Source of the DNA: a virus
Reading direction: 5' to 3' (one strand)
DNA length: 57,523 bases
Virus record (IMG/VR): IMGVR_UViG_3300032268_001051
Location: 1 to 57,523 of that record
Notes under the pieces: model-generated
What the model was told of the DNA's origin: nothing
What the model saw: only the letters and a program-made list of their open reading frames with translations
Databases searched by the model: none
Part shown: piece after piece, positions 1-57,523 of the stretch
How positions within the stretch are numbered: the first letter of the stretch is position 1
Layout: each line of letters begins with the position of its first letter
Translations under genes and position numbers: made by a program

Positions 1-334
1 AAAAATCAAATTCATAATATTGTGGAAACCCTTTCCATACATTATTTTGAATTGAAGCATCTGCACCCACATAAAACAAGTTATTCTTGAATGGAAGATA
101 TTCTGTGGTTCCAGTGATAACATTACCATATAAATAACTAATTTTGAATGTTGGTCTGAATACTGTGCACCCTTGTCTTTCATTGTCATAAACATCTGCT
201 AAGCTGACTGTTGAACTTCTATCGTATTCCGTAAGTTCCTGTTGTTTTTCTTCCAAAGAAATAGAAATTTCTTGGTCGTTAGCAGGTGCTGACTTATACT
301 GTTGAGCACTTGGTATGAGTGTAAACTTATTCAT
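1..334 (-). CDS. Partial structural-type protein, cut by the left window edge
   Basis: This is the N-terminal part (about 111 residues) of a leftward gene that runs off the window. It opens MNKFTLIPSAQQYKSAPAND and is rich in aromatic and polar residues, as phage structural proteins often are. No family is recognised. Its ATG lies inside the last codons of the upstream 1765-residue gene (ATGAATAA overlap of 8 nt), which suggests translational coupling and a shared role in the baseplate or tail tip. The reading frame stays open to the window edge. The function is unknown. Confidence 0.75.
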   Translation of the reverse strand, partial: MNKFTLIPSAQQYKSAPANDQEISISLEEKQQELTEYDRSSTVSLADVYDNERQGCTVFRPTFKISYLYGNVITGTTEYLPFKNNLFYVGADASIQNNVWKGFPQYYEFDF

Positions 335-3300
335 TTGCACCATACTTAGTTTTGAATTTATCCAATGCGGTTTCTCCTTTGATTAATCCAAAGTAAAAAT
401 GATAAGGTGCACCAACTAAAAACCTACTACTTTGTGACATAGTAAATGTATCATAATTCATGTTCTGTGGTGTGCTCGTATTCGTAACACTGAAAATATA
501 ACCTCTTTGAAAGATATCATATGATGTGTTATTTCCATAATAATAGTTCGGAGTTGCCACTCTTCTTCGACTCAACGCCTGATAAGGATATTCTGTAATA
601 TCACTTATTGTTGTCGCCCAATTGTTCCTTTCACTTCCAAATATGTTTGAAACACCACCTTGTCTTAAACTCCACTGATAGAATGGAACTTGTTGTGATT
701 TGATTCCAAACTCATATGTCACCGCAGTTTGATTTGGGTCAGGTCTGAAGTTAATTATTCCAGGTGAAATATAATCCTTATCTTGTAAGTTAAACGTTGT
801 TGACGAGAAAAATATTCCCATAGTCGGATTACCTGGTGTTCCAATAACTTTAACAGGGTCATTAGAATTTCCATTTGATGGATAAAATTCAGGTGAAAAT
901 GGTATAACACCAAACTCAGAGTTAATTGACATCATCTGAGCCAAGTCAGCATCAATTCTTTGTCTTGGTAATGTTGAAAGACCTGTTCCGTATCTGTTAA
1001 ACAATTGATTCAATGAGTTGTTACCCAAAGGTATTAGTTGTTGTAAAAACTTTTCATCAGTAATTCTACTAATAACGAAAAGGTTAACAATATCTGAAGT
1101 GTCTGAATAACTTGTTGAATTAAGATTTGACATGACATACGAAGCAGTTGAGGGTTCGAATGTTATTTCATCATAGAAAGAGTCTTTCATTCCCAAATTA
1201 ACTATTGTTGTTGGGAATAATAAATTTCTTGTATTGATTGGGCTGACATCATCAGTTGTAGGTCTTCCAATAAATGGATTTGCTGCAGATGTTGTTACAT
1301 ATGGTGAACTTCTGAAATAGAAATTGTTTGTATCAGAGTCAAAATATACTAATTTTTTTGGGAATACTGGTGGTTCTGGTTTGTTTTGGCTATTAAAGTA
1401 TCTGTCAACTTGGATAGGGAACATGAATAGTGAACCATTAACCCAATTATTTGTAAAAGACTGAGCCAACACACCTCTACATAAAGCATAAAAGAACCTA
1501 TATCTGAATCCCCACTCGGCAAATGTTTTGAAGTCTTTACCATTAAATAAATCTGTTAAAGGTTTTCTTACCATTACATAACAACCATTATCAATCGCGT
1601 CTACACCCTCACATCCTAATTCAATACCAAAGTTTGTTCCATCACCTGAATAACAAGTTAAACCAACCATTCTGTCACAATCGTTCAAAGATGCCAATAC
1701 ATTTCCTTGAGCATATTGACCTTCAATATCGGCAGTTATAGTTTCAGCCCCTTGACTGAAAACAACTCCATCAACAGAATCTCCTGTTGTAAGATTATAA
1801 ACTTGGAAACCTAAGTTTTGTTGTAATAATGAAACACTCCCATTCCAATTGAACCCATTGTCGGCGTAATCTGATGATGGAAGTCTATCTGTTCTCATAA
1901 CAGTTAAGCTTGTGGTAATACTCAAAGGGTTCGCTGAAAATATTGGTAACAACGACGGACTATAATATAATTGTTCCGTTATAGTATCATATCTTGTATA
2001 AGACGCAGCATTACAAGGTCTAAAAATAAAGAGGTCATTATTTGTGAATCCATAATTACCGTCTAAAATTGCACCTCCAGACAAGTCATCTGAGTTGTTA
2101 TATCTTGTTTCGGTAGAACCAACACCAAATCCTGGTGGATATGGTGCCGCATCTGTAAGTTGGGTAAACATATTACTCGTTTTGCTAATTACACCTCCAT
2201 TAGGTGTCACATCAATATAGTTGTTAGAATAATATGAATTCCCCAAGGCTGTTATTGAGCTGTTGTTACTATCGAGAGCTCCGTAGAATCCAACAAGTGG
2301 TGTTGTGAAGGCACTGAATGTTAATCCCGCTGTGCTAACTGGTGGATTGATTGGTTGGAAAAAGTTTGATTGGTAGAATATATTACTTTGAACATTATGT
2401 TGTTGAACTGTAGTTGTTGAACCCGCAGGAAGTTTTTGTATTGGCACATTGACTCTTGTCGAAGCGGTAATAACAACGTCGTCCTCATTCGGGTGTCCCA
2501 ATATTTTTCCAATACCATATTTGTTGACATATTGTGGTGAATAAGGGTCAACTCCTCTTTGTAATATCAAAACTTTTTGTGTTTCAAATTCATTAAGATA
2601 AGTTGCATTGAGTTTTTCATACCATATATTAGTTCTACTATTCGTAGGATTTGTTCCGAAGTAACCATTCCTACATTCGTCAAACGTTATAATTGTTGAT
2701 GGTTGAATTAACTGATTCCAAAAACTTGAGTTTGATGTCAATCCATTTGAATTAGTTGTAGCCAATCCTGGCAGAGAATAAACCGGTGAATTATTAATCA
2801 TTGTTTTGGTAACAGTAATCGCTGTTAAGACTTGATAATATTCAATATCCATCGGATAGTCATATCCTCTACACTCATCACCATAACCAGTGATAGTATA
2901 AATTGCAGTTCCACCTAATGAACTTAAATCAATACAATCAACATCACTGATTGTGTAAGCACTTACAGAACTTGCCAGTATGATTCTATCACCATAACAA
3001 TTAAGATATGATACAGTTCCAGCCTCAGTCACATTAACAGTAACACTTGTTACACATGTTGGAGTAAATCCAGTTGGTAAAGTATAGTTAGTTGATGCGT
3101 CGCTAGTCTGTGAGGTAGCATAATTTACAGTAATTGGTATAAAACCTGTTGGGACTTTTCCAGTCAGTCCAGATATTAATTTACCTCCTTTAGTTGTTCC
3201 TGTCCATCTATAGTTGGGGTCTTGCGAAAGCGCTGGGTTAACAAAAGTTATTAAATCTCCTGGTGTGTAATCTCCTGAGGTAAGAACTGTCAAGGTATTA

Positions 3301-5624
3301 TCATAGTGAAACCCTTGATTGTTGTCAGTTGCAAATGTTACTTTAATTTTGTTGGTATTATCAAAAAATTTAGACCTCAAATTATAAATGTTAATTCTTT
3401 CACCGATTGGCAAATCAAATGTAAGTCCAAACATATTTTTAACACTATCGCCAGCAGGTCTTCCAAATTTTTGTGAACGAGTTGTATGATATATTTTAGG
3501 ATTTTTAGAACTTCCAGGCACACCTGATAAAGGTTGTGCAAAAGTTGATGCAATAGTATTCAAAACACTATCATAGTTCTCATCTGTAACAGATACAGTA
3601 TTTGTAACTATCGGTTTAGTTGCAAGATAGGCTTCTAATGTAGGAACATATGATTCACTACCTGATACTTGTGTAACTTGAGAAGGTATTGGAGGAACGT
3701 CTTCAGTATTTGTTGTGACAGGTGTAATATTTCCATTACTACATTCACAAGCCTGACAATCAGGATACTGAATCATTGCCAACTTTATGGGGTCAAAGTT
3801 GTATGATGTGAGTTTACCAAAATTTTTAATCAATGCTCTTGTAAGAAATCCATAAAAACCTAATCTTAAAAGGATAACTCCAGCAGTTATAGCCATATTC
3901 CATGTCAAAGGATTCGCCGCTGCGTAAATCGCAAAATTATATGCTTCTATAAGCGTTTGAACAACAGCTTTAGCCGCAAACCCGATTAGTATACCAATCA
4001 CAACCACCGCAAACTTATTATATAACCATGCAACGAAATGATACAAAATCAATAAAGGAAGCCCAATTATCTGAATAACTTGGAATATTATTGCAAATAA
4101 GAAGTAAATGAAATCAAAGTTTCTAAACCCTTCATTGACAGGGAATTTGTTGACTGAGTCCGCACACTCGTTACTATCAATTTCTTTAATTCCAATAAAC
4201 TTACCTCTACCCCCACTTTTATATTGGTCAATTAAACCTGATACCGTATAAACTCTATTGAAATCAAACTGATAGAAAGTATCTTGACAATCAATCATCT
4301 CATTCAACTTTTTTATTCTTTGAGTTGAATTGAACCCTTTGGTGTAACCCGACCAATCTAATCCAAAATAATAGGAACTTCCTAGTTGATTATTTCCTCC
4401 TGTAAGGTTAGGGTCTGAGTTTGAATTAACCCAACCATATTCTCTTATATTTGGAACCAAATAATAAGGTCTTCTTGTTTGTTCAGATAACTGATTAGAT
4501 TGCTGCCATTTTATTTTAAACCTATATTTCGCCTTTGTTGGAATACCGATTGTAGGGTCATTAGACAAAACCCTTTCTCCAAATTCATTTGTAACAATAT
4601 AATCCAAGTTCATTGGAAGTTCTGCCAACCATGAGCCGTTACCATCGATTACATTTCCGTTTTGTTCTAACTTAAATTCCTCTAAAATTGGGTTACCATT
4701 GGAGTCTATTTGTATGGTTTGTCTTATAGCTAAAATTTGACCAGGTCCGGCTTGTAGTTGACATAGATTCCCAAAATTATCTCTAACTTTTCCACCCAAT
4801 CCATCTCTACCCCCTTTTATTCTAAAAGTATCTGGTGTGGAATAAATTGAACCCATGAAAACTGAGGTCGGTTGAATATCTACGTTTGCGTCATCTCTTA
4901 AATCAAAATCTAATCTGTTGATGGCTATTTGACAAATTGCAGGTTCTCCCCAAAGAGGTGATATTTCAATTTGTTTATTAATTGAAATAATCTGTGGTAG
5001 GGAATTCAAGTCTGTCGATATCTTGAAAGTATCACCAGCAACTTGAGCTTCCGTGGCTAAACCGATTCTAATTAAATCTTGTGGTGTCAAAGAAAACTCT
5101 CCGATATCTGATAGGTCTACATCCATTAAGATATTTTGAATACCTAATGGAACCCCCATAATCATATAATCTCCACTCTCATTTGTCTTTGCAGTAAATT
5201 TGTAGTATTTGTCGTAGATGTCTACAACAGTTGTCGCAGTCAAAGCATCTATTCTTGAAGGTAATGTCCCTGTTGCTGCGTGTTTGGAATATGATTTCTC
5301 ATATGGAAGAAGATTGTATCTATAACCATCTTCATTTCTATCATTAACTGACTTATAAGGATAAATTGAAGTAATGATTGGATTGGATTGGTCTACAACC
5401 TCAATTGGAATAAAGACCGCAACCCTTGCATTAGGAACACCTAACCCATTATTAGCTGTAACTCTTCCAACAAGAACACCATAATCAGAGCAAGCTCTGA
5501 CATAAATGTCCTCCTGTTGTAACTTGAGAGACAAAATCTCGAGAAATTCGAACTCTTGGTCTATTTGAACGTTTATCGTCTTGTTAACACCGAGTTCGGT
5601 CCTAATCCTATACGATTGACCCAT
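327..5624 (-). CDS. Giant baseplate-associated structural protein with central membrane-type segments
   Basis: The 1765-residue product is not assigned to a named family. Residues about 40-170 look like a carboxypeptidase-regulatory/transthyretin-like beta domain (a GRVTANNGLGVPNARV stretch, then an ESGDYMIMGVPLG-type turn). Residues about 505-600 hold roughly three long hydrophobic segments with few charges, unusual for a tail protein, followed by a CQACEC cysteine cluster near residue 622. The rest is Asn/Ser/Thr-rich and beta-like. It lies directly downstream of the gp6 and gp25 wedge genes and overlaps the next structural gene, so a baseplate or tail-tip role is inferred. The start is preceded by a CTATTTATAA motif 12 nt upstream and has no Shine-Dalgarno sequence. 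Confidence 0.7.
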   Translation of the reverse strand: MGQSYRIRTELGVNKTINVQIDQEFEFLEILSLKLQQEDIYVRACSDYGVLVGRVTANNGLGVPNARVAVFIPIEVVDQSNPIITSIYPYKSVNDRNEDGYRYNLLPYEKSYSKHAATGTLPSRIDALTATTVVDIYDKYYKFTAKTNESGDYMIMGVPLGIQNILMDVDLSDIGEFSLTPQDLIRIGLATEAQVAGDTFKISTDLNSLPQIISINKQIEISPLWGEPAICQIAINRLDFDLRDDANVDIQPTSVFMGSIYSTPDTFRIKGGRDGLGGKVRDNFGNLCQLQAGPGQILAIRQTIQIDSNGNPILEEFKLEQNGNVIDGNGSWLAELPMNLDYIVTNEFGERVLSNDPTIGIPTKAKYRFKIKWQQSNQLSEQTRRPYYLVPNIREYGWVNSNSDPNLTGGNNQLGSSYYFGLDWSGYTKGFNSTQRIKKLNEMIDCQDTFYQFDFNRVYTVSGLIDQYKSGGRGKFIGIKEIDSNECADSVNKFPVNEGFRNFDFIYFLFAIIFQVIQIIGLPLLILYHFVAWLYNKFAVVVIGILIGFAAKAVVQTLIEAYNFAIYAAANPLTWNMAITAGVILLRLGFYGFLTRALIKNFGKLTSYNFDPIKLAMIQYPDCQACECSNGNITPVTTNTEDVPPIPSQVTQVSGSESYVPTLEAYLATKPIVTNTVSVTDENYDSVLNTIASTFAQPLSGVPGSSKNPKIYHTTRSQKFGRPAGDSVKNMFGLTFDLPIGERINIYNLRSKFFDNTNKIKVTFATDNNQGFHYDNTLTVLTSGDYTPGDLITFVNPALSQDPNYRWTGTTKGGKLISGLTGKVPTGFIPITVNYATSQTSDASTNYTLPTGFTPTCVTSVTVNVTEAGTVSYLNCYGDRIILASSVSAYTISDVDCIDLSSLGGTAIYTITGYGDECRGYDYPMDIEYYQVLTAITVTKTMINNSPVYSLPGLATTNSNGLTSNSSFWNQLIQPSTIITFDECRNGYFGTNPTNSRTNIWYEKLNATYLNEFETQKVLILQRGVDPYSPQYVNKYGIGKILGHPNEDDVVITASTRVNVPIQKLPAGSTTTVQQHNVQSNIFYQSNFFQPINPPVSTAGLTFSAFTTPLVGFYGALDSNNSSITALGNSYYSNNYIDVTPNGGVISKTSNMFTQLTDAAPYPPGFGVGSTETRYNNSDDLSGGAILDGNYGFTNNDLFIFRPCNAASYTRYDTITEQLYYSPSLLPIFSANPLSITTSLTVMRTDRLPSSDYADNGFNWNGSVSLLQQNLGFQVYNLTTGDSVDGVVFSQGAETITADIEGQYAQGNVLASLNDCDRMVGLTCYSGDGTNFGIELGCEGVDAIDNGCYVMVRKPLTDLFNGKDFKTFAEWGFRYRFFYALCRGVLAQSFTNNWVNGSLFMFPIQVDRYFNSQNKPEPPVFPKKLVYFDSDTNNFYFRSSPYVTTSAANPFIGRPTTDDVSPINTRNLLFPTTIVNLGMKDSFYDEITFEPSTASYVMSNLNSTSYSDTSDIVNLFVISRITDEKFLQQLIPLGNNSLNQLFNRYGTGLSTLPRQRIDADLAQMMSINSEFGVIPFSPEFYPSNGNSNDPVKVIGTPGNPTMGIFFSSTTFNLQDKDYISPGIINFRPDPNQTAVTYEFGIKSQQVPFYQWSLRQGGVSNIFGSERNNWATTISDITEYPYQALSRRRVATPNYYYGNNTSYDIFQRGYIFSVTNTSTPQNMNYDTFTMSQSSRFLVGAPYHFYFGLIKGETALDKFKTKYGANE

Positions 5625-5636
5625 TGAGATGTTTAG

Positions 5637-5646
5637 TTATAAATAG
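5637..5646 (-). promoter_or_regulatory. TATTTATA promoter-like motif before the 1765-residue gene
   Basis: CTATTTATAA reads toward the ATG at 5624. The same core recurs upstream of many genes in the window on both strands, so it is inferred to be the phage promoter core. No other signal is evident in this 87-nt gap. Confidence 0.5.
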
Positions 5647-5711
5647 TTAATGTGAATTTTTTTGGGAACACACATTCAAATTATAACTCAATAATGAAAT
5701 AAATAAACTTG

Positions 5712-7550
5712 TTAAGAGAATGTAACTGTTTGGAAATTCTTAACCGATACTCTAATGTCTTTATTTGGGTATCTGATTTGATATACCTGATTTGGTTGGG
5801 CGAAAATAGTGTCGTCAACTGGTCCGATAGCCTTTGTTTCAGCATTTGAATATTCCATAGATGTTTCAGCAGATGAGTATTGTCCTCCAACCTCATTGAA
5901 TACATCAACACTTGTAACTGTCAATACTCCATTAGAATCTTGTATGATACTCTTAAGTTCCGATAGATACACATTCTGACCAAGTTGTCTTATTTGTGGA
6001 TTGAAATAAGATGAAACTTTATCAATTACATCAGATATAACCTGACCTGAATTCTGAGCAGAATCTAAAACAATAGAGACATCAACACTCAAATCTATAA
6101 CTTCAGCACTTAATATTGAAATATAATCGTTCATCATTCTATAGTTAGAAAGATAATTTGCAATATTTTGTCTCAAAGTGTTAGAAACAATACTTGTAAG
6201 TTTTCCTGAAGTATCATAAGATAATATTTGAATCAAAATTTTATTATCATTTTCTGTGATTGATACTTTTGCAGGTGCTCCATATTGTGAAGGCATATTT
6301 CTCAAGATTGATTCATAATCTTGAACAGTAACGGCTCTTTTTTGTGCTGCAAAGTTGAATGATACATAATTTCTTATCTCTTCAAGTGAAGGAACACCAG
6401 CCCCACCAATTGCAGCAGTAACGTTGTTACATCTTAATGAATTAACAACAGCTGAGTTGGTTGACTCCGAAGGACCATTAACAAAGAAGTTTACGGTTCC
6501 TACCTGATTGATAATATTAGTTCCTAAGTTTGTTGCCAAACCACCACCAACTCTATACTGAACAAATAGTGTTGAGTTCGGTATCAATGCAGAACCTAAA
6601 GATAAATTGTTTGAATATTTTTGAAGGTCTAATGTTGCACCAACTGTAGTGAATTGGTCTAAGGCATCTTGAGCGGTATTTGTTCCACCACCAAAAGTCA
6701 TTTTTTTGAATCCTTCAGGTGTAAATTCTGTGATGAATCTGTTTTGTGTCTGAATATATCTACCAACTTTAATACCAGGTTGGTCAGAAACTTTAGTTGG
6801 GTCTTCGATGAATACTCTGTCTTCTGCTAAAGCATCAACTTCATACCATCTGTTTTCTATTCCAATAAATTCAGCTGTAGTTGGAATGTTAGTATATTGT
6901 GTTCCGTTCTTTAGAAGAACACTTGTTATACCCAAAACATTTTTCTCAGGTAAAAACAATTCAAAGAATGGCTTAACATCGTTAGGTGTAATAACTCTCT
7001 TGAATACTTTGGTAATACCGTTAACAACAACTTCTCTTTTAGTTATTGTATAATTTACAAGAACCCCGTTAGCATTGAAGTTAGGTATTTTTAATCTGTT
7101 AGGAAACCCTTCTGAGTTATATGGTGATGTAAAATCAATGTCGTTAACGTTTTCAAAAACAATACCCGCACCAACAACTTGTGAACCTCTTAACAAAGTT
7201 CCCAAATATCTTTCATCTTCTTTATCACCGAAAGCCGGAACTGTTATTGAAAAATCTACTAAAGCAACTGATGGTCTTTGACCTGGTATCTTTAAACCAT
7301 ATGTTCTGGCAATGTTATAAATTGAAGACTTTTGTTGTGCATATTGAAGAACAGTTTCCTGTATACTTCTATCAATTTGATAATTTAGGTTATCTGAAAT
7401 AGCGGCATTTAAGTCTAAGAATACTGAGAATACAGATGCATCGTTAAAATCTTGAATTAATTCAGGATAATACGTTCTAACATAATTGATAAGTTCAGCT
7501 CTTACACCTTGATAATCTCTTGTAGTATATGATATTTTACGATTTGCCAT
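5712..7550 (-). CDS. Baseplate wedge subunit, T4 gp6-like (baseplate J family)
   Basis: The 612-residue protein is close in length to T4 gp6 (660). Its N-terminus (KISYTTRDYQGVRAELINYV, then YPELIQDFNDASVFSVFLDL) has the typical opening of gp6/baseplate-J proteins, including the LNYQIDRSIQE helix. In T4, gp6 dimers form the ring linking baseplate wedges. The C-terminal half has the usual alternating beta and helical pattern with a YESILRNMPSQYGAPAKV stretch typical of J-type proteins. It follows gp25 with only a 5-nt gap, matching the paired gp25-gp6 order of contractile phages. An ATG start is used. Confidence 0.92.
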   Translation of the reverse strand: MANRKISYTTRDYQGVRAELINYVRTYYPELIQDFNDASVFSVFLDLNAAISDNLNYQIDRSIQETVLQYAQQKSSIYNIARTYGLKIPGQRPSVALVDFSITVPAFGDKEDERYLGTLLRGSQVVGAGIVFENVNDIDFTSPYNSEGFPNRLKIPNFNANGVLVNYTITKREVVVNGITKVFKRVITPNDVKPFFELFLPEKNVLGITSVLLKNGTQYTNIPTTAEFIGIENRWYEVDALAEDRVFIEDPTKVSDQPGIKVGRYIQTQNRFITEFTPEGFKKMTFGGGTNTAQDALDQFTTVGATLDLQKYSNNLSLGSALIPNSTLFVQYRVGGGLATNLGTNIINQVGTVNFFVNGPSESTNSAVVNSLRCNNVTAAIGGAGVPSLEEIRNYVSFNFAAQKRAVTVQDYESILRNMPSQYGAPAKVSITENDNKILIQILSYDTSGKLTSIVSNTLRQNIANYLSNYRMMNDYISILSAEVIDLSVDVSIVLDSAQNSGQVISDVIDKVSSYFNPQIRQLGQNVYLSELKSIIQDSNGVLTVTSVDVFNEVGGQYSSAETSMEYSNAETKAIGPVDDTIFAQPNQVYQIRYPNKDIRVSVKNFQTVTFS

Positions 7551-7555
7551 CTATC

Positions 7556-8029
7556 TTAAATATTGATAATTATAAAATCACTCTCACTAAATGTTTGTGA
7601 GTTTGTTGCGTAATCTATTTTAATTTTTGCAGTGTAGTCTGCAGTCCCTTTACCAGGTAATCTGTATATGTCATACATTTTAGCATCACCAACACTTGTT
7701 GTATTTGCTTGAGTGTCTGTTTCATTTGCAACATCCGCAGGTTCGATAGTTATTTTATTAACTAACAAGTTTGGCATATATCTTTGAATTGAATCTCTGA
7801 TGTCCGCTTCAATCGCACTGAATGTTAACCCATCAAAAGGTTCAAAGACATATTCGTAAAGTCTTGTCCCAAAATCAGGAAGATAATATCTTGAACCTTT
7901 TCTTGTCAATAATAGATGAATTAAATCCGCTCTAACCTCTTGTCTTTGAAACTCGGTTAGTTGTAAATAATCACCTCGTGTTGAATCCTGAAATGGGAAA
8001 TTTATACCATATGTAGTTCCATCTGCCAT
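7556..8029 (-). CDS. Baseplate wedge subunit, gp25-like (GPW/gp25 family)
   Basis: The 157-residue protein carries the conserved core of the gp25 fold: SRYYLPDFGTRLYEYVFEPF followed by an acidic helix (IEADIRDSIQRYMP). Despite its historical name, gp25 has no lysozyme activity; in T4 it joins gp6 and gp53 in the wedge core and is thought to start sheath polymerisation. The length is slightly above T4 gp25 (132). The start is chosen because the motif GTATATTTATC ends 4 nt upstream of this ATG. It leads directly into the gp6-like gene. Confidence 0.92.
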   Translation of the reverse strand: MADGTTYGINFPFQDSTRGDYLQLTEFQRQEVRADLIHLLLTRKGSRYYLPDFGTRLYEYVFEPFDGLTFSAIEADIRDSIQRYMPNLLVNKITIEPADVANETDTQANTTSVGDAKMYDIYRLPGKGTADYTAKIKIDYATNSQTFSESDFIIINI

Positions 8030-8033
8030 ATGT

Positions 8034-8044
8034 GATAAATATAC
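8034..8044 (-). promoter_or_regulatory. TATTTATA promoter-like motif before gp25
   Basis: GTATATTTATC lies 4 nt upstream of the gp25 start codon. It belongs to the recurring motif set. The extreme closeness to the ATG implies a very short leader if it is a true -10 element. Confidence 0.5.
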
Positions 8045-8049
8045 TTGGA

Positions 8050-8238
8050 TTATTTTTTTCTTAAATAGATATTACCCTTTTGAGCCTTTGGTTCAAAAGG
8101 ACAATGCCTGCACCCATTCCCACAACAATATCCTCTCTCTATATGATATTCTTCAGTGAATACAGTTCTACCATTTTCTTCATAAAAATGAGAAGGGAGA
8201 AGTTTTGGCTTCTCCCTTTTTATATTTTGTGATTCCAT
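8050..8238 (-). CDS. Small Cys-rich protein, DUF5522 family
   Basis: The 62-residue protein ends in the hallmark YCCGNGCRHCPF motif of DUF5522. That is four cysteines in a CC-x3-C-x2-C arrangement that could bind a metal, preceded by the usual VFTEEYH-x4-GY stretch. The family's function is unknown; I know it mainly from Bacteroidota and some eukaryotes. Its ATG lies 1 nt after the reductase stop (TAA A ATG), so it is translationally linked to the ribonucleotide reductase. A terminator-like hairpin lies inside its first codons, which may limit its expression. A role as a redox or metal partner of the reductase is speculation from position only. Confidence 0.8.
   Translation of the reverse strand: MESQNIKREKPKLLPSHFYEENGRTVFTEEYHIERGYCCGNGCRHCPFEPKAQKGNIYLRKK
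8193..8218 (-). terminator. Terminator-like hairpin inside the DUF5522 start
   Basis: A 10-bp perfect stem (AAGGGAGAAG paired with CTTCTCCCTT, 6-nt loop) lies about 20 nt downstream of the reductase stop. On the minus strand it is followed by TCTCATTTTTATG, a broken T-run. On the plus strand it is followed directly by TTTTTATATTTT. It may attenuate transcription leaving the reductase gene while overlapping the DUF5522 coding sequence. Confidence 0.5.
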
Positions 8239-8239
8239 T

Positions 8240-10102
8240 TTATACTAATGTAATTTCACAAGCTCCACCAGCACAAGCAACTTCACCACTTAAATCTGTA
8301 TCATCATCCATCTCAAGAATTTTTGATAAATCAACATCATTTAACGTTTTCATCAATTTTTCATACTCTTCTTTATCACAATCAGAAAAAGGAGCTTGGA
8401 TGTAACTTCCCCCATCGTAAGGTAATACTGAAAGACCATTATAGTATTCTTTATTTTCCCACATCCACTCACCAACAGCTGGCCACTCATGTTCTCTAAT
8501 AGAGATAGTTGCAGATACGTTGTGAGCGTTATTTCCATTTCTATGTCCTGGTTTAATCCATTCTTGTTGAACTTTCTTCACTCTTTCTAATAATTGAATT
8601 GGTGATTCGTTTCTTAAGATTGACCCCTCAGGCGCTTTTTGTGGAATTCCAATAACCGCTGTGTCGTGTGGTCTAAAATATTCATCTTCAACTAATTCAG
8701 GGTGATTAGTCTTCAAGTGTGAATAAATTGCTTCGTTCTTTCCAACTCTAACTCTTCTGATATAATAATCATTATGCCAAGCGTGGATACCTGAAGATGT
8801 GCCCAATGTTAAAGAGGTTGTTCCCGCAGGTTTAACAGTTGTTGTTCTTGCTGCTGGGTTAATGTCTAATAATTCCGCAACTCTTTTGTTTTCTTCTTTA
8901 ACCACTTTAGCTGCTGATTTCATATTCAAACCTAAAACAGCTCCTGAACCGATACCTGTCATTGAAATTCCAATTAACGCATCTTTTTCAGTTGTTCTTT
9001 GCCAAATTGGTCTTAGGTAGTGAAAATTTGTATATCCTGCTTGTAATGTTCCGATAAAAGACGCTGCTCTAACTCTATCTTCATAATCTTCTTGAGATAC
9101 AACGTTAGATACGTTAACCTCTGTAAGGTTACAGAATTGGAATGGTCTCAAAGCAATTTCACAACAAGGGTTAGTTCCCCAATCTTTATCGTTACTTAAG
9201 TAGATACCAGGTTCACCTGCTCCACTAGCTTCAATTCTTTTCCAAAGGTCCATAAAGTAGTCCTTAGTGATTTTGTGTCTCATCAAAACAGCAGAGTTAT
9301 TAGCTCTACCTCTTTGTGGATTTGTTTCCCACCAAGCCCCACTCTTACAACCAATCATTTCTTCATCAGTTGCTGAGAATAACGAAATAAGAGCCGCTCT
9401 TCTGATACCACCAGCCAATACCGCATCTGCGATGTGACAAACGATATCATGAACTTCAATTGGTTTTAGTTTTTGACCATCCTCTTTTGAATCGAGTATA
9501 CCTTCTAACTTAATAAGACATTCTTTAAGTGGTTGTGCACCGGGTGCTTTACCTCCTGATGTAACAAGTCTCGCACCCTTTGGTCTGATGTCTGAAAAAT
9601 CAAACTCAATTTTTGAACCTCCGAAGAAATATGACTTAACTAACACTTTAACAGCGTCTGCCCATCCTTCGATAGAATCAGCAACTAACCATCTTCTTCC
9701 TCTTTCTTTATTTGGTTTTCTGATTTCAGGTAGAACATCAACGTGATGTTTTTGAACTGAATAACCCACACCTGTTCCACCTAAAAGTAAGAACATGATT
9801 TCAGAGAATACTCTCCAATCATCAATCGGTGCGAAGGCACAATTATAAATTCTGTTAGGTGAAATTTCTATTGGTTTACCCGCGAATTGCATTGACCTCA
9901 TTGAAGGTAATACTTGCTTTTTGTAAACATACACATAGGTCTCACGAATTTCTTTTTCCATGTGTGGAAACTGCTTAATGTGCATCTCCATGTTTCTTGT
10001 GACAAGCTCCTGCCACGTTTCTCTTCTCTTTAGTTCTGGGATATACTTAGCGTATTTCATATACACTGTAATCTCCGATAAAATCCTGTTTGAAATGTCC
10101 AT
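8240..10102 (-). CDS. nrdJ: Adenosylcobalamin-dependent ribonucleotide reductase (class II, monomeric type)
   Basis: The 620-residue enzyme reduces ribonucleotides to deoxyribonucleotides for phage DNA synthesis. It resembles the monomeric class II enzymes of the Lactobacillus leichmannii type. The N-terminal helix YMKYAKYIPELKRRETWQEL is typical. One active-site cysteine lies in YNCAF (about residue 87). The radical and second redox cysteines lie in NPCCEIALRPFQFCNLTEV (about 313-325), with the catalytic Glu after the double Cys. The C-terminal CAGGAC pair (Cys610, Cys615) should re-reduce the active site. No ATP-cone domain is visible, and it is shorter than the 739-residue Lactobacillus enzyme. 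No radical-generating subunit is encoded nearby, consistent with B12 use. The 131-nt leader carries the recurring motif about 50 nt upstream. Confidence 0.9.
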   Translation of the reverse strand: MDISNRILSEITVYMKYAKYIPELKRRETWQELVTRNMEMHIKQFPHMEKEIRETYVYVYKKQVLPSMRSMQFAGKPIEISPNRIYNCAFAPIDDWRVFSEIMFLLLGGTGVGYSVQKHHVDVLPEIRKPNKERGRRWLVADSIEGWADAVKVLVKSYFFGGSKIEFDFSDIRPKGARLVTSGGKAPGAQPLKECLIKLEGILDSKEDGQKLKPIEVHDIVCHIADAVLAGGIRRAALISLFSATDEEMIGCKSGAWWETNPQRGRANNSAVLMRHKITKDYFMDLWKRIEASGAGEPGIYLSNDKDWGTNPCCEIALRPFQFCNLTEVNVSNVVSQEDYEDRVRAASFIGTLQAGYTNFHYLRPIWQRTTEKDALIGISMTGIGSGAVLGLNMKSAAKVVKEENKRVAELLDINPAARTTTVKPAGTTSLTLGTSSGIHAWHNDYYIRRVRVGKNEAIYSHLKTNHPELVEDEYFRPHDTAVIGIPQKAPEGSILRNESPIQLLERVKKVQQEWIKPGHRNGNNAHNVSATISIREHEWPAVGEWMWENKEYYNGLSVLPYDGGSYIQAPFSDCDKEEYEKLMKTLNDVDLSKILEMDDDTDLSGEVACAGGACEITLV

Positions 10103-10152
10103 TGTTTAAATTTTAAATGTAGTTTTTTTATCAAAAAATCGTTGATTTTAAT

Positions 10153-10163
10153 GATAAATATGT
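10153..10163 (-). promoter_or_regulatory. TATTTATA promoter-like motif before the reductase
   Basis: ACATATTTATC reads toward the reductase gene from about 50 nt upstream. The 131-nt gap also holds a weak imperfect hairpin (TGGTC paired with GACCA at about 10164-10184) and long A/T runs. No further gene fits there. Confidence 0.45.
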
Positions 10164-10233
10164 GGTCGGCATATAACTGACCATTAATTTAGATAAAAAA
10201 AATAAGTTTTTTTTAAAAAAAGTAGATATTTAA

Positions 10234-11616
10234 TTAAGTTGTTTTTTGCTGTGCTTCTCTTTCTTTTCTTTTTTCAAGAAGCTCCTTAACTCTATCTCTT
10301 TTTCTTTCTTCTTGTTGTTCTTCAAAACCTAAGAATGTTACTGATGATTCAGTGTCAATCTCTAACAATTCATTATTGAACTTACAGTTTTCAAAAACAA
10401 CACCGTCTTTACCAAGACGAGATTTTGTGATAGCAATTGTTGCCAAATTCATTTCCTTTTGCTGAAGAGTTTTTGCAACAGTGATGATTACGTGACCAAC
10501 CTGAGCCTTTTTAATTGACCCACCCATTTGGTCAGTCGTTACAACTTCAGAGGAAATTGAAGACCTATTACCTTGTGTAGCAGTCCATCCAACAAGATTC
10601 AATTCGTGACACATTGCCTCGAACCCTCTCATTACAGAACCTTCGGCTTTCCATTCGTCTTTCGCACTTGATTCAGGTAGAACACAATCAATATAATCCA
10701 ACAAAATTAAATCAATTTTGTTTCCGTCAGCAATCATTTTTCTAACTTGATTCTTAAGTTGATTCATGGTCATGGTATCTGAAGCAAGTTTCTTTAGGAC
10801 CAATTTGTTTTTCATTGTTTCTTGAATCTCAGTAATCTTGGACATAACCTCATCTCTGTGATTAGCAAGATTATCAGGCTCAATACCAGTCCATATCGTA
10901 AAGTGTTTTCTTTGAACAATCTTAGGGTTGTCTTCAAAAAATACTTGGAGGACGTTGTAACCCATATTGAATGCAGTATTCGCTATCTTTGTTAAGATTG
11001 TAGTCTTACCAACACCTGTTGGTGCTAAGATAACTCCAATCTCACCTCTGGCCAAACCACCTTTAAGTAGTTTGTCAATACCTGGAATTCCCATTGGAAT
11101 AGGATGACGATAGTCTTCATCTAACACGGTTTCTAATCCTGTAAAGATATCTGTTGTTCCTTTGTCTGTTTGACCTACCTGTAAAGCCTCTCTCACCAAT
11201 CCCTCAACTTTGTCATAAGATTCAAAGTCTCCTTCGGTAATAATTTTTTGTGCTCTATCCATAGCCTTCTGTAACTCTTGTTGTTTACAGAATTTCAAAG
11301 CCTTCTCCTGAACAAATACTGTTCCTTCGAACGGTGCTTCTTTAACTTGTTTTAGAGTATCCAAAACAATTTTAGCTACGAGTTCTTGTGATACTTCAGA
11401 TTTAACAATCTGTTCTAAGGTGTCAAAATTAGGGGTAGATTCATACTTCGAGAAATATTCTTTTATCATCTGAAGGATGATTTTGAAATACTTGTTATCA
11501 AAATATGAAGACTCAATTACATCCATTATAGATGATGAAAAATCCTTATCTTCTATAATTTGGTTTAATAATTGTATTTGAAACTGATTGCCTAAATAAT
11601 CGAAATTTTTATTCAT
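10234..11616 (-). CDS. Replicative DNA helicase, DnaB/T4 gp41-like
   Basis: The 460-residue protein has a RecA-like C-terminal motor. Walker A is APTGVGKTT (about residues 195-203), Walker B is LILLDYIDCV, and a later glutamine motif sits near TATQGNRSS. The N-terminal 110 residues form an all-helical domain like that of T4 gp41 (475 residues). It would unwind DNA ahead of the polymerase as a hexameric ring. The C-terminus is highly charged (Lys/Glu/Arg-rich), as often seen for interaction tails. It sits upstream of the reductase and downstream of the 5' nuclease, in a replication block. A separate primase was not seen in the window. Confidence 0.88.
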   Translation of the reverse strand: MNKNFDYLGNQFQIQLLNQIIEDKDFSSSIMDVIESSYFDNKYFKIILQMIKEYFSKYESTPNFDTLEQIVKSEVSQELVAKIVLDTLKQVKEAPFEGTVFVQEKALKFCKQQELQKAMDRAQKIITEGDFESYDKVEGLVREALQVGQTDKGTTDIFTGLETVLDEDYRHPIPMGIPGIDKLLKGGLARGEIGVILAPTGVGKTTILTKIANTAFNMGYNVLQVFFEDNPKIVQRKHFTIWTGIEPDNLANHRDEVMSKITEIQETMKNKLVLKKLASDTMTMNQLKNQVRKMIADGNKIDLILLDYIDCVLPESSAKDEWKAEGSVMRGFEAMCHELNLVGWTATQGNRSSISSEVVTTDQMGGSIKKAQVGHVIITVAKTLQQKEMNLATIAITKSRLGKDGVVFENCKFNNELLEIDTESSVTFLGFEEQQEERKRDRVKELLEKRKEREAQQKTT

Positions 11617-11650
11617 AAATTGAAACTTACCCCTCTATATTATTAAATAC

Positions 11651-12103
11651 TTACTTACTCAAATCAAATTCCAAATATTTGAAACTTAATTCGTTGTTTG
11701 AAAAAATGTCAGTTAATTCACGAAGGACATCTTTTAAAAATGGTCTTACGTCAACTGTATAACGAACTTTTGGTGGAAATTTTTTTCCGTCAAAATATCT
11801 ATGACAAATTGTCTGTTCCCCAACCTTCACATAAAGATTAAAAATCTCTGGTCCTTCAGTGAAAGAAGTGTCCATGATTTTTGGGTCATGAATAATAGAT
11901 TCTTTGTTATCCATCATGTAGATAACTGTTTTCATTTTGAGATAATAGTCGAGTTCTTCTTTGAGACCCTTAATGTATTGATACAACTCAAACGAGTTTT
12001 TTGCTTTGGGATTATACCCTCTTACATTAAAGAATCTTTGAACGACAATGTTGTCGTTTAAGGTTAGCAAAAATTCCATCTTCGTGCTGTCTTGCTCTTT
12101 CAT
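11651..12103 (-). CDS. Unknown protein in the replication block
   Basis: The 150-residue protein is not recognised. It has mixed alpha/beta character, with a KMEFLLTLNDNIVVQRFFNV opening and a central IYMMDNKESIIHD stretch. No membrane segment or cysteine cluster stands out. The ATG lies 4 nt after the 5' nuclease stop, so the two are probably cotranslated. A second ATG 8 codons in (MEFLLTLN) could be the true start. Its place between nuclease and helicase suggests a replication or recombination accessory, analogous in position to T4 accessory genes, but nothing in the sequence proves this. Confidence 0.7.
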   Translation of the reverse strand: MKEQDSTKMEFLLTLNDNIVVQRFFNVRGYNPKAKNSFELYQYIKGLKEELDYYLKMKTVIYMMDNKESIIHDPKIMDTSFTEGPEIFNLYVKVGEQTICHRYFDGKKFPPKVRYTVDVRPFLKDVLRELTDIFSNNELSFKYLEFDLSK

Positions 12104-12107
12104 AGTT

Positions 12108-13109
12108 TTAATTTTTGTTTGTGTTTCGTTTTTCTTTTCGAGTTAATTTCATGAATGGTTTTAGGAAGTTTACCCAAGCCTCATCGTTTTTGGGAAGGTA
12201 ATTAAAAAGACCGTCTTCCATCATCAGTCTCATTAAGTTTTTGTATCCTCTATCGGTGGGGTCAATTGTATCGGTGTGGATTTGTTCTACAAGTTGTTTT
12301 CCTTCATTTGTGATTAGAGGTTCGTGAAGGTTAACAATTTTGGAGTTTATTCTGTAGAACTCTTCTCCAAGTATACCGCTTTTTGTCTTACCAGTCAAAA
12401 TATTTGATAAACTTTTGATAGGTTTCTTTTGCGGGATATTTCGGGCATTATCCAATAATTCTTCGACAGTGCAGGATTTTTCCAACATTTGTGGGAATAA
12501 TTTCACAAGAGTTTTTTCACCCAAACCCTCAATACCATCGATGTTATCTGATTTGTCTCCTGTAAAGATTTTACACACGGTTACATTCTGATGAGGAATG
12601 TCTACCTTGTTAATTGAAATCTTGTCACCGTTTTTGAAATATTGTTTGTAAATTGGAGAATAGATGGTAACCCTTTCTGATATCAATTGGGTTAAGTCTT
12701 TGTCTGCAGAGAATATAATAATCTTTTCTTCTGTGGCTATCTTACAATAGTGAGCAATAAGGTCATCGGCTTCATTGTTAATCATCTCAACTTGTCGCAC
12801 AAACACCTCCTCCAAATACGTCTTTACTCTTGCCTTTTGTTGCAAGTAAGACTCGTATTTGTATTCATTCATATCCTGTCTTCGGTTTCCTTTATACTGT
12901 GGATATATTGCTTTTCTAATTGAGGAATTGGAATCTCCGTCCCAAAAGACCACGACTTTGTCGTGGTTGTGTTCATCAAGGAATCGACGAAGCGTGTTAA
13001 TAAAATGATAAACACCCCCAACGTGAGCCCCATCATTATAAAGTTCTTTAACACCGTGAAAACCTATTTTGAAAAGGTTATCACCATCTACCAATAAAGT
13101 TTTAGACAC
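12108..13109 (-). CDS. 5'-3' exonuclease / RNase H, FEN family (T4 Rnh-like)
   Basis: The 333-residue protein is a flap endonuclease-type nuclease that would remove RNA primers and trim lagging-strand fragments. Metal-binding acidic motifs are visible in order: LLVDGDNL at the N-terminus, VVFWDGD, NNEADDLIAHY, FSADKDL, then FTGDKSDNIDGIEGLGEKT, which includes the helix-hairpin-helix DNA-binding motif. The length matches T4 RNase H (305). It lies between UvsX and the small unknown with gaps under 20 nt, in one replication operon. A second role in phage DNA end processing is possible. Confidence 0.9.
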   Translation of the reverse strand: MSKTLLVDGDNLFKIGFHGVKELYNDGAHVGGVYHFINTLRRFLDEHNHDKVVVFWDGDSNSSIRKAIYPQYKGNRRQDMNEYKYESYLQQKARVKTYLEEVFVRQVEMINNEADDLIAHYCKIATEEKIIIFSADKDLTQLISERVTIYSPIYKQYFKNGDKISINKVDIPHQNVTVCKIFTGDKSDNIDGIEGLGEKTLVKLFPQMLEKSCTVEELLDNARNIPQKKPIKSLSNILTGKTKSGILGEEFYRINSKIVNLHEPLITNEGKQLVEQIHTDTIDPTDRGYKNLMRLMMEDGLFNYLPKNDEAWVNFLKPFMKLTRKEKRNTNKN

Positions 13110-13128
13110 ATAATTTATTTAAGGGTTA

Positions 13129-14157
13129 CTAATCTTCTCTTTCTTCTTTCAAGTCAAAGTCACCGTCTGTTCCGATAATATCTTTCCAGTATTCAGCATA
13201 CTCCTTCTTGTATTTTTCGATTGAAGCTTTCTCTTCAGACGCTTCTTTTCCTGCCAAGAACCCGTGTGGTGTAACGATGATTCTACCATCATCAAATCCT
13301 AATCCATTGATGTGATTCTTCAACACAGATACTTTACTTCTTACCGCAAACTTAACACTTCTTTTGTCTTTAGTTGCAGTAATTTTAGTTGTTCCAGCAC
13401 CTTTTTGATTACCAAATAAGAATACCAATGATGAGTTTAACCATACAGCGTTTCCACCTTTAGCCATAATCTTTGGTTGACCAAATGGATTATCAGGTAA
13501 TTCAACCCAAGGTTGATTGATGATAATCAAAGTATTTTCCCATTTAGAATCTGACTTTCTTGAACCAGAAATTCTTTGGTTGATACCCATACCAATTTTG
13601 TCTGATAACACAGAGGCGTTGTGTTGCTTACCACCTTTACCGTCATATGTCATCTTACAAGGCACAGACCCCACAGAATCCCATATAAAACATAAGCTTG
13701 GTGATTGTAAGCCATCTTCATCTTCGTAGTCTAATTCACCCTTCTGTTGAGCATCTAACAAAGAGTTGATGTAGTCGGTAATTTGTTCGATATAACTGAA
13801 GTTATTATTGAAGATGAAAAATCCACCCCAATCCATTTCTCCTGTTTCTTCGTCAACGATTTCCTCACATTCAAAACCCATAAGTTTTGCGTGGTCGAAA
13901 GACCATTTCTGTTCTGTGATGATAAACACAGGAAGAATCTTTTTCTTTTGACAGTCAACAGCCGCTTTGATTGCCGCAGTTGTCTTACCTGTATCTGAGT
14001 GACCTAAGAACATGTTCAAATGTCCAACAGCTGGACCAGGAAGTCCAACGGCATCTAAAAAATCTTCACCAAGGTCAAGGAACCTTTGAGGTTTATATTT
14101 TGCTGAAGTTGAGAACTTCTCTTTTACTTGATTAAAATTAGTCTTCTTGATTGCCAT
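13129..14157 (-). CDS. uvsX: Recombinase, UvsX/RecA-like
   Basis: The 342-residue protein is a RecA-family strand-exchange ATPase. Walker A is GHSDTGKTT (residues 52-60), and a Walker B-like LCFIWDSVGSVP stretch lies near residues 155-170. The DNA-binding loop regions follow (INQRISGSRKSD). The C-terminus is acidic, as in UvsX, where it tunes filament assembly with gp32. In T4-like phages UvsX drives recombination-dependent replication with gp32 and the helicase, all encoded close by. It ends in TAG followed immediately by TAA. Its start overlaps the end of the upstream small gene by 20 nt, implying coupled translation. Confidence 0.88.
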   Translation of the reverse strand: MAIKKTNFNQVKEKFSTSAKYKPQRFLDLGEDFLDAVGLPGPAVGHLNMFLGHSDTGKTTAAIKAAVDCQKKKILPVFIITEQKWSFDHAKLMGFECEEIVDEETGEMDWGGFFIFNNNFSYIEQITDYINSLLDAQQKGELDYEDEDGLQSPSLCFIWDSVGSVPCKMTYDGKGGKQHNASVLSDKIGMGINQRISGSRKSDSKWENTLIIINQPWVELPDNPFGQPKIMAKGGNAVWLNSSLVFLFGNQKGAGTTKITATKDKRSVKFAVRSKVSVLKNHINGLGFDDGRIIVTPHGFLAGKEASEEKASIEKYKKEYAEYWKDIIGTDGDFDLKEERED

Positions 14158-14443
14158 TTAATATTTTTTTAATACTCGGTAATTTATTTGTTTTGTTTCG
14201 GTTGTAAAACATTGTGTCCTCTTCATATAATTTTCCAATCTCGTCCTCATGAAAGGTAATCAACTTTATTAGCATGTCATCCTCATCACCTGTTTCTTCT
14301 CTTAACATACCAAACAAAACAGTGTCACCCACTTGTTTGTTTCTACCCGAAAAATAATTTTTGTCTTTCAACTGACTGAAAAACTCGAAGGACAATGTTT
14401 TATTGTCTCTGATTTGTAATTCAATTTCTTCTTTGAAAGTCAT
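14138..14443 (-). CDS. Small unknown protein overlapping uvsX
   Basis: The 101-residue acidic protein opens MTFKEEIELQIRDNKTLSFE. No family is recognised. A longer reading starting at 14479 would begin inside the gp32 terminator hairpin, so the ATG at 14443, just after the terminator, is preferred. The last 20 nt overlap the uvsX start. The position between gp32 and uvsX recalls the slot of the UvsY recombination mediator in T4-like genomes. The length is near UvsY (137 residues), but there is no visible similarity, so this is only a positional idea. Confidence 0.65.
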   Translation of the reverse strand: MTFKEEIELQIRDNKTLSFEFFSQLKDKNYFSGRNKQVGDTVLFGMLREETGDEDDMLIKLITFHEDEIGKLYEEDTMFYNRNKTNKLPSIKKILNGNQED

Positions 14444-14460
14444 ATTAGTAATAATAAAAT

Positions 14461-14481
14461 GGGTGGGGACAAACCCCACCC
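14461..14481 (-). terminator. Terminator after gp32
   Basis: An 8-bp perfect GC-rich stem (GGGTGGGG with CCCCACCC, 5-nt loop) begins 9 nt after the gp32 stop. On the minus strand it is followed by ATTTTATTATT. This is a typical intrinsic terminator for a highly expressed gene. Read-through would feed uvsX and the helicase. Confidence 0.85.
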
Positions 14482-14489
14482 GTTATAAA

Positions 14490-15347
14490 TTAGAATGGTA
14501 AATCTGTGTCAACTTCTGAATCTGCCTGTGGGTCAGCTATCTTTTCTTTAGATTTGCTTCCACCACCAACTGTAGTAGTTTCAACGGATGAGTCACCATA
14601 AACGTAACCACCTTTTTCACTATCCCACTTTGGAGTTTCTCCACGAGCGATTGCTTCAAGATACTCTACAGGTTTTTTAGAATAAACATCAGTCCAAGAT
14701 AATTCATCTTTAACCCAAGCATCTGCTTGTTCTTTTTCTTCGTGAACTGCTGTTGGGTCATCATACATGATTGTTGATACACTTGTGTATTCTTTACCTG
14801 CAGGTGTTTTTGATTTGGTTAACTCGATGATAAGGTCACGTCCTTTTTCAGCGTCAGTGATGTCACCTTTGTTTCTCCAAATTGGAATGATTTTATCTAA
14901 GATACCATCATTCTTGTAGTTGTGTTTAAATCTCCAAAACTTTGGACCATCTTCTTCGTGGTCTCTATCGATTACTTTTACGATATAGAATTTACGAGAC
15001 TTATATTGTTTCGCCAATTCTTTATCTGATTCTTTACCCGTTGACATCAACTCTTCGTAAACCTCATTCAAAGGTGAACGCTCGTTGTCATTTTTTCCTG
15101 GGTCATAGAACTTTTGCCATTGACCACCTACTTGGATTTCGTGATACCAAGCTTCTTTGAATGGTGACGAACCATCTTGAGTAGGAAGGATTCTTACTCT
15201 TCTTTGTCCTGATTTCTCTTTATCACCAAGGATTAAAGCGAAATACTTTTTCATTCTTTCGTCTTGCGACATTTTACTTTGGGCCCCGCCCGATGCGTTT
15301 TGTGATTTCTCATACTGTGCCAATACGGCGTCTAATACATTACTCAT
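14490..15347 (-). CDS. Single-stranded DNA-binding protein, T4 gp32-like
   Basis: The 285-residue protein coats single-stranded DNA during replication and recombination. The OB-fold core is marked by RKFYIVKVIDRDHEEDGPKF followed by WRFKHN, typical of gp32 of marine T4-like phages. The last residues (ADSEVDTDLPF) form the acidic tip that recruits partner proteins. A Gly/Ser/Lys linker precedes it. There is no cysteine anywhere, so the zinc ribbon of T4 gp32 is missing. A strong promoter-like element lies upstream and a strong terminator downstream, which fits a protein needed in large amounts. Confidence 0.88.
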   Translation of the reverse strand: MSNVLDAVLAQYEKSQNASGGAQSKMSQDERMKKYFALILGDKEKSGQRRVRILPTQDGSSPFKEAWYHEIQVGGQWQKFYDPGKNDNERSPLNEVYEELMSTGKESDKELAKQYKSRKFYIVKVIDRDHEEDGPKFWRFKHNYKNDGILDKIIPIWRNKGDITDAEKGRDLIIELTKSKTPAGKEYTSVSTIMYDDPTAVHEEKEQADAWVKDELSWTDVYSKKPVEYLEAIARGETPKWDSEKGGYVYGDSSVETTTVGGGSKSKEKIADPQADSEVDTDLPF

Positions 15348-15377
15348 TTTTTAAATAATTAAAAGTGTTTAAATTGA

Positions 15378-15412
15378 ATTATAAATATAGTTGAAGATAA
15401 CCCTTATGTCAA
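15378..15412 (-). promoter_or_regulatory. Promoter for gp32
   Basis: On the minus strand TTGACA (15407-15412) is followed 17 nt later by TATATTTATAAT (15378-15391 region), about 30 nt before the gp32 ATG. This is the most complete instance of the recurring motif. It has both a -35-like box and the ACTATATTTATAA core, and it lies directly after an upstream terminator, so gp32 has its own transcription start. Confidence 0.65.
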
Positions 15413-15418
15413 ATAAAA

Positions 15419-15440
15419 AAGGTCATCTTTCGATGACCTT
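15419..15440 (-). terminator. Terminator after the Ala/Pro-rich coiled-coil gene
   Basis: A perfect 9-bp stem (AAGGTCATC with GATGACCTT) closed by a GAAA tetraloop lies 10 nt after the stop at 15450. On the minus strand it is followed by TTTTATTT. It separates the upstream transcription unit from gp32. Confidence 0.88.
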
Positions 15441-15449
15441 CTAAATTTT

Positions 15450-16115
15450 TTAAGATGGTTCTTGTCCCGGTTGGAACGAGGTCCTTATATCTGTAGGATT
15501 AATGTCCTCAACTTCATCTGAAGTTAAAACATAATCTTTTTTACCTGTCTTTTCCATTTCAATTTTTTTGTCATCAAAGAAATCCGATAACTTTTGATTG
15601 AAAGGATATGAATCATAAGTTCTTAATTCTAACCTTTCTTGTGGAGTTTTTTCTCTATACTTTTCTATCTTATTTTCAATAGTATTAAGTCTATTCATTA
15701 GAGCATCCATCTCAGATAATTTCGCTTCTAACTTTGAAATTTGTCCGAAAAGGTTATTAAAATATTCATCTTGCTTTTGCTCAATATTCTTTTGAGAAGT
15801 TACAAGGTCAGTAATTTCTAACTCTTCAGTTCCACCTTCTTCTCCATCTGCAGGTTCACCTTCATCATCTAATTTCTCAACATCAGGGTCGTTCTCGATA
15901 TCGATTTTTTCAGGAGCCGCAGGAGCTGCCGGTGCTTCAGGAGCCGCAGGAGCACCTTCACCAGCACCTGTTGGGGGAATTGCTGCAGTTACTTCGTCCG
16001 CAACCGCATCTTCCGCACCAGGTATTGGTGGTAATGGAGCTTCTTGCTCACTTATGTATTTATTGATACTTTGGTATCTTTTAATTTCACTTAGAATCTT
16101 TTTATCTAAACTCAT
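15450..16115 (-). CDS. Acidic Ala/Pro-rich coiled-coil protein, function unknown
   Basis: The 221-residue protein has three zones. The N-terminal peptide is MSLDKKILSEIKRYQSINKY followed by ISEQ. An Ala/Pro-rich then strongly acidic stretch covers about residues 25-100. A predicted coiled coil follows (about 108-160, heptads such as FGQISKLEAKLSEMDALMNR). No enzyme motif is seen. The N-terminus resembles those of the genes at 32816 and 38332, and all carry [IL]SE sites like the T4 prohead protease recognition pattern. It could be a head-internal, scaffold-like or decoration protein, but this is inference. A clear terminator follows it. Confidence 0.7.
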   Translation of the reverse strand: MSLDKKILSEIKRYQSINKYISEQEAPLPPIPGAEDAVADEVTAAIPPTGAGEGAPAAPEAPAAPAAPEKIDIENDPDVEKLDDEGEPADGEEGGTEELEITDLVTSQKNIEQKQDEYFNNLFGQISKLEAKLSEMDALMNRLNTIENKIEKYREKTPQERLELRTYDSYPFNQKLSDFFDDKKIEMEKTGKKDYVLTSDEVEDINPTDIRTSFQPGQEPS

Positions 16116-16119
16116 TTTA

Positions 16120-16344
16120 TTATCCGTTTAATAATTGTTTTATACCGTGTGCGGTCTCAACTTTAACTTTTCTGTTGGTGTATACTTGATGTCCCGCTCT
16201 TTCTATCAATCCATCTTTTTCTCTAACAACATAACATTCGCCTGTGTCTAAATCACAAACTTCTTTTGTTCCGTTACCGTTGTCTTGTTCAGAAAATCTA
16301 ACTGATTTTCCAAGATAGTTGTCTAAGGCTGTTTTAATGTTCAT
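16120..16344 (-). CDS. Small unknown protein
   Basis: The 74-residue protein opens MNIKTALDNYLGKSVRFSEQ and is of mixed charge. It contains a DLDTGECYVVREKDGLIERA beta-like segment with two cysteines. No family is recognised. It is the first gene of a short two-gene unit with the coiled-coil gene (4-nt gap), driven by a TATATTTATAAT motif 14 nt upstream of its ATG and ended by the hairpin at 15419. Shared transcription suggests a shared function. Confidence 0.65.
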   Translation of the reverse strand: MNIKTALDNYLGKSVRFSEQDNGNGTKEVCDLDTGECYVVREKDGLIERAGHQVYTNRKVKVETAHGIKQLLNG

Positions 16345-16357
16345 AAAAAATATGTTT

Positions 16358-16371
16358 ATTATAAATATAAT
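16358..16371 (-). promoter_or_regulatory. TATTTATA promoter-like motif before the 74-residue gene
   Basis: CATTATATTTATAAT lies 14 nt upstream of the ATG at 16344 and just downstream of the giant gene ending at 16390. It belongs to the recurring motif set. Confidence 0.55.
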
Positions 16372-16389
16372 GAATTCGTTAAATTACGT

Positions 16390-19300
16390 TTATATATAGT
16401 TTAATGGTGGGGTTAAAGTAATATCAGATGTGTTATTACTACTTTCAAGAACAATATTAACTTGAACACCTGGTATGGCATTAGTTAAAGTTGGAACTGA
16501 AAACTTAATTTTAGTTGTTCCAATTAATTGGATTGACCTTACGTCTACTGGTTGGTTATCAACAGTTATACTTGTCACAAATTCTAAGTTTGTTCCGTTT
16601 ACCGTAATGATTGTTCCCGCAGCTGCCGAGGTTGGTGAATAAGACGAAACTGTTGTTGGCGGACAAGTTGGTGTCGGAGCTGGTGTATTTCCTTGACTTT
16701 GAGTTGTTTGTGGTGTTTGTCGTTGTTCAACAACAATTCCACCGTTCAATCCATTTCGAGCAGCATTTAATGCCGCAGCATTAAACAATGGAGTAAACTC
16801 TTTCACATATCTCTGTTTATCCTTTTCATAGTCTTCAGTTTTCATAGTGTCAACAGGAAAAGATGTTACATAATATTTCAATAATCCTCCTTGGTCTTGT
16901 ATTTCGTTAATTCTCGGACCAATGATATTTTTCATGTAGGTTAAATAAGCATTTAAATCTTTGAATCTAGCAGCAGGTAACTGTTTGATACCTCCTAAAG
17001 TTTTGGTATTAACACAGAAAAAACTGTTTTGGACAAAGTTTTCTGTTTGTGAATAATTGTCTTTATCCAAAGTGATGACGCCAAAGTTGTTTTCCCAACT
17101 TGAAAATTGCCCAGCGTCTGAAAGACTTTTAGCATATCCCCTAACGTAAGTTATGATATATATTGCGGTTTGTAATGCAACATTATTTGGTGCTGAGGCC
17201 TTAATCGCATTTGCAAATTCTAATTGACTTAATTTTGTTTCAGTAGCACCAGTTGTAACCCATGAAATATAAGATGAATTTAAGTTAGCACTACATGAGT
17301 TTTGAGCCGCCAAGGTATTCTCGTCAGCATCTTGAACAACATTATTAGCAATTGATTGTGTTGTGGTTCCTTGTGTAGTTGGTTGGTCTGTTTTGTTTAC
17401 TACTAACGCTTCAATTTGGGTTAATAGATTTTGATTGATTGCTTGAATAAAATTGTCAATAGGAGGTAAATCATAAACACCTTGTCTAACACCTTCAAAT
17501 TCTGTAACGAAGTTACCAGCACTTATCGAGTGTGATACACTTGTAATCATGTAAGGACCATTAAACATTGGAACGTGTCTCAAATTAAAATACATAGTTG
17601 GTTGAATTAAAGCATTGCCTAACGCAGTAACACTACAAGTATAACTTCTACCTTTATAGTAATTGTATAAACTTGCGTTCTGATTACCTACAGTTCTTGT
17701 GTTTGTTTGATTAGCCATTTCAAGAACTGACTGAATCGATTCAGAGGTTGCCTTTCCGTTGTCTTGTCCAACACTGAATGATGAGAATATGTTTTGGTTT
17801 CTAATACCTATATCAACATTGAATCCAACACATTTATTAGAAATTGCATAATCTTTTTTCCCTGATTGGTTTTCAAGTAATGGAACTTCACTACTTCTTC
17901 TAAACTCAAATGAGTCATCACCATATCCCGAAACAATGTTTGGTAAATTCAAATGACCCGATGGTTTACCAACATAGAAACAAACCATTTTTGGTCCTGA
18001 CTTTCTATAGTCAACATTTCTAAATGTCCCCCAAAGATTATCAGCAAATTCTAAAGACCCTTCAGGATTTGGAACTGTTACCCCATCAACATCCTGAACG
18101 TTATAGAAATTTACATAGGCCGGTAAAGGCATCACCGTGAAATTATTCTTCATTAACATTCCACTTATTAATGTATAGACAGACATACCCTCATTAAGAT
18201 AATTCTTATTCAACATGTTTTTAATGTCAAAAATGTCTAAGATGATTGTATCTCCGATGTTTCTTGAAGCTCTATCAAGGAATAATATATCTTCAAAAAG
18301 TGTTTTTGTTTTGTAATCTGAACCAGCAACCCACTTGTCATTCAATGTTTTGAATACTTCATAGGTCTCAACTTTACCTTGCATACTCTGAACTTGGGAG
18401 TTGATTTGTGCTTCTGTTGGTTGATTCACATTCGGTAGTGCGGCTTTGAATCCTGCAATCAATTGGTTCAATAATAAATTTTGATACGTATCAAGACCAT
18501 TTAAGTAGGTGTTTAACTGACCTTTGAATGTAGATGCGTTTAGACTCGGGTTCAAAAGTTTCTGTGTCGCATACATCTTTATTAGTTTTGAACACAGAGC
18601 AATGTTTTCAACCGTAAATCCAATGTTATTATCAACAAAGAAATCTGTAATATAAGAACCACTATCTTTATACCTCAATCGGTCTATGGTTGAAAATCCA
18701 ACTTCTTTCTCTAACGCTTTCCACTCATTTGGATATCTTTGTCTTGACTGAGCTAATGTAACAGTTCCACCTAATGTTGGAACACTATTCAAGGTGTATG
18801 GTGTGAAATTTATTGGACTTATTACTCTTTGAACAGTATTCTGATAACTTACATAAGAATCAAATATTCTTCTGCTGTAGTTTGACGGATTACCGTTCCT
18901 AAGGATTACATCATACTGCATGAACCCTTTAATTTGGGAATTAAAGTTGTCAAATTGTTTTGTTATAGTATCTTGGAAAAGTGTCTCCACTCTATTACTT
19001 GGAGCTGTTGGAAATACTGTCATCGTGCTCCTCATAAAGCTTTGGAAATTTCTAAAGTTTGAATCCATCTGAATAACAGTAGCATCTATCGTAGATTGAT
19101 TTACTCTATATGATACGTTTGTAATAGGTTTACAATAATTCAAAAACTCTTGTTCCATTAAGTTAAGTGTCTTAGCATCGAACACCCCAAAAATCTCTTC
19201 AATTTTACTATAACCTTCAACAGGGTTTAAAAACATTGGAGACACAGATGAACCTGATGGAATAAAAGTCATGTATTCGTCATATGATGGTTTTGTTATT

Positions 19301-22300
19301 TCATCTGAATTGAAGTATCCGTAGTTAGGTGCAGACCATAAACTTCTTACCGACCCATTATACATCGATGGGTTGAATGTTAAATTAACCACGGTATTAG
19401 CTTGAGTGTCTTTATTTAAACATTCAAATTTACTTTGGTTTATGTTTACCCCAAACGATGGAATAACATAATAATCATTATCCAATTGTGATGTGGCTGC
19501 TGGTATACAGACATTCGGAGTTGTGAAAGAATCATTAATATTTTTTGGTATCAAGATTGACCACGTAGCCAAAGAAAGACTCACTCCATTTTGAGATGTG
19601 TTAAAATTTGAATTTGGAAACTGATATAACAACATACCATCGTTGATAGATGATTGTATTTCTGATGATGTGTAATTTTTATAAAGATTTATACCATTAT
19701 AAAAATAGTTGAAATCATTTACCAATTTTGGATAAAAACCTGGTTGAATTTTAATTTGTTGGGTATTTTGTGTTTGTAGTTGGATTGAAATTGTGTTTGT
19801 TGTATCCTTTAACTTAACATCATATTGTTTACCTACGTTGTTTGTTACTGGGTCGTAGTTATTGATGTAGTCAAAGTTTTTCCACACACTATCCAAGATA
19901 TCCACCCTATCATCAACATATTTCTTATATCTGTGCCAAACAGAACCTAACTTAAGAACCCAAGCATAAGGCATTTTGTGTATTGCACCGAATTTGTTAA
20001 ATACTGAAGCAATATAATCTAATTCCGTTTGTTGACCATTGGTCTTATATTTTTCCTTCAAAGTCCCTAACGGAAGCGAGTTCAAAAATAAATAAGCCGC
20101 TGTCACATATGGATAAGTGCTACCTGTTCTATCACTTTCAACACCTTCTTGAATCGCGTTTATGAAATATGGTGTATTAATTATTGATGTTGATTTTTTA
20201 GCAGGCATCGCTCCTGATGGCGAACTATAACGACTGAATCCCTCAGTTGGTATGAACTGATTAGGATTTCTTGTATCATAAAAATCTTTAAGATTTTGTT
20301 GAGTGGTCTCAATTGGTTGAACTAAGAAACTAGGTTGGCTGACATTTAGATATGAAAAGTTTGTGACAGGTCTGTTAGTTGTATAATCGTAAATGTTTTC
20401 AAAATTAGAAAGTTGGTTTCTATCAGGAAAAACTTTCAAACTTTTGTTTGTTCCATAAACTTGTTGTTGCTGACTCGACTGACTGTTCGCTAAATTTGTT
20501 GAAGACCAAACATAGTCCCTGAAAGGATATGTATCAATAATTAACGGGTCGTTCGGAGCCTCTTTAGCTAACTGTAATAATTCACCTCTATTCACATTAA
20601 CTTGTGGTTCTAAACCTAACTCGTCGGTTCCTAAAATTCTGAATGGTGTCTCAACTTCACTCTTAATATAAGGAGTGATAAAAAAATCTCTAATAAAATC
20701 TTGCCAAGACTTTCCTGTTCCAAAATTTGAATAATTACTAAGATAAGTTGTAAAGTTGGTTGAGGTGTAAGGCTCATTTTTCAGATTGAATGCTAAGAGT
20801 GGTGCACTTGTTCCTACCGAAACAACAATATTACTTGTATCTGCGGTTTTGTTTAAGTTAACAATTTGATTTTGTTGATTTGCAGTCCCTCTTATGTAAT
20901 TGGAATAATGTGATGTCACAAATTGTCTTTCCCATATTTCATATAAAAACTTGAGTATTTCCTTATTGGAAAACGGAACATTCGACTGAGGATATTCTAT
21001 TGCATTTATGCTAACCAAAGGAGTTGTTTGTTGACTTGCTATTGGTGTTTGAGATGTTGGCACCGAAAACTTTTGGTTAAGTCCTTTCATATACTCTTCC
21101 ACGAACTCAACTTCAGGCCATGTTTGAAACAAATATCCCTGTGTTATATCTACAACCGAAGGGTCTCCAATATACGTTAATTGAAATCTACCTTTTTTAT
21201 CGTCTGGTGATTCTTTGAAGAAGGAAGGCCAAGGGTATACCGGTTCTTCCGCGGTGGATAATCCCTGATTTAGGGTTGCGGCATTTCTGGCAATACTCAC
21301 ATTTTTTCTTACCTCAATATTTGGTGCTGAAGATACATTATTCTGAACCACTTGTTTTCTGATTGGGTCATTTTTAACATTCCAAGCATTACTGTGAACT
21401 TCGTCCATTAATCTTAAGAAACCTTCAGCATTAGCCATAATAACCGCAATGATATTTCTAGCTGTTGGATTAAATCCAATTCCTAACGATTGACTTTGAA
21501 TACGATTTTTTAAATCTTCTGTTATTGCCGCTTCAAACTCTTGAAGTTTTCTATTTGCCTCAGTAAGAATCTGACTCATAGTTTGGATGAATCTATTCTT
21601 ACCCTCAAAAACATATAAAGGTGGTGATGTTTTGCTTGATGACCCGTTCACCTTTTCTTCCCTCGGAGTTAACTTTAATTCAATTTCTTGTTTAACTTGT
21701 TGAGTCTGTCCCGAGCTTGGTGTTGCTACATTAAAAAATTGTATTGCAGTTTTGGGTAAATTAACATTAGCAATGTTTAATGTTTCAACGAGTTTTTCAT
21801 ACCCCAAGTTATTTAACTTAATCTCGGCAGGTTTATTTAAACCTAATGTTGGATTCTCGGTTAAAATTGAGATATACTTTGTGAATATACTTTTCAACTC
21901 AGTAATTGCCACTTCCTCTTGGGTTAGATTATTAAACAAGTTACTTTTGAAAAAATAAACTTTGGTGTTGTCATCTAAAACAATTGGCTTTGGGTCAAGA
22001 TACTTGTAAGACCAGCTACTATTTGTCCCAAATACCGCAGTCTGAAATTCAGTTGCTGCCTTAACATAATTTCTCACATTTGTTAATGGTTCTACATTTA
22101 CCTTCGGATATGAGTTTACAATCTCCTGTTGGAATGTATCGAATTTGTTTATTAACTGCATCAGAGTTAACTCAGGAAAATCCGGTTGTATCAATCCTTT
22201 TGACTTATATTCACTGTAAACTTCAACTATTTTTTGGTATCCTTTCTCAGATACAAAACTAGCAGAAGTGCTTACCGACGCTTTAGATGGGTCAGTATTA

Positions 22301-23169
22301 GTTGTGTTTGACACAACATTACTTTGTTGTTGTTGTAAATTCTGATTTGTTGTTGTGTTGTTGGCAGAAACATTTGTATTATTAATATCATATCTCTTAC
22401 TATACATGTGTGGTGTTGCTAATAAATGAGATATCGAAATTTCGTTCAACACGTTAAACTTAAACCCTTTGAAGTCCAAACTTACAGTATAGTTTCCACT
22501 GGCGCTATTAAATCTTGCATTAAATTTTTCTAAATTCAATTGATATCTAATCGCTTGTCCGTAATAACCTTTTAATGTAAGATAGAATTGTGGGTAAGGT
22601 AAATTGAAGAACGCAGCATAAGGTGAATTATTCCCTAACTGAAATAACGCCTTCCCCTGAACATCCTCTAGTTCAACAGAAACTGAAGGAATAAAGGAAG
22701 ATGAAACTTTTACGTTGATACTTGTAATACCTAAAAGACCGTTGTCGACTATATCTTGTTCATCAACAACTGTGGCAACAGTAAATCCTTTTGAACCTGC
22801 TTGACCTACATTAGTTTTACTTAAGGGTTGGTTACTTGCTTGACCTATTAATGCTCCCGCACCTGTTAACTCATCGTAATAACCAGTCCCAAAATAATTA
22901 TTTTTTCCTGGTCTGAGGAAATTAATTTTGGCAATTGATACAGTTTGTCTTACACTATCTTCAGGACTAACTCCAACAAGTAACTTTGTTCTTGGCAAAA
23001 CATCAGCCTCAAGATTTGCATACATGATAAGATTCTCATGGTCAACTAATCTTTCATAAATTTTACCGTCACTGTTAATTGTGCGGTTTGGGTCAACAAG
23101 TATGATGTTATTGTAATCAAATTCAACATATATGTTACCGTTGTTGTCCGCTTGAATGTTACCTGCCAT
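16390..23169 (-). CDS. Giant baseplate/tail structural protein with C-terminal IPT/TIG-like domain
   Basis: The 2259-residue product begins MAGNIQADNNGNIYVEFDYN. This ATG overlaps the stop of the gp53-like gene by 11 nt and fits coupled translation better than an upstream in-frame ATG at 23196, which would add an odd hydrophobic peptide. The N-terminal 300 residues are beta-rich and recall hub-type ring domains (SVELEDVQGKALFQLGN; LTLKGYYGQAIRYQLNLEKF). The middle is Asn/Gln/Tyr-rich with no recognised motif. Residues about 2176-2259 form an IPT/TIG Ig-like domain (SPTSAAAGTIITVNGTNLEF). It lies in a baseplate operon with gp53 and the 1659-residue protein. The exact role is unknown. Confidence 0.75.
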   Translation of the reverse strand: MAGNIQADNNGNIYVEFDYNNIILVDPNRTINSDGKIYERLVDHENLIMYANLEADVLPRTKLLVGVSPEDSVRQTVSIAKINFLRPGKNNYFGTGYYDELTGAGALIGQASNQPLSKTNVGQAGSKGFTVATVVDEQDIVDNGLLGITSINVKVSSSFIPSVSVELEDVQGKALFQLGNNSPYAAFFNLPYPQFYLTLKGYYGQAIRYQLNLEKFNARFNSASGNYTVSLDFKGFKFNVLNEISISHLLATPHMYSKRYDINNTNVSANNTTTNQNLQQQQSNVVSNTTNTDPSKASVSTSASFVSEKGYQKIVEVYSEYKSKGLIQPDFPELTLMQLINKFDTFQQEIVNSYPKVNVEPLTNVRNYVKAATEFQTAVFGTNSSWSYKYLDPKPIVLDDNTKVYFFKSNLFNNLTQEEVAITELKSIFTKYISILTENPTLGLNKPAEIKLNNLGYEKLVETLNIANVNLPKTAIQFFNVATPSSGQTQQVKQEIELKLTPREEKVNGSSSKTSPPLYVFEGKNRFIQTMSQILTEANRKLQEFEAAITEDLKNRIQSQSLGIGFNPTARNIIAVIMANAEGFLRLMDEVHSNAWNVKNDPIRKQVVQNNVSSAPNIEVRKNVSIARNAATLNQGLSTAEEPVYPWPSFFKESPDDKKGRFQLTYIGDPSVVDITQGYLFQTWPEVEFVEEYMKGLNQKFSVPTSQTPIASQQTTPLVSINAIEYPQSNVPFSNKEILKFLYEIWERQFVTSHYSNYIRGTANQQNQIVNLNKTADTSNIVVSVGTSAPLLAFNLKNEPYTSTNFTTYLSNYSNFGTGKSWQDFIRDFFITPYIKSEVETPFRILGTDELGLEPQVNVNRGELLQLAKEAPNDPLIIDTYPFRDYVWSSTNLANSQSSQQQQVYGTNKSLKVFPDRNQLSNFENIYDYTTNRPVTNFSYLNVSQPSFLVQPIETTQQNLKDFYDTRNPNQFIPTEGFSRYSSPSGAMPAKKSTSIINTPYFINAIQEGVESDRTGSTYPYVTAAYLFLNSLPLGTLKEKYKTNGQQTELDYIASVFNKFGAIHKMPYAWVLKLGSVWHRYKKYVDDRVDILDSVWKNFDYINNYDPVTNNVGKQYDVKLKDTTNTISIQLQTQNTQQIKIQPGFYPKLVNDFNYFYNGINLYKNYTSSEIQSSINDGMLLYQFPNSNFNTSQNGVSLSLATWSILIPKNINDSFTTPNVCIPAATSQLDNDYYVIPSFGVNINQSKFECLNKDTQANTVVNLTFNPSMYNGSVRSLWSAPNYGYFNSDEITKPSYDEYMTFIPSGSSVSPMFLNPVEGYSKIEEIFGVFDAKTLNLMEQEFLNYCKPITNVSYRVNQSTIDATVIQMDSNFRNFQSFMRSTMTVFPTAPSNRVETLFQDTITKQFDNFNSQIKGFMQYDVILRNGNPSNYSRRIFDSYVSYQNTVQRVISPINFTPYTLNSVPTLGGTVTLAQSRQRYPNEWKALEKEVGFSTIDRLRYKDSGSYITDFFVDNNIGFTVENIALCSKLIKMYATQKLLNPSLNASTFKGQLNTYLNGLDTYQNLLLNQLIAGFKAALPNVNQPTEAQINSQVQSMQGKVETYEVFKTLNDKWVAGSDYKTKTLFEDILFLDRASRNIGDTIILDIFDIKNMLNKNYLNEGMSVYTLISGMLMKNNFTVMPLPAYVNFYNVQDVDGVTVPNPEGSLEFADNLWGTFRNVDYRKSGPKMVCFYVGKPSGHLNLPNIVSGYGDDSFEFRRSSEVPLLENQSGKKDYAISNKCVGFNVDIGIRNQNIFSSFSVGQDNGKATSESIQSVLEMANQTNTRTVGNQNASLYNYYKGRSYTCSVTALGNALIQPTMYFNLRHVPMFNGPYMITSVSHSISAGNFVTEFEGVRQGVYDLPPIDNFIQAINQNLLTQIEALVVNKTDQPTTQGTTTQSIANNVVQDADENTLAAQNSCSANLNSSYISWVTTGATETKLSQLEFANAIKASAPNNVALQTAIYIITYVRGYAKSLSDAGQFSSWENNFGVITLDKDNYSQTENFVQNSFFCVNTKTLGGIKQLPAARFKDLNAYLTYMKNIIGPRINEIQDQGGLLKYYVTSFPVDTMKTEDYEKDKQRYVKEFTPLFNAAALNAARNGLNGGIVVEQRQTPQTTQSQGNTPAPTPTCPPTTVSSYSPTSAAAGTIITVNGTNLEFVTSITVDNQPVDVRSIQLIGTTKIKFSVPTLTNAIPGVQVNIVLESSNNTSDITLTPPLNYI

Positions 23170-23482
23170 AATAATAAAAATAATTTTCCAAAGCACCTTT
23201 GTAATCCTGTAATGAAGGAATCAAAGGAAATGGAATTACGAGTATAGCACCATCGTAGATATTATTTTCTAAACCCCCAAATTGTGGGTTGGCTTGTAAT
23301 ATTAACCAACTGAAATATGGAGAGCTGTAGAACTGTTGGGACACTTTATCCAATCTACTTTGCGCAATCTTATAAATGTATGTTTTATCGGTGGTCTTCT
23401 GTGGAATATTCACATAAGGCACAACGGTTTGTTCACCATTTATAAGAAACTCACTGTATCTATTATAGTAAGGAAATCCCAT
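23159..23482 (-). CDS. Baseplate wedge subunit, gp53-like with LysM-type fold
   Basis: The 107-residue protein has the pattern of short gp53/LysM-like wedge proteins. An N-terminal PYYNRYSEFLINGEQTVVPY beta segment is followed by YIYKIAQSRLDKVSQQFYSS, SWLILQANPQ and DGAILVIPFPLIP, the LysM-like helix-strand arrangement. T4 gp53 (196 residues) completes the wedge and joins wedges around the hub. It is shorter than T4 gp53 and lacks its distal part. Its ATG overlaps the upstream stop (TAATG) and its own end overlaps the next start, so three baseplate genes are translationally chained. Confidence 0.8.
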   Translation of the reverse strand: MGFPYYNRYSEFLINGEQTVVPYVNIPQKTTDKTYIYKIAQSRLDKVSQQFYSSPYFSWLILQANPQFGGLENNIYDGAILVIPFPLIPSLQDYKGALENYFYYYGR

Positions 23483-26400
23483 TAGTTAAGTTTTATTTTT
23501 GAAATAAAGATTGAGCCTTGAGGGTCATTCCATGTTGTTTTATTTGTTGATTGGTTTGTTGTAGCCCCAAGAGCCTTAATTAAATTTTTCTCATTATCCG
23601 AAGGATTAGTGTTCAATTCATAATTAAACAATCTAGTCTTACTTGGGAACGGTGTATATTTGATAAAGTTTTTAAGTTTATTTGTTTCCATTTCATTCAA
23701 GAATGCCTGTGTTAAAGCATTTTCTTGGTCGAATAATGGTTTGGCTTGTGACAACCAATACGCATCAAATTCTTGTGATATGTTTGTGTTACTACCCGCA
23801 GTCCCAAGTAATTTATCGTTATTAATAATATTACCAATTAACGCATTTTTAAATGTTTGATAGTTTTCACTTTTCAAATCATTTGATAATAACATATACT
23901 CACGTTTCAATGGAAGACTAACAAATTTAGGGTCCTTAGAGTATTGATTAAAAATCACACTTTCTAATGCCTTAGCCGTTGTGTTTTCTTTCGTTTCTCC
24001 ATACACTAAATAACCATTATAAGAATTACCTTGATAATTAAACTGTGATGATGTTGTTGTTAAAACGTAAAACTCATTCAAATTAGTTTTTATTTTCGTT
24101 ATGTCGTCAACCATCTCTATCAAAGTAGTTGCTGGTCCTCCAGCAGCAACTTGGGTTGTTCCACTTGTTTTGTATAGTCTTAAGTTTCCATTCTTTTGTT
24201 GTAAACCGTCCAACTGAGTTCCACTTCCTGTATTATATGGCGCAGTATTCGCTCTACTTATGAATTGTAGATATGTTTGCTCCGCATTAACCATATCCTG
24301 ATTAATCTTTGTTAATCCGTTTTGGAAAGTCCCTTTTTTATTTTTTACATATTGAACGAAATTTTTTCTCAATTCTCTAATTGCCTTTTCATTAAATTGT
24401 TTTTGTGGTCTTGTAATGAAGAACATAAATGGGTCTTGAGTAGATTCAGTCGTTGACTCAATATTTCCAATGAAATCATTGGTAACTTTATCAATTATTT
24501 GTTGAATTGAATCCGGCTTACCAAATAAATAAACCTCCTCGCTTGGTGTAACCAAGAAATTTCCTTTAGTATAAATTCTTGCAGTGCTCCAATTCTGAAG
24601 TATTGCATTGTTATATTGGTTGAGAGCGTCTTTACTCTTGTTAACAACAGTTTGGAAATATGTTTGAGTTGTCGAAACTAAATTATCCATAAACTGTTGG
24701 TATGATACCGTTCCTGTCTCTCCACTAGCAGTTATAACCGTTGTTATTTTATCTCCAATAGTATTTTCATTCGATTGTCCGTTAAGGTTTGGCGCTTGAT
24801 TTACTGTTGGAACAGCAGCCTGGTTAACTAATTGTAAGAACTCTTTATCAAGAACTTTAAGACTATCATCGGTAACATCCGCTCTATCATCCCACATCTC
24901 TGTGTTTGCATAATAATTGAACGTCAGAGCGTTTTGTAACTTATCTATAGATTCCTTAAGTCCACTACCTCCAACGAACTTAAATGACATTGTAACGTTG
25001 GCAATCATTGGTTGGATTCCAATACCTTCGGGATTAATATCTAAACTTTCATAACTAATTTGAAGTCCATCAGGTATGATTTTAGTGTTATAGAAATCCC
25101 CAATTCTTAAAACTAAAACTGGTGGTGCTCCAAAAGCCGTATTAACAGCATCATTGAATTGAAGTTCTTGTTTCCCGTCAATTTCTTTAACCGTTGGTAT
25201 TGTATCACCAGGTCTCATGCATTGTTGTAAGAATGTCAATCTTGAGTTCAATCCTTCAGGTGTTGTAGAATGAAATGCGGGTTGAAAGAATTTTAACTTC
25301 TCTCTAAGTGAATCATACACCATAGGTGTTTCTTCTTTAATCGTTTCAAAGTAATCACACTCAGACAATAAAGTCCTTAAGACTCTCTTGGTGATATTAT
25401 CAGGTTTTCTTATTTTTGTTTCAATGTTTTGCGCATTGATTGGTCTCAATGGTTCATTACCAGGTCCTCCTGAAGGTTGTGTTGGTTGTGCGGGTTGTTG
25501 GTTTGGAACTCCTGTTGTTGCCACAATCGAAGAAATACTAACTCTTCTACATCCCATAGCATCTAATGAGTAGATTTGAGAATTGTTGTTTGCAGTCTCA
25601 CTGTCGTTCGAATCACTACAACTGAATGATGTTTCAACGAACTTACCCTCCTTTGTATCCCATCTTTTTGCATTTGCATTTTCACCTTTTGGAACTTGTC
25701 TGAATTTAATTCTACCGATATTGATTAATTTTTTTAAGGCGGGGTCTGATTCGAAAAATTTAATAACCGAATCTATTCTTCTTTCCGATAACGTAAGATT
25801 ATAAGGTGATTTACCTGCAGCAGATGCGCTTCCCTCCAATGTAATAGTAACTATTTTATTTGGATTATTTTCCAACGTGCTTGCTAGTTGAACGAAGAAA
25901 TTATCTTTAACCTCGTCATAGTTTTTTGCAACTACGTTACCAAAAAATTGTTGAAGGTCTGGCTTACTATATTCTGTGCTACCACTTTGTGCTGTGTAAA
26001 TTGAATAGTATGATGGGTAAGTTGAAATGTTTCCTTGAACAGGGTCGTTGTTAGGGAAATACAATGAGAAGTTCTGAAACTGTTTTAAATCATCACTAGG
26101 TGTGTTTTGACTTGGTTCTGCAACCAAAGTAGCTTGATTACCTGAATTATCCTTACCTGTTGCCACAGTGTCTCTAATGAACCCTAATTGCTCTTTACTC
26201 AAATCACCTGAATTGATAATTTGTTGAAGTTCGTTTAATTCACCAGGAGCAACCGTATAGTATTTCTTAGCCAATTCATAAAGGTCATATTTTCTACAAC
26301 CAGCAAAGAATGATTCGAGAATACTATTAACTCTATTCTTATTTGTTTCATTACTAAGGACCTTGTTAACTATAATATTTAAAACTGAAGGATGGTCAAC

Positions 26401-28461
26401 AACAATTTTCCAAGTTATAGAACCTGTTCTTTGTGTGTTAGTGTAGGTATAAACCGGTTCAGGTCTTCCTAAGAAATCTGTTGATTTCCAGTTAGCACTC
26501 ACAGACTCGTTAAATGTTAAACCATATGGTGGGAACCACATGACTCTACCACTATTAGGACCTCTCTCACATATTGGCAATTCCGAAACACTGAACCCTG
26601 GTGTTGCAGATGTTCTCCAAGCTAAATTTTCAAGTGAGAACATATATTTTTTAGCATAAGATACACCATTAGCGGTATCGTTAACTAAGTTAGTTGAATC
26701 TTGTCCACCCTCTCTTTTGTTCGGAGCGATATTCAAGTTGTATGTTGAGTCCATTACAGAGTATGCAAACTTTCTACCTTGAGTTGTCATACCATCTGTC
26801 TTCTGTAAGTCATTATACTGAAGATATGGAATATCTTTAGCAAAAACTCTACAATATTCTGTTCCAACCTCTTGTCCGATTGCTCCTGTATAAGTTAAAA
26901 CTCTCGAACCTTTAGTCATCTCATTATACCCATCGTGGAATACCTTACTGACTTGGTCAATTGCATTACCAACGTGTTGTAATCTTCTACCACCTTGTGG
27001 TTGGCTATCGATGATTCTTTGAGTATCATCCATAATAGAACCTTGTCTGAACTCTATGTTTGTTGATTCAGTGCTATTATAAGAAGATGGCTTGAAGTCT
27101 TGGTCTTGGTCAGTAATCTCACCACCAATACCAACTTTCTTACCAGCATTACCTTTATATTTTGGAGAAACCCATGTAAACCCACCTTCAATACCACCAC
27201 CATTACTGTATGTTGGTCCATTGGCAGCAAGTTTAATTTCTCTACTAACACCTTCATATAGTTGAGCTAACTCCGAGGGTCCATAAACAGGAGCTTCTTG
27301 CTCTTGACCATAGGAGTTTACAGGTATATCACCTCCTGGTGAGAATACTCTTGATGGGTCTGAAGTTATCGAACCAACATAGAAATTACTATTTGATTCA
27401 ACTGTTCCAACCAAAGCTCCGGCAAGTCTGTCGAATATTGTTCTTTGGTAATTCGGCTTGTATTTGTTGTAATCTATATTATCGAATAATCTAGACTTCT
27501 GACCACCACCTGTATTGTTCAAAAATAATTGAGACCCAGATTTGTCAGCTCCAACTAATCTATTAAAGAATCGACCAACCGTAGACCTTCTGAATGCATT
27601 GTTCAGTTGTTGTATTGTTGTTGGTTGTCTTTGATTAATTGATGGGTCAAAGTAAGAACCAGGAATAGTTGAGACAGGAATAATACTACCACCAAGTCTT
27701 AACGCAAAATCAGTTGCCGCCAATATTGGATTTGCAGGAACTGTAATCTGATAGTTTGGTTCTATTAATGGAACCCTTCCTGTAATAAGATTAAGAATGT
27801 CAGTTCCACCTCTTACGTTGAAAGCATTTACTCTTCCTATTGTATTTTGTCTAATACCCGTGGCAATTCTTCTTTGAAATTCCGCTCTAAGCGTTTCCGC
27901 TCCTAACTTAGCAATAAACGAATCCTGAGATAAAAGTCCGTTAGAACCTGTTGGGTCTGGTGATAATAAAATCGATACAGGACTATACGTCGATGGGACG
28001 AAGGTTGTTGGGTATGGTTGGTTGTTTGATGTGTTAGTTGTAGGTGGTCTATTAATCGATTCAAAGAATGGAGCACTGTCTAAAGGTAGTTCTCCTCCAT
28101 TTGAAAACACGTTGAGTGGTTTCCACTTTTGTGACTCAAGTGCCGATTGACCTACAATGTTTGCATCTTGGTATCCATATTCACCTTCGTTTGATTTTGT
28201 ATTTTGTAAATTACCAGTGTCGGATGCCGGTTGGAATCCGCCCTCAGCACCATATCTATTGAGTGGGTATAATTTGTTGGCTAAACTCGGTTCATCTATT
28301 AAAACATCAGGAGTATCTAAAACGGCTCTATCTGATTGAATATACTCGTAGTTGGTTGGTGGCGTAGTTCTACTTGGAGACTTTGCATATGGTGCTAAGT
28401 TCTTTGTAATAAGTTTTTTTCTAAACCCTTCGGAACTAATTAAATCTAACGGACTACCCAT
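23482..28461 (-). CDS. Large baseplate/hub protein with an embedded OmpA-like domain
   Basis: The 1659-residue protein is structural by context (between tape measure and gp53). Residues about 634-700 (MWFPPYGLTFNESVSANW, then TGSITWKIVVDHPS) recall tube-initiator or LysM-bearing tube proteins of contractile injection systems. Residues about 865-980 look like an OmpA C-terminal domain: TITLEGSASAAGKSPYN, NLTLSERRIDSVIKFF and a late RRVSIS strand. OmpA-like domains bind diaminopimelate in peptidoglycan, so this part could grip the cell wall. The N-terminal 500 residues are Asn/Gly/Pro-rich and C-terminal parts are coiled. Assignment to a specific T4 protein is not possible. Confidence 0.75.
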   Translation of the reverse strand: MGSPLDLISSEGFRKKLITKNLAPYAKSPSRTTPPTNYEYIQSDRAVLDTPDVLIDEPSLANKLYPLNRYGAEGGFQPASDTGNLQNTKSNEGEYGYQDANIVGQSALESQKWKPLNVFSNGGELPLDSAPFFESINRPPTTNTSNNQPYPTTFVPSTYSPVSILLSPDPTGSNGLLSQDSFIAKLGAETLRAEFQRRIATGIRQNTIGRVNAFNVRGGTDILNLITGRVPLIEPNYQITVPANPILAATDFALRLGGSIIPVSTIPGSYFDPSINQRQPTTIQQLNNAFRRSTVGRFFNRLVGADKSGSQLFLNNTGGGQKSRLFDNIDYNKYKPNYQRTIFDRLAGALVGTVESNSNFYVGSITSDPSRVFSPGGDIPVNSYGQEQEAPVYGPSELAQLYEGVSREIKLAANGPTYSNGGGIEGGFTWVSPKYKGNAGKKVGIGGEITDQDQDFKPSSYNSTESTNIEFRQGSIMDDTQRIIDSQPQGGRRLQHVGNAIDQVSKVFHDGYNEMTKGSRVLTYTGAIGQEVGTEYCRVFAKDIPYLQYNDLQKTDGMTTQGRKFAYSVMDSTYNLNIAPNKREGGQDSTNLVNDTANGVSYAKKYMFSLENLAWRTSATPGFSVSELPICERGPNSGRVMWFPPYGLTFNESVSANWKSTDFLGRPEPVYTYTNTQRTGSITWKIVVDHPSVLNIIVNKVLSNETNKNRVNSILESFFAGCRKYDLYELAKKYYTVAPGELNELQQIINSGDLSKEQLGFIRDTVATGKDNSGNQATLVAEPSQNTPSDDLKQFQNFSLYFPNNDPVQGNISTYPSYYSIYTAQSGSTEYSKPDLQQFFGNVVAKNYDEVKDNFFVQLASTLENNPNKIVTITLEGSASAAGKSPYNLTLSERRIDSVIKFFESDPALKKLINIGRIKFRQVPKGENANAKRWDTKEGKFVETSFSCSDSNDSETANNNSQIYSLDAMGCRRVSISSIVATTGVPNQQPAQPTQPSGGPGNEPLRPINAQNIETKIRKPDNITKRVLRTLLSECDYFETIKEETPMVYDSLREKLKFFQPAFHSTTPEGLNSRLTFLQQCMRPGDTIPTVKEIDGKQELQFNDAVNTAFGAPPVLVLRIGDFYNTKIIPDGLQISYESLDINPEGIGIQPMIANVTMSFKFVGGSGLKESIDKLQNALTFNYYANTEMWDDRADVTDDSLKVLDKEFLQLVNQAAVPTVNQAPNLNGQSNENTIGDKITTVITASGETGTVSYQQFMDNLVSTTQTYFQTVVNKSKDALNQYNNAILQNWSTARIYTKGNFLVTPSEEVYLFGKPDSIQQIIDKVTNDFIGNIESTTESTQDPFMFFITRPQKQFNEKAIRELRKNFVQYVKNKKGTFQNGLTKINQDMVNAEQTYLQFISRANTAPYNTGSGTQLDGLQQKNGNLRLYKTSGTTQVAAGGPATTLIEMVDDITKIKTNLNEFYVLTTTSSQFNYQGNSYNGYLVYGETKENTTAKALESVIFNQYSKDPKFVSLPLKREYMLLSNDLKSENYQTFKNALIGNIINNDKLLGTAGSNTNISQEFDAYWLSQAKPLFDQENALTQAFLNEMETNKLKNFIKYTPFPSKTRLFNYELNTNPSDNEKNLIKALGATTNQSTNKTTWNDPQGSIFISKIKLN

Positions 28462-28473
28462 TAATTGTTTTTC

Positions 28474-28484
28474 TTATAAATAGG
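28474..28484 (-). promoter_or_regulatory. TATTTATA promoter-like motif before the 1659-residue gene
   Basis: CCTATTTATAA lies 12 nt upstream of the ATG at 28461 in the short gap after the tape measure gene. It belongs to the recurring motif set. Confidence 0.55.
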
Positions 28485-28498
28485 TTATTCCTATTTTT

Positions 28499-30388
28499 TT
28501 ATCTGATTCTACCAGGAGTTATCTTGGATTGTTCTGTAACGATTTCAAAAATTCGTTCTTTCAATGTTACCGAACCTTTACTTAAAATTTCTTCAATTAT
28601 CTTGGAATCAGCTCCTGTGGCTGTCACATTGATATCAATTTTTCCACTTATTGGTTTTACCTCTATTGTTTCGGTGACACTGGCTCCTCCTCCTCCTACT
28701 GCTCTACCCTTCCCTGTTGCTATAGTTTCCGCAGCTTTTGCGCTACCAAAAAGAAAGTCTGTATTTATTTTTGTTCCAGCCGACACGGCACTACCTAAAT
28801 CCAAAGGTTTGGGGCCTGCTTTTTTTATTTTTGTTTTCTTAGCGCTTTCCTCAAAGAAAGAAAAAAGTTGGTTTATTTTTTCATCGTTTATAGGTAAACT
28901 ACCCCCTTTGAGTTTCCCCAACATGTCAGTGAAACCATCTAAAACATCCCCTCCCATTTTCATGGCTTCACCTTTCAACTCGTCGAGAACCTCTTTTCTC
29001 TTTGTTGGGTCTGTCGTGGTAGCCAATTTTTTTTCAAGCTTTTCCATAGTATCTTGGAAATCTTGATTGAAATATGTTTCGGTTCCCTTTCTAACTCCAC
29101 CCCTTAACGCATCAGACCCCTTCGCAACACTACTTATCGCTGTTTTATTTCCAGTAATACCCCTCAGGATTTTTTCGTTAATTTCCTTGAGGTTTTGTAA
29201 CATGCTCTCCTGTGTATTCAACTGACTTCTCTGAACCGCTTCGATATCTTTTGGTCTAGTTTTTTCAGCTTCTAAGGTTGCCTTTAATTGTTCAGAGCTC
29301 AAGTCTGTCAACTTTTTATAGGATTCTTGTCCTTTATCGTCCACAACTTTGATTTCATAACCTCCTTTTTCCTTATTCATCCTCGACAGGTTAGCAATCA
29401 ACATTTGGTCGTCTTCACTGAACCCTGCAGCAAGTCCTGTTTTCTTTATGTCACCAATTCTTTTATCGAAATCCGCGGCAGATAACGCAGCTTCTCTCAT
29501 TGATTTAGCACTAACACCTGTTTGAGATTCCATTTCTCTAAGTGTCAAAATACCTTGAGGACTTATTTTGAATTGTTGTGCTGATTCATCGAAATATGTA
29601 AATTGTTTCGCAACATTAATTAAAGAGTTTTGTAAACCTGATGGGTCATTTATTGATTGATTCATCAACATGAATGGGTCCGTTAAATTTCCTGCAGAAA
29701 CACCCAATCTTTGGAATGCGGATGCCACCTCAATAGCTTTGTCTGGGTCCAATACTTTATCTGCCAACTCGAATGTTTCTTTCATATCGAATCTCAACAT
29801 AGATGCTTGAGCAGCCATTTTAGTTAATCCTTGAACCCCTCCTTCAAAATTGAATCTTGATAACTTATCTGTGTTAGAAACAACATCTTTCATTACTGTC
29901 GATGCGTTTACCCCGATACTATTTACGTAACTTATTGAGTCAACAACTTTTTCAGATATATCTGAATACATGATACCAACTTTTGCAAACTCATCAACAA
30001 GTTTAGTAACATCTTGACCTATAACTTTACTTGTTGCAAACAGTTCTTGTATATCATCTTTCGAAGCTATCAAATTTCTTCTTGACCCTTTTGCAATTCC
30101 ATCGATTGTTTTTCCTACATCTTCAAACTTTCCACCTAATCCAATAACTTCAGGAGAAACATCTGCAATTGCTTGCATCATTTCGTTAATTCTAGTTCTA
30201 CTACCGATGAACTCTTTGTTTAAGGTTTCAGCAGCGATTGTAATCTTATTAAGTTGATTTGGGATTTCCTTCAGTGGGTCCAAAATTCTTGTTGCCTCGT
30301 CTGTGAGGTTTTTCATAGCTGTTTGAATATCAGTAATACTACCAGCTAAGTTTGGGTCTGTTGTTCCTTGGGGAGTTGGGTCAAACAT
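28499..30388 (-). CDS. Tail tape measure protein (T4 gp29-like role)
   Basis: The 629-residue protein is largely helical, with repeated amphipathic heptads in the first 350 residues (for example KNLTDEATRILDPLKEIPNQ; DDIQELFATSKVIGQDVTKL) and a basic, Gly/Ala-rich C-terminus. It sits between the gp26-like hub gene and the baseplate operon, the usual tape-measure slot. The length is close to T4 gp29 (590), suggesting a tail of roughly T4 length (about 100 nm). No lysozyme or membrane-spanning domain is visible. The start follows a CTATTTATAG motif. The identification rests on composition and position rather than strong sequence identity. Confidence 0.75.
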   Translation of the reverse strand: MFDPTPQGTTDPNLAGSITDIQTAMKNLTDEATRILDPLKEIPNQLNKITIAAETLNKEFIGSRTRINEMMQAIADVSPEVIGLGGKFEDVGKTIDGIAKGSRRNLIASKDDIQELFATSKVIGQDVTKLVDEFAKVGIMYSDISEKVVDSISYVNSIGVNASTVMKDVVSNTDKLSRFNFEGGVQGLTKMAAQASMLRFDMKETFELADKVLDPDKAIEVASAFQRLGVSAGNLTDPFMLMNQSINDPSGLQNSLINVAKQFTYFDESAQQFKISPQGILTLREMESQTGVSAKSMREAALSAADFDKRIGDIKKTGLAAGFSEDDQMLIANLSRMNKEKGGYEIKVVDDKGQESYKKLTDLSSEQLKATLEAEKTRPKDIEAVQRSQLNTQESMLQNLKEINEKILRGITGNKTAISSVAKGSDALRGGVRKGTETYFNQDFQDTMEKLEKKLATTTDPTKRKEVLDELKGEAMKMGGDVLDGFTDMLGKLKGGSLPINDEKINQLFSFFEESAKKTKIKKAGPKPLDLGSAVSAGTKINTDFLFGSAKAAETIATGKGRAVGGGGASVTETIEVKPISGKIDINVTATGADSKIIEEILSKGSVTLKERIFEIVTEQSKITPGRIR

Positions 30389-30401
30389 AAATCAATTATT
30401 T

Positions 30402-30413
30402 CCTATAAATAGA
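30402..30413 (-). promoter_or_regulatory. TATTTATA promoter-like motif before the tape measure gene
   Basis: TCTATTTATAGG lies 13 nt upstream of the tape-measure ATG and immediately after the hairpin that ends the preceding small gene. Confidence 0.55.
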
Positions 30414-30414
30414 T

Positions 30415-30437
30415 AAAGGACTAAAATTTAGTCCTTT
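30415..30437 (-). terminator. Hairpin after the small gene upstream of the tape measure
   Basis: An 11-bp perfect inverted repeat (AAAGGACTAAA with TTTAGTCCTTT, 1-nt centre) overlaps the stop codon of the 59-residue gene. On the minus strand the descending arm ends in CCTTTATC, so the T-run is short. It probably ends or pauses transcription before the tape-measure promoter. Confidence 0.6.
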
Positions 30438-30607
30438 CTATTATTTTCTATCCATTTATCCAAGAGATATTTCCTCATAAAAATCGGCATTGAAATGAAA
30501 TCTTGGTATGTTATCTTAAGTAATGAGTTCAGGTAATAGAATTCATCTAGTTGTCCTTTCCTATAATCAGAAGAAAGGGCGAAAAAACTCAACCCCAAAA
30601 CCAACAT
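30428..30607 (-). CDS. Small tail-assembly-type protein overlapping the gp26-like gene
   Basis: This 59-residue frame (ATG at 30607) begins inside the 3' end of the gp26-like gene, overlaps it by 41 nt in another frame, and ends at a hairpin. The product contains DFISMPIFMRKYLLDKWIE, matching the short MP-x3-R-x2-L helical motif I associate with small proteins placed after gp26 in T4-like phages and with tail-assembly chaperones. Position directly before the tape measure supports a chaperone role. It could be made by reinitiation, or by a +1 slip at the TTT TTT CGC run in gp26. The function is inferred. Confidence 0.6.
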   Translation of the reverse strand: MLVLGLSFFALSSDYRKGQLDEFYYLNSLLKITYQDFISMPIFMRKYLLDKWIENNRKD

Positions 30608-31310
30608 TAACCGTTAGTCTATCTCCTGATGGGGCTATTACTTCTTTGAACATATTTAGTCTTGGTTCGTTCTCATTCATAAATGTTCTAATGTATTTGG
30701 AGTCAGCAATCGGCATTTGGTCAACAAATTTCGCAATTTCTCCTTTATCAGCGGAACCATCAATTTCAACAATCTGTCTTTGTAGTCTCCATGTTACTCT
30801 TGGCGCAACTCTACCCATAGGATACGAATCAACCATCTTAGTTATTTCATTTAATTCCCCATAAGTTAGTGGTTTTAACTTAATTGTAACTCCTGACCTT
30901 GGTAATGTTGTCACAAATGTTCCATCTTCTTGTGGGTCTTGACCTTTAATAATTGGTAGTGAATCAAGAATTACTTTGGTTGAGAATGACTTCTTTGTTG
31001 CCGGGTCTGTAAGGGTCAGGTCAATCTCGGGACCAAATGATGTGTTTCTCAAGAAGACCAAGATAGACTCAATGTCTCCCTCTAATAAATCATCTATTCT
31101 CACATCAGGTTCATATATTTTTGACCTTAATAATGTTGCAGTGATATCATCAGCCCCACCCATAAGAATGTTCTCATCGGATGCTGTTAGATAACCAACC
31201 TTGATTGATTTCTTTTTATTCTTATAAAACGCACCTTGAGATGGTAATGGAACCATGTCGTGTGGTAATGTAAAGTTTTCTTGACCGTAGTCTCTTGCTT
31301 GATTTTCCAT
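30567..31310 (-). CDS. Baseplate hub subunit, T4 gp26-like
   Basis: The 247-residue protein matches the T4 baseplate hub gp26 type. An N-terminal LPHDMVPLPSQGAFY segment leads into KKSIKVGYLTASDENILMG, the pattern of this family, followed by DDLLEGDIESILVFLRNTSF. In T4, gp26 (208 residues) helps assemble the central hub. It sits between the tail tube and the tape measure, separated from the tube gene by a terminator, and its last 41 nt overlap a small gene in another frame. It ends in TGA. Confidence 0.82.
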   Translation of the reverse strand: MENQARDYGQENFTLPHDMVPLPSQGAFYKNKKKSIKVGYLTASDENILMGGADDITATLLRSKIYEPDVRIDDLLEGDIESILVFLRNTSFGPEIDLTLTDPATKKSFSTKVILDSLPIIKGQDPQEDGTFVTTLPRSGVTIKLKPLTYGELNEITKMVDSYPMGRVAPRVTWRLQRQIVEIDGSADKGEIAKFVDQMPIADSKYIRTFMNENEPRLNMFKEVIAPSGDRLTVNVGFGVEFFRPFF

Positions 31311-31320
31311 ATAAAAAAAT

Positions 31321-31347
31321 AACCGTAAAGTTTATGTCTTTACGGTT
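31321..31347 (-). terminator. Terminator after the tail tube gene
   Basis: A perfect 10-bp stem (AACCGTAAAG with CTTTACGGTT, 7-nt loop) on the minus strand is followed by ATTTTTTTA. It lies about 35 nt after the tail-tube stop and just before the gp26 ATG, so strong tube transcription is cut off from the hub genes. Confidence 0.88.
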
Positions 31348-31369
31348 AAATATAGTTTCTGTTGATTTT

Positions 31370-31379
31370 TTATAAATAG
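31370..31379 (-). promoter_or_regulatory. TATTTATA motif between tail tube stop and terminator
   Basis: CTATTTATAA lies 3 nt after the tail-tube stop, upstream of the terminator and of gp26. If it starts transcription for gp26, the RNA would have to pass the hairpin at 31321, which would give attenuation. Confidence 0.4.
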
Positions 31380-31381
31380 TA

Positions 31382-31870
31382 TTAGTAAACCAATACACAA
31401 CGGTCAGGACGAAGACTGGCTGAAATGTCTGCCAAAGCGTCTGTATTGTAAGCTAACGTTCCGAAGTTCACACTCGTTAAGAATGTTCCGTATAGAATCC
31501 ACTTTTCTACTACCACACCTGTTGGGTCTAATAGTTCGAGGTCGATATCTCTTTTGTATCCCGCAGCATAACCCATACGACCTGTCACTGATTCAGCGTG
31601 TAAACGAACCCACTCCATTAGAGCTTGAGCCGCTGACGGTCCAATTGGGTCTCTGAATTTAACAGGAATCTCATCCCAGTTAAATCTTCCTGCTACATAT
31701 GTAGAAGTGTTTAAAAATTGAATCTCTGTAGATGCGATTTTGATTGACGGTCTAGAAGTTGATTCTACGAACCATTCATTAATACCCAAACTTGAGGGAA
31801 ATCTCATGATGAATCGATTCTGACGTTTCGGTTCGTAAGGTATCGGCATTTTCATTAATAAATCAGCCAT
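31382..31870 (-). CDS. Tail tube protein, T4 gp19-like
   Basis: The 162-residue protein equals T4 gp19 (163) in length and shows its pattern. The N-terminal PKRQNRFIMRFPSSLGINEW is followed by STSRPSIKIASTEIQFLNTS, WDEIPVKFRDPIGPSAAQAL and DLELLDPTGVVVEKW. It stacks as hexameric rings to form the inner tail tube through which DNA passes. The gene has its own promoter-like element about 35 nt upstream and its own terminator, as expected for a protein made in more than a hundred copies per virion. Confidence 0.93.
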   Translation of the reverse strand: MADLLMKMPIPYEPKRQNRFIMRFPSSLGINEWFVESTSRPSIKIASTEIQFLNTSTYVAGRFNWDEIPVKFRDPIGPSAAQALMEWVRLHAESVTGRMGYAAGYKRDIDLELLDPTGVVVEKWILYGTFLTSVNFGTLAYNTDALADISASLRPDRCVLVY

Positions 31871-31904
31871 GTTATATTAGTTTTTGTTTTTTTCTTGTTT
31901 ATAT

Positions 31905-31919
31905 GTTATAAATATAGTC
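31905..31919 (-). promoter_or_regulatory. Promoter for the tail tube gene
   Basis: GACTATATTTATAAC lies about 35 nt upstream of the tail-tube ATG. The ACTATATTTATAA core is identical to that of the gp32 promoter, the other gene here expected to be strongly expressed. Confidence 0.6.
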
Positions 31920-31966
31920 TTGTGTAAAAATATATTACTTTACTTTTTTTTCTAAAAGAATATTCT

Positions 31967-32797
31967 TTATTTAACTTCCTTTTTAATTCCTCCAGCTGTA
32001 GAATAAGTCTTAACTAGATTATCTGGTTTATCTTTAAAGTGTTTACTCATTACTTCTACGTTTTTAGGGTCATCGTCTGAAAATCCTATAACTGGTTTAG
32101 CTGGAACGAATTTATTACCTATATCTTTTTTAAGAAATGCTTTCTTATTTAATACTGCAGCCATTCCTTTAATATAACTCACAAAATCATCCATCGCAAT
32201 AACCTTTAATTCTTCAGGACTTGCGGCACCCTTATCGTCACCAAAAGAAACGGGGTGGTATTTGTTGAGTTCTAAATAAGACTTGATTAAATCATCATCA
32301 CTCATTTCTCCCTCATCGACGAACGACCTATATTTTCTAAGGTTCTTCAGAAGACTCTCCTTACTTATACCATTGAAATCATTTATAATGTAATTGTAGA
32401 CAGCTTCTTTCAGTGTGTTGGGGTTGTGACCTCTTGCTGTGATGATGGCAAATATTGAACCATTATTAATTGCTTCTCTAAAATCGTCGAACGCTGGTCC
32501 AAGTTTGGCTTTCATTGAGTCAACCAAAAATTGTTTGTCTCCTTCAGTTCTAAAGTTTCTGAATGGATTGTCAGCAAACCCTACAATAGTTTTACCTTTA
32601 TATTCTACTGGACCCTTACCTATTTCACTTCTATATTCTGCAAAGTCTTCTGTGCTCATTCCAAACTCTTCACCATCATCTGTCTTAAGGATAATTTTCG
32701 TTGGCATGTGAACAATATTATCGTCCCAATCGAACGCATAATATTTCATATCTGGACTATTAGGTTCTTTGAAACCTTCTTTTATAAATCTTAACAT
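31967..32797 (-). CDS. HAD-superfamily phosphatase-like protein
   Basis: The 276-residue protein has haloacid-dehalogenase motifs: motif I YAFDWDDN (nucleophile Asp, with Asp also at the +3 position), motif II FAIITARG (Thr), candidate Lys in the FLKKDIG region and motif IV IGFSDDDPKN. This supports a phosphohydrolase fold. The substrate is unknown. The start at 32797 is 2-3 nt from a GATATTTATATA motif, which favours it over an internal ATG 16 codons in. The short N-terminal extension MLRFIKEGFKEPNSPD resembles a targeting peptide. The gene lies between tail genes, where an enzyme is not expected. Confidence 0.75.
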   Translation of the reverse strand: MLRFIKEGFKEPNSPDMKYYAFDWDDNIVHMPTKIILKTDDGEEFGMSTEDFAEYRSEIGKGPVEYKGKTIVGFADNPFRNFRTEGDKQFLVDSMKAKLGPAFDDFREAINNGSIFAIITARGHNPNTLKEAVYNYIINDFNGISKESLLKNLRKYRSFVDEGEMSDDDLIKSYLELNKYHPVSFGDDKGAASPEELKVIAMDDFVSYIKGMAAVLNKKAFLKKDIGNKFVPAKPVIGFSDDDPKNVEVMSKHFKDKPDNLVKTYSTAGGIKKEVK

Positions 32798-32799
32798 AT

Positions 32800-32811
32800 T
32801 ATATAAATATC
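32800..32811 (-). promoter_or_regulatory. TATTTATA promoter-like motif before the HAD gene
   Basis: GATATTTATATA lies 2 nt upstream of the ATG in an 18-nt gap, one of the tightest spacings in the window. It implies a nearly leaderless message if it acts as a promoter. Confidence 0.5.
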
Positions 32812-32815
32812 ATCT

Positions 32816-33724
32816 TTATAGTTCTTCATCAGGACTTAGAACCCCTCTTTTAGCTCTCTTGATAACTGATTTAACCTCTGGTTTATTAACCTTAACATCA
32901 ACTTTGTCTACAGTTTTTGTTGGTGTAGTTTCCTTATTGTAATTTAACGACAATATTTTCCTTCTAATATCATCAGCTTCTGAGTTTGAAATGGGTTTAT
33001 TATTCGGGTCTACCACATCGATTTTTGATGGTGTTGTAGGTTCTTTAACCTCTGGTTCCGATATAGTCTTCTCCGTTGATTTAGATTGTGGTGTAATCAC
33101 TTTATCGGTAAGAGATAATTTCCAATCTTCTTTGACTTTATCCCAACTTTCACCATTCATCAATCTTGTAATCGCCGTAGGTCTGTATTTCCAAATGTTT
33201 TTGTAGTTGTCATTGTAGTCCATACTTGAATACTGATTGTCCATGACACGCATATAATCATAATAGTGATAGTCAATGAACGTGCAATTCTTTTTGATAA
33301 CGTTGATTGCGTTTTGAACATTTGGGTCTTTCAATGGTTTCCCTACAACATCTCCTCTACTTATGGAAGGGTCAATCGCATTTGCCAAACCTGCTATAAA
33401 CTTCATTTTGTAAGGTATACTTGTGTCTGATTGAAAGCAAAAAGAATAAATTTGAGCCTTCATTAGGTCGAACATATTATTCCAACAATCGAAACCGATT
33501 GTATCTTTAACATAATTCTTCATCACCCCCACCATTTCATCACCCGAGTATTTTTTACCTACGATTTTTCCGCCACTCATATACGAAAAAACTGATTCTA
33601 TGTCTGAAATTGCTTTAATTGCAGATTGTGGAATGGAGAATGACGAAGACTGTTCATTTACTAACCCATACATTCCACGGATTGTATTAATTTCAGATTC
33701 ACTAATAATCAATTTTTTTCCCAT
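32816..33724 (-). CDS. Unknown protein with [IL]SE-type N-terminal peptide
   Basis: The 302-residue protein opens MGKKLIISESEINTIRGMYG and then LVNEQ. It has a helical, Tyr- and Asp-rich middle (about 40-200) containing four cysteines, and a long Lys/Pro/Thr/Glu-rich low-complexity tail (about 205-302). No enzyme motif is recognised. The N-terminus resembles those of the genes at 15450 and 38332, suggesting a shared sorting or cleavage signal. It is between sheath and tail tube. A head-internal or injected protein is a guess from the signal only. Confidence 0.65.
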   Translation of the reverse strand: MGKKLIISESEINTIRGMYGLVNEQSSSFSIPQSAIKAISDIESVFSYMSGGKIVGKKYSGDEMVGVMKNYVKDTIGFDCWNNMFDLMKAQIYSFCFQSDTSIPYKMKFIAGLANAIDPSISRGDVVGKPLKDPNVQNAINVIKKNCTFIDYHYYDYMRVMDNQYSSMDYNDNYKNIWKYRPTAITRLMNGESWDKVKEDWKLSLTDKVITPQSKSTEKTISEPEVKEPTTPSKIDVVDPNNKPISNSEADDIRRKILSLNYNKETTPTKTVDKVDVKVNKPEVKSVIKRAKRGVLSPDEEL

Positions 33725-33726
33725 AA

Positions 33727-33738
33727 CATATAAATACC
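33727..33738 (-). promoter_or_regulatory. TATTTATA promoter-like motif before the 302-residue gene
   Basis: GGTATTTATATG lies 2 nt upstream of the ATG at 33724 and directly follows the sheath terminator on the minus strand, which supports a role as a fresh transcription start. Confidence 0.55.
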
Positions 33739-33750
33739 TTTATTAAACAA

Positions 33751-33777
33751 AAATCCCCCATTTGTGGTGGGGGATTT
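33751..33777 (-). terminator. Terminator after the tail sheath gene
   Basis: A 10-bp perfect stem (AAATCCCCCA with TGGGGGATTT, 7-nt loop) on the minus strand is followed by TTGTTTAAT. It lies 19 nt after the sheath stop. Confidence 0.88.
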
Positions 33778-33796
33778 CGAAATACTGTAATTAGTA

Positions 33797-36700
33797 TTAA
33801 ATATTCTCAAACGAAGCTCCTGTTGGAGTGATGAAGAATTCGATGTCGATGAATTCTAACGCCTTCGTAGGTTTTAAGTAAATCTTACCTGTAAGTGTAT
33901 TTCTATCCAAATCCTCAGGAGTAGATGAAACTGTTACACGGAAATCGTATAAACCTCTATCTCTTCTGATTGAATCTAAGATTGGGTTAACACTGTCTAA
34001 GAATTGTTGTCTAACGATTTGGTCGTTTTGTTCGAACAATAATCTTACAGCCACCGCTGAAATCAACTTACGAGCTTGTAACAACAATCTTCTAACGTTT
34101 AATCTGTTAAGAGCGGTATCAGCAACTTGTAAAGTTTTGTTACCCCAAATTACAGTTCCTACATCAGAGAAAGTTGCGATTGGATTGATTCTACCTTGAT
34201 ATAAAGTATCTCTATCTTCTTGAGTTAGTTTAACTCTCGCTTTAACTGAATTTACAAGACCTCTTGTGTAACCCGCTGATGCGAACCAAGGGAATGCGAT
34301 GTTATCAGTTAATGCTAAGTTTCTACAAACTTCACCTGTTGCAGGTAGATAGATTTGTGTATTATTAACAGTGTCTCTTACAAGTATCCAAGGATAGTAA
34401 GTCGCTGTGTAGTTAGAATCGATTCCTGTGTTATCAAGAGCATCTACAGCTTCTTGTGGATAAACAATTAATTGAGGGTCAGTAGCATCTGGTGAGAACA
34501 TATCATAGTCAGGAGTCGTTGCGATATACACAGAATCCGCTCTTTGAAATTGAACCATGTCGATTGCTGATTCAACTAAGTTTGAGTTATCTATATAGTT
34601 AATTGATGCGGTTGCGAACACGTTAATATTTGTAGATTCAGGATTTGCAAAAGTTAAAATACCAAGTAAGTAAGCATAGTAGTCAGTGTTAGCAAAATCA
34701 CTTCTATTATTCTCAACCACTATTCTCTTAAAGATACCATCACCAGTTGCTGTTGGATATCTTTGGTCAGGTGCGAAACCTGCCATGAAACCTGAAGCAC
34801 CTAATTGGAATCTATCTTCGTTTGTTCTCCACTCTCTGTAGATATCCCAACCATCAAATCCACCAGCAAAACAACATGTGTATTTTCTAGCGTAAATAAA
34901 ATAATAAGGGTTTTCTTGAGAATCAGGGTCGTTTCTGAATTCAGCAACACCACACTCGAAAGCTGTTTGACCACTTGTGTCATATATGTTACCAATTGTC
35001 ACAACGGTTGCACCTGAGTCCATATGGAAACCTTTTGAAAGATAATTCCAAGGAATAGAGTCAGTTGCTTGTGCCCAATCACCAACAGGGTTTTGTTGAC
35101 CTTTGTATTGTAAGAACGAATCATCAATACCGTATTGTGTTGCAAAACCTAAATAAGTTCTTCTAACAACATCACCAGGAGATTCAACCGCGTTAGAGCC
35201 ACCTGAAGTAGTTCCAAACGGAGGATTATAAATTACTTCACCAGGGAAGTTATATTTTGTTTTGAATACAATGTAAGGTGAAGGATTAGAAGCTGAATCA
35301 TACTCTCTTTGTGTGTATCCATTGAATCCACAAGGAAGAGCATCGATAGGAGCACCGTCCGCCATTTCAACCATAATGTATCTTGAAACTAAAGCGTATT
35401 CACCATTTGAAGTTCCAATTCTAACACCGATAAAGTTGTTAGTTGCTGGGTCCATAGTGCAATTCGTGTATTTCTCAAGAACTACAGGATTTTGGTCTGT
35501 GTCAAAGAAATCTCTAACCAAAATATCAAATGTCATATTATTATATGAAAGGTTTGCAATTGAAACCTTAACTTCTGTATTTGCTGCATCACCATCAGAA
35601 ATAGATATAAATCTGAAAAGATTATAAACTCTATTACCTCTTAGTTCAGAAACAAAGTAAGGAGTCTTAGGTGACTGATATCTTTGTAATTTCCAAGCTA
35701 TTGTCGTTGTTGAGTTTGTAACTCTTGCTTCAGGTAAAGCAACTAATTCACAATTCAAACCTCTAATGTAACTTTGATTGAATGCGTAGTTTAAAGAACC
35801 TGGATAAATTTCTTCAATAAACAATGGAACTTCATTTCTCGATTTTCCAAAGTTATCAATACCAAACACTTTTGTAAGATATTTTGAAGAAGACGCTAAC
35901 AACGATGTCTCGAAAGAGAACGTGTCTGCATCTTTTGTAACACCAGAAACTAAGAAAGTTCCAAAAGGATTCTTAGTAACTCCTGAGTATTGGTCAGAAC
36001 AAACTAACTGAACATCAGTTAAACCTGTAACCTCATAAACAGGTCCGTGATTAGGACTTGAAGCACTATTAGTGAAAAGAGAAATACCTCTTGAACGTAA
36101 AGTTGCTACAACCATATTGTTATAGTCAAGGAAAGCAGTTCCAGAAAAAGTATAACTATTACCTGATACTGTTCCACTATAAACAGTGCTACCTAAAGAA
36201 ACTAAATTAGATACTACATAATCAAATGAATATCCTGAATAGTTGTTTCCACTAGGGATATCAAATGTTGCGTAGAACCAAGGGTCGTTATCCCCAGATG
36301 ATAAATCGTTATTATCTAAATTAGTTGAATCACTTCCAAACGCATTAACAATTGTTGTATAACCTGATAAATTCGCATAATCAGTTCCAGGAATTGAACC
36401 GTAAATAACTGCAGTTGTTGCAGATAAAGAAGGAGTATCAATTATATTACCAACGTATGTGTTAAAACCTTCAGCATATGTTGAAGTTGAACCGTTTGAT
36501 AATGTAAATTGAGTGTTTAAATCTAAAGCCACGGGTGCTGGTAATGCACCTCCAACGAATGTAATTGTATTTCCTGAAGTAGAACCCGTGAAAGACGCAC
36601 TCCAAGGAGCTGTTGCAATCGCCGAGTTGATACCGATAGTTGTCGGGTCAGGGTTAGCTGTTACTCTTATACTCCAAGATGGACCTGCGTCATAACCAGA

Positions 36701-37006
36701 TAAACCAAGAATTCTTGTAAAGAACATTTGGTTAGACTGTTGGAGATAAGATTTGGCAATATACGCCGCTTCATATTTAGGGATTTGTGTATTCACGAAC
36801 TTCTCTGGAACTGTTCCACCAAAGTAAGCTTGGAATTCATCATAGTTGGTAATAAATACAGGTTCAAATGCTGGTCCTTTGATGGATTCTCCAACAAGAC
36901 CGAGTGTAGTTACACCGACACTTTGAGCCACGAAAGATAAGTCAGTTTCAGATGTGTATACACCAGGTGAAACGAATACTTTTTGATTTGCTTGTGCTGT
37001 TGCCAT
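33797..37006 (-). CDS. Tail sheath protein, T4 gp18-like, oversized
   Basis: The 1069-residue protein has the sheath hallmarks at both ends. The N-terminus KVFVSPGVYTSETDLSFVAQ leads to VGVTTLGLVGESIKGPAFEP. The C-terminal core includes WGNKTLQVADTALNRLNVRR and the DIEFFITPTGASFE ending. The contracting core of gp18-type sheaths is normally about 400-660 residues, so about 400 extra residues lie between about 110 and 600, rich in Ser/Thr/Tyr/Asn beta segments, likely outward-facing domains. It drives tail contraction. A terminator follows, and the motif CTAATATTTATC lies about 35 nt upstream. Confidence 0.9.
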   Translation of the reverse strand: MATAQANQKVFVSPGVYTSETDLSFVAQSVGVTTLGLVGESIKGPAFEPVFITNYDEFQAYFGGTVPEKFVNTQIPKYEAAYIAKSYLQQSNQMFFTRILGLSGYDAGPSWSIRVTANPDPTTIGINSAIATAPWSASFTGSTSGNTITFVGGALPAPVALDLNTQFTLSNGSTSTYAEGFNTYVGNIIDTPSLSATTAVIYGSIPGTDYANLSGYTTIVNAFGSDSTNLDNNDLSSGDNDPWFYATFDIPSGNNYSGYSFDYVVSNLVSLGSTVYSGTVSGNSYTFSGTAFLDYNNMVVATLRSRGISLFTNSASSPNHGPVYEVTGLTDVQLVCSDQYSGVTKNPFGTFLVSGVTKDADTFSFETSLLASSSKYLTKVFGIDNFGKSRNEVPLFIEEIYPGSLNYAFNQSYIRGLNCELVALPEARVTNSTTTIAWKLQRYQSPKTPYFVSELRGNRVYNLFRFISISDGDAANTEVKVSIANLSYNNMTFDILVRDFFDTDQNPVVLEKYTNCTMDPATNNFIGVRIGTSNGEYALVSRYIMVEMADGAPIDALPCGFNGYTQREYDSASNPSPYIVFKTKYNFPGEVIYNPPFGTTSGGSNAVESPGDVVRRTYLGFATQYGIDDSFLQYKGQQNPVGDWAQATDSIPWNYLSKGFHMDSGATVVTIGNIYDTSGQTAFECGVAEFRNDPDSQENPYYFIYARKYTCCFAGGFDGWDIYREWRTNEDRFQLGASGFMAGFAPDQRYPTATGDGIFKRIVVENNRSDFANTDYYAYLLGILTFANPESTNINVFATASINYIDNSNLVESAIDMVQFQRADSVYIATTPDYDMFSPDATDPQLIVYPQEAVDALDNTGIDSNYTATYYPWILVRDTVNNTQIYLPATGEVCRNLALTDNIAFPWFASAGYTRGLVNSVKARVKLTQEDRDTLYQGRINPIATFSDVGTVIWGNKTLQVADTALNRLNVRRLLLQARKLISAVAVRLLFEQNDQIVRQQFLDSVNPILDSIRRDRGLYDFRVTVSSTPEDLDRNTLTGKIYLKPTKALEFIDIEFFITPTGASFENI

Positions 37007-37039
37007 TATTAAATTATTCTAATGCAGATTTATTTTAAT

Positions 37040-37051
37040 GATAAATATTAG
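37040..37051 (-). promoter_or_regulatory. TATTTATA promoter-like motif before the tail sheath
   Basis: CTAATATTTATC reads toward the sheath from about 35 nt upstream of the ATG. The 119-nt gap holds divergent motifs, one for the sheath and one for the plus-strand small gene. Confidence 0.5.
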
Positions 37052-37083
37052 TATCTGAATGAAAAAACTTGACTTTCTGATAT

Positions 37084-37095
37084 CTATTTATAAAC
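37084..37095 (+). promoter_or_regulatory. TATTTATA promoter-like motif before the small plus-strand gene
   Basis: CTATTTATAAAC lies about 30 nt upstream of the ATG at 37126 and faces away from the sheath motif at 37040. The motif's occurrence in the correct orientation for an isolated plus-strand gene supports its promoter role. Confidence 0.55.
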
Positions 37096-37125
37096 GGTGA
37101 GAATTAATTCTGCCTTTTTTCTACC

Positions 37126-37287
37126 ATGAAAACGAAGAAAGAAATCAAAAACATAAAAATATCCCCTGAATCACATGAAATCCTAAAAAAATACTGTGAT
37201 AAGAGAGGAATTAAAATTTATAAGTTTTTAGAAAATTTGATAATGGAAAAGTGTATTGAAAAGAAAGATATCTACGGAGAGAACTAA
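37126..37287 (+). CDS. Small ribbon-helix-helix-like protein, possible regulator
   Basis: The 53-residue basic protein (MKTKKEIKNIKISPESHEIL at the N-terminus) has a beta strand IKNIKISPE followed by two helices (SHEILKKYCDKRGIKIYK; FLENLIMEKCIEK). This is the layout of Arc/CopG-type ribbon-helix-helix DNA-binding proteins. It is the only plus-strand gene between the sheath and gp15-like genes. It has its own promoter-like motif, and its TAA overlaps the TAG of the converging gene by 3 nt. A transcriptional regulator role is inferred from the fold pattern. Confidence 0.65.
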   Translation: MKTKKEIKNIKISPESHEILKKYCDKRGIKIYKFLENLIMEKCIEKKDIYGEN

Positions 37288-38324
37288 ACTAACTTGTTTT
37301 CAAAAAGAATATTACCCTCCAACGTGTTATCGTTTTTGATAACCTCAATTCTCAAGATATCATCCAAAGTTACTTGAATAACATTTAAGTCCGTTCCATA
37401 ATAATTGTTGTTGATGTAAACATCATACGAATTAATATTATTTGAAGAAATAAAAGTCATGTCAACGGTATAATCGACAAGACCGCTAAGAACTGTGTTA
37501 CCCGAAACAAATAAAAAGTTTTGACCGAACTCATCAGGATTCTCAGGATATATGTCTCTCTTTTTCTTTTTGATTTCAGATTGAACTTCGAATACTTGAG
37601 AAACTCTAGCAATTGCTGGTTTAACTTCAAACTCTTCTTCGTCAATCAAATAACCCAACATCGTAAAATCATAACTTTGAACATAATACTTTCTTGAATC
37701 CAAATTCATTTGAGACTCATCAGCTACGTTATTTAATATTATCGGAACATATTGACCTTTAATAAAAGTATATGCTTGTCTTGATGAAAACTTCTGCATA
37801 ACAATTTTATTGAGTTGGTTCAACTCTCTCATTCTATTACAGATAAACTTAAGACTGTAATTAATATCAACAGGAACTGGTTGTGGTATTGTGTATATGT
37901 CCATACCTTGTTCATTACCATTCCAAGTTGGAACTGAGGCATAATAGAATTGTTTCCTGTTAGGAATTGTATATTGTAATGCGGGATTAGTTCCGTATTT
38001 AACGTCAGGGCTTCTTACAACTGTGATAAAAGGTGGTGAAGGGTTAAAATCCAAATCAACAAATAATGCAGTTTCAACATACTGAGCCCAGTTTTGAGTT
38101 GTTATGATTGTATCAACCATAGGAACAACTTTACCTGCTGTCACAACCTCTAAATCAGCTTTAACAAAATCTAACATACCTCTATCCAAATCAGCATGTA
38201 ATACAGATTTAGGAAGATATGTCCCATCCTTATTAATAAATTCCAACAACTGTTCTCTCCTTGCAGACAATGTCTTCTGAGGAACTAATGGTAATGTTGG
38301 TTTGACTTGTTTAGGTAATGGCAT
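37284..38324 (-). CDS. Tail sheath stabiliser / completion protein, gp15-like
   Basis: The 346-residue protein shows the pattern of gp15-type tail terminators: a PVDINYSLKFICNRMRELNQ helix, a short NKIVMQKFSSRQAY segment, and YVQSYDFTMLGYLIDEEEFE. In T4, gp15 (272 residues) caps the finished tail and joins it to the neck. The extra C-terminal about 80 residues are beta-like. It lies next to the sheath, with connector-type genes upstream. It ends in TAG, overlapping the stop of the converging small gene. The assignment is by pattern and position, so alternatives such as another neck protein remain. Confidence 0.6.
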   Translation of the reverse strand: MPLPKQVKPTLPLVPQKTLSARREQLLEFINKDGTYLPKSVLHADLDRGMLDFVKADLEVVTAGKVVPMVDTIITTQNWAQYVETALFVDLDFNPSPPFITVVRSPDVKYGTNPALQYTIPNRKQFYYASVPTWNGNEQGMDIYTIPQPVPVDINYSLKFICNRMRELNQLNKIVMQKFSSRQAYTFIKGQYVPIILNNVADESQMNLDSRKYYVQSYDFTMLGYLIDEEEFEVKPAIARVSQVFEVQSEIKKKKRDIYPENPDEFGQNFLFVSGNTVLSGLVDYTVDMTFISSNNINSYDVYINNNYYGTDLNVIQVTLDDILRIEVIKNDNTLEGNILFENKLV

Positions 38325-38331
38325 TCTTTAA

Positions 38332-39027
38332 TTATTTTGTCATTAATCCAACTTGTTTTAACGCACCCCAATGAGATGACGAGTTAGATGAACTAGCACC
38401 ACTTACAACACCTGCACCTCTACCTCCTGACTTTCCCACAAACACGTTTGACGAAGGAACCCCACTGCTCACAGCCGCTCTAACATTGTTTTTAGTAACA
38501 GGTCCCACGGCATATGGTTCAATTATAAAAAGTTTATTTTTGTTTACATATGGACTAACCGCCAACTCATTTGCTTTCTTACAACCAGCACTAAATAAGT
38601 AGACAGGAATCTTTGGGTTCTTTTCCAAGAAGTCTTCAATATCTCTTGTTGATGTGCTATATCTGAAACCTTTTATTTTCTTATCGTTTCCCAATCCTGA
38701 ATTTAATAATTTTACTTGTGAATCGATGTCCAAATCTCCATCTCTATAATCTAACCCACCAACCAATACAGCATCAAATGAACCAGTTGATTTGACAGGG
38801 GATTTAACAGCAGTCTTACTTTTCGAACTTAATTCTTTACCAAATTCTTTTTGATATGCCTTTCTTGTCAACGGACCTGCTTTACCATCAACTCCGTCAC
38901 CCTTTGGACCGAAATCACCTAAGTCATATTTCTTAACCAAGATTTTTTGAATCTTTTCAACTTCAGGGTCGTATTCAATCTCATTGATTAAAAACTTAAG
39001 TTGGTTTTCAGAAATTAAGTATTCCAT
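38332..39027 (-). CDS. Peptidoglycan-binding-domain protein with unknown alpha/beta domain
   Basis: The 231-residue protein opens MEYLISENQLKFLINE, then has a peptidoglycan-binding domain 1-type segment at about residues 20-65 (VEKIQKILVKKYDLGDFG, then DGKAGPLTRKAYQKEFG). A Ser/Lys linker leads to an alpha/beta domain (about 82-200) with VLVGGLDY and VYLFSAGCKKANELA, where the FSAGC turn could hold a nucleophile. The tail is Gly/Ser-rich. It might be a cell-wall-acting enzyme or lysin, or a packaged protein, given the [IL]SE N-terminus. No classical endolysin domain is otherwise seen in the window. Confidence 0.65.
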   Translation of the reverse strand: MEYLISENQLKFLINEIEYDPEVEKIQKILVKKYDLGDFGPKGDGVDGKAGPLTRKAYQKEFGKELSSKSKTAVKSPVKSTGSFDAVLVGGLDYRDGDLDIDSQVKLLNSGLGNDKKIKGFRYSTSTRDIEDFLEKNPKIPVYLFSAGCKKANELAVSPYVNKNKLFIIEPYAVGPVTKNNVRAAVSSGVPSSNVFVGKSGGRGAGVVSGASSSNSSSHWGALKQVGLMTK

Positions 39028-39057
39028 TTTATTAATTATTAAATTATATATATTTTA

Positions 39058-39570
39058 TTATATCCCTCTGAATTCATTTTCACTAACATAAGTGGCAACC
39101 ACAGTTCTGTAGAATGGTTTATATCCACCATATGTATGTTTATTATCAGACCTTACATATCCATCATCACTTACAACATAATATCTAACCCTGTCCTCAC
39201 TCTCATAGTAACCAAAGTAATCTCCTTGGAATATTTCAACCTGTAAATCTTCCAAAGTCTTTTGATAAATTGAGAATTTCATATTGCCAGGTTCTTGCAA
39301 TTCAATTTTTGAATTACCGTAATTCTTACCCGTAGGTGCCATAACCTGAACATAACCTTTGAGTTCAACAGGTGCCAAGAATTGAATTCCATCTTCCAAA
39401 ACCTCACCATAAACATCATCAGTTTTGGTTTTATATCTATCAATACGATAAAGTATAACGGTAAAGTTCATGTCACCAATTAACCACTCCTCACCCATAC
39501 CGATATCTAAAGCATAATCTTCACGACCAAAGAACTTACCTAATCTTGTTATAGGGACTAAATTTTCCAT
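39058..39570 (-). CDS. Neck/connector-type structural protein
   Basis: The 170-residue protein starts MENLVPITRLGKFFGREDYA. An upstream in-frame ATG at 39624 would run into the divergent SET gene. The ATG at 39570 is directly preceded by GTATTTATCAAT, so it is chosen. The core (NFTVILYRIDRYKTKTDDVY, then GIQFLAPVELKGYVQV) is beta-rich and resembles small connector proteins of T4-like phages. No enzyme motif is seen. Its position near gp15-like and gp13-like genes suggests a head-tail joining role. Confidence in the exact identity is low. Confidence 0.6.
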   Translation of the reverse strand: MENLVPITRLGKFFGREDYALDIGMGEEWLIGDMNFTVILYRIDRYKTKTDDVYGEVLEDGIQFLAPVELKGYVQVMAPTGKNYGNSKIELQEPGNMKFSIYQKTLEDLQVEIFQGDYFGYYESEDRVRYYVVSDDGYVRSDNKHTYGGYKPFYRTVVATYVSENEFRGI

Positions 39571-39605
39571 ATTGATAAATACTTTATTGTTGTTTATATT
39601 TACAC
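39571..39605. promoter_or_regulatory. Divergent promoter region between connector and SET genes
   Basis: This 38-nt gap holds GTATTTATCAAT on the minus strand (39571-39582), touching the connector ATG, and TTTATATTTACACC on the plus strand (39592-39605), 3 nt before the SET ATG. Two back-to-back motif copies explain the strand switch. Confidence 0.55.
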
Positions 39606-39608
39606 CAA

Positions 39609-39974
39609 ATGGAAATAAGACCATCTACAAAAATAATTTTAAAGAAAAGTCCAATTCACGGTTTGGGTGTTTTTTCAAGTCAAAAAATATCTAAAGGTGA
39701 ACCAATAGAAGAGTGCCCATTCTTAGCATTCCCACAAAACAAAAACGAACAAGTTCCCGCTTTTTCAAACTATACTTTTTGTTTCCCAAGAGGTGAAATG
39801 TGGACAACACATGCATTAGTTACGGGTTACGGTTCTTACTATAATCATTCTGAGAACGCCAATGTTGATTGGTATACAGAAAATGAATTAGGTCTTTTTG
39901 TTTTCAAAGCACTTAGAGACATTGAAAAAGATGAAGAACTTTTTATAAACTACGCAAATGGTGTCGTTTTTTGA
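39609..39974 (+). CDS. Minimal SET-domain lysine methyltransferase
   Basis: The 121-residue protein is a stand-alone SET domain. HGLGVFSSQKISKGEPI (residues 17-33) is the N-SET beta unit, GSYYNHSENANVDW contains the NHS cofactor motif (79-81), and FKALRDIEKDEELFINYA carries the ELFINYA catalytic-tyrosine motif (110-116). There are no pre-SET or post-SET zinc cysteines. Its size equals that of the chlorella-virus vSET enzyme (119 residues). It should transfer methyl groups from S-adenosylmethionine to protein lysine. The substrate is unknown; host or phage DNA-binding proteins are candidates. It is coupled to the SNF2 helicase by a TGATG overlap. Confidence 0.85.
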   Translation: MEIRPSTKIILKKSPIHGLGVFSSQKISKGEPIEECPFLAFPQNKNEQVPAFSNYTFCFPRGEMWTTHALVTGYGSYYNHSENANVDWYTENELGLFVFKALRDIEKDEELFINYANGVVF

Positions 39975-41734
39975 TGAATGATAATACCATATCAATGGAA
40001 TCAAAAGCACTTTCCATTTTGGAAACATATAATGGTGCAAACAATTATATTCTTGAATTAAAAAGAAAATCAGAAATAAATCGTAAGTTCTATCCAACAA
40101 GAAGTCAGGCAGAATACATTATTAACAATCATGACAAACAACCCAAGGTCGCAAAGAAATGGGTTATCCTCGATGCATACTTCGCACAGAAATTAGCCGA
40201 CGATAGATTGTTAACTGAAATTCCAGAAAAGGTTTGGGTTGAAAAATTACTTGCTGATAAAGAAAAGGCATTCCACATTTGGGGTAAGATAAAAGAATCA
40301 CAAGAGCTTCATGATTTTTGGTTACCAAAAGCCGCGATAATCAAAGACAATACTGTAAAAGATGTTGTGGTAGATTATGAAAAATATTCTAAACGACCTT
40401 TGTTGTCACATCAGAAAGAAGCAATCCAAAAACTTCTCGAAAATAAAAAATTCATTTTAGCAGACGATATGGGTCTTGGTAAAACAACCTCAAGTATCGT
40501 CGCAGCACTTGAGTCGGGAGCCAAAAAAATCCTAATCATTTGTCCCGCAACTTTGAAAATAAACTGGAAAAGAGAAATTGAGAATTATTCTGATAGGTCA
40601 ATCTTCATTGCTGAAGGAAAACAATTTTCAACAGAGCACGACTTTGTTATTATAAACTACGACATTATAAAAAATTTTCATGACGATAAGAAAAAAGATG
40701 AGTCGCAAATTCTTGGAGCCAATTTTGATTTGGTGGTTATTGATGAAGCACACTATATCAAAAACGCTCAAGCCCAAAGAACAAAATTAATCAATGACTT
40801 TGTAAAAAAAATAGACCGTCTGTGGTTGCTCACAGGAACACCATTGACATCACGCCCAATTGATTATTATAATTTATTAAGTTTGATAGACTCTCCAGTT
40901 GCCAAAAATTGGATGGCTTATGTTATAAGATACTGTCAAGGATACCAATTCAAAGTTGGCCCAAGAAAAGTGTGGAATGTAATGGGTGCATCCAATTTGG
41001 AAGAGTTAAGAGATAGAACCTCAGGTCTGACCTTAAGGAGATTGAAAGAAGATGTATTAGACTTACCTGATAAAATTATAACTCCAATCTATTTGAGATT
41101 AAAATCAAAAGAGTATGAAGAGGTTATGGGAGAATACTACAATTGGTATGAAAAAAATCCTGAAGAATCTAAATCTTTGACGGTCCAATTCACAAAACTT
41201 ACAAAAGTAAGACAGATAATTGCCAACGAAAAAATTACACAAACAATAGAGTTAGCCGAAAACATTTTAGAACAAGATAAGAAGGTTATTATCTTTTGTA
41301 ATTTTACAGAATCATTAAATAAAATTGTTGAACACTTTGGAAAATCTGCGGTTAAGGTTGACGGTTCCATGTCAAAAACAGAAAGACAACATAGTGTTGA
41401 TGAGTTCCAAGACAACCCCAAAGTAAAAGTTTTTGTTGGAAACATTAAGGCCGCTGGTGTTGGTTTAACATTAACCTCCGCTGAAGCAGTAATTATGAAT
41501 GACCTATCGTTCTTACCATCCGACCACTCCCAATCCGAAGATAGAGCGTATAGATATGGTCAAAAAAATAACGTTCTCGTTTATTATCCTATTTTCGAAA
41601 ATACAATCGAAGGAATTATCTACGATATCCTCAACGCAAAAAAACAAGTTATCTCAACTGTAATGGGTGATAACGTAAATTCAGCTGATTATGCTGAAGA
41701 AATTTTAAGAAGAATCAACGAGTTAAGACATTAA
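39974..41734 (+). CDS. SNF2-family DNA helicase/translocase, SMARCAL1-like
   Basis: The 586-residue protein has all SNF2 ATPase motifs: DDMGLGKTTSS (Walker A, about residues 163-173), VVIDEAHYIKN (DEAH, about 255), LLTGTPLTSRP, LRRLKEDVLDLPDK and RAYRYGQKNN near residue 525. The motif set and spacing resemble SMARCAL1-type annealing helicases. In T4-like phages such an enzyme may replace UvsW in reversing forks and processing recombination intermediates. The ATG at 39974 overlaps the SET stop by 1 nt and is preferred to a TTG one codon earlier. The N-terminal 120 residues are unassigned. Confidence 0.88.
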   Translation: MNDNTISMESKALSILETYNGANNYILELKRKSEINRKFYPTRSQAEYIINNHDKQPKVAKKWVILDAYFAQKLADDRLLTEIPEKVWVEKLLADKEKAFHIWGKIKESQELHDFWLPKAAIIKDNTVKDVVVDYEKYSKRPLLSHQKEAIQKLLENKKFILADDMGLGKTTSSIVAALESGAKKILIICPATLKINWKREIENYSDRSIFIAEGKQFSTEHDFVIINYDIIKNFHDDKKKDESQILGANFDLVVIDEAHYIKNAQAQRTKLINDFVKKIDRLWLLTGTPLTSRPIDYYNLLSLIDSPVAKNWMAYVIRYCQGYQFKVGPRKVWNVMGASNLEELRDRTSGLTLRRLKEDVLDLPDKIITPIYLRLKSKEYEEVMGEYYNWYEKNPEESKSLTVQFTKLTKVRQIIANEKITQTIELAENILEQDKKVIIFCNFTESLNKIVEHFGKSAVKVDGSMSKTERQHSVDEFQDNPKVKVFVGNIKAAGVGLTLTSAEAVIMNDLSFLPSDHSQSEDRAYRYGQKNNVLVYYPIFENTIEGIIYDILNAKKQVISTVMGDNVNSADYAEEILRRINELRH

Positions 41735-41745
41735 ACGCACTTACA

Positions 41746-41759
41746 GATTATTTATTTAG
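41746..41759 (+). promoter_or_regulatory. TATTTATA promoter-like motif before the SOD-fusion gene
   Basis: GATTATTTATTTAG lies 19 nt upstream of the ATG at 41779 in a 44-nt gap after the SNF2 gene. It is a weaker match to the recurring motif. Confidence 0.4.
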
Positions 41760-41778
41760 AAATAGATAATCAAATATC

Positions 41779-43317
41779 ATGAAAAAGATTGAAGAAGAAA
41801 TTCAACTGTTAGAAAAACAAATACAAGAAAACCACATACAAGAAGAAAAAAAACAGTTGATTAACGAAATGAAAAAAATTGGAATAGAAAAACTACCTTA
41901 TTCCTACTCAGCCCTCAAACAATTTATCGATGCAGAAACAATGGACTTCCATTATAACAAGCATTACAAAGGGTATGTAGATAAATTAAACACGGCCTTA
42001 TCAAAGAAAAAATACGGTGATTTAGAATTAGAACAAATCATTAAAACTATTAGCCGTTTTGATAAATCAGTTAGAAACAATGCGGGAGGAGCATTCAACC
42101 ACGCTTTGTTTTGGAACATGTTAACACCTAACCCAAAAAAGTTAACAGGCGAACTTTATAAAAAAATTAACAAAGAGTTTGGTTCATTCACAACTTTCAA
42201 AAAGAAATTTGAAACTGTTGCTAAAGATAGATTTGGTTCTGGTTGGGTTTGGTTAGTTCTCACTGCAAAAAACGGTTTGAAGATTATGTCCACACCGAAC
42301 CAAGACAATCCATTAATGAATGTTATTGAAGGCGGTGGATTTCCACTTTTAGGTTTGGACCTATGGGAACATGCTTATTATCTGAAGTATAGAAACAAAA
42401 GAGACGAATACATTTCAAATTTTTGGAAGGTTGTCAATTGGGATTTTATATCAAAGTTGTATGAGATGAAAACAGAAACAAAACTTTTGGAATCAGAAGG
42501 ATTTTCAAAAATTATTTCTGAATCGGAAGAGCCTAAATTTTGTTCTCCTAAAGAAGTTGCCTTCTACAATGAATTAATTAACAACAGAAAAATCAAAGAT
42601 GTTTATCAGACTGGTATAACACACATCTTGAAAAAAGTATTCAGTCAATTTTGGGTTGACGCCACTTCAAAAGAAATGTCAGGATTCTACGGAATTGAAA
42701 CAAAAGATGGTAGGTCAATGTTAAATAACCTTAACACAAACTTCAACTCATTTTGTCTTATTGTTAAATCTGTAAACAATCAAATAGAATCTTTAGGACA
42801 ATTAGATAAGATGTTTGATTTTTCAAACCCCGAAAATAGAAACCTTAATGAGGTAAAAAGATTCTTAAGAGCGTTAGATTATTTTAGAAACGATATTTTC
42901 ACTAAAACAAACAAAGATTTTATTAATATCATTAAAGTTCTAATGGTTCTTTGGAAAAGAGGGCAAAAAAGTGAATTAAGTGCAACAAAGAAAATGGAGT
43001 TGTATTTTGGTAAAGATGTTAAAATAATTCAAGTAGGTGGTCACGGACAGAAAAAAGATGCCTTTAAAGGAATTGACTTAATTGTTAATTTAGATGGTAA
43101 AGAATATACTGCACAGGTAAAACCATATTCTAAAATGTCTTTGATAAAAGATAAGGTAGAATTATTAGATACTGGTAATGTGAAGAAATATGATACTGAT
43201 TGGTTAATCTTTGTAAATCAAAAGACTAACAAGATACTTATATTCAAAAACAACCCACTGACCGATGAGAATCAATATTCATTCAATTTAGATTCTTTGA
43301 TACACGAAATAGAATAA
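41779..43317 (+). CDS. Fe/Mn superoxide dismutase fused to a PD-(D/E)XK nuclease-like domain
   Basis: The 512-residue protein has a complete iron/manganese superoxide dismutase domain at about residues 35-228. All four metal ligands are present: His58 (TMDFHYNKHY), His108 (GGAFNHALFW), Asp194 and His198 (LDLWEHAYYLKY). A charged coiled-coil-like N-terminus (1-35) precedes it. A linker with an IISESE site (245-250) leads to a helical region and a C-terminal domain in which FKGIDLIVNLDGKEYTAQVK (Asp433, Gln446-x-Lys448) matches the PD-(D/E)XK nuclease core. Dismutases are normally about 200 residues and free-standing. The role of the fusion is unknown. Confidence 0.82.
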   Translation: MKKIEEEIQLLEKQIQENHIQEEKKQLINEMKKIGIEKLPYSYSALKQFIDAETMDFHYNKHYKGYVDKLNTALSKKKYGDLELEQIIKTISRFDKSVRNNAGGAFNHALFWNMLTPNPKKLTGELYKKINKEFGSFTTFKKKFETVAKDRFGSGWVWLVLTAKNGLKIMSTPNQDNPLMNVIEGGGFPLLGLDLWEHAYYLKYRNKRDEYISNFWKVVNWDFISKLYEMKTETKLLESEGFSKIISESEEPKFCSPKEVAFYNELINNRKIKDVYQTGITHILKKVFSQFWVDATSKEMSGFYGIETKDGRSMLNNLNTNFNSFCLIVKSVNNQIESLGQLDKMFDFSNPENRNLNEVKRFLRALDYFRNDIFTKTNKDFINIIKVLMVLWKRGQKSELSATKKMELYFGKDVKIIQVGGHGQKKDAFKGIDLIVNLDGKEYTAQVKPYSKMSLIKDKVELLDTGNVKKYDTDWLIFVNQKTNKILIFKNNPLTDENQYSFNLDSLIHEIE

Positions 43318-43322
43318 ACTAA

Positions 43323-43336
43323 GATATATTTATAAG
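43323..43336 (+). promoter_or_regulatory. TATTTATA promoter-like motif before the neck gene
   Basis: GATATATTTATAAG lies 2 nt upstream of the ATG at 43339 in a 21-nt gap. It is a close match to the motif and has the same tight spacing as on the minus strand. Confidence 0.55.
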
Positions 43337-43338
43337 AT

Positions 43339-44466
43339 ATGGCAGTAATTCCAGAACCAGAAAGGTCCAAAATATATACGAGAATTAAACACCTCTTAGG
43401 TGCTCCTCTCAGAAGCGTTGAGCTCGAAGATGAACAAATGGATTCATTAATGGAACTTGCCATTGGTGACTACGAAGAATACATTCTCCAATGGTTAATC
43501 GATAGCCAATGGGTTAACTTGGTGAATTTAAATATGACTGAAAAATCTGTTGCGAGAGCACTTGTAACAAGAACAATGGATTTCGAACAACAATTCGCAT
43601 ACTCATATTCAAAAATTGTTGGACTACAAACAGTAGGACCATGGGTTTTAAAGCAAGATTATTTCATCCTAAGTGCAAACACTCAAAACTACGAAATCCC
43701 TGCTGGTCGTGAGGTTAATGAATTATTATGGTTCAGTAATCAACCGTTTACTGCATTTGGATTAGGTGGTGTCGGTGGATTTGGATTTGGTGGTATAGGT
43801 TTAGGTGCAAGCGAAGCTGGTTATGCACAAATGGGTTATCAAGGTTCCTACTTTATGATGTCAGGATTTGATTACCTCATAAGAATGCAAGAATCAAATA
43901 TTCTTAATAGAATCCTTGGAGGTTCTTTAACATACAGAATTACAGGATTACCTGATGGTAAAAGAAACGTATTCCTTTATAATACCCCTGGTGGAAGATT
44001 CAACTGGAATAACTATAGTATGTATGCGGGTAGAGCCGTTTGGTATTGGTATTATGATGTAGGTTCTGACGATAGGGCAGATTGTTTAAAAGCAAACCCT
44101 GACATTATTAAATTACCAACAGATGTTCCTATTGAAGAGTTAACTTGGGAAGACTTAAACACCCCTGGTCAACAATGGGTTAGAAGATGGTTTACCGCAT
44201 ACTGTAAAGAAACACTAGCAAGGGTTAGAGGGAAATATTCTGGTAATCTAAAAACCCCTGACTCAGAGATAACAATGGACTATCAAAGTTTGTTGACGGA
44301 ATCCAAAGACGAAAAATCAAAACTTATTGAAGAGTTAATTGGTGCTGAAGGATGGTTGACAAGATTAAGACCTGAAAAAGTAATGGAAAGAGAGGCGTTG
44401 ATTGCCGAAAACTTAAATAAACAAATGAAGTTCAGGGCAATGCCGAGACAAATCTACGTAATATAA
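43339..44466 (+). CDS. Neck protein, gp13-like
   Basis: The 375-residue protein opens MAVIPEPERSKIYTRIKHLL and continues LGAPLRSVELEDEQMDSLME, a helical N-terminus like gp13-type neck/head-completion proteins (T4 gp13 has 309 residues). A Gly/Phe-rich insertion (about 145-165, GLGGVGGFGFGGIGLG) breaks the fold. The C-terminal helix region (WVRRWFTAYCKETLARVRGK) is also typical of neck proteins, which in T4 close the filled head and dock the tail. Its stop overlaps the next ATG by 1 nt. The identification rests on pattern and neighbourhood. Confidence 0.65.
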   Translation: MAVIPEPERSKIYTRIKHLLGAPLRSVELEDEQMDSLMELAIGDYEEYILQWLIDSQWVNLVNLNMTEKSVARALVTRTMDFEQQFAYSYSKIVGLQTVGPWVLKQDYFILSANTQNYEIPAGREVNELLWFSNQPFTAFGLGGVGGFGFGGIGLGASEAGYAQMGYQGSYFMMSGFDYLIRMQESNILNRILGGSLTYRITGLPDGKRNVFLYNTPGGRFNWNNYSMYAGRAVWYWYYDVGSDDRADCLKANPDIIKLPTDVPIEELTWEDLNTPGQQWVRRWFTAYCKETLARVRGKYSGNLKTPDSEITMDYQSLLTESKDEKSKLIEELIGAEGWLTRLRPEKVMEREALIAENLNKQMKFRAMPRQIYVI

Positions 44467-44801
44467 TGGCAATAATTAGAACAATACCTTCTCAAAGAAT
44501 TATTAACGGAACAACAATAAAGACTTCCGAAATATCCACTGTTTCTGAAAGGGAATATGTTACCAACGGTGAGGCGTGTATCGTTGTAAGAGGCATTGAT
44601 GAATCAACTATCGTATTAGATTCAAGAACAACAGACCATGTTGTTGTTAAAGCCATGACAAGAACTCTCGTAAAACCCGATATTGGAAGAATTGACGAGG
44701 ATTACGATGAGATTCTTTTAGATAGATACGCTTGTGTTGAGTTCAGATTTGTTGTTAATAACTGGTATATTCTTTCATCAGACGGTCTCAAGAATTCCTA
44801 A
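44466..44801 (+). CDS. Small structural-type protein coupled to the neck gene
   Basis: The 111-residue beta-rich protein (MAIIRTIPSQRIINGTTIKT at the N-terminus) is not recognised. Its ATG overlaps the neck-gene stop (TAATG), and its last 24 nt overlap the end of the converging DNA polymerase gene. A run of T follows its stop but without a clear hairpin. A minor head-tail joining or decoration role is inferred from coupling only. Confidence 0.65.
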   Translation: MAIIRTIPSQRIINGTTIKTSEISTVSEREYVTNGEACIVVRGIDESTIVLDSRTTDHVVVKAMTRTLVKPDIGRIDEDYDEILLDRYACVEFRFVVNNWYILSSDGLKNS

Positions 44802-47567
44802 TTTTTTTTTCCAATCTTCTTCGGCTAAGTCATACATGTAATCTGGTTTAAGACCACGTCTTTCCCAATAATTTAACTCTTGCTCTGTTATATCCAACAC
44901 GTCTTTTTGTAAATCATCTTGGTCACCTTCACCTAATGGATGTCCATTAATCAACTCACATTGTGCTGTTGTAAATATCCCTCTTTGTTCTGGGTCAGAA
45001 ACAATTAAACCATTTCTAACTTCATCTTGAAATACAACCATCAAAGGTTCGATTCTTTTGTTGAATGTTGCAATTGCTCTTGGAACATTATAATCACCAG
45101 TAAGTTCAGGGTCTTTATCCAAAATATCTTTATCCAACATATAACAATTAACCATAACTCCGTCAGTGATAGGTTTTGCTTTAGGGTTATTAAACTGATT
45201 AAGTGTGTTAGTATCTTTGATTTGTTTTACTGTCATCTTCTGAACATCACCCTGAGATGCCTTTGTTCCGTTATTAACATACATTATTACATCACCAAGA
45301 TTCACACCCAAGTTTTCTTGAATTGCCAACTCCATGTGAGCCATTCGAGACATACTATTACCGGCCTTTGTCTTTTGAGTCAACCTCTTCCTATATTCGT
45401 CAAGTGTTAACTTTACTTTAGCTCTTTGGGCAATCTTACTTAATGGAACTTTTTTATCGAAAATCTTTTGAAAGTATTCATAATAATATTCGACAAATGA
45501 CTTACCATCACCCTCTAATAACATTTTGATACCTTTATCCAAAAACTCCTCAATATACAATGGAAGTTTTTTTGATTTGATTGAGTTACCCGTCAACTTA
45601 ATTTTTCCCTTAGCATCCATAACCGCATAGTTCTTACGAGCCAAGTTAATACATGACGGCCATATACCATCCGTATCAAGTGCCATCTCACCCCTCATGA
45701 ATATGTCATTGTATTCTGCCACATCAGCTTCAGGTCCATAATACTCTTTACCTAATTTAACTTTCCAATTCAAACCTCGACCAACATAAACCCTATCTTT
45801 CGCGTCGTCAGGAGTTGAAAAGTTCACACCATCCGTATCCATTACAAGAGGAACATAACCTTTGGTCATAAAGAACTTAATCATCTGACGGAGATATTGT
45901 CTACCTGTGCAAGTGATTTGTTCTCCCATATACATGTCACCCCAAGCATAAACCTGAGGAGCTGACAACGCACCGAACATCGAGTTGATAAAGATTTTAA
46001 TCGGTAACTGTTTGTTACCATATGACTCAGACTTCTTACGGTCGATAGTATAATACTCCTCAGCGAGTTGTTTGTATTTGATACGAGTATCACGGAAATA
46101 CTTTAACATCCCTTTCATCGCACCTGTTACATCACAGTCAGGGAAAACATCGTGCACAAGTTGAATAGAGGGGTATAGAGACGAGAAGTCGAGCTTAAGG
46201 ACGTTCTTACTATAACCAACCTTAAGTAGTCGAGAAAGACCTCCTACGAAGTCTGTCTTCGATTGTTTAGCAGGAATAGCCAACTTATGTTTATAAGACC
46301 AAGCCAACATCAACATTTTCCATAATGTTGCGGTTCCCATTGTTGATACCCTTTCATAAGTTGTCGGAATCATTGCGGCAAGAAGGAACGAACCTTGGTT
46401 GAATTCTTTGTCAACCTTGAGAGTTTCATCCAAGTCATCGTCAAGATATCTCTCAACAAGATTATCCCCAGTAGTTTTTATGTATACCCCAGAAAACTTA
46501 ACATCTAAATCTTGGTATTCAGTTGCCTTTTTATACTTACCATTCTGAACATTCAACCAATACTCCTCTTTATTCTTATACATCTTACCAATGTTTTCAT
46601 GGTCGATATACACACGGTCAGGTTCTTCAGCATTGATGAACTTTGTAATATATTTCAAACCCGCACCTTTAATACTCGAGTTGATAGCCTGAGCTCTACG
46701 AACAGCATGGATAATATCAATTACATTGTAACCCCAAATTGAAGTCTGAACATACTCTTCAACCTCATTGGCAAGTTTTAACATACTGTCTTTTCTTGTG
46801 AATGAATGTTGGGGGTGTAATGAACGACAAATCTTCTTTGGGTCAACTCCCAATATTTTACATCTTTCGAATATCCAATGCCAGTCGAAGTTTGCTGAAT
46901 TGTATCCACCAATAATGCTCGGTTTGATTTCATCAATCACTCGGAAGAACTCGATGATTGCAGTCTTCTCTTGAGACTCGTCAAGACACTCAATCACTCG
47001 ATGGTATCCTTTATTGGTTTTGATTCCAATCATGAAAATACGACCATCTTTAGGGTCAAGGGCATCGGTCTCCAAGTCAAATACAAGTCGGGTAACTTGT
47101 TCGTAGTCTTCAAACCCTTTAAATAATCTTTTTTCTTTTGAAATTAAGTATTGTTCTACAGGAGGTAGAATCATTATTTTATCCTTTGATTTCTCACCCC
47201 AAGGGTCACAACCACCATCTCTAAAAAATTGAATTAACTCACGATATCCCTTTAAAGACTTAACCATATAAGTTAATCCCTGTTCAAGTCTTTCATTATC
47301 TTGTGTCTCAAGTTTGTCAATCATGATTCCGTATTTGGTCATCGCTTCTTTCTGAGCACCTTTGGAGTCATTATAAAATTTTAATCCACGTAAATCACCG
47401 ACCCACGCAAATGGAATGAAGGTATCCTTACGTATTTCTTTTCCTTTACCAGGAATTTCCTTGATTTTGTAAATTGAATTGGATGCGTAGTCGAACTCGA
47501 TTGCGACTATAAATTCTTCAGGGTCGTTACCATGTAGGAACGATTCTATCTCTTCGTTAGATATCAT
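44778..47567 (-). CDS. DNA polymerase, family B (T4 gp43-like)
   Basis: The 929-residue protein (T4 gp43 has 898) is the replicative polymerase with proofreading. Exonuclease motifs are RLVFDLETDALDP (Exo I) and IIGGYNSANFDWHWIF (Exo II). Polymerase motif A is LKLDFSSLYPSIQ, motif B is KIFINSMFGALSAP and motif C is LVMDTDGVNFS. Two catalytic positions differ from the usual consensus: motif B has Phe where YG is standard, and motif C reads DTDG instead of DTDS. The catalytic aspartates are intact, so activity is expected. The gene stands alone on the minus strand with a palindromic site and a promoter-like motif upstream. Confidence 0.92.
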   Translation of the reverse strand: MISNEEIESFLHGNDPEEFIVAIEFDYASNSIYKIKEIPGKGKEIRKDTFIPFAWVGDLRGLKFYNDSKGAQKEAMTKYGIMIDKLETQDNERLEQGLTYMVKSLKGYRELIQFFRDGGCDPWGEKSKDKIMILPPVEQYLISKEKRLFKGFEDYEQVTRLVFDLETDALDPKDGRIFMIGIKTNKGYHRVIECLDESQEKTAIIEFFRVIDEIKPSIIGGYNSANFDWHWIFERCKILGVDPKKICRSLHPQHSFTRKDSMLKLANEVEEYVQTSIWGYNVIDIIHAVRRAQAINSSIKGAGLKYITKFINAEEPDRVYIDHENIGKMYKNKEEYWLNVQNGKYKKATEYQDLDVKFSGVYIKTTGDNLVERYLDDDLDETLKVDKEFNQGSFLLAAMIPTTYERVSTMGTATLWKMLMLAWSYKHKLAIPAKQSKTDFVGGLSRLLKVGYSKNVLKLDFSSLYPSIQLVHDVFPDCDVTGAMKGMLKYFRDTRIKYKQLAEEYYTIDRKKSESYGNKQLPIKIFINSMFGALSAPQVYAWGDMYMGEQITCTGRQYLRQMIKFFMTKGYVPLVMDTDGVNFSTPDDAKDRVYVGRGLNWKVKLGKEYYGPEADVAEYNDIFMRGEMALDTDGIWPSCINLARKNYAVMDAKGKIKLTGNSIKSKKLPLYIEEFLDKGIKMLLEGDGKSFVEYYYEYFQKIFDKKVPLSKIAQRAKVKLTLDEYRKRLTQKTKAGNSMSRMAHMELAIQENLGVNLGDVIMYVNNGTKASQGDVQKMTVKQIKDTNTLNQFNNPKAKPITDGVMVNCYMLDKDILDKDPELTGDYNVPRAIATFNKRIEPLMVVFQDEVRNGLIVSDPEQRGIFTTAQCELINGHPLGEGDQDDLQKDVLDITEQELNYWERRGLKPDYMYDLAEEDWKKKLGILETV

Positions 47568-47595
47568 AATATATTTTTTAGAGTGGTCTATTAGC

Positions 47596-47612
47596 TTTCA
47601 CAATATGTGAAA
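47596..47612. promoter_or_regulatory. Palindromic operator-like site upstream of DNA polymerase
   Basis: TTTCACAATATGTGAAA is a perfect 7-bp inverted repeat with a 3-nt centre. It sits 29 nt upstream of the polymerase ATG, between it and the promoter-like motif at 47624. Its size and symmetry suit a dimeric repressor, for example a ribbon-helix-helix protein. Translational autoregulation, as known for T4 gp43, is an alternative because the site would be in the leader. Confidence 0.45.
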
Positions 47613-47623
47613 TTTACCTTCCC

Positions 47624-47637
47624 TAATAAATATAAAA
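47624..47637 (-). promoter_or_regulatory. TATTTATA promoter-like motif before DNA polymerase
   Basis: TTTTATATTTATTA lies about 57 nt upstream of the ATG at 47567, so transcription would pass the palindrome at 47596 before the gene. Confidence 0.5.
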
Positions 47638-47657
47638 AATGTTGGTGATTAATCAAA

Positions 47658-48038
47658 TTAACAACAAGCTGTTTCAGAAATAAAGCTGTCTTGAACGTTG
47701 ATATAAAGTTCTTCTCTGATTGGTAAAATAAGACTACCTTCATCGTTTTTAATTAAGAATTGTCCTTGGTATCTACCAGGTGTGTTTGTATCTCTTGATG
47801 AGAATTTGAAATAAATGTAGTATTCGGTTGGAGCTCCGTCCTCGGCCATTATCAATGCAACAATCTCAGCAGGTGCAGATACAATCTTGGGGATACCAGT
47901 CTCAACATCAATCATCGAAAAGAAAATTGTTGAAACTTCTAAGTCTTCCATTAACTGCAGATAACCCGCTCTACCATCTTTTACAACCTGCATTTTTAAT
48001 ACAGGGAGTGTTGCGTTTTTCTTGATATAAAATTCCAT
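47658..48038 (-). CDS. Beta-rich structural-type protein with Cys-Cys C-terminus
   Basis: The 126-residue protein starts MEFYIKKNATLPVLKMQVVK. This ATG is preferred to one 18 codons upstream, because that one lies inside the neighbouring glycosyltransferase gene and the motif AATATATTTATT directly precedes the chosen start. The sequence (STIFFSMIDVETGIPKI; TNTPGRYQGQFLIKNDEGSL) has the look of an Ig-like baseplate-upper-protein domain found in tail fibre attachment proteins. It ends in ETACC. A fibre- or baseplate-linked role fits its place beside the glycosylation island. The family is recalled rather than proven. Confidence 0.65.
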   Translation of the reverse strand: MEFYIKKNATLPVLKMQVVKDGRAGYLQLMEDLEVSTIFFSMIDVETGIPKIVSAPAEIVALIMAEDGAPTEYYIYFKFSSRDTNTPGRYQGQFLIKNDEGSLILPIREELYINVQDSFISETACC

Positions 48039-48041
48039 AAC

Positions 48042-48053
48042 AATAAATATATT
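48042..48053 (-). promoter_or_regulatory. TATTTATA promoter-like motif after the glycosylation island
   Basis: AATATATTTATT overlaps the junction with the upstream glycosyltransferase gene end and lies 3 nt before the ATG at 48038. Confidence 0.5.
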
Positions 48054-48054
48054 G

Positions 48055-49722
48055 TTATGACTCTTTGCGTATACTTCTGTCGTAATGTTCAAATCTATCG
48101 TGTTCTGTTGGAGTCATTAACAATAAACCTGAATACAATTTTCCTTGTTTTGTTAACTGATACATATGACTCATCCATGTTTGTTCGTAAGGATGTGCCC
48201 ACGTTGTATCCAAAAACATTGTTTGATTTCCTGTTCTTGAAACCACTTGTGGCCAATTACAATAATAAACTTCACCCTTAGCATAAGGGATTCCTTTATG
48301 TGAATGAACCGATTTGAATAAAGTTCTTGGTGCATTTGGGTCTAATCCTACTTGAGGTAGTTTAGGTTTTTCTGGCCAATATTCAACTCTTAAATGTTGT
48401 GGAACATTATACCAAGACCATTGTGTTCCATTGTCACCAAAAAATTCTGAATAGTTTAGTTTTAAGAAATCAAAATTTTCCTTCTTAATAATTTCCAAAG
48501 TCTTAGAATATAAATTTGGAACAAATCTATTGAATCCATTTCTACAAACTCCGTCTTTCGGATGGAAAAACATATCGTCTTCAAAAAATAAATAATAATC
48601 TAAATCAGTTTGGTCAAAATGCTCAGCAATCCATTGTCTTCCACCACAAATACCTAAATTATCTTTTTTAATATGTTCGAAACCAAACTCATTACAAATT
48701 GCCAAATATTCTTCGGTAGTTGATGGGTCAGTTGAATTATCTAATAAAAACTTTTTAGTTTTTAAAATATAATCTTGGTCGTAAGATAACATTGAATCTA
48801 TTAAAGTCTTGAATTGTTTTGGACTATTGAATCCAATCACATACAATCCAACTTTATTTGTATCTAAATTTGATAATCCTCTTGTTGGATTTTCAGACTT
48901 AACAATTAGTGTTTCATTCTTAAGTTCTTCAAAAAATTTACTTATAAGTCCGTTACCCTCTATTTCAAAATAATTAATTAAATCTGAATGTTTATAACAC
49001 ATGATTGAAAAAATTGATTCTTCCGTCCCCATGTATCCCTCATTTAGAGTTGAACTTAATAATCCGTAGTATATTGAATTTATATCTGCAATTGTGTGTT
49101 TAGGTCCTCCAAAAAATCCACCTCTTGCAACTTTATTAACTTTGTCTCCAGCAATTTCATTTAAAACATGACAATTAAATCCATGAATTTCACTTGTCGC
49201 TTCATATGGAAAACAAACAAATGAAAATTTAGAAATGAATTTAGGTAACTTATCAAACACTTTATCATGTGTAAAATAACCTGGATGAACTGTGTTTGCA
49301 ATACCACCATCAATCCAAAACAAGTATTCTGAATTAAACTGGTCCATAATCTTAGCATCATGTAATAGGAATACCTTAGACATTACCAAAGGATTATAGT
49401 ATTCAAGTCTTGCTTGAGTTGAATCTTTTAACCACCCAACTTGATTTGACCATTCGTCACTATTCCTAATGTTTTGAATTTTGTCGAAAAATTCATTTTT
49501 AAACCAAGAAACGTCTCTAACAATAAATTGAGTATTCTCTGACGTTCTTTTTCTAAAAACAAGTTCCCTTAAACTTTCATCACCAAAAACAATCATGTTT
49601 TCCTCAACCTCCAATAATCTTTCGAATCTATCTAAATAATGTTGATAAGGTCTTGACCATCCTTCAGATAGTTCACCTCTACCAATATCCCATATACCTG
49701 TTACTAAAGTTACTCCGTTCAT
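48055..49722 (-). CDS. Two-domain glycosyltransferase (HtrL/YibB-like plus GT2-like)
   Basis: The 555-residue protein joins two enzymes. Residues about 1-280 match the HtrL/YibB/WlaTC type (VTLVTGIWDIGRGE, YNPLVMSKVFLLHDA, EYLFWIDGGIANTVHPG with the DGG nucleotide-sugar site). Residues about 288-555 form a GT-A-like domain (VGLYVIGFNSPKQFKTLIDS, DYYLFFEDDMFFH with the EDD metal site). Two transferases in one chain suggest two successive sugar additions. It is the last gene of the glycosylation island, 3 nt after a methyltransferase gene. Sugar and acceptor are unknown; the fibre protein at 55287 is a candidate acceptor. Confidence 0.78.
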   Translation of the reverse strand: MNGVTLVTGIWDIGRGELSEGWSRPYQHYLDRFERLLEVEENMIVFGDESLRELVFRKRTSENTQFIVRDVSWFKNEFFDKIQNIRNSDEWSNQVGWLKDSTQARLEYYNPLVMSKVFLLHDAKIMDQFNSEYLFWIDGGIANTVHPGYFTHDKVFDKLPKFISKFSFVCFPYEATSEIHGFNCHVLNEIAGDKVNKVARGGFFGGPKHTIADINSIYYGLLSSTLNEGYMGTEESIFSIMCYKHSDLINYFEIEGNGLISKFFEELKNETLIVKSENPTRGLSNLDTNKVGLYVIGFNSPKQFKTLIDSMLSYDQDYILKTKKFLLDNSTDPSTTEEYLAICNEFGFEHIKKDNLGICGGRQWIAEHFDQTDLDYYLFFEDDMFFHPKDGVCRNGFNRFVPNLYSKTLEIIKKENFDFLKLNYSEFFGDNGTQWSWYNVPQHLRVEYWPEKPKLPQVGLDPNAPRTLFKSVHSHKGIPYAKGEVYYCNWPQVVSRTGNQTMFLDTTWAHPYEQTWMSHMYQLTKQGKLYSGLLLMTPTEHDRFEHYDRSIRKES

Positions 49723-49725
49723 ATC

Positions 49726-50355
49726 TTATTTTTTAACTCTACAAGTCCAAGCAACGTTCTCAAACGTTTCTTTTTTGTAAATTTCTATATTATTTTTATC
49801 ACTGGCTTCTCTGATATCAGAATCTTGTATTTCATGCCAGTTCCAAACTTTACCGAAAATATTTGATTCAAATACTTCTTTGTTCTCAGCATAATCATGT
49901 GCTAAAATAAAATCTCCTGATTTCACATGTTCAGAAAGAATTTTAAATTCTCCAATCTTCCATCCTCCATCACACAACACAATAGTAATTCCATCCTGTT
50001 TAACAAAATCCACAACTTCTTGTTTTACCGTTAGAGCCGCAAAATCAAAAACGTCTTCGACTCTAACATCAATACCTGAAGTAATCATATCTTTATACCA
50101 AGGGCTTTCTGATATATCATATGATAATATTTTTGTTGATAACCCTAAGTCATCAATACTTAACTTCAAAAAATTTGTGAACCCACCTAAAGCAGTTCCA
50201 ATCTCCAAGATTTGATTTGGTTTTACCTCTTTTAAAAATTCGTAAAATACCTCGTAAGCACCGTGAAATTGTTGTGCAGTATTACCCATGAAACCAGACA
50301 AACTATCATTTTCTTTTAAATTTGTTAATCTAGTTATGTTTTCTTGTATATTCAT
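49726..50355 (-). CDS. Class I SAM-dependent methyltransferase (CmcI-like)
   Basis: The 209-residue protein has a Rossmann methyltransferase core. NQILEIGTALGGFTNFL (about residues 46-62) is the glycine-rich motif I, ILSYDISESPWYKD holds the acidic ribose-binding residue, and TIVLCDGGWKIGEF is the motif IV region. The long N-terminal helix and the HDYAE sequence recall CmcI/cephalosporin-hydroxylase-like methyltransferases, often found in glycan clusters where they O-methylate sugars. It is flanked by glycosyltransferases with 2-3 nt gaps. Sugar methylation is inferred. Confidence 0.75.
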   Translation of the reverse strand: MNIQENITRLTNLKENDSLSGFMGNTAQQFHGAYEVFYEFLKEVKPNQILEIGTALGGFTNFLKLSIDDLGLSTKILSYDISESPWYKDMITSGIDVRVEDVFDFAALTVKQEVVDFVKQDGITIVLCDGGWKIGEFKILSEHVKSGDFILAHDYAENKEVFESNIFGKVWNWHEIQDSDIREASDKNNIEIYKKETFENVAWTCRVKK

Positions 50356-50357
50356 AT

Positions 50358-51068
50358 TTAAAATCTTTTATAAAATTTAGCGTCTTTAGTAAAGAAACTA
50401 AAGCAATTGTTTAATATATTTTGCCACCCAAAATAACACCATTTAAGATTAGCCTTGACTGACGACATACCTATTTCAACCCCTTCAGCAAATGCCCAAA
50501 CGTTTGATTCAGTTGAATCGTTGGTTAATTTTTCCCAAAAAGAAGTGAATATTTTTAATTTTTCAGAATTCTTGAAAACTAAAAACTGTTCATTTACAAC
50601 ATGACCATTATCAAATTCATCAGTTTCTAATAATTTATAGAAATCTCTTTTATGTCTCCAAAAAGAATTATTTCCATCATGCTTTCCATCACCAATTGAA
50701 TGTGGTCTTTCAAACAACATATCATAATCGTTAGATTCCATAAAACTTATAACAGTATTTATTTTTTCAGTTGAGAACCCGTCTTCCAAGTTCCAATCAG
50801 AATCAACAAAGAAAACATATTCAAATCCTAACTCAGAAGCAACTTTGATTGGCAGATATTTTAAATTGTAATTGAAAAAATTATGAATAAATAATGTTTG
50901 GTTTTCAGGTAATTGAACAAATGTTGTGTTTTTAATCGTAGGAGAATTTACATTTGTTACAACAACGTAATGATGTTCATCTGAAACCTCATTTAATTTA
51001 TTTGCAAAATTTATCGCATTTTGTAAATATTCATCCCCTATTGCTATTGTGCAAAACGCATACCTCAC
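50358..51068 (-). CDS. Glycosyltransferase-like protein, GT-A type
   Basis: The 236-residue protein opens (V/M)RYAFCTIAIGDEYLQNAIN and has EYVFFVDSDWNLEDGF, a typical DxD nucleotide-sugar site. VVNEQFLVFKNSEKLKIFTS resembles the acceptor-side segment of small bacterial GT-A enzymes. The start is a GTG at 51068, overlapping the preceding TGA (GTGA); a nearby ATG is out of frame and soon stopped. The coupling to the GT10-like gene suggests stepwise action on the same glycan. The exact GT family is not assigned. Confidence 0.7.
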   Translation of the reverse strand: MRYAFCTIAIGDEYLQNAINFANKLNEVSDEHHYVVVTNVNSPTIKNTTFVQLPENQTLFIHNFFNYNLKYLPIKVASELGFEYVFFVDSDWNLEDGFSTEKINTVISFMESNDYDMLFERPHSIGDGKHDGNNSFWRHKRDFYKLLETDEFDNGHVVNEQFLVFKNSEKLKIFTSFWEKLTNDSTESNVWAFAEGVEIGMSSVKANLKWCYFGWQNILNNCFSFFTKDAKFYKRF

Positions 51069-52045
51069 GATTCAATAACCTTTTCTAAAAAGTTTAATGT
51101 GTAATCAAAACTCATATATTCAGGTAAGGAGTTGTTCACATACATAGGTTCTTCAATATAAGAACGATACAATTCAGTATCACTATCTATTCTTTTTACC
51201 AAATCTAAAAAGTCATCTATATTATCATACTCGTGTAAATTGATAAAACTTTTTGGGTTGAATCCTTCTTCAAGAATAAATTTATTACCATAAAAAATTG
51301 GAATAGCTCCGCTAAAATAAGCGTGAAAAATCTTTTCCTGTAAGATGTATGGTGTATCTGTAAAATGAATTGAAATATTAAATTTATTCTTTTCAAAAAA
51401 TCCAATCTTCTCACGATACCCTAAACCATCCATTCTTCCACTGTAAATGTGATTTATCCATTGATGTCTGTTTAAAGTATCATTTCCAAACAAATTTTGT
51501 TTCCATGGACCAGAAGAATTAACTTGTTTATATTCACAAAGTTTATCAAAAACTTTCTCTCTAAAATCGTTGTGAGATGCTTGTGTTATGGAACAAAACC
51601 CAACATTTCTTTTTGATATAATATCAAAGTTTCTTTTGTCTGTTAACCAATTTAATGGTGAATCAGTTAGTCTTGATTCATCAAATAAAGTCCAAACATC
51701 TAACATACCAGATGGTTGTCTTAGATATCTTTCGTGATTAAATTTTTGGTAACCAATTGACCAATGGTTATCTAAATGTAACATCGAACCAAAGTCAGCA
51801 ACTTCACCTGACACATATAAAAACTTTTTTGATTTATCGTTATGGTCGTGAACTTTTGGGTTTGCCTTTAAAAAAGTATCGATATTGTTTTCATTAAAAT
51901 TTAAATTACTGTAAATAACTAAGTCCGGATTCTCAGCATCAATTACTACATTATATTTTTTCGACAAAACAAAAATAAAGAAACGCATCCAACTATGCAT
52001 GCTTTCGTTTGGAAAGCCTTGCCTTGTAATTTTAATTGTTTTCAT
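51065..52045 (-). CDS. Fucosyltransferase-like glycosyltransferase, GT10 family
   Basis: The 326-residue protein shows the GT10 C-terminal signature: YREKIGFFEKNKFNISIHFT, YILQEKIFHAYFSGAIPIFY, then a Lys/Pro-containing SFINLHEYDNIDDFLDLVKR. GT10 enzymes move fucose from GDP-fucose in alpha-1,3/1,4 linkage. The N-terminal Rossmann half (residues about 1-150) is divergent, as usual. Its end overlaps the GTG start of the next gene, and its start overlaps the stop of the previous one by 14 nt, so it is tightly coupled. Whether fucose itself is the donor sugar cannot be read from the sequence. Confidence 0.78.
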   Translation of the reverse strand: MKTIKITRQGFPNESMHSWMRFFIFVLSKKYNVVIDAENPDLVIYSNLNFNENNIDTFLKANPKVHDHNDKSKKFLYVSGEVADFGSMLHLDNHWSIGYQKFNHERYLRQPSGMLDVWTLFDESRLTDSPLNWLTDKRNFDIISKRNVGFCSITQASHNDFREKVFDKLCEYKQVNSSGPWKQNLFGNDTLNRHQWINHIYSGRMDGLGYREKIGFFEKNKFNISIHFTDTPYILQEKIFHAYFSGAIPIFYGNKFILEEGFNPKSFINLHEYDNIDDFLDLVKRIDSDTELYRSYIEEPMYVNNSLPEYMSFDYTLNFLEKVIES

Positions 52046-52736
52046 TTAAAATGTGTGTTAGTTTAATTGTGTTTTCAGTATGAGGACCATTGTCATGTAT
52101 AATACAAGCATCTAACCCTATAAGTGAAACGTCTTTACCCTCAATCTTAACACTGTCTTTAGTATCTAAAGTGCTAAAAAAGAAATCACGCTCTTGGTCA
52201 ATTATAATACTGTCGTTCAATAAATACTGTATCGTCCATTTACCTTGGTCATCAATACCATTCTGATATTCTTTTTCGATAATCTCTTTAAGGTGATTAA
52301 CAATTTTATCAGTGTAACCAAAATAAGTCCCTGAATTTAGATATTTGCAATCATTAATTGCTCTTTTGTTTTCATACAAGTGAGTAAAGTTTGTTGGAGG
52401 CCATAAACCCTTTTCAGCACCCATTACAACATCACAATTAAGTTTTTGAAATTTTTCAATTAAGTTCTCAGGTGACTTAATAAAGTTTGTGTCTGTTGCA
52501 TCCAAAAACAAAATGTATTCGTAGTTTCCAATAATGTTCGACTCAATATATTCTAAAACTTTAACAGTCTTATAAAAATATAATTTATCATAGTAAGAAC
52601 CATTAGTTATTAATCCTGAGTTTCTTACAACATGAATGTCTTCAGGTGAAAAATACTTTAAAGCATTTTTATAAAATGATGGTTCATAATTTTCGGGGTA
52701 ATCAAATAGTGCGGTTATCAGTGCTATTTTTTTCAT
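52032..52736 (-). CDS. Glycosyltransferase resembling collagen/PLOD-type domain
   Basis: The 234-residue protein has YILFLDATDTNFIKSPENL, where DATD replaces the usual DxD metal site, preceded by YDKLYFYKTVKVLEYIESNI. It also has NCDVVMGAEKGLWPP, then KYLNSGTYFGYTDKIVNHLK and DDQGKWTIQYLL. This order (DATD, then AE, then LNSG, then DDQ) is that of the glycosyltransferase domains of procollagen lysyl-hydroxylases and their viral relatives, which glucosylate or galactosylate hydroxylated side chains. It overlaps both neighbours. The donor and acceptor are unknown. Confidence 0.75.
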   Translation of the reverse strand: MKKIALITALFDYPENYEPSFYKNALKYFSPEDIHVVRNSGLITNGSYYDKLYFYKTVKVLEYIESNIIGNYEYILFLDATDTNFIKSPENLIEKFQKLNCDVVMGAEKGLWPPTNFTHLYENKRAINDCKYLNSGTYFGYTDKIVNHLKEIIEKEYQNGIDDQGKWTIQYLLNDSIIIDQERDFFFSTLDTKDSVKIEGKDVSLIGLDACIIHDNGPHTENTIKLTHILNENN

Positions 52737-53343
52737 ATTTCTTATTTAAAAATAAAATATCTTGTTGGATTAATTCATGAGTTAAAGGGTGATTTATATT
52801 ACCAATAATTTCAACAGGATTAAATCCTAAGTCTCCCATATACTGATAAACAAATTCTTTAGTTGGTGCGTTTTGATTATATTCAACAAGAGAAACTTCC
52901 ATCAAAACGGCTTTAGCATTTTTAACTATCTCCAACCCTCCGTTTATTATATCAATTTCAGAACCTTGAACATCGATTTTAATTAAATCAAATGTTTTTT
53001 CACCCAAAAGGTTTGAAAGTGTTTTTGTTTGTTTTTTTTCAATTACGATTTGGTCATCATCGTAGAATGAAGTGTTTTCACGATATATTGAATTACCTGT
53101 GCATCTCGGTTCAGATTTTCTTACATAAAAATTAACTTCTTTTTCTGAATCACTTAACAAACAAATTGAATAATCAACCTTCAATGTTTGTAATGCTGGG
53201 TCACAATTTTCACTACCCTCAATCAAATAATAATATGAATTAGGAAATATGTTTTTAATTTCATTGTAGAATTGACCTACGTTAGCACCGATGTCCAATA
53301 TTGAATTTGGAACAAAATAATTTTCTATTTTTTTTAAACTCAT
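52702..53343 (-). CDS. FkbM-family methyltransferase
   Basis: The 213-residue protein is an FkbM-type S-adenosylmethionine methyltransferase: SILDIGANVGQFYNEIKNIF (motif I, about residues 15-34), then YYLIEGSENCDPAL, and FDLIKIDVQGSEIDIINGGL, the family's signature near residue 115. FkbM enzymes O-methylate sugars or polyketides and are common in surface-glycan clusters. The gene overlaps the next by 35 nt and ends in TGA. Together with the two other methyltransferases it suggests heavily methylated glycans. Confidence 0.82.
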   Translation of the reverse strand: MSLKKIENYFVPNSILDIGANVGQFYNEIKNIFPNSYYYLIEGSENCDPALQTLKVDYSICLLSDSEKEVNFYVRKSEPRCTGNSIYRENTSFYDDDQIVIEKKQTKTLSNLLGEKTFDLIKIDVQGSEIDIINGGLEIVKNAKAVLMEVSLVEYNQNAPTKEFVYQYMGDLGFNPVEIIGNINHPLTHELIQQDILFLNKKYEKNSTDNRTI

Positions 53344-53344
53344 G

Positions 53345-53941
53345 TTATACTGGTTTTTTAAACAATCCTGTTAATATACCACCTCCACCACATCTGTTGT
53401 CGTAGTAACATTCAATTGTTTCATAATTATTTTTTTCAAACAAATCCTTAAGAGATATTTCATCATAATAAGCAACATGTTGTTCTCCATTATCATACGC
53501 CTCTTTGTAGGGTATTGAAATTACAAAGTATCCACCGTCAATAAGATATGATTTTAACTTCTGTAATACCGCATCAACATCATCGGGATATATGTGCTCT
53601 AAAGTGTGGAAAGAAACTATTGAATCAAATTTTCCATCATATTCAAATTCCAAAATGTTTTTAACAACAAATTCTATTTTTGAGTCAGAATAAGAATTTA
53701 ATTTAGTTTCATATGCAACTTCAATTGCTTCAGGATTTAAATCCAAACCCAAAACATTAGATACATTAGGATTGTCTAAAATTAAAAAAGAACAAGAGCC
53801 GTGATTACATCCAAAATCTAAAACATTACCTAATAATTTATCTTCATAAAATTTTAAAATATTGTTATTTGGGTGGGTTCTCCACTCATCAGGATTTGGG
53901 TCTCTTGTTACATAATTCTCTTTTGAAGTATACCTATCCAT
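53345..53941 (-). CDS. Class I SAM-dependent methyltransferase
   Basis: The 198-residue protein has the small-molecule methyltransferase core: NVLDFGCNHGSCSFLIL (motif I), VLGLDLNPEAIEVAYETK (acidic residue binding the ribose), FDSIVSFHTLEHIYPDD (motif IV with HTLEH) and GGYFVISIPYKEAYDNGEQH. This is the Methyltransf_11/25 pattern common in sugar-modification clusters. Its start overlaps the GT60-like stop by 1 nt and the downstream FkbM gene begins 1 nt after it, so all three are coupled. The substrate is unknown. Confidence 0.8.
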   Translation of the reverse strand: MDRYTSKENYVTRDPNPDEWRTHPNNNILKFYEDKLLGNVLDFGCNHGSCSFLILDNPNVSNVLGLDLNPEAIEVAYETKLNSYSDSKIEFVVKNILEFEYDGKFDSIVSFHTLEHIYPDDVDAVLQKLKSYLIDGGYFVISIPYKEAYDNGEQHVAYYDEISLKDLFEKNNYETIECYYDNRCGGGGILTGLFKKPV

Positions 53942-55209
53942 TAACTTATGTGATTGTGAGTTAATTGACCTGTAATTCTATCACACCATCCTTTTGATTC
54001 TGAGTGAGGCCAAACTACCCAATATGAAGGTGATTCTGATGTTTGGAATTCTCTCCATACTTTACAATACTTATCAGGGTCATTCATCATTCTACTAATT
54101 TCCGCCTTATCAGCATCTTTTCTAAATAAAGTTTTATCTTCTTTGTTATGGAATGCAACTACCCAAAAATCGTAATCTGTTTCCGTAACTTGACTATAAC
54201 CAATATCAATACAATGTTTGAATACTACAGCAAAATCATTTTTCCAATCCTCTTCTGTTTCATAATTATATGGATTTGGTGCATAATTTTTATCTAGTGT
54301 GTATTGTTGAATTGCTCTTTTTTCAAATAAAATTCCCGCATACTTTTCATATTCTCTTAAAGTTCTTTCAGTTCCGAAACCATAAGGACCGTCATGTCCT
54401 TCTTGTTTTTCACCATCCATACCAAATAATTTTCTATTAGTTAAATGAGAAATTCTATTTCTTTCACCCCAACCTTTATCATCATCCCATTGTTTTGTTC
54501 TACCTTTACGAGTATATTCGTGATAAACAACAGGAACGTGAGGATGGAATAAATCATAACCCCATGTGTAAGCTCTTACAGCAATTGAGATTTCTTCTCC
54601 GTGAAAATAATATTCAGGATTGTGTTGAACTTCAGTTGAAAACTGTCCTAATGTAAAACAAAAGTGTGCTGAGTAGAATCTTGCAGTCACAGGTTTTTTA
54701 AGTTCTCTCCAACCTGGAATTGTTTCAGGTAAAAAGAACACAGCACCTTCAGGAATAAATCTATCGAATGCCATTCTCCAAGCATCTTGTGCTCTTCCCG
54801 CAGGGTCATTTTCAGGGTCAAAAGACGGAACATAACCCGTAAGTAGAGGCTTTTTGTAACCGTCTTTTTGTAGACCCTTCATCATTTTGATTAAGGTTTC
54901 ATCCCAATCTTTTTCGAATCTCATGTGAGAATCAATCTGCATTGTATATTCCTCACCATCATACAATTGTTGTGTTAGATTTCTTGCCCAACAAACACCT
55001 TTAGCTTCTTGGTAAGGAATGTCTAAGATTTTAAATCTTTTATCTTTTCTGAATTCATCAAGGTTATCAAACCCATCTGTTTCACTGAATTGTCTTGCAA
55101 TCGAGAAAACCAAGTTTTTCGGTTTCTTTGCATTTGCAATCATATCTTTTAAAGTTGGAACCAATTGAGGGTCTCTGTAACTTGCAATTTGTATAAAAAT
55201 TTTACTCAT
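53941..55209 (-). CDS. GT60-like GlcNAc transferase (Skp1-type)
   Basis: The 422-residue protein has the signature of the GlcNAc-transferase GT60 family, which adds GlcNAc to hydroxyproline of Skp1 or to Ser/Thr. IFIQIASYRDPQLVPTLKDM at the N-terminus, GVCWARNLTQQLYDGEEY and MQIDSHMRFEKDWDETL (the DxH metal site) are present, and VPVVYHEYTRKGRTKQWDDD comes late. It is the first gene of the island, immediately downstream of the Thr/Pro-rich fibre gene and separated from it by a terminator. A protein-linked sugar on that fibre is the natural hypothesis, because this family glycosylates protein directly. Confidence 0.85.
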   Translation of the reverse strand: MSKIFIQIASYRDPQLVPTLKDMIANAKKPKNLVFSIARQFSETDGFDNLDEFRKDKRFKILDIPYQEAKGVCWARNLTQQLYDGEEYTMQIDSHMRFEKDWDETLIKMMKGLQKDGYKKPLLTGYVPSFDPENDPAGRAQDAWRMAFDRFIPEGAVFFLPETIPGWRELKKPVTARFYSAHFCFTLGQFSTEVQHNPEYYFHGEEISIAVRAYTWGYDLFHPHVPVVYHEYTRKGRTKQWDDDKGWGERNRISHLTNRKLFGMDGEKQEGHDGPYGFGTERTLREYEKYAGILFEKRAIQQYTLDKNYAPNPYNYETEEDWKNDFAVVFKHCIDIGYSQVTETDYDFWVVAFHNKEDKTLFRKDADKAEISRMMNDPDKYCKVWREFQTSESPSYWVVWPHSESKGWCDRITGQLTHNHIS

Positions 55210-55235
55210 AAATTATATTTGGTATAAAAATAAAA

Positions 55236-55259
55236 AACCCTCTACAAAAGTAGAGGGTT
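55236..55259 (-). terminator. Terminator after the fibre gene
   Basis: A perfect 10-bp stem (AACCCTCTAC with GTAGAGGGTT, 4-nt loop) on the minus strand is followed by TTTTTATTTTTATACC. It lies between the fibre stop and the GT60-like start. Confidence 0.9.
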
Positions 55260-55286
55260 ATATATAATTTTAATTTTTTTATGTTA

Positions 55287-57056
55287 TTAACAACCGTTAG
55301 GGTCAACTGAGTTTACTACTCCTGCTCCTCCAGTTACAAGATACCAAGCAACTCCATTAGAATAATATCCATTAGGTGCTGTTACAGTAAGACCTGAATT
55401 AGAATACAATGTTTCACCAATGTTAGGACCTGGTCCACCAACAAGAGGTGCGTAAATAGCTATCGGTGAAATTGCGAAGTCAGAACAAGCTGTTGATGCT
55501 GACGATGCGTCGTAACCTAAACTATAAGTGTAATATCCAATTGTTTGAGTTGGAGTTGGTGTTAATGTTGGTGTAACTGTTGGTGTTACTGTTGCTGTTG
55601 GTGTAACTGTTGGTGTTGGTGTCGGACTAACACATCCTGTATATCCTCCTGTTTCCGAACCATTTGAAAGTAATTGAACAACTAGACCATTATATGAGTA
55701 GAAACCTGCTAAGTCAGTTGTTGTAGGACCTGAAGCAGAATCATAAAATATAGTGTTTTGGTCAAAGAGCGATTCATCACCCCAAATTGTTATAGAAGAA
55801 CCTCCATGACAAGCATCATATGCTGTTGCTCCAGATGTCGTTAAGAAACTGAATCTAGCATTTGTTGGAGTTGGAGTTGTTGTTGTTGTCGGAGTCACCG
55901 TTGGAGTTGTTGTTGTTGTCGGAGTAATTGTTGGAGTAACCGTTGCAGTCACAGTTGGTGTAGGTGTTTCAGTTGAAGTAGGTGTTTGGGTAGGTGTATC
56001 AGTAACTGTTGGAGTAACAGTGTTAGTTGGAGTCAAAGATATTGTCGGAGTATTTGTAGGGGTTTGTGTTGGTGTTTGAGATATTGTAGGTGTTGGTGTT
56101 ACAATACCGACACAACCATCAGGTTCTACGGCAGTTATTAATCCCGCTCCACCTGTTATTTGATATAATGCAGTTCCATTAGAATAAAATGCATTTGTTG
56201 CTGGAGTTGATAGAGAACTATCGAGATATAATGTTTCACCAATGTTTGGTCCAACGCCACCTGCTAATGTTCCGAATAATGTTTGTGGTGCTACGTTAAA
56301 GTTGTTACATGCATCATTTGTTGTTGTTCCAGTTCCTAATACATAAGTATAATATCCTATTGAAGGAGTTGGAGTTTGAGTTTGAGTTGGTGTGATTGTT
56401 GGAGTTACACTAACCGTTGGGGTCACCGTTGAAGTAACTGTTGGAGTTTGTGTGCTTGTTGGAGTTGGTGTTGGAGTATTACATATTGTAAAGAATCCAA
56501 CTGTTGTTCCTGTTGAATCAACTTGAACAACGTCCGTTCCATCACTATAGTAACCTGTCATATCAATTGATACAGGTCCCGAATCTGAATTATAGAATTG
56601 TGTGTTAGCATCAAATGCTGAGTCTTCACCCCAAATTGTTGTCGAGTTAATTCCTTGACAAGCAATTTCCGCAGTTGTTCCCGAAGTAACTGCGAAGATA
56701 TTTCTCGAGTTAGTCGGTGTTACGGTTATTGTTGGTGTAATAGTTGGAGTAACTGTTGCAGTAACACTTGGTGTTGGAGTTACCGTAGAAGTAACTGTAG
56801 GTGTTGGAGTTGCTGTTGGCGTAACAGATGGTGTAGGAGTGATTTGAAGTGGAGGGAAAACTCCGTCATTAATTAAAACAATTGATTGTTGAAATAATTG
56901 AGCGGAAGAATATGTTCCATTTACAAGCCAAATATTTTTTGTTTGACCTGGTAATAATTCTATTTGATATTGCCAAAGAGTGTCATCACATCTTTGATAA
57001 TTAAAATTTACTGTTGTTGAACCAGTATTCGTTAGTGTATATTTGCTACATGCCAT
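55287..57056 (-). CDS. Thr/Pro-repeat fibre-like protein with alternating Cys modules
   Basis: The 589-residue protein starts MACSKYTLTNTGSTTVNFNY (a small N-terminal domain to about residue 72). It then alternates long TPTPTVTPT-type linkers with globular modules. Module A appears at about 118-192 and 400-475 (shared TTIWGEDSAFD / ITIWGDESLFD and GYYS/GFYS strings). Module B appears at about 232-315 and 505-589 (shared ACxxF, GPNIGETLY, TGGAGxxxxVxPDGC strings). Each module has two cysteines, one near its start and one at its end, possibly a disulfide. There is no enzyme motif or signal peptide. It is probably a tail fibre or virion decoration; its Thr/Pro linkers resemble mucin-type O-glycosylation targets. 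Confidence 0.78.
   Translation of the reverse strand: MACSKYTLTNTGSTTVNFNYQRCDDTLWQYQIELLPGQTKNIWLVNGTYSSAQLFQQSIVLINDGVFPPLQITPTPSVTPTATPTPTVTSTVTPTPSVTATVTPTITPTITVTPTNSRNIFAVTSGTTAEIACQGINSTTIWGEDSAFDANTQFYNSDSGPVSIDMTGYYSDGTDVVQVDSTGTTVGFFTICNTPTPTPTSTQTPTVTSTVTPTVSVTPTITPTQTQTPTPSIGYYTYVLGTGTTTNDACNNFNVAPQTLFGTLAGGVGPNIGETLYLDSSLSTPATNAFYSNGTALYQITGGAGLITAVEPDGCVGIVTPTPTISQTPTQTPTNTPTISLTPTNTVTPTVTDTPTQTPTSTETPTPTVTATVTPTITPTTTTTPTVTPTTTTTPTPTNARFSFLTTSGATAYDACHGGSSITIWGDESLFDQNTIFYDSASGPTTTDLAGFYSYNGLVVQLLSNGSETGGYTGCVSPTPTPTVTPTATVTPTVTPTLTPTPTQTIGYYTYSLGYDASSASTACSDFAISPIAIYAPLVGGPGPNIGETLYSNSGLTVTAPNGYYSNGVAWYLVTGGAGVVNSVDPNGC
55871..55925 (-). repeat. Tandem 30-nt repeat in the Thr/Pro linker
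   Basis: A 25-nt string beginning TTGGAGTTGTTGTTGTTGTC occurs at 55871-55895 and identically at 55901-55925, a 30-nt period encoding (TPTTTTTPTV)-like units. Such exact repeats permit slippage or recombination that would change linker length. Confidence 0.85.
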
Positions 57057-57072
57057 CTTAAATGTTATTTAT

Positions 57073-57086
57073 CTAATAAATACTAC
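57073..57086 (-). promoter_or_regulatory. TATTTATA promoter-like motif before the fibre gene
   Basis: GTAGTATTTATTAG lies 17 nt upstream of the fibre ATG. It belongs to the recurring motif set. Confidence 0.45.
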
Positions 57087-57125
57087 GATTTTCTCTAATT
57101 TTATAAAGTAATCTTATTTTATTTC

Positions 57126-57423
57126 TTAGCAAGGATTTATGTAGGTCACAAATCCATCTCCACTCACAATTATATAGTTCGCAACACAAGCAACATATGT
57201 ATTACCACCAAGAACTGTGAAGTCGTAATCAAATCCACTACAATCTTTACCAACAAAAAGAGTATCAGTAGTTCCACCATAAAATGCATATCTTTTACAT
57301 AATGGACCTGATGGTGTTTGTGTTACAGTTGGAGTCTGCGTATTTGTTGGTGTTGGAGTTTGAGTTTCCGTGTTTGTTGAAGTTGTTAATTATTATAAAA
57401 TAATTACATTCTGTTGAATACAT
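57126..57423 (-). pseudogene. Broken relative of the Thr/Pro fibre gene
   Basis: A start ATG at 57421-57423 opens MYSTECNYFIIINN, resembling the N-terminus of the intact fibre gene (Cys-x2-Tyr). The frame then becomes nonsense and stops at 57295. In a second frame, open from 57389 to the TAA at 57126, lies TSTNTETQTPTPTNTQTP followed by a Cys module (GPLCKRYAFYGG, GKDCSGFDYDF, YVACVAN, INPC). That frame has no start codon and a TAA just upstream at 57390. One insertion/deletion near 57390 would join the two parts. It is either a decayed gene, a deletion product between repeats, or an assembly error. Confidence 0.6.
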
Positions 57424-57424
57424 A

Positions 57425-57523
57425 TTAACTCAATAATCCCGAAAGATAATCAGAAGTTAAATCAGTCCAAGTACCTGCGGATGTTACACTATTCCATGTC
57501 CACGCAGAAAATCCATCAACTTG
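57425..57523 (-). CDS. C-terminal end of a gene cut by the right window edge
   Basis: The last 32 residues (QVDGFSAWTWNSVTSAGTWT then DLTSDYLSGLLS) end in a TAA at 57425, 1 nt before the ATG of the broken fibre gene. The Trp/Ser/Thr-rich composition fits a tail fibre or other structural protein. Nothing more can be said without the upstream sequence. Confidence 0.6.
   Translation of the reverse strand, partial: QVDGFSAWTWNSVTSAGTWTDLTSDYLSGLLS

Follow-up and report, generated by a model that had tools for sequence, protein, structure and literature searches.

A predicted vSET-like lysine methyltransferase gene at an exchangeable site beside an SNF2 gene in large phages

Background

The closest described viral enzyme is vSET of Paramecium bursaria chlorella virus 1 (PBCV-1), a packaged SET-domain protein that trimethylates histone H3K27 of its host (PMC7019647; see also PMC3089700). 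Among prokaryotic relatives, Go1-SET of Methanosarcina mazei methylates the chromosomal protein MC1-alpha in vitro (PMC3980110). vSET-like and prokaryotic SET proteins are a known kind, and phage SET genes are already annotated in databases. Searches of open-access papers for phage SET enzymes turned up annotation-level mentions only (for example ORF62 of Stenotrophomonas phage Ps15), and the papers found contained no experimental work on other tailed-phage SETs. Phage protein-lysine methylation is essentially unstudied, and the SET locus described here provides a defined, swappable gene family with which to probe it.

Structure of the SET locus

The sequence analysed, here called the window, is the whole 57,523 nt (positions 1 to 57,523) of IMG/VR record IMGVR_UViG_3300032268_001051. 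It is phage DNA, with tail sheath, baseplate wedge, DnaB and PolB genes identified by Pfam and PHROG matches. The features around its SET gene are as follows.

39058..39570 (listed ORF to 39624), minus strand: conserved neighbour bounding the SET insertion junction (homologue starts at MQKLVPITRLGKFF; synteny)
39609..39974, plus strand: predicted SET-domain protein-lysine methyltransferase gene, subfamily I of the phage clade, 121 aa (Pfam, motifs, AF2, dN/dS)
39972..39976, plus strand: TGATG, the SET stop overlapping the SNF2 start codon (sequence; 33 comparable distinct junctions)
39974..41734, plus strand: SNF2-family ATPase, 586 aa, core gene of the phage clade (Pfam, PHROG 62, motifs)
41779..43317, plus strand: Fe/Mn superoxide dismutase (SOD) fused to a PD-(D/E)XK-nuclease-like C-terminal domain (Pfam Sod_Fe_N and Sod_Fe_C; weak fold match)
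43339..44466, plus strand: head-tail adaptor-like protein (PHROG 211, 43.2 bits)
44466..44801, plus strand: conserved 111-aa ORF closing the plus-strand block (synteny)

SET, SNF2, the SOD fusion, the head-tail adaptor and the 111-aa ORF, for which a PHROG search returned no match, make up a five-gene plus-strand block (39609-44801) that is followed by PolB and lies between minus-strand genes on both sides (33797-39624 and 44778 onward). An earlier sequence-only reading had placed SET and SNF2 opposite in orientation to most nearby genes; the strands are as it described, but the two are genes 1 and 2 of the block and not an isolated pair. The overlap it reported is likewise present, the SET TGA stop occupying 39972-39974 and the SNF2 ATG beginning at 39974 within TGATG. 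With its stop overlapping or directly adjoining the SNF2 start, SET would lead or share the SNF2 transcript and is probably co-expressed with it; the overlap is an expression arrangement and not evidence of a common substrate.

The minus-strand gene upstream probably starts at a Met near 39570 rather than at 39624, because its homologues begin at MQKLVPITRLGKFF. Such a start would leave ~39 bp of divergent intergenic DNA before SET, where the listed ORF (39058-39624) instead overlaps the SET start. A promoter-like match (10/12; 39572-39600, plus strand) falls inside this intergenic DNA; matches of this kind were not enriched in the region over shuffled sequence.

The C-terminal domain of the SOD fusion (~255 aa) has invariant G/D/D/Q/K positions, and its AF2 model (pLDDT 81) weakly matches the PD-(D/E)XK enzymes I-Ssp6803I, a homing endonuclease, and Hjc resolvase. 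A fusion of SOD to such a predicted nuclease-like part is odd for a phage. The sole INPHARED relative of this domain lies in a 735-kb phage (LR756501, locus L264; 6023-6895, minus strand), divergent to a SET gene (6965-7363, plus strand). This adjacency may be coincidence, because it is not seen at other SNF2-independent SET loci, among them L266, whose SET is more closely related to that of LR756501. The fusion protein was also considered as the true partner of SET and rejected, given the same absence and the retention of its gene in SET-less phages.

SNF2 itself is a generic phage gene. Its product matches Pfam SNF2-rel_dom (102.6 bits) and Helicase_C (69.6 bits), contains DDMGLGKT, DEAH and SEDRAYRYGQ (Walker A/B and motif VI), belongs with the DNA helicases of PHROG 62 (E 6.6e-116), and has as its nearest solved relative the snf2/rad54-family helicase 1z63. 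Matches to it occur in 1,982 phage records, Bacteroides and Cellulophaga phages among them; SNF2 is so common in phages that its presence is no sign of chromatin, and the position of SET beside it is not to be read as chromatin biology.

The SET protein

The 121-aa SET ORF scores 54.9 bits (E 1.4e-14) against Pfam SET (PF00856), above the curated cut-off of 22.4. Its length had been likened to that of vSET, and the resemblance holds: vSET is 119 aa, is the top sequence match in a phmmer search with the window SET (E 1.7e-9), and in PDB structure 3kma is the best match (E 1.2e-9) to the AF2 model (pLDDT 85.3, pTM 0.80), other SET enzymes coming next. That fold search returned 350 PDB matches at E<=0.001, and the top 50 listed are SET/PR-domain proteins or complexes containing them. 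The protein ends six residues past the catalytic Tyr and lacks a Cys cluster, a pre-SET region and a post-SET region.

Conservation of the NHS and Tyr residues had been named as a test by the sequence-only reading, and it was borne out. When sixteen diverged phage SETs (the relatives share 36-70% identity with the window SET) were aligned, the GxGVF, NHS and catalytic-Tyr motifs were kept throughout, and G20, F22, Y78-N79-H80-S81, E110 and Y115 were invariant; Y115 aligns with the Tyr of the vSET ISYGD motif, and in subfamily I the first GxG position is occupied by either N or G. SET is apparently a single-domain vSET-type protein-lysine methyltransferase with intact SAM and catalytic motifs, its activity being predicted from these features.

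Pairwise dN/dS ranged from 0.03 to 0.27 for SET as against 0.01 to 0.05 for SNF2, and was well below 1 in SET for every pair with measurable divergence; amino-acid change in SET was usually 2-7 times faster. SET is a conserved coding gene under purifying selection that diverges faster than SNF2, and the dN/dS values and Pfam score together rule out a chance ORF.

The junction upstream of SNF2

In IMG/VR, the 80 loci whose SNF2 is closest to that of the window (84-99% identity), in phages of up to ~320 kb, share a common order of sheath, 37284, 39058, (SET), SNF2, SOD fusion, adaptor, 44466 and PolB. SET lies upstream of SNF2 in 37 of the 80 and is absent there in 43, frequencies that come from best matches partly seeded with the window's own SET and are not population estimates, and in which 'absent' means absent at the junction, most IMG/VR contigs being fragments. 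Conservation of the pair among relatives had been named as a test: the pair does recur, in slightly under half of these loci, and it is missing from the others. Where both genes are present, SNF2 starts about -25 to +13 nt from the SET stop in 33 distinct junctions, often through TAATG or ATGA overlaps, and recurrence across so many junctions indicates that the tight spacing is not chance. On a tree of 73 SNF2 proteins the presence of SET needs 8 changes, 5 of them forced by well-supported branches, so that on this tree SET has been gained or lost repeatedly, at least 5-8 times.

SET-less junctions are mostly closed (under ~60 bp). In five SET-less loci the site is filled by another minus-strand ORF of ~112 aa (MKMSQEQIERAINKMINVIK...), which is a second cargo gene, unrelated to SET:

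L048 5318-5659, minus strand: ~112-aa ORF at the SET junction
L057 5619-5960, minus strand: ~112-aa ORF at the SET junction
L084 3956-4297, minus strand: ~112-aa ORF at the SET junction
L097 5618-5953, minus strand: ~112-aa ORF at the SET junction
L100 5623-5958, minus strand: ~112-aa ORF at the SET junction

Both of the diverged SET subfamilies occur at the SNF2 junction, and tandem SETs are found in three loci (L028, L029, L211). In L028 the SNF2 protein is 96% identical to that of the window, but two subfamily-II SETs, which share only 46% and 38% identity with that of the window, stand in place of the subfamily-I gene. These comparisons point to a small cargo site with exchange, at which SET is optional and swappable and not a fixed SNF2 partner. 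Position beside SNF2 is still the commonest arrangement found (70 distinct SETs, in searches partly seeded with the window SET), and this location may confer some selective benefit.

SET genes away from SNF2

Scanning with a second alignment, together with an earlier scan, yielded ~18 distinct phage SETs of the same family outside the SNF2 context. Carriers of such SETs include the two phages of loci L345 and L346, in which the SNF2 synteny is intact and SET-less, with 39058 directly upstream of SNF2: G014 (295 kb; SNF2 72%), whose single SET is about 217 kb away, and G017 (130 kb; SNF2 70%), whose single SET is 12.5 kb away. Three relatives of 317-321 kb each have exactly one SET and no HU-family gene.

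Seven SETs (L262, L269, L271, L273, L296, L301, L304), two of them from the window's phage clade, adjoin a common gene cluster in which an NAD-dependent epimerase (L296) and a hexapeptide transferase (L269) are encoded. These are perhaps glycan-type modification genes, and their position raises a possible link of protein methylation with surface-sugar decoration. Three other SETs (L261, L307, L316) lie within a common operon of small genes, and Stenotrophomonas phage Moby has a more distant SET amid many short hypothetical ORFs. Two large viral contigs (L016 and L017, one of 436 kb) contain two tandem, distant SET-like genes at 5336-5980 and 5965-6516 (plus strand), the upstream copy being without the NHS motif, which suggests a non-catalytic or diverged paralogue.

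Origin and host

A genome scan found more than 400 cellular loci encoding SET relatives. The best 80 of these, which share 32-44% identity with the phage SET, include members of the Saprospiraceae, other Bacteroidota, CPR bacteria, Planctomycetota and Methanosarcina; a related SNF2 occurred within the fetched flanks of none of the 80. In a joint tree the 50 phage rows of this SET family group as a single clade (SH-aLRT 98) that divides into two subfamilies, and deeper branching is not resolved by the 130 columns available. The window's own clade consists of very large phages, up to ~320 kb, which we take to be of freshwater origin. Its PolB is closest to those of Salinibacter and cyanobacterial phages (~25% identity); in our view the hosts are probably Bacteroidota-like, a placement on which the PolB and SNF2 relatives bear indirectly. 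A bacterial host, as we infer here, would lack H3.

Role of the phage SET protein

SET and SNF2 had been read as a chromatin-type pairing, and part of that description holds: a minimal vSET-like enzyme with conserved catalytic residues abuts SNF2 and recurs in many phages. We nevertheless consider it distinctly improbable that the two form a functional module, with a nucleoid protein, a phage DNA-binding protein or SNF2 as the SET substrate and the nucleoprotein so modified as the target of the SNF2 motor. The overlapping or abutting genes kept across the 33 junctions are consistent with such a module, as is the methylation of a DNA-packing protein by the archaeal relative Go1-SET (PMC3980110), but as a unit the pair failed the test of co-occurrence, with SET missing from more than half of the closest SNF2 loci, ~18 SETs found without an adjacent SNF2, and no related SNF2 in the fetched flanks of the best 80 cellular loci. 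Repeated gain and loss count against it too, as do the two phages of the clade whose SET is distant from SNF2. A look for HU-like genes found none in 13 of the clade's phage records, and no lysine in SNF2 or its neighbours convincingly tracked SET presence (largest frequency difference in SNF2 0.90 v 0.81, in an underpowered comparison of 5-8 independent contrasts). Patchy presence and alternative locations rule out SET as an obligate SNF2 partner; a role linked to SNF2 may yet hold in phages having both genes. The same patchiness, and replacement by other ORFs, would suit a neutral or vestigial passenger that does little and is spread by recombination at a permissive junction, but with dN/dS well below 1 in all measurable pairs and catalytic residues invariant even in highly diverged copies we regard this as most improbable.

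The reading towards which we lean is that SET is an exchangeable accessory lysine methyltransferase, predicted to be active, co-expressed with SNF2 and likelier aimed at a host (or virion) protein. The gene would vary in location from one jumbo phage to another and at the window site would share a transcript with the core SNF2 gene, as the overlap suggests; its product would methylate lysines of a host protein, or of a small number of them, acting in the nucleoid, translation, transcription or defence, and this would favour infection, much as with vSET and its algal host. A host protein is the substrate with about even chances on our assessment, a virion or other phage protein being next most likely. 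For the latter, SET might methylate lysines of tail, baseplate or other surface proteins at assembly, a decoration alongside glycans, which would accord with a locus among structural genes (tail sheath, baseplate wedge, head-tail adaptor) and with the seven SETs beside the epimerase/hexapeptide-transferase cluster. SET is co-oriented with SNF2, however, and not with the sheath or baseplate genes, and the sheath and adaptor proteins occur, at a similar degree of conservation, whether or not a phage carries SET, so that a virion-directed modifier seems rather unlikely. A host-directed role for an accessory methyltransferase fits better than a housekeeping partnership with SNF2, because SET is patchily distributed, changes faster, has paralogous subfamilies and occurs in tandem copies. 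More tentatively, and less likely than not, the jumbo-phage clade may use an exchangeable vSET-like set, comprising two subfamilies and tandem copies, for methylating proteins of the bacterial host, such as those of the nucleoid or of defence; if true, this would be a bacterial protein-methylation counterpart of viral chromatin reprogramming. Closely related natural phages with and without SET allow one to ask what the gene gives a phage.

Comparison with known systems

vSET (A612L of PBCV-1) is, like the phage SET, a single viral SET domain of ~120 aa with the same motifs; its host is eukaryotic and has histones, and its substrate is H3K27 (PMC7019647), whereas the phage SET gene adjoins SNF2, and the two proteins are only 28% identical in structural alignment. 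Stand-alone bacterial and archaeal SETs such as Go1-SET belong to the same small SET family (32-44% identity among the best 80 cellular matches), but the phage SETs form their own clade, lie in phage operons and are patchy in distribution. Other tailed-phage SETs, at 30-43% identity, are those of Stenotrophomonas phages Moby, Marzo and Ps15, of LR756501 and of uncultured Caudovirales in BFVD, several already annotated; unlike the window SET, those of Moby and LR756501 are not beside SNF2. Among phage SNF2 helicases (PHROG 62) the window SNF2 is an ordinary member, and it is the preceding SET gene, frequent in this clade and not seen elsewhere here, that sets the locus apart.

Follow-up and report, generated by a model that had tools for sequence, protein, structure and literature searches.

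A phage protein that joins a superoxide dismutase to a PD-(D/E)XK nuclease-type domain, with predicted prohead-protease sites at its domain borders

Several described systems bear on the protein analyzed here. In phage T4, about 10 N-terminal residues are enough to carry a protein into the head, gp21 cleaves after L/I-x-E, and EcoRI and staphylococcal nuclease have been packaged into heads via leader fusion (PMC9026906). A virion-packaged superoxide dismutase (SOD) is found in the chlorovirus PBCV-1, where the enzyme is a late product and has been linked to reduced superoxide in infected cells (PMC7019647). Bacteroidetes-infecting bS21 jumbo phages with genomes of 293 to 331 kb have been described from freshwater, with no mention of an SOD in the main text of that paper (PMC9723584). 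The stand-alone SODs of other jumbo phages (Vibrio phage 2.275.O and PA5oct-like phages) have just ~180 to 190 residues. Among nucleases, the catalytic arrangement E-D-QxK is a variant found in I-Ssp6803I, and D-QxK is found in Mrr-like enzymes.

The DNA analyzed, here called the window, is a stretch of 57,523 nucleotides (IMG/VR record IMGVR_UViG_3300032268_001051) and is a 57-kb fragment from a relative of the bS21 jumbo phages of freshwater Bacteroidetes; in a 317-kb relative, bS21 is encoded on the opposite strand between the protease and portal genes, the same placement as in the described bS21 phages. One protein of the window combines an Mn/Fe SOD with a PD-(D/E)XK domain. Like the T4 internal proteins (IPI to IPIII and Alt), it has a predicted propeptide ending in L/I-x-E, belongs to phages with an S77 protease, and is preceded by a late-type element. 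It differs from them in that the leader has 30 rather than ~10 residues, a second predicted cut would separate two enzymes, and its location in the virion is inferred. The Cu/Zn SOD of PBCV-1 (A245R), being viral, late, and virion packaged, is a parallel to the proposed fusion product, whose packaging is predicted, but it is an unrelated enzyme from a virus of a eukaryotic host and has no nuclease partner. The features of the locus are as follows.

41746 to 41771, + strand: late-promoter-like core TATTTAT (41749 to 41755) within an imperfect dyad, GATTAT...ATAATC, 7 nt ahead of the start codon
41779 to 43317, + strand: SOD/PD-(D/E)XK fusion gene, an uninterrupted reading frame of 512 amino acids with Pfam support, fused in the closest relatives
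41779 to 41868, + strand: N-terminal leader (residues 1 to 30), a charged helix ending in QLINE30, candidate capsid-targeting propeptide, absent from ordinary SODs
41857 to 41868, + strand: predicted prohead-protease site 1, LINE30|M31
41869 to 42465, + strand: Mn/Fe SOD domain (residues 31 to 229), from Pfam and PDB matches and invariant ligands
41950 to 41952, 42100 to 42102, 42358 to 42360, and 42370 to 42372, + strand: SOD metal ligands H58, H108, D194, and H198
42466 to 42537, + strand: interdomain linker (residues 230 to 253), of low model confidence at 233 to 239
42484 to 42492, + strand: predicted protease site 2a, LLE238|S
42511 to 42522, + strand: predicted protease site 2b, IISE248|S (within IISESE, residues 245 to 250)
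42538 to 42960, + strand: helical part of the C-terminal module (residues 254 to 394), from the model
42961 to 43314, + strand: PD-(D/E)XK core, from structural matches and invariant catalytic columns
42973 to 42975, 43075 to 43077, 43114 to 43116, and 43120 to 43122, + strand: catalytic residues E399, D433, Q446, and K448
43339 to 44466, + strand: neck or head-tail adaptor gene (phrog_211 head-tail adaptor; E value, 3e-11), directly downstream of the fusion gene

The N-terminal half is a complete SOD. Both Pfam domains are found well above their cutoffs, with Sod_Fe_N matching residues 36 to 115 (E value, 9e-23; 81 bits versus a cutoff of 27) and Sod_Fe_C matching residues 123 to 226 (E value, 7e-40; 136 bits versus a cutoff of 21). 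Among solved structures, bacterial SODs come closest, and the top PDB sequence match of the protein is the SOD 6gsc (E value, 9e-61). The four Fe/Mn ligands named in the earlier note, His58, His108, Asp194, and His198, stand at those positions and are identical in all 45 aligned fusion relatives, on which all residue conservation counts given here are based; the same is true of the gateway residue Tyr66 and the second-sphere residue Gln175. The protein thus shares with the Mn/Fe SODs (PF00081/PF02777) the full two-domain SOD, the four ligands, the gateway tyrosine, and the glutamine, and differs from ordinary members by its 30-residue leader and a 283-residue C-terminal extension. Its NNAGG and NQDNP motifs are characteristic of Mn-type or cambialistic enzymes. 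By fold and ligands the SOD is intact, and superoxide dismutation is predicted. No catalase, a natural partner of an SOD, was found in three relatives.

The C-terminal half has no family match in Pfam, NCBIfam, or PADLOC and a single weak PHROG match to which no function is assigned (E value, 0.005 to 0.012), and a profile of its alignment gave nothing convincing against the sequences of solved structures. A model of residues 252 to 512, built from 47 sequences, reached a pLDDT of 86. With VIA-align, the top rows for this model were PD-(D/E)XK enzymes (Z up to 9.1, 106 residues aligned, rmsd 3.3), namely, I-Ssp6803I (Z 9.1), nuclease subunits of SPARDA systems (8.9), Hjc (8.8), and NhoI (8.3), with DpnI and PvuII lower among the matches; Foldseek gave a modest best E value of 2.7e-3, yet with a probability of 1.0. 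The nuclease-type core GIDLIV-x(n)-AQVK that had been noticed from the sequence is present, and the model places a complete E-D-QxK set on a PD-(D/E)XK fold: E399 lies in helix 1, D433 ahead of strand 2, and Q446 and K448 in strand 3. All four residues, including E399, which had been missing from the residue list of the earlier note, are identical in 45 of 45 relatives, and their invariance amid a variable core indicates selection for catalysis. The domain shares with the I-Ssp6803I, Hjc, and NhoI nucleases a predicted alpha-beta-beta-beta core, the E-D-QxK set, and a D-to-Q spacing of 13; it differs from them by its additional helical part, by its fusion to an SOD, and in lacking a nuclease family match. 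The model does have the nuclease fold whose absence would have counted against the earlier note, and it identifies the C-terminal half as a PD-(D/E)XK domain, for which DNA cleavage is predicted.

Relatives of the C-terminal module that lack an SOD occur in other phages. A 735-kb phage encodes a 290-amino-acid homologue (50 bits and an E value of 1e-14 in a profile search of ~1,100 frames), which has the helical part partly in common with the window protein and has no obvious leader. A second homologue, of 251 amino acids, is encoded by a 634-kb phage (E value, 2e-6), and its N terminus, MKKFTEYIKE|SS, resembles a T4 capsid-targeting peptide with an L/I-x-E cut. Scans with these two homologues recovered no further viral relatives, and the collection of bacterial and archaeal genomes contained no relative of the C-terminal half, so that no host origin was traced. 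In a viral structure library, the top match to the C-terminal module was A0A6J5L953 (TM 0.81, 30% identity), followed by A0A8D9CCA0, a 1,113-amino-acid protein of a marine phage (TM 0.78). A0A6J5L953, a 501-amino-acid protein of an uncultured Caudovirales phage, is annotated solely as "superoxide dismutase"; since the structural match spans the whole C-terminal module, it is probably a more divergent deposited copy of the same fusion. As this one deposited relative is named after its SOD half alone, the other enzyme and any processing might have been missed.

The fusion is not peculiar to the window. At least 594 encoding stretches were found in IMG/VR, and each of the best 80, which were inspected for the fusion, encodes the same protein at 71 to 99% identity. 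Scans with divergent members led to contigs in which the C-terminal half is 49 to 57% identical and the fusion is retained, and in all 13 large relatives, up to 326 kb in size, a single SOD is fused in frame to one C-terminal module. The length stays close to 512 amino acids across many independent contigs, and a split form was never seen within the group. The gene order, with SNF2 helicase, the fusion, the neck gene, and DNA polymerase in succession, is the same in all 44 loci whose flanks are complete. No part of the protein escapes purifying selection, as judged from dN/dS values of 0.20 for the leader, 0.03 for the SOD, 0.19 for the linker, 0.07 for the helical part, and 0.15 for the nuclease core. 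The single 512-amino-acid frame at 41779 to 43317 (+), proposed in the earlier note to join an SOD to a nuclease-like domain, thus holds up, and the misassembly or chance merger of two genes that was raised there as an objection was rejected: the 80 best matches come from separate samples and are all fused, the divergent contigs are fused too, and the whole length is under selection, which leaves an artifact with next to no probability. The same note knew of no described protein with this pairing. The pairing does seem undescribed, but it is not confined to one genome and recurs as a constant trait throughout a large group of phages. Its components are all of familiar types; for the architecture in which processing sites lie on either side of the SOD, no description was found in the open-licence papers searched.

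The suggestion that the halves might be cut apart at the linker gained support, since a predicted site there fits the T4 gp21 rule, is conserved within a variable linker, and occurs in a phage whose relatives encode a matching protease. A strict hydrophobic-hydrophobic-x-E sequence is conserved in most of the 45 fusions at only three glutamates, E30 (100%), E248 (93%), and E510 (89%), with E30 and E248 flanking the SOD and E510 lying near the C terminus. At site 1, [IL][IL]xE30 is present in 45 of 45 and M31 is invariant, and PDB SOD alignments mostly begin at about residue 36, close to M31. At site 2a, L236-x-E238 is kept in 45 of 45. At site 2b, all 45 contain [ILVM]xE, with the strict form in register in 93%, while columns 240 to 247 beside E248 are merely 29 to 82% conserved; in two relatives (L161 and L162) the linker glutamate is shifted by one residue and [ILV]xE|S is kept. 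Being short, the [IL]xE motif also turns up by chance, and we estimate roughly that at least two of three randomly placed sites over 512 residues would hit the border regions with a chance of about 2%. The full-length model is of moderate quality (pLDDT 75) and places E30 and E248 at helix ends rather than in clearly open loops. An S77 prohead protease (PF03420) is encoded in 5 of 5 relatives, adjoining genes for a gp23-type capsid protein, a gp20-type portal, and terminase; the gene was not seen within the 57-kb window. In 10 of 10 relatives, the cut in the capsid protein is inferred to be ...LINE60|ASSTS, a tetrapeptide identical to that of LINE30.

Short leaders are widespread in the group. 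N-terminal leaders of the forms MK[IY]IITEsQ and KKIIRLTEsDLvrLVkrVIkEQ are common to many proteins of the 317-kb relative (G001, L088-L104), mainly at 192 to 205 kb, and within the window they are found on proteins encoded at 32816 to 33724 (-), 38332 to 39027 (-), and 15450 to 16115 (-). A strict leader motif in the first 15 residues was counted in 18 proteins versus 1.5 expected in one genome and in 16 versus 1.7 in another, an approximately 10-fold enrichment over shuffles in both. We regard the leader-bearing proteins as candidates for a large set of head-packaged, ejected proteins; the 30-residue leader of the fusion is unlike the commonest short leaders (MKxIITES...).

Upstream of the fusion gene, 35 of 35 relatives share the element TTATTTAT unchanged. 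Its core, TATTTAT, precedes 97 of 395 genes in the 317-kb relative and 89 of 396 in a 326-kb relative, compared with ~1% of windows in the interior of open reading frames, and lies mostly 11 to 12 or ~21 to 23 nt upstream of start codons (L088-L104 and L259-L275). It is found ahead of the sheath, gp22-like, protease, portal, vertex, and neck genes and not ahead of DNA polymerase or SNF2. Genes with a strict leader have it more often than others: in the 317-kb relative, 15 of 28 such genes carry it compared with 82 of the remaining 367 (P = 8e-4), and in the 326-kb relative, 13 of 30 compared with 76 of 366 (P = 0.01). TATTTAT looks like the late promoter of the phage group; we call it late-like, short of proven late, because it also precedes a few replication genes, such as the SSB gene of the window, and is missing at the capsid-protein gene. 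The dyad over this core contains two stem pairs with compensatory changes, and the pairing is kept in most relatives and lost in a few clades, so it could possibly be an operator or an RNA hairpin.

With predicted protease sites at its joints, the protein is probably packaged in the virus head, where its two parts would be separated. Our favored reading, to which we give even chances, is that the fusion is a late precursor of a head-packaged, protease-cut, and probably ejected enzyme pair, with packaging, cleavage, ejection, and activity all being predictions; it is favored because of the precedent of the chlorovirus virion SOD and because head-packaged nucleases are tolerated in T4. Also in its favor are the conserved sites that flank the SOD, the like site in the capsid protein, the S77 protease of the relatives, the T4-like leader of the 251-amino-acid homologue, the late-type element, and the excess of leader motifs in two genomes. 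Against it stand the shortness of the motif, the helix-end positions of E30 and E248, the dissimilarity of the leader to the commonest short ones, the exceptions in the distribution of TATTTAT, and the lack of an obvious leader in the 735-kb phage homologue; moreover, the SOD is far more constrained than the nuclease core, so the halves need not have a common role. The 30-residue leader would place the protein in the prohead, as the capsid-targeting sequences of the T4 internal proteins do, and the S77 (gp21-type) protease would cut after E30 and after E238 or E248. This would yield two proteins, an SOD of ordinary appearance beginning at M31 and the PD-(D/E)XK nuclease-type part. The two products would remain in the head with the DNA and then be ejected into the Bacteroidetes host. 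The nuclease-type domain might have DNA as its target upon entry, with host DNA or branched or modified DNA the most likely substrates; the SOD may clear superoxide from the packaged genome or from the newly infected cell. More tentatively, and with somewhat less than even chances, a single late protein would be turned by the prohead protease, within the head, into an antioxidant enzyme and a nuclease, both of which would be injected to condition the host at the onset of infection, with the fusion being one of many leader-tagged cargo proteins. If this is true, then phages carry a ready antioxidant enzyme and a nuclease in their capsids, much as chloroviruses package an SOD; a T4-type protease would serve to process cargo enzymes out of polyproteins; and a sequence rule (leader, hydrophobic-hydrophobic-x-E, and TATTTAT) could be used to predict injected proteins of uncultured Bacteroidetes jumbo phages.

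The main rival to this reading, which we consider rather unlikely, is that the protein is made late and stays uncut in the cytoplasm as a bifunctional enzyme, with the SOD lowering superoxide near phage DNA and the PD-(D/E)XK domain processing or repairing that DNA. Both active sites are intact, and the fusion is nearly fixed at 512 amino acids and never split within the group, as would be expected of such an enzyme, and fusion may merely serve to colocalize the two activities. However, an ordinary SOD needs no 30-residue leader, and an uncut protein does not readily account for protease-type sites that are conserved precisely where the domains meet, within a linker that otherwise varies. The functions suggested in the earlier note, namely, DNA protection, redox sensing, and attack by the nuclease, are hypothetical.

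Two further alternatives give the C-terminal domain a different task. It might be a packaging nuclease that debranches DNA or resolves junctions, a functional stand-in for T4 gp49 with the SOD as a passenger. Hjc resolvases rank with the top structural neighbors, although no Pfam family matches the domain; RuvC, RusA, and VRR_NUC had no Pfam match in three large relatives, and the gene has a late-type position and is universal in 13 of 13 relatives. Homing and restriction endonucleases score as well as Hjc, however, and a motif scan of the 317-kb relative revealed an alternative candidate at 290671 to 291273, a 200-amino-acid protein with a RuvC-like N terminus, VLGLDVSTKTIGWAL, so that we consider a resolvase role improbable. 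Quite improbable, too, is the idea that the domain has little or no catalytic activity and binds DNA so as to tether the SOD to packaged or intracellular phage DNA. Antioxidant shielding of DNA would be an obvious use, and the nuclease core evolves faster than the SOD, but the four catalytic residues are invariant in 45 of 45 relatives in the midst of that variable core.

Two observations on the genomes that carry the C-terminal module are of note. Both the window (39609 to 39974) and the 735-kb phage (L082:5332-5769) have a SET-domain gene close to the nuclease module; among the 44 full-flank relatives, such a gene was detected in just 28. The 317-kb relative encodes, at 176194 to 177465 (-), a 423-amino-acid distant paralogue of the C-terminal module (E value, 4e-7), which was seen in this one genome and carries the sequence PLIES near its N terminus.

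What the first reader, a model, noticed from the sequence alone, without database searches (positions are those of the whole stretch)
48055..57056. Glycosylation island beside a Thr/Pro-repeat fibre: candidate phage mucin-type decoration system
Eight overlapping or nearly touching genes encode at least five sugar transferase domains and three methyltransferases. They lie directly downstream of a fibre-like protein with long TPTPTVTPT linkers. Seen: the gene order, the motifs and the overlaps. Known: GT60 enzymes put GlcNAc directly on protein hydroxyproline/Ser/Thr, GT10 enzymes add fucose, and PLOD-like enzymes glycosylate hydroxylated side chains. Inferred: the phage builds a methylated glycan on its own Thr/Pro linkers, perhaps for adhesion, shielding or receptor mimicry.
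Basis: partly seen in the sequence, partly recalled or inferred. Interest (0 to 1): 0.85.

Follow-up and report, generated by a model that had tools for sequence, protein, structure and literature searches.

The report
Phage mucin-type sugar-coating gene cluster
This aquatic phage carries an enzyme shaped like the ones that start mucin sugar-coating in animals, beside a protein with long threonine-proline linkers; the same pairing recurs in many phages and even beside a bacterial injection-needle protein, so the enzyme probably puts sugars on such repeats.

Summary
Eight tightly packed minus-strand genes (48055-55209) follow a Thr/Pro-repeat protein (55287-57056). The first gene is a PF11397/GT60-type glycosyltransferase. 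Its predicted structure best matches mucin-initiating polypeptide GalNAc-transferases, and its DxH motif is conserved in phage relatives. The pairing recurs. Of 59 divergent viral GT60 loci with at least 5 kb on both sides, 49 have a Thr/Pro-repeat ORF within 10 kb and 31 within 300 b, upstream or downstream. Controls gave 0/80 and 5/120. In a cellular branch of the GT60 tree, Burkholderiales, GT60 lies 4-5 kb from a type VI VgrG with a Ser/Thr-Pro repeat tail in 13/13 cases; about 45 other VgrGs in the genomes searched lack one. Isolated phage XacN1, with a 49% identical enzyme, has reported virion glycoproteins and Thr/Pro-repeat genes; six related jumbo phages lack both. Most likely GT60 glycosylates Thr in these linkers and the variable cassette behind it extends and methylates the glycan. 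No activity is shown; donor, linkage and the linker protein's place in the virion are inferred. The hydroxyproline route is not supported. Ten of the 59 loci lack a nearby repeat protein, so the coupling is not universal.

The parts
55287..57056 (-). Thr/Pro-repeat protein, 589 aa; proposed acceptor. Four T-x-T-x linkers (56703-56843, 56358-56492, 55848-56102, 55536-55631) between small domains
   Evidence: phrog_15511 (unknown function) 3.7e-11
55212..55262 (-). terminator-like hairpin (ATAACCCTCTAC TTTT GTAGAGGGTTTT, T-rich tail) between acceptor gene and GT60
   Evidence: found in 55 of 66 such gaps in the window clade, 2 of 28 in divergent loci
53941..55209 (-). GT60-like polypeptide glycosyltransferase, 422 aa; proposed initiating enzyme, DSH motif
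   Evidence: PF11397 2.6e-66; phrog_24687 9e-168; model pLDDT 92; top 19 PDB matches are polypeptide GalNAc-transferases
53345..53941 (-). SAM-dependent methyltransferase (Methyltransf_23), variable cassette
   Evidence: 1.7e-18; in no other sampled locus
52702..53343 (-). FkbM-type methyltransferase, variable cassette
   Evidence: PF05050 6.1e-15; TIGR01444
52032..52736 (-). PLOD-type glycosyltransferase domain without hydroxylase, variable cassette
   Evidence: PF25342 1.3e-17
51065..52045 (-). GT10 (fucosyltransferase-like) enzyme, variable cassette
   Evidence: PF00852 5.9e-8
50358..51068 (-). putative GT-A transferase with invariant DxD, variable cassette
   Evidence: alignment of 11 relatives; no family hit
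49726..50355 (-). weakly recognised methyltransferase (CmcI / rhamnosyl O-methyltransferase-like), variable cassette
   Evidence: below curated cut-offs
48055..49722 (-). two-domain GT: YibB half plus second GT-A half; fixed part of the island
   Evidence: PF09612 1.3e-22; in all 80 loci clustered; fold like LH3, mimivirus R699, chondroitin polymerase
47658..48092 (-). small conserved gene of the frame; start uncertain (most relatives 125 aa)
   Evidence: 69 loci; no family

Best explanation
The island is a phage-encoded, mucin-like protein O-glycosylation system. The GT60-type enzyme (53941-55209), made in the host cytoplasm, transfers a sugar (by family most likely alpha-GlcNAc from the host's UDP-GlcNAc) directly onto the Thr residues of the alternating T-P-T-V-T linkers of the neighbouring, probably virion-borne protein (55287-57056) and of similar repeat proteins elsewhere in the genome. 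The fixed YibB-GT protein and a swappable set of transferases and methyltransferases extend and methylate the first sugar, so that related phages carry different glycans on the same kind of stalk. Shown here: the genes, the fold and motif of the first enzyme, the recurrent pairing with S/T-P repeats in phages and with VgrG tails, and the fixed-frame, variable-cassette layout. Inferred: catalysis, donor, linkage, that the cassette acts on this glycan, and the biological benefit (stiffening and protease protection of stalks, plus variable surface chemistry).
For: Enzyme: PF11397 2.6e-66; DxH invariant in 30 aligned relatives; model pLDDT 92, top 19 PDB matches polypeptide GalNAc-transferases, E about 1e-10 to 1e-9. 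GT60 makes GlcNAc-alpha-Thr on T. cruzi mucins (PMC9472816), and GT27 and GT60 share DxH and Ser/Thr O-glycosylation (PMC7185993). Pairing: 49/59 divergent viral loci with a T/P-repeat ORF within 10 kb, 31 within 300 b, against 0/80 and 5/120 controls; at 75% clustering, 11/37 GT60 genes next to a repeat gene against 37/401 other genes in the same loci, p = 9e-4; 12/46 repeat-bearing viral records hold PF11397 against 0/50 random ones. The state changes at least 19 times on the enzyme tree. Isolates: XacN1 and RAS14 have GT60 and T/P repeats; six RaK2-group jumbo phages have neither. XacN1 virions hold at least two glycoproteins, and its authors suggested phage GTs, one being this homologue, ORF334 (PMC5852040). 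Bacteria: GT60-linked VgrGs carry S/T-P repeat tails, 13/13; other VgrGs do not. Cassette.
Against: No biochemistry. Of the 10 fully flanked divergent viral loci without a nearby repeat ORF, only 2 show a repeat elsewhere in the record (fragments). 34 of 46 repeat-bearing records lack PF11397 (many fragments). 34 of 50 fully flanked bacterial homologues have no Thr/Pro-repeat ORF in range. A terminator separates the two genes here. The acceptor's place in the virion rests on relatives. The cassette shares the operon, but nothing ties it to this glycan specifically.
Confidence: 0.7

Rival explanations
1. The cluster remodels the host's surface polysaccharide during infection (superinfection exclusion or receptor masking); the repeat protein is only a neighbouring fibre.
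For: Jumbo-phage GT clusters have been read as capsule-modification systems (PMC7824862); YibB, GT25-like and GT10 genes also occur in LPS loci (family hits; the LPS link is general knowledge).
Against: The first enzyme's fold is that of polypeptide transferases, and it tracks S/T-P repeats in phages and VgrGs. No flippase, polymerase or NDP-sugar synthesis gene was recognised in the island.
Confidence: 0.12
2. The linkers are unmodified flexible spacers; the adjacency is an inherited habit of tail-gene regions that collect accessory genes.
For: Many repeat-bearing viral records lack GT60; close relatives share the whole neighbourhood.
Against: The order differs between lineages (up, down, opposite strand); the state changes at least 19 times; the same coupling holds in VgrG loci with paralogue controls.
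Confidence: 0.1
3. The enzymes glycosylate modified bases in phage DNA.
For: Weak phrog_842 (beta-glucosyl-HMC-alpha-glucosyltransferase) match of the YibB-GT protein, E = 7e-4; common role of phage GTs.
Against: PF11397, PLOD, GT10 and FkbM domains are not known as base-modifying families; no base-hypermodification gene was recognised among the proteins scanned.
Confidence: 0.04
4. Skp1-like route: linker prolines are hydroxylated first and GT60 acts on hydroxyproline.
For: Founding GT60 enzymes act on hydroxyproline (general knowledge); a PLOD-type GT is present.
Against: No 2OG-Fe(II) hydroxylase domain was recognised in the island; linkers are selectively rich in Thr at every second position, a pattern that hydroxyproline does not explain.
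Confidence: 0.04

Closest known systems
Trypanosoma cruzi TcOGNT1/2, GT60 polypeptide alpha-GlcNAc-transferases (PMC9472816)
   Same: same CAZy-type family, DxH motif, Thr-rich mucin-like acceptors, further sugars added to the core GlcNAc
   Different: Golgi enzyme of a protist; here a soluble phage enzyme paired with a phage protein, with methyltransferases in the cluster
GT27 polypeptide GalNAc-transferases (animal and Toxoplasma mucin-type initiation)
   Same: best structural match, DxH, Ser/Thr in Pro-rich sequence as acceptor
   Different: 10-17% identity in the structural alignments; no sequence match in the PDB; lectin domain not tested
Xanthomonas phage XacN1 virion glycoproteins and ORF334 (PMC5852040)
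   Same: homologous GT60 (49% over full length), T/P-repeat proteins, glycoproteins reported in virions
   Different: GT60 lies about 9 kb from its nearest repeat gene; different companions (GT9, carbamoyl transferase); glycosylated proteins not named in the text held
Mycobacteriophage capsid and tail-tube glycosylation (cited in PMC12619734)
   Same: phage-encoded GTs decorate virion proteins
   Different: reported on C-termini of capsid and tail-tube subunits; no S/T-P-repeat linkers or GT60 mentioned in the text read
Moraphages, aquatic jumbo phages with four core GT families (PMC12619734)
   Same: aquatic large phages, several conserved GTs
   Different: no link to T/P-repeat proteins drawn there; membership of the window not tested

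Membership tests
GT60 / PF11397 (GlcNAc) glycosyltransferases | profile match over the catalytic region above the curated cut-off | tested here: met
   224.9 bits against a cut-off of 21
GT60 / PF11397 (GlcNAc) glycosyltransferases | DxH in place of DxD | tested here: met
   DSH invariant in 30 aligned relatives; DAH in two more distant ones
GT60 / PF11397 (GlcNAc) glycosyltransferases | transfer of alpha-GlcNAc to a polypeptide | not testable with these tools
   needs enzyme assay; acceptor inferred from gene pairing
Mucin-type O-glycosylation system (works like) | initiating enzyme with polypeptide-GalNAc-T-like fold | tested here: met
Mucin-type O-glycosylation system (works like) | Thr/Ser/Pro-rich tandem acceptor encoded with it | tested here: met
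Mucin-type O-glycosylation system (works like) | glycan on the acceptor | not testable with these tools
   only indirect: glycoproteins reported for XacN1 virions
Phage virion protein | acceptor is part of the particle | tested here: inconclusive
   a relative's repeat protein ends in a virion structural domain, phrog_8510 1.8e-14; the window's own protein matches only phrog_15511, unknown function
PLOD (lysyl hydroxylase-glycosyltransferase) | GT domain | tested here: met
PLOD (lysyl hydroxylase-glycosyltransferase) | 2OG-Fe(II) hydroxylase domain | tested here: not met
   234 aa protein holds the GT domain alone; no hydroxylase recognised in the island
LPS/capsule modification cluster | flippase, polymerase or NDP-sugar genes | tested here: not met
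   none recognised among the island proteins

The most novel reading that the evidence does not exclude
GT60-type enzymes are a general bacterial and phage machinery that O-glycosylates Ser/Thr-Pro repeat tails on contractile-tail-like devices (phage stalk proteins, crAss-like muzzle proteins, type VI VgrG spikes), with swappable cassettes building methylated glycans: a prokaryotic counterpart of mucin-type glycosylation.
Probability: 0.45. Interest if true: 0.9.

Novelty: new variant of a known kind. Interest (0 to 1): 0.77.

Why it matters
If right, it gives many glycosyltransferases in aquatic phages a target (the phage's own Thr/Pro stalks) in place of 'DNA or host surface' by default. It links an isolated phage with reported but unexplained virion glycoproteins (XacN1) to a candidate enzyme and candidate acceptors. 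It also predicts glycosylated VgrG tails in soil Burkholderiales, which I found described in no paper in the library searched. Each claim can be tested with a short peptide and one enzyme.

Tried and rejected
Sequence search of the PDB with the GT60 profile and with the YibB-GT protein found nothing; only fold comparison did. tblastn of the repeat protein in phage records found nothing, as low-complexity filtering would cause. NCBIfam gave no match for GT60 or the repeat protein. Papers: nothing found that links GT60 to phage Thr/Pro repeats or to VgrG. The idea that the two genes form one operon here was dropped after the terminator was seen. BcepSauron gives the repeat pattern only as a perfect (ACGCCC)n microsatellite. 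Two very divergent PF11397 hits (L444, L445) sit in loci without repeats and were not pursued.

Full report
What is there. The window is a 57,523 b IMG/VR virus record with contractile-tail and replication genes: sheath, tube, baseplate, DnaB-like helicase, family B polymerase, ribonucleotide reductase. On the minus strand, a 589 aa Thr/Pro-repeat protein (55287-57056) is followed by eight genes down to 48055 with spacings from 35 b overlap to 3 b gap. Family scans give PF11397/GT60, Methyltransf_23, FkbM, PLOD-type GT, GT10, an unrecognised gene with an invariant DxD, a weak methyltransferase and a YibB protein. The YibB protein is a two-domain GT-A enzyme in its model (pLDDT 80), with best PDB matches LH3, mimivirus R699 and chondroitin polymerase (low overall TM-scores, as expected when domain orientation differs).

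The acceptor candidate. Four linkers total 209 aa: 95 Thr, 44 Pro, 20 Val, 13 Ser. Thr is followed by Thr at +2 in 87% of cases and at +1 in 8%. Outside the linkers Thr and Ser are more nearly balanced (48 to 36). Pooled over all loci: 17,679 Thr, 3,202 Ser, 10,178 Pro in 44,630 linker residues. The linkers use mixed codons and are more GC-rich than the genome, so neither slippage nor base composition explains them.

The enzyme. The GT60 model is confident (pLDDT 92). Foldseek ranks human, Toxoplasma and other polypeptide GalNAc-transferases in the top 19 places. DxH is conserved, as in GT27 and GT60 (PMC7185993). GT60 enzymes of T. cruzi put alpha-GlcNAc on Thr of mucins (PMC9472816). The protein begins with the catalytic domain, so cytoplasmic action is likely (inference).

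Co-occurrence. A scan with the enzyme found 431 relatives; in the 80 closest, nearly every locus with enough upstream DNA has a T/P-repeat ORF on the same strand, mostly 37-88 b upstream. Because close relatives share neighbourhoods by descent, a divergent set was taken. Of its 59 loci with at least 5 kb on both sides, 31 have a repeat ORF within 300 b and 49 within 10 kb, upstream, downstream or on the other strand. Controls: 0 of 80 loci around the sheath gene of the same phage group, 5 of 120 random viral loci; control loci are shorter on average. After 75% single-linkage clustering, 23/37 clusters have a repeat ORF within 10 kb and 11/37 are adjacent, against 37/401 other genes in the same loci (p = 9e-4). 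Viral records picked by a TPTPTPTPT codon pattern hold PF11397 in 12/46 cases, records picked by an arbitrary pattern in 0/50 (Fisher 6e-5; not length-matched). Proximity changes state at least 19 times on the enzyme tree.

Isolated phages. XacN1 and RAS14 carry the enzyme (49% and 44% identity) and have 20 and 6 repeat-pattern matches. RaK2, SCTP-2, Atu_ph07, slurp01, GAP32 and 121Q have neither enzyme nor repeats; BcepSauron has only a perfect microsatellite. For XacN1 the authors report at least two glycoproteins in virions and suggest phage GTs ORF328 and ORF334 as makers; ORF334 is the GT60 (PMC5852040). XacN1's repeat protein ORF325, beside a baseplate wedge gene, lies about 9 kb from ORF334.

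Bacteria. Among 80 cellular homologues, a Burkholderiales branch at the far side of the tree has GT60 near a VgrG. Its C-terminal tails are TPTPTP, PTEPPPTEPP, PSEEPP, TPDE or PSTPE repeats and the like in 11/11 loci; other VgrG copies of the same genomes lack Pro-rich S/T repeats (two carry Pro-free STSMTG repeats). In 61 genomes of one genus, 4 have GT60, and exactly those 4 have this VgrG type with tails; the sampled VgrGs of the others lack them. One tail (L633) is poorer in Pro (EPAASDE). Two Sphingomonas MAGs have GT60 directly behind a Pro/Thr-rich protein, and two MAG contigs next to a crAss-muzzle-like protein with T/P repeats look viral (the muzzle domain was scanned in one of the two, L556). 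Most other bacterial homologues have no Thr/Pro-repeat ORF in range.

Layout. Across the close loci the frame is fixed: repeat protein, GT60, cassette, YibB-GT, 125 aa gene, DNA polymerase. The usual cassette is a GT25-like gene plus a 294 aa unknown; about a quarter of the loci, the window among them, carry other transferases and methyltransferases there. This is what one expects if an initiating and a conserved enzyme stay while the outer glycan is exchanged (inference). In this clade a hairpin terminator separates repeat gene and GT60; in divergent loci it is usually absent.

Judgement. The pairing of enzyme and S/T-P repeat is well supported; that the enzyme glycosylates it is the simplest reading but unproven. 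Roles of the cassette and benefits to the phage are inference. The acceptor's presence in the particle is supported only through relatives. The hydroxyproline variant is unlikely. Counter-evidence: a sixth of fully flanked divergent loci lack a nearby repeat gene, and only 2 of those 10 show a repeat elsewhere in the record, so some GT60s may serve other acceptors.

Noticed in passing
window 41779-43317: Phage gene with a complete Fe/Mn superoxide dismutase (Sod_Fe_N 9.2e-23, Sod_Fe_C 6.7e-40) fused to a roughly 280 aa C-terminal part; a similar-sized ORF (about 510 aa) sits at the same place near the polymerase in relatives.
   Followed up: partly
window 39609-39974: Small phage gene with a SET domain (PF00856 1.4e-14), a lysine-methyltransferase fold.
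   Followed up: no
L568-L595 (Burkholderiales), e.g. L581:9971-11374 and 15075-17564: GT60 homologue 4-5 kb from a VgrG with a Ser/Thr-Pro repeat C-terminal tail; other VgrGs lack the tail.
   Followed up: yes
L553:8947-9735, L572:8466-10007, L588:13252-13722: Bacterial T/P-rich proteins near GT60 homologues carry twin-arginine-like N-termini (RRLALREL, RRTFVRRL, RRKFLKLL), which would fit export after cytoplasmic glycosylation.
   Followed up: no
window 33797-37006: Tail sheath of 1,069 aa; the sheath family's best stretch is the C-terminal fifth.
   Followed up: no
window 23482-28461: 1,659 aa protein with a weak, sub-threshold OmpA-like match at 854-905.
   Followed up: no
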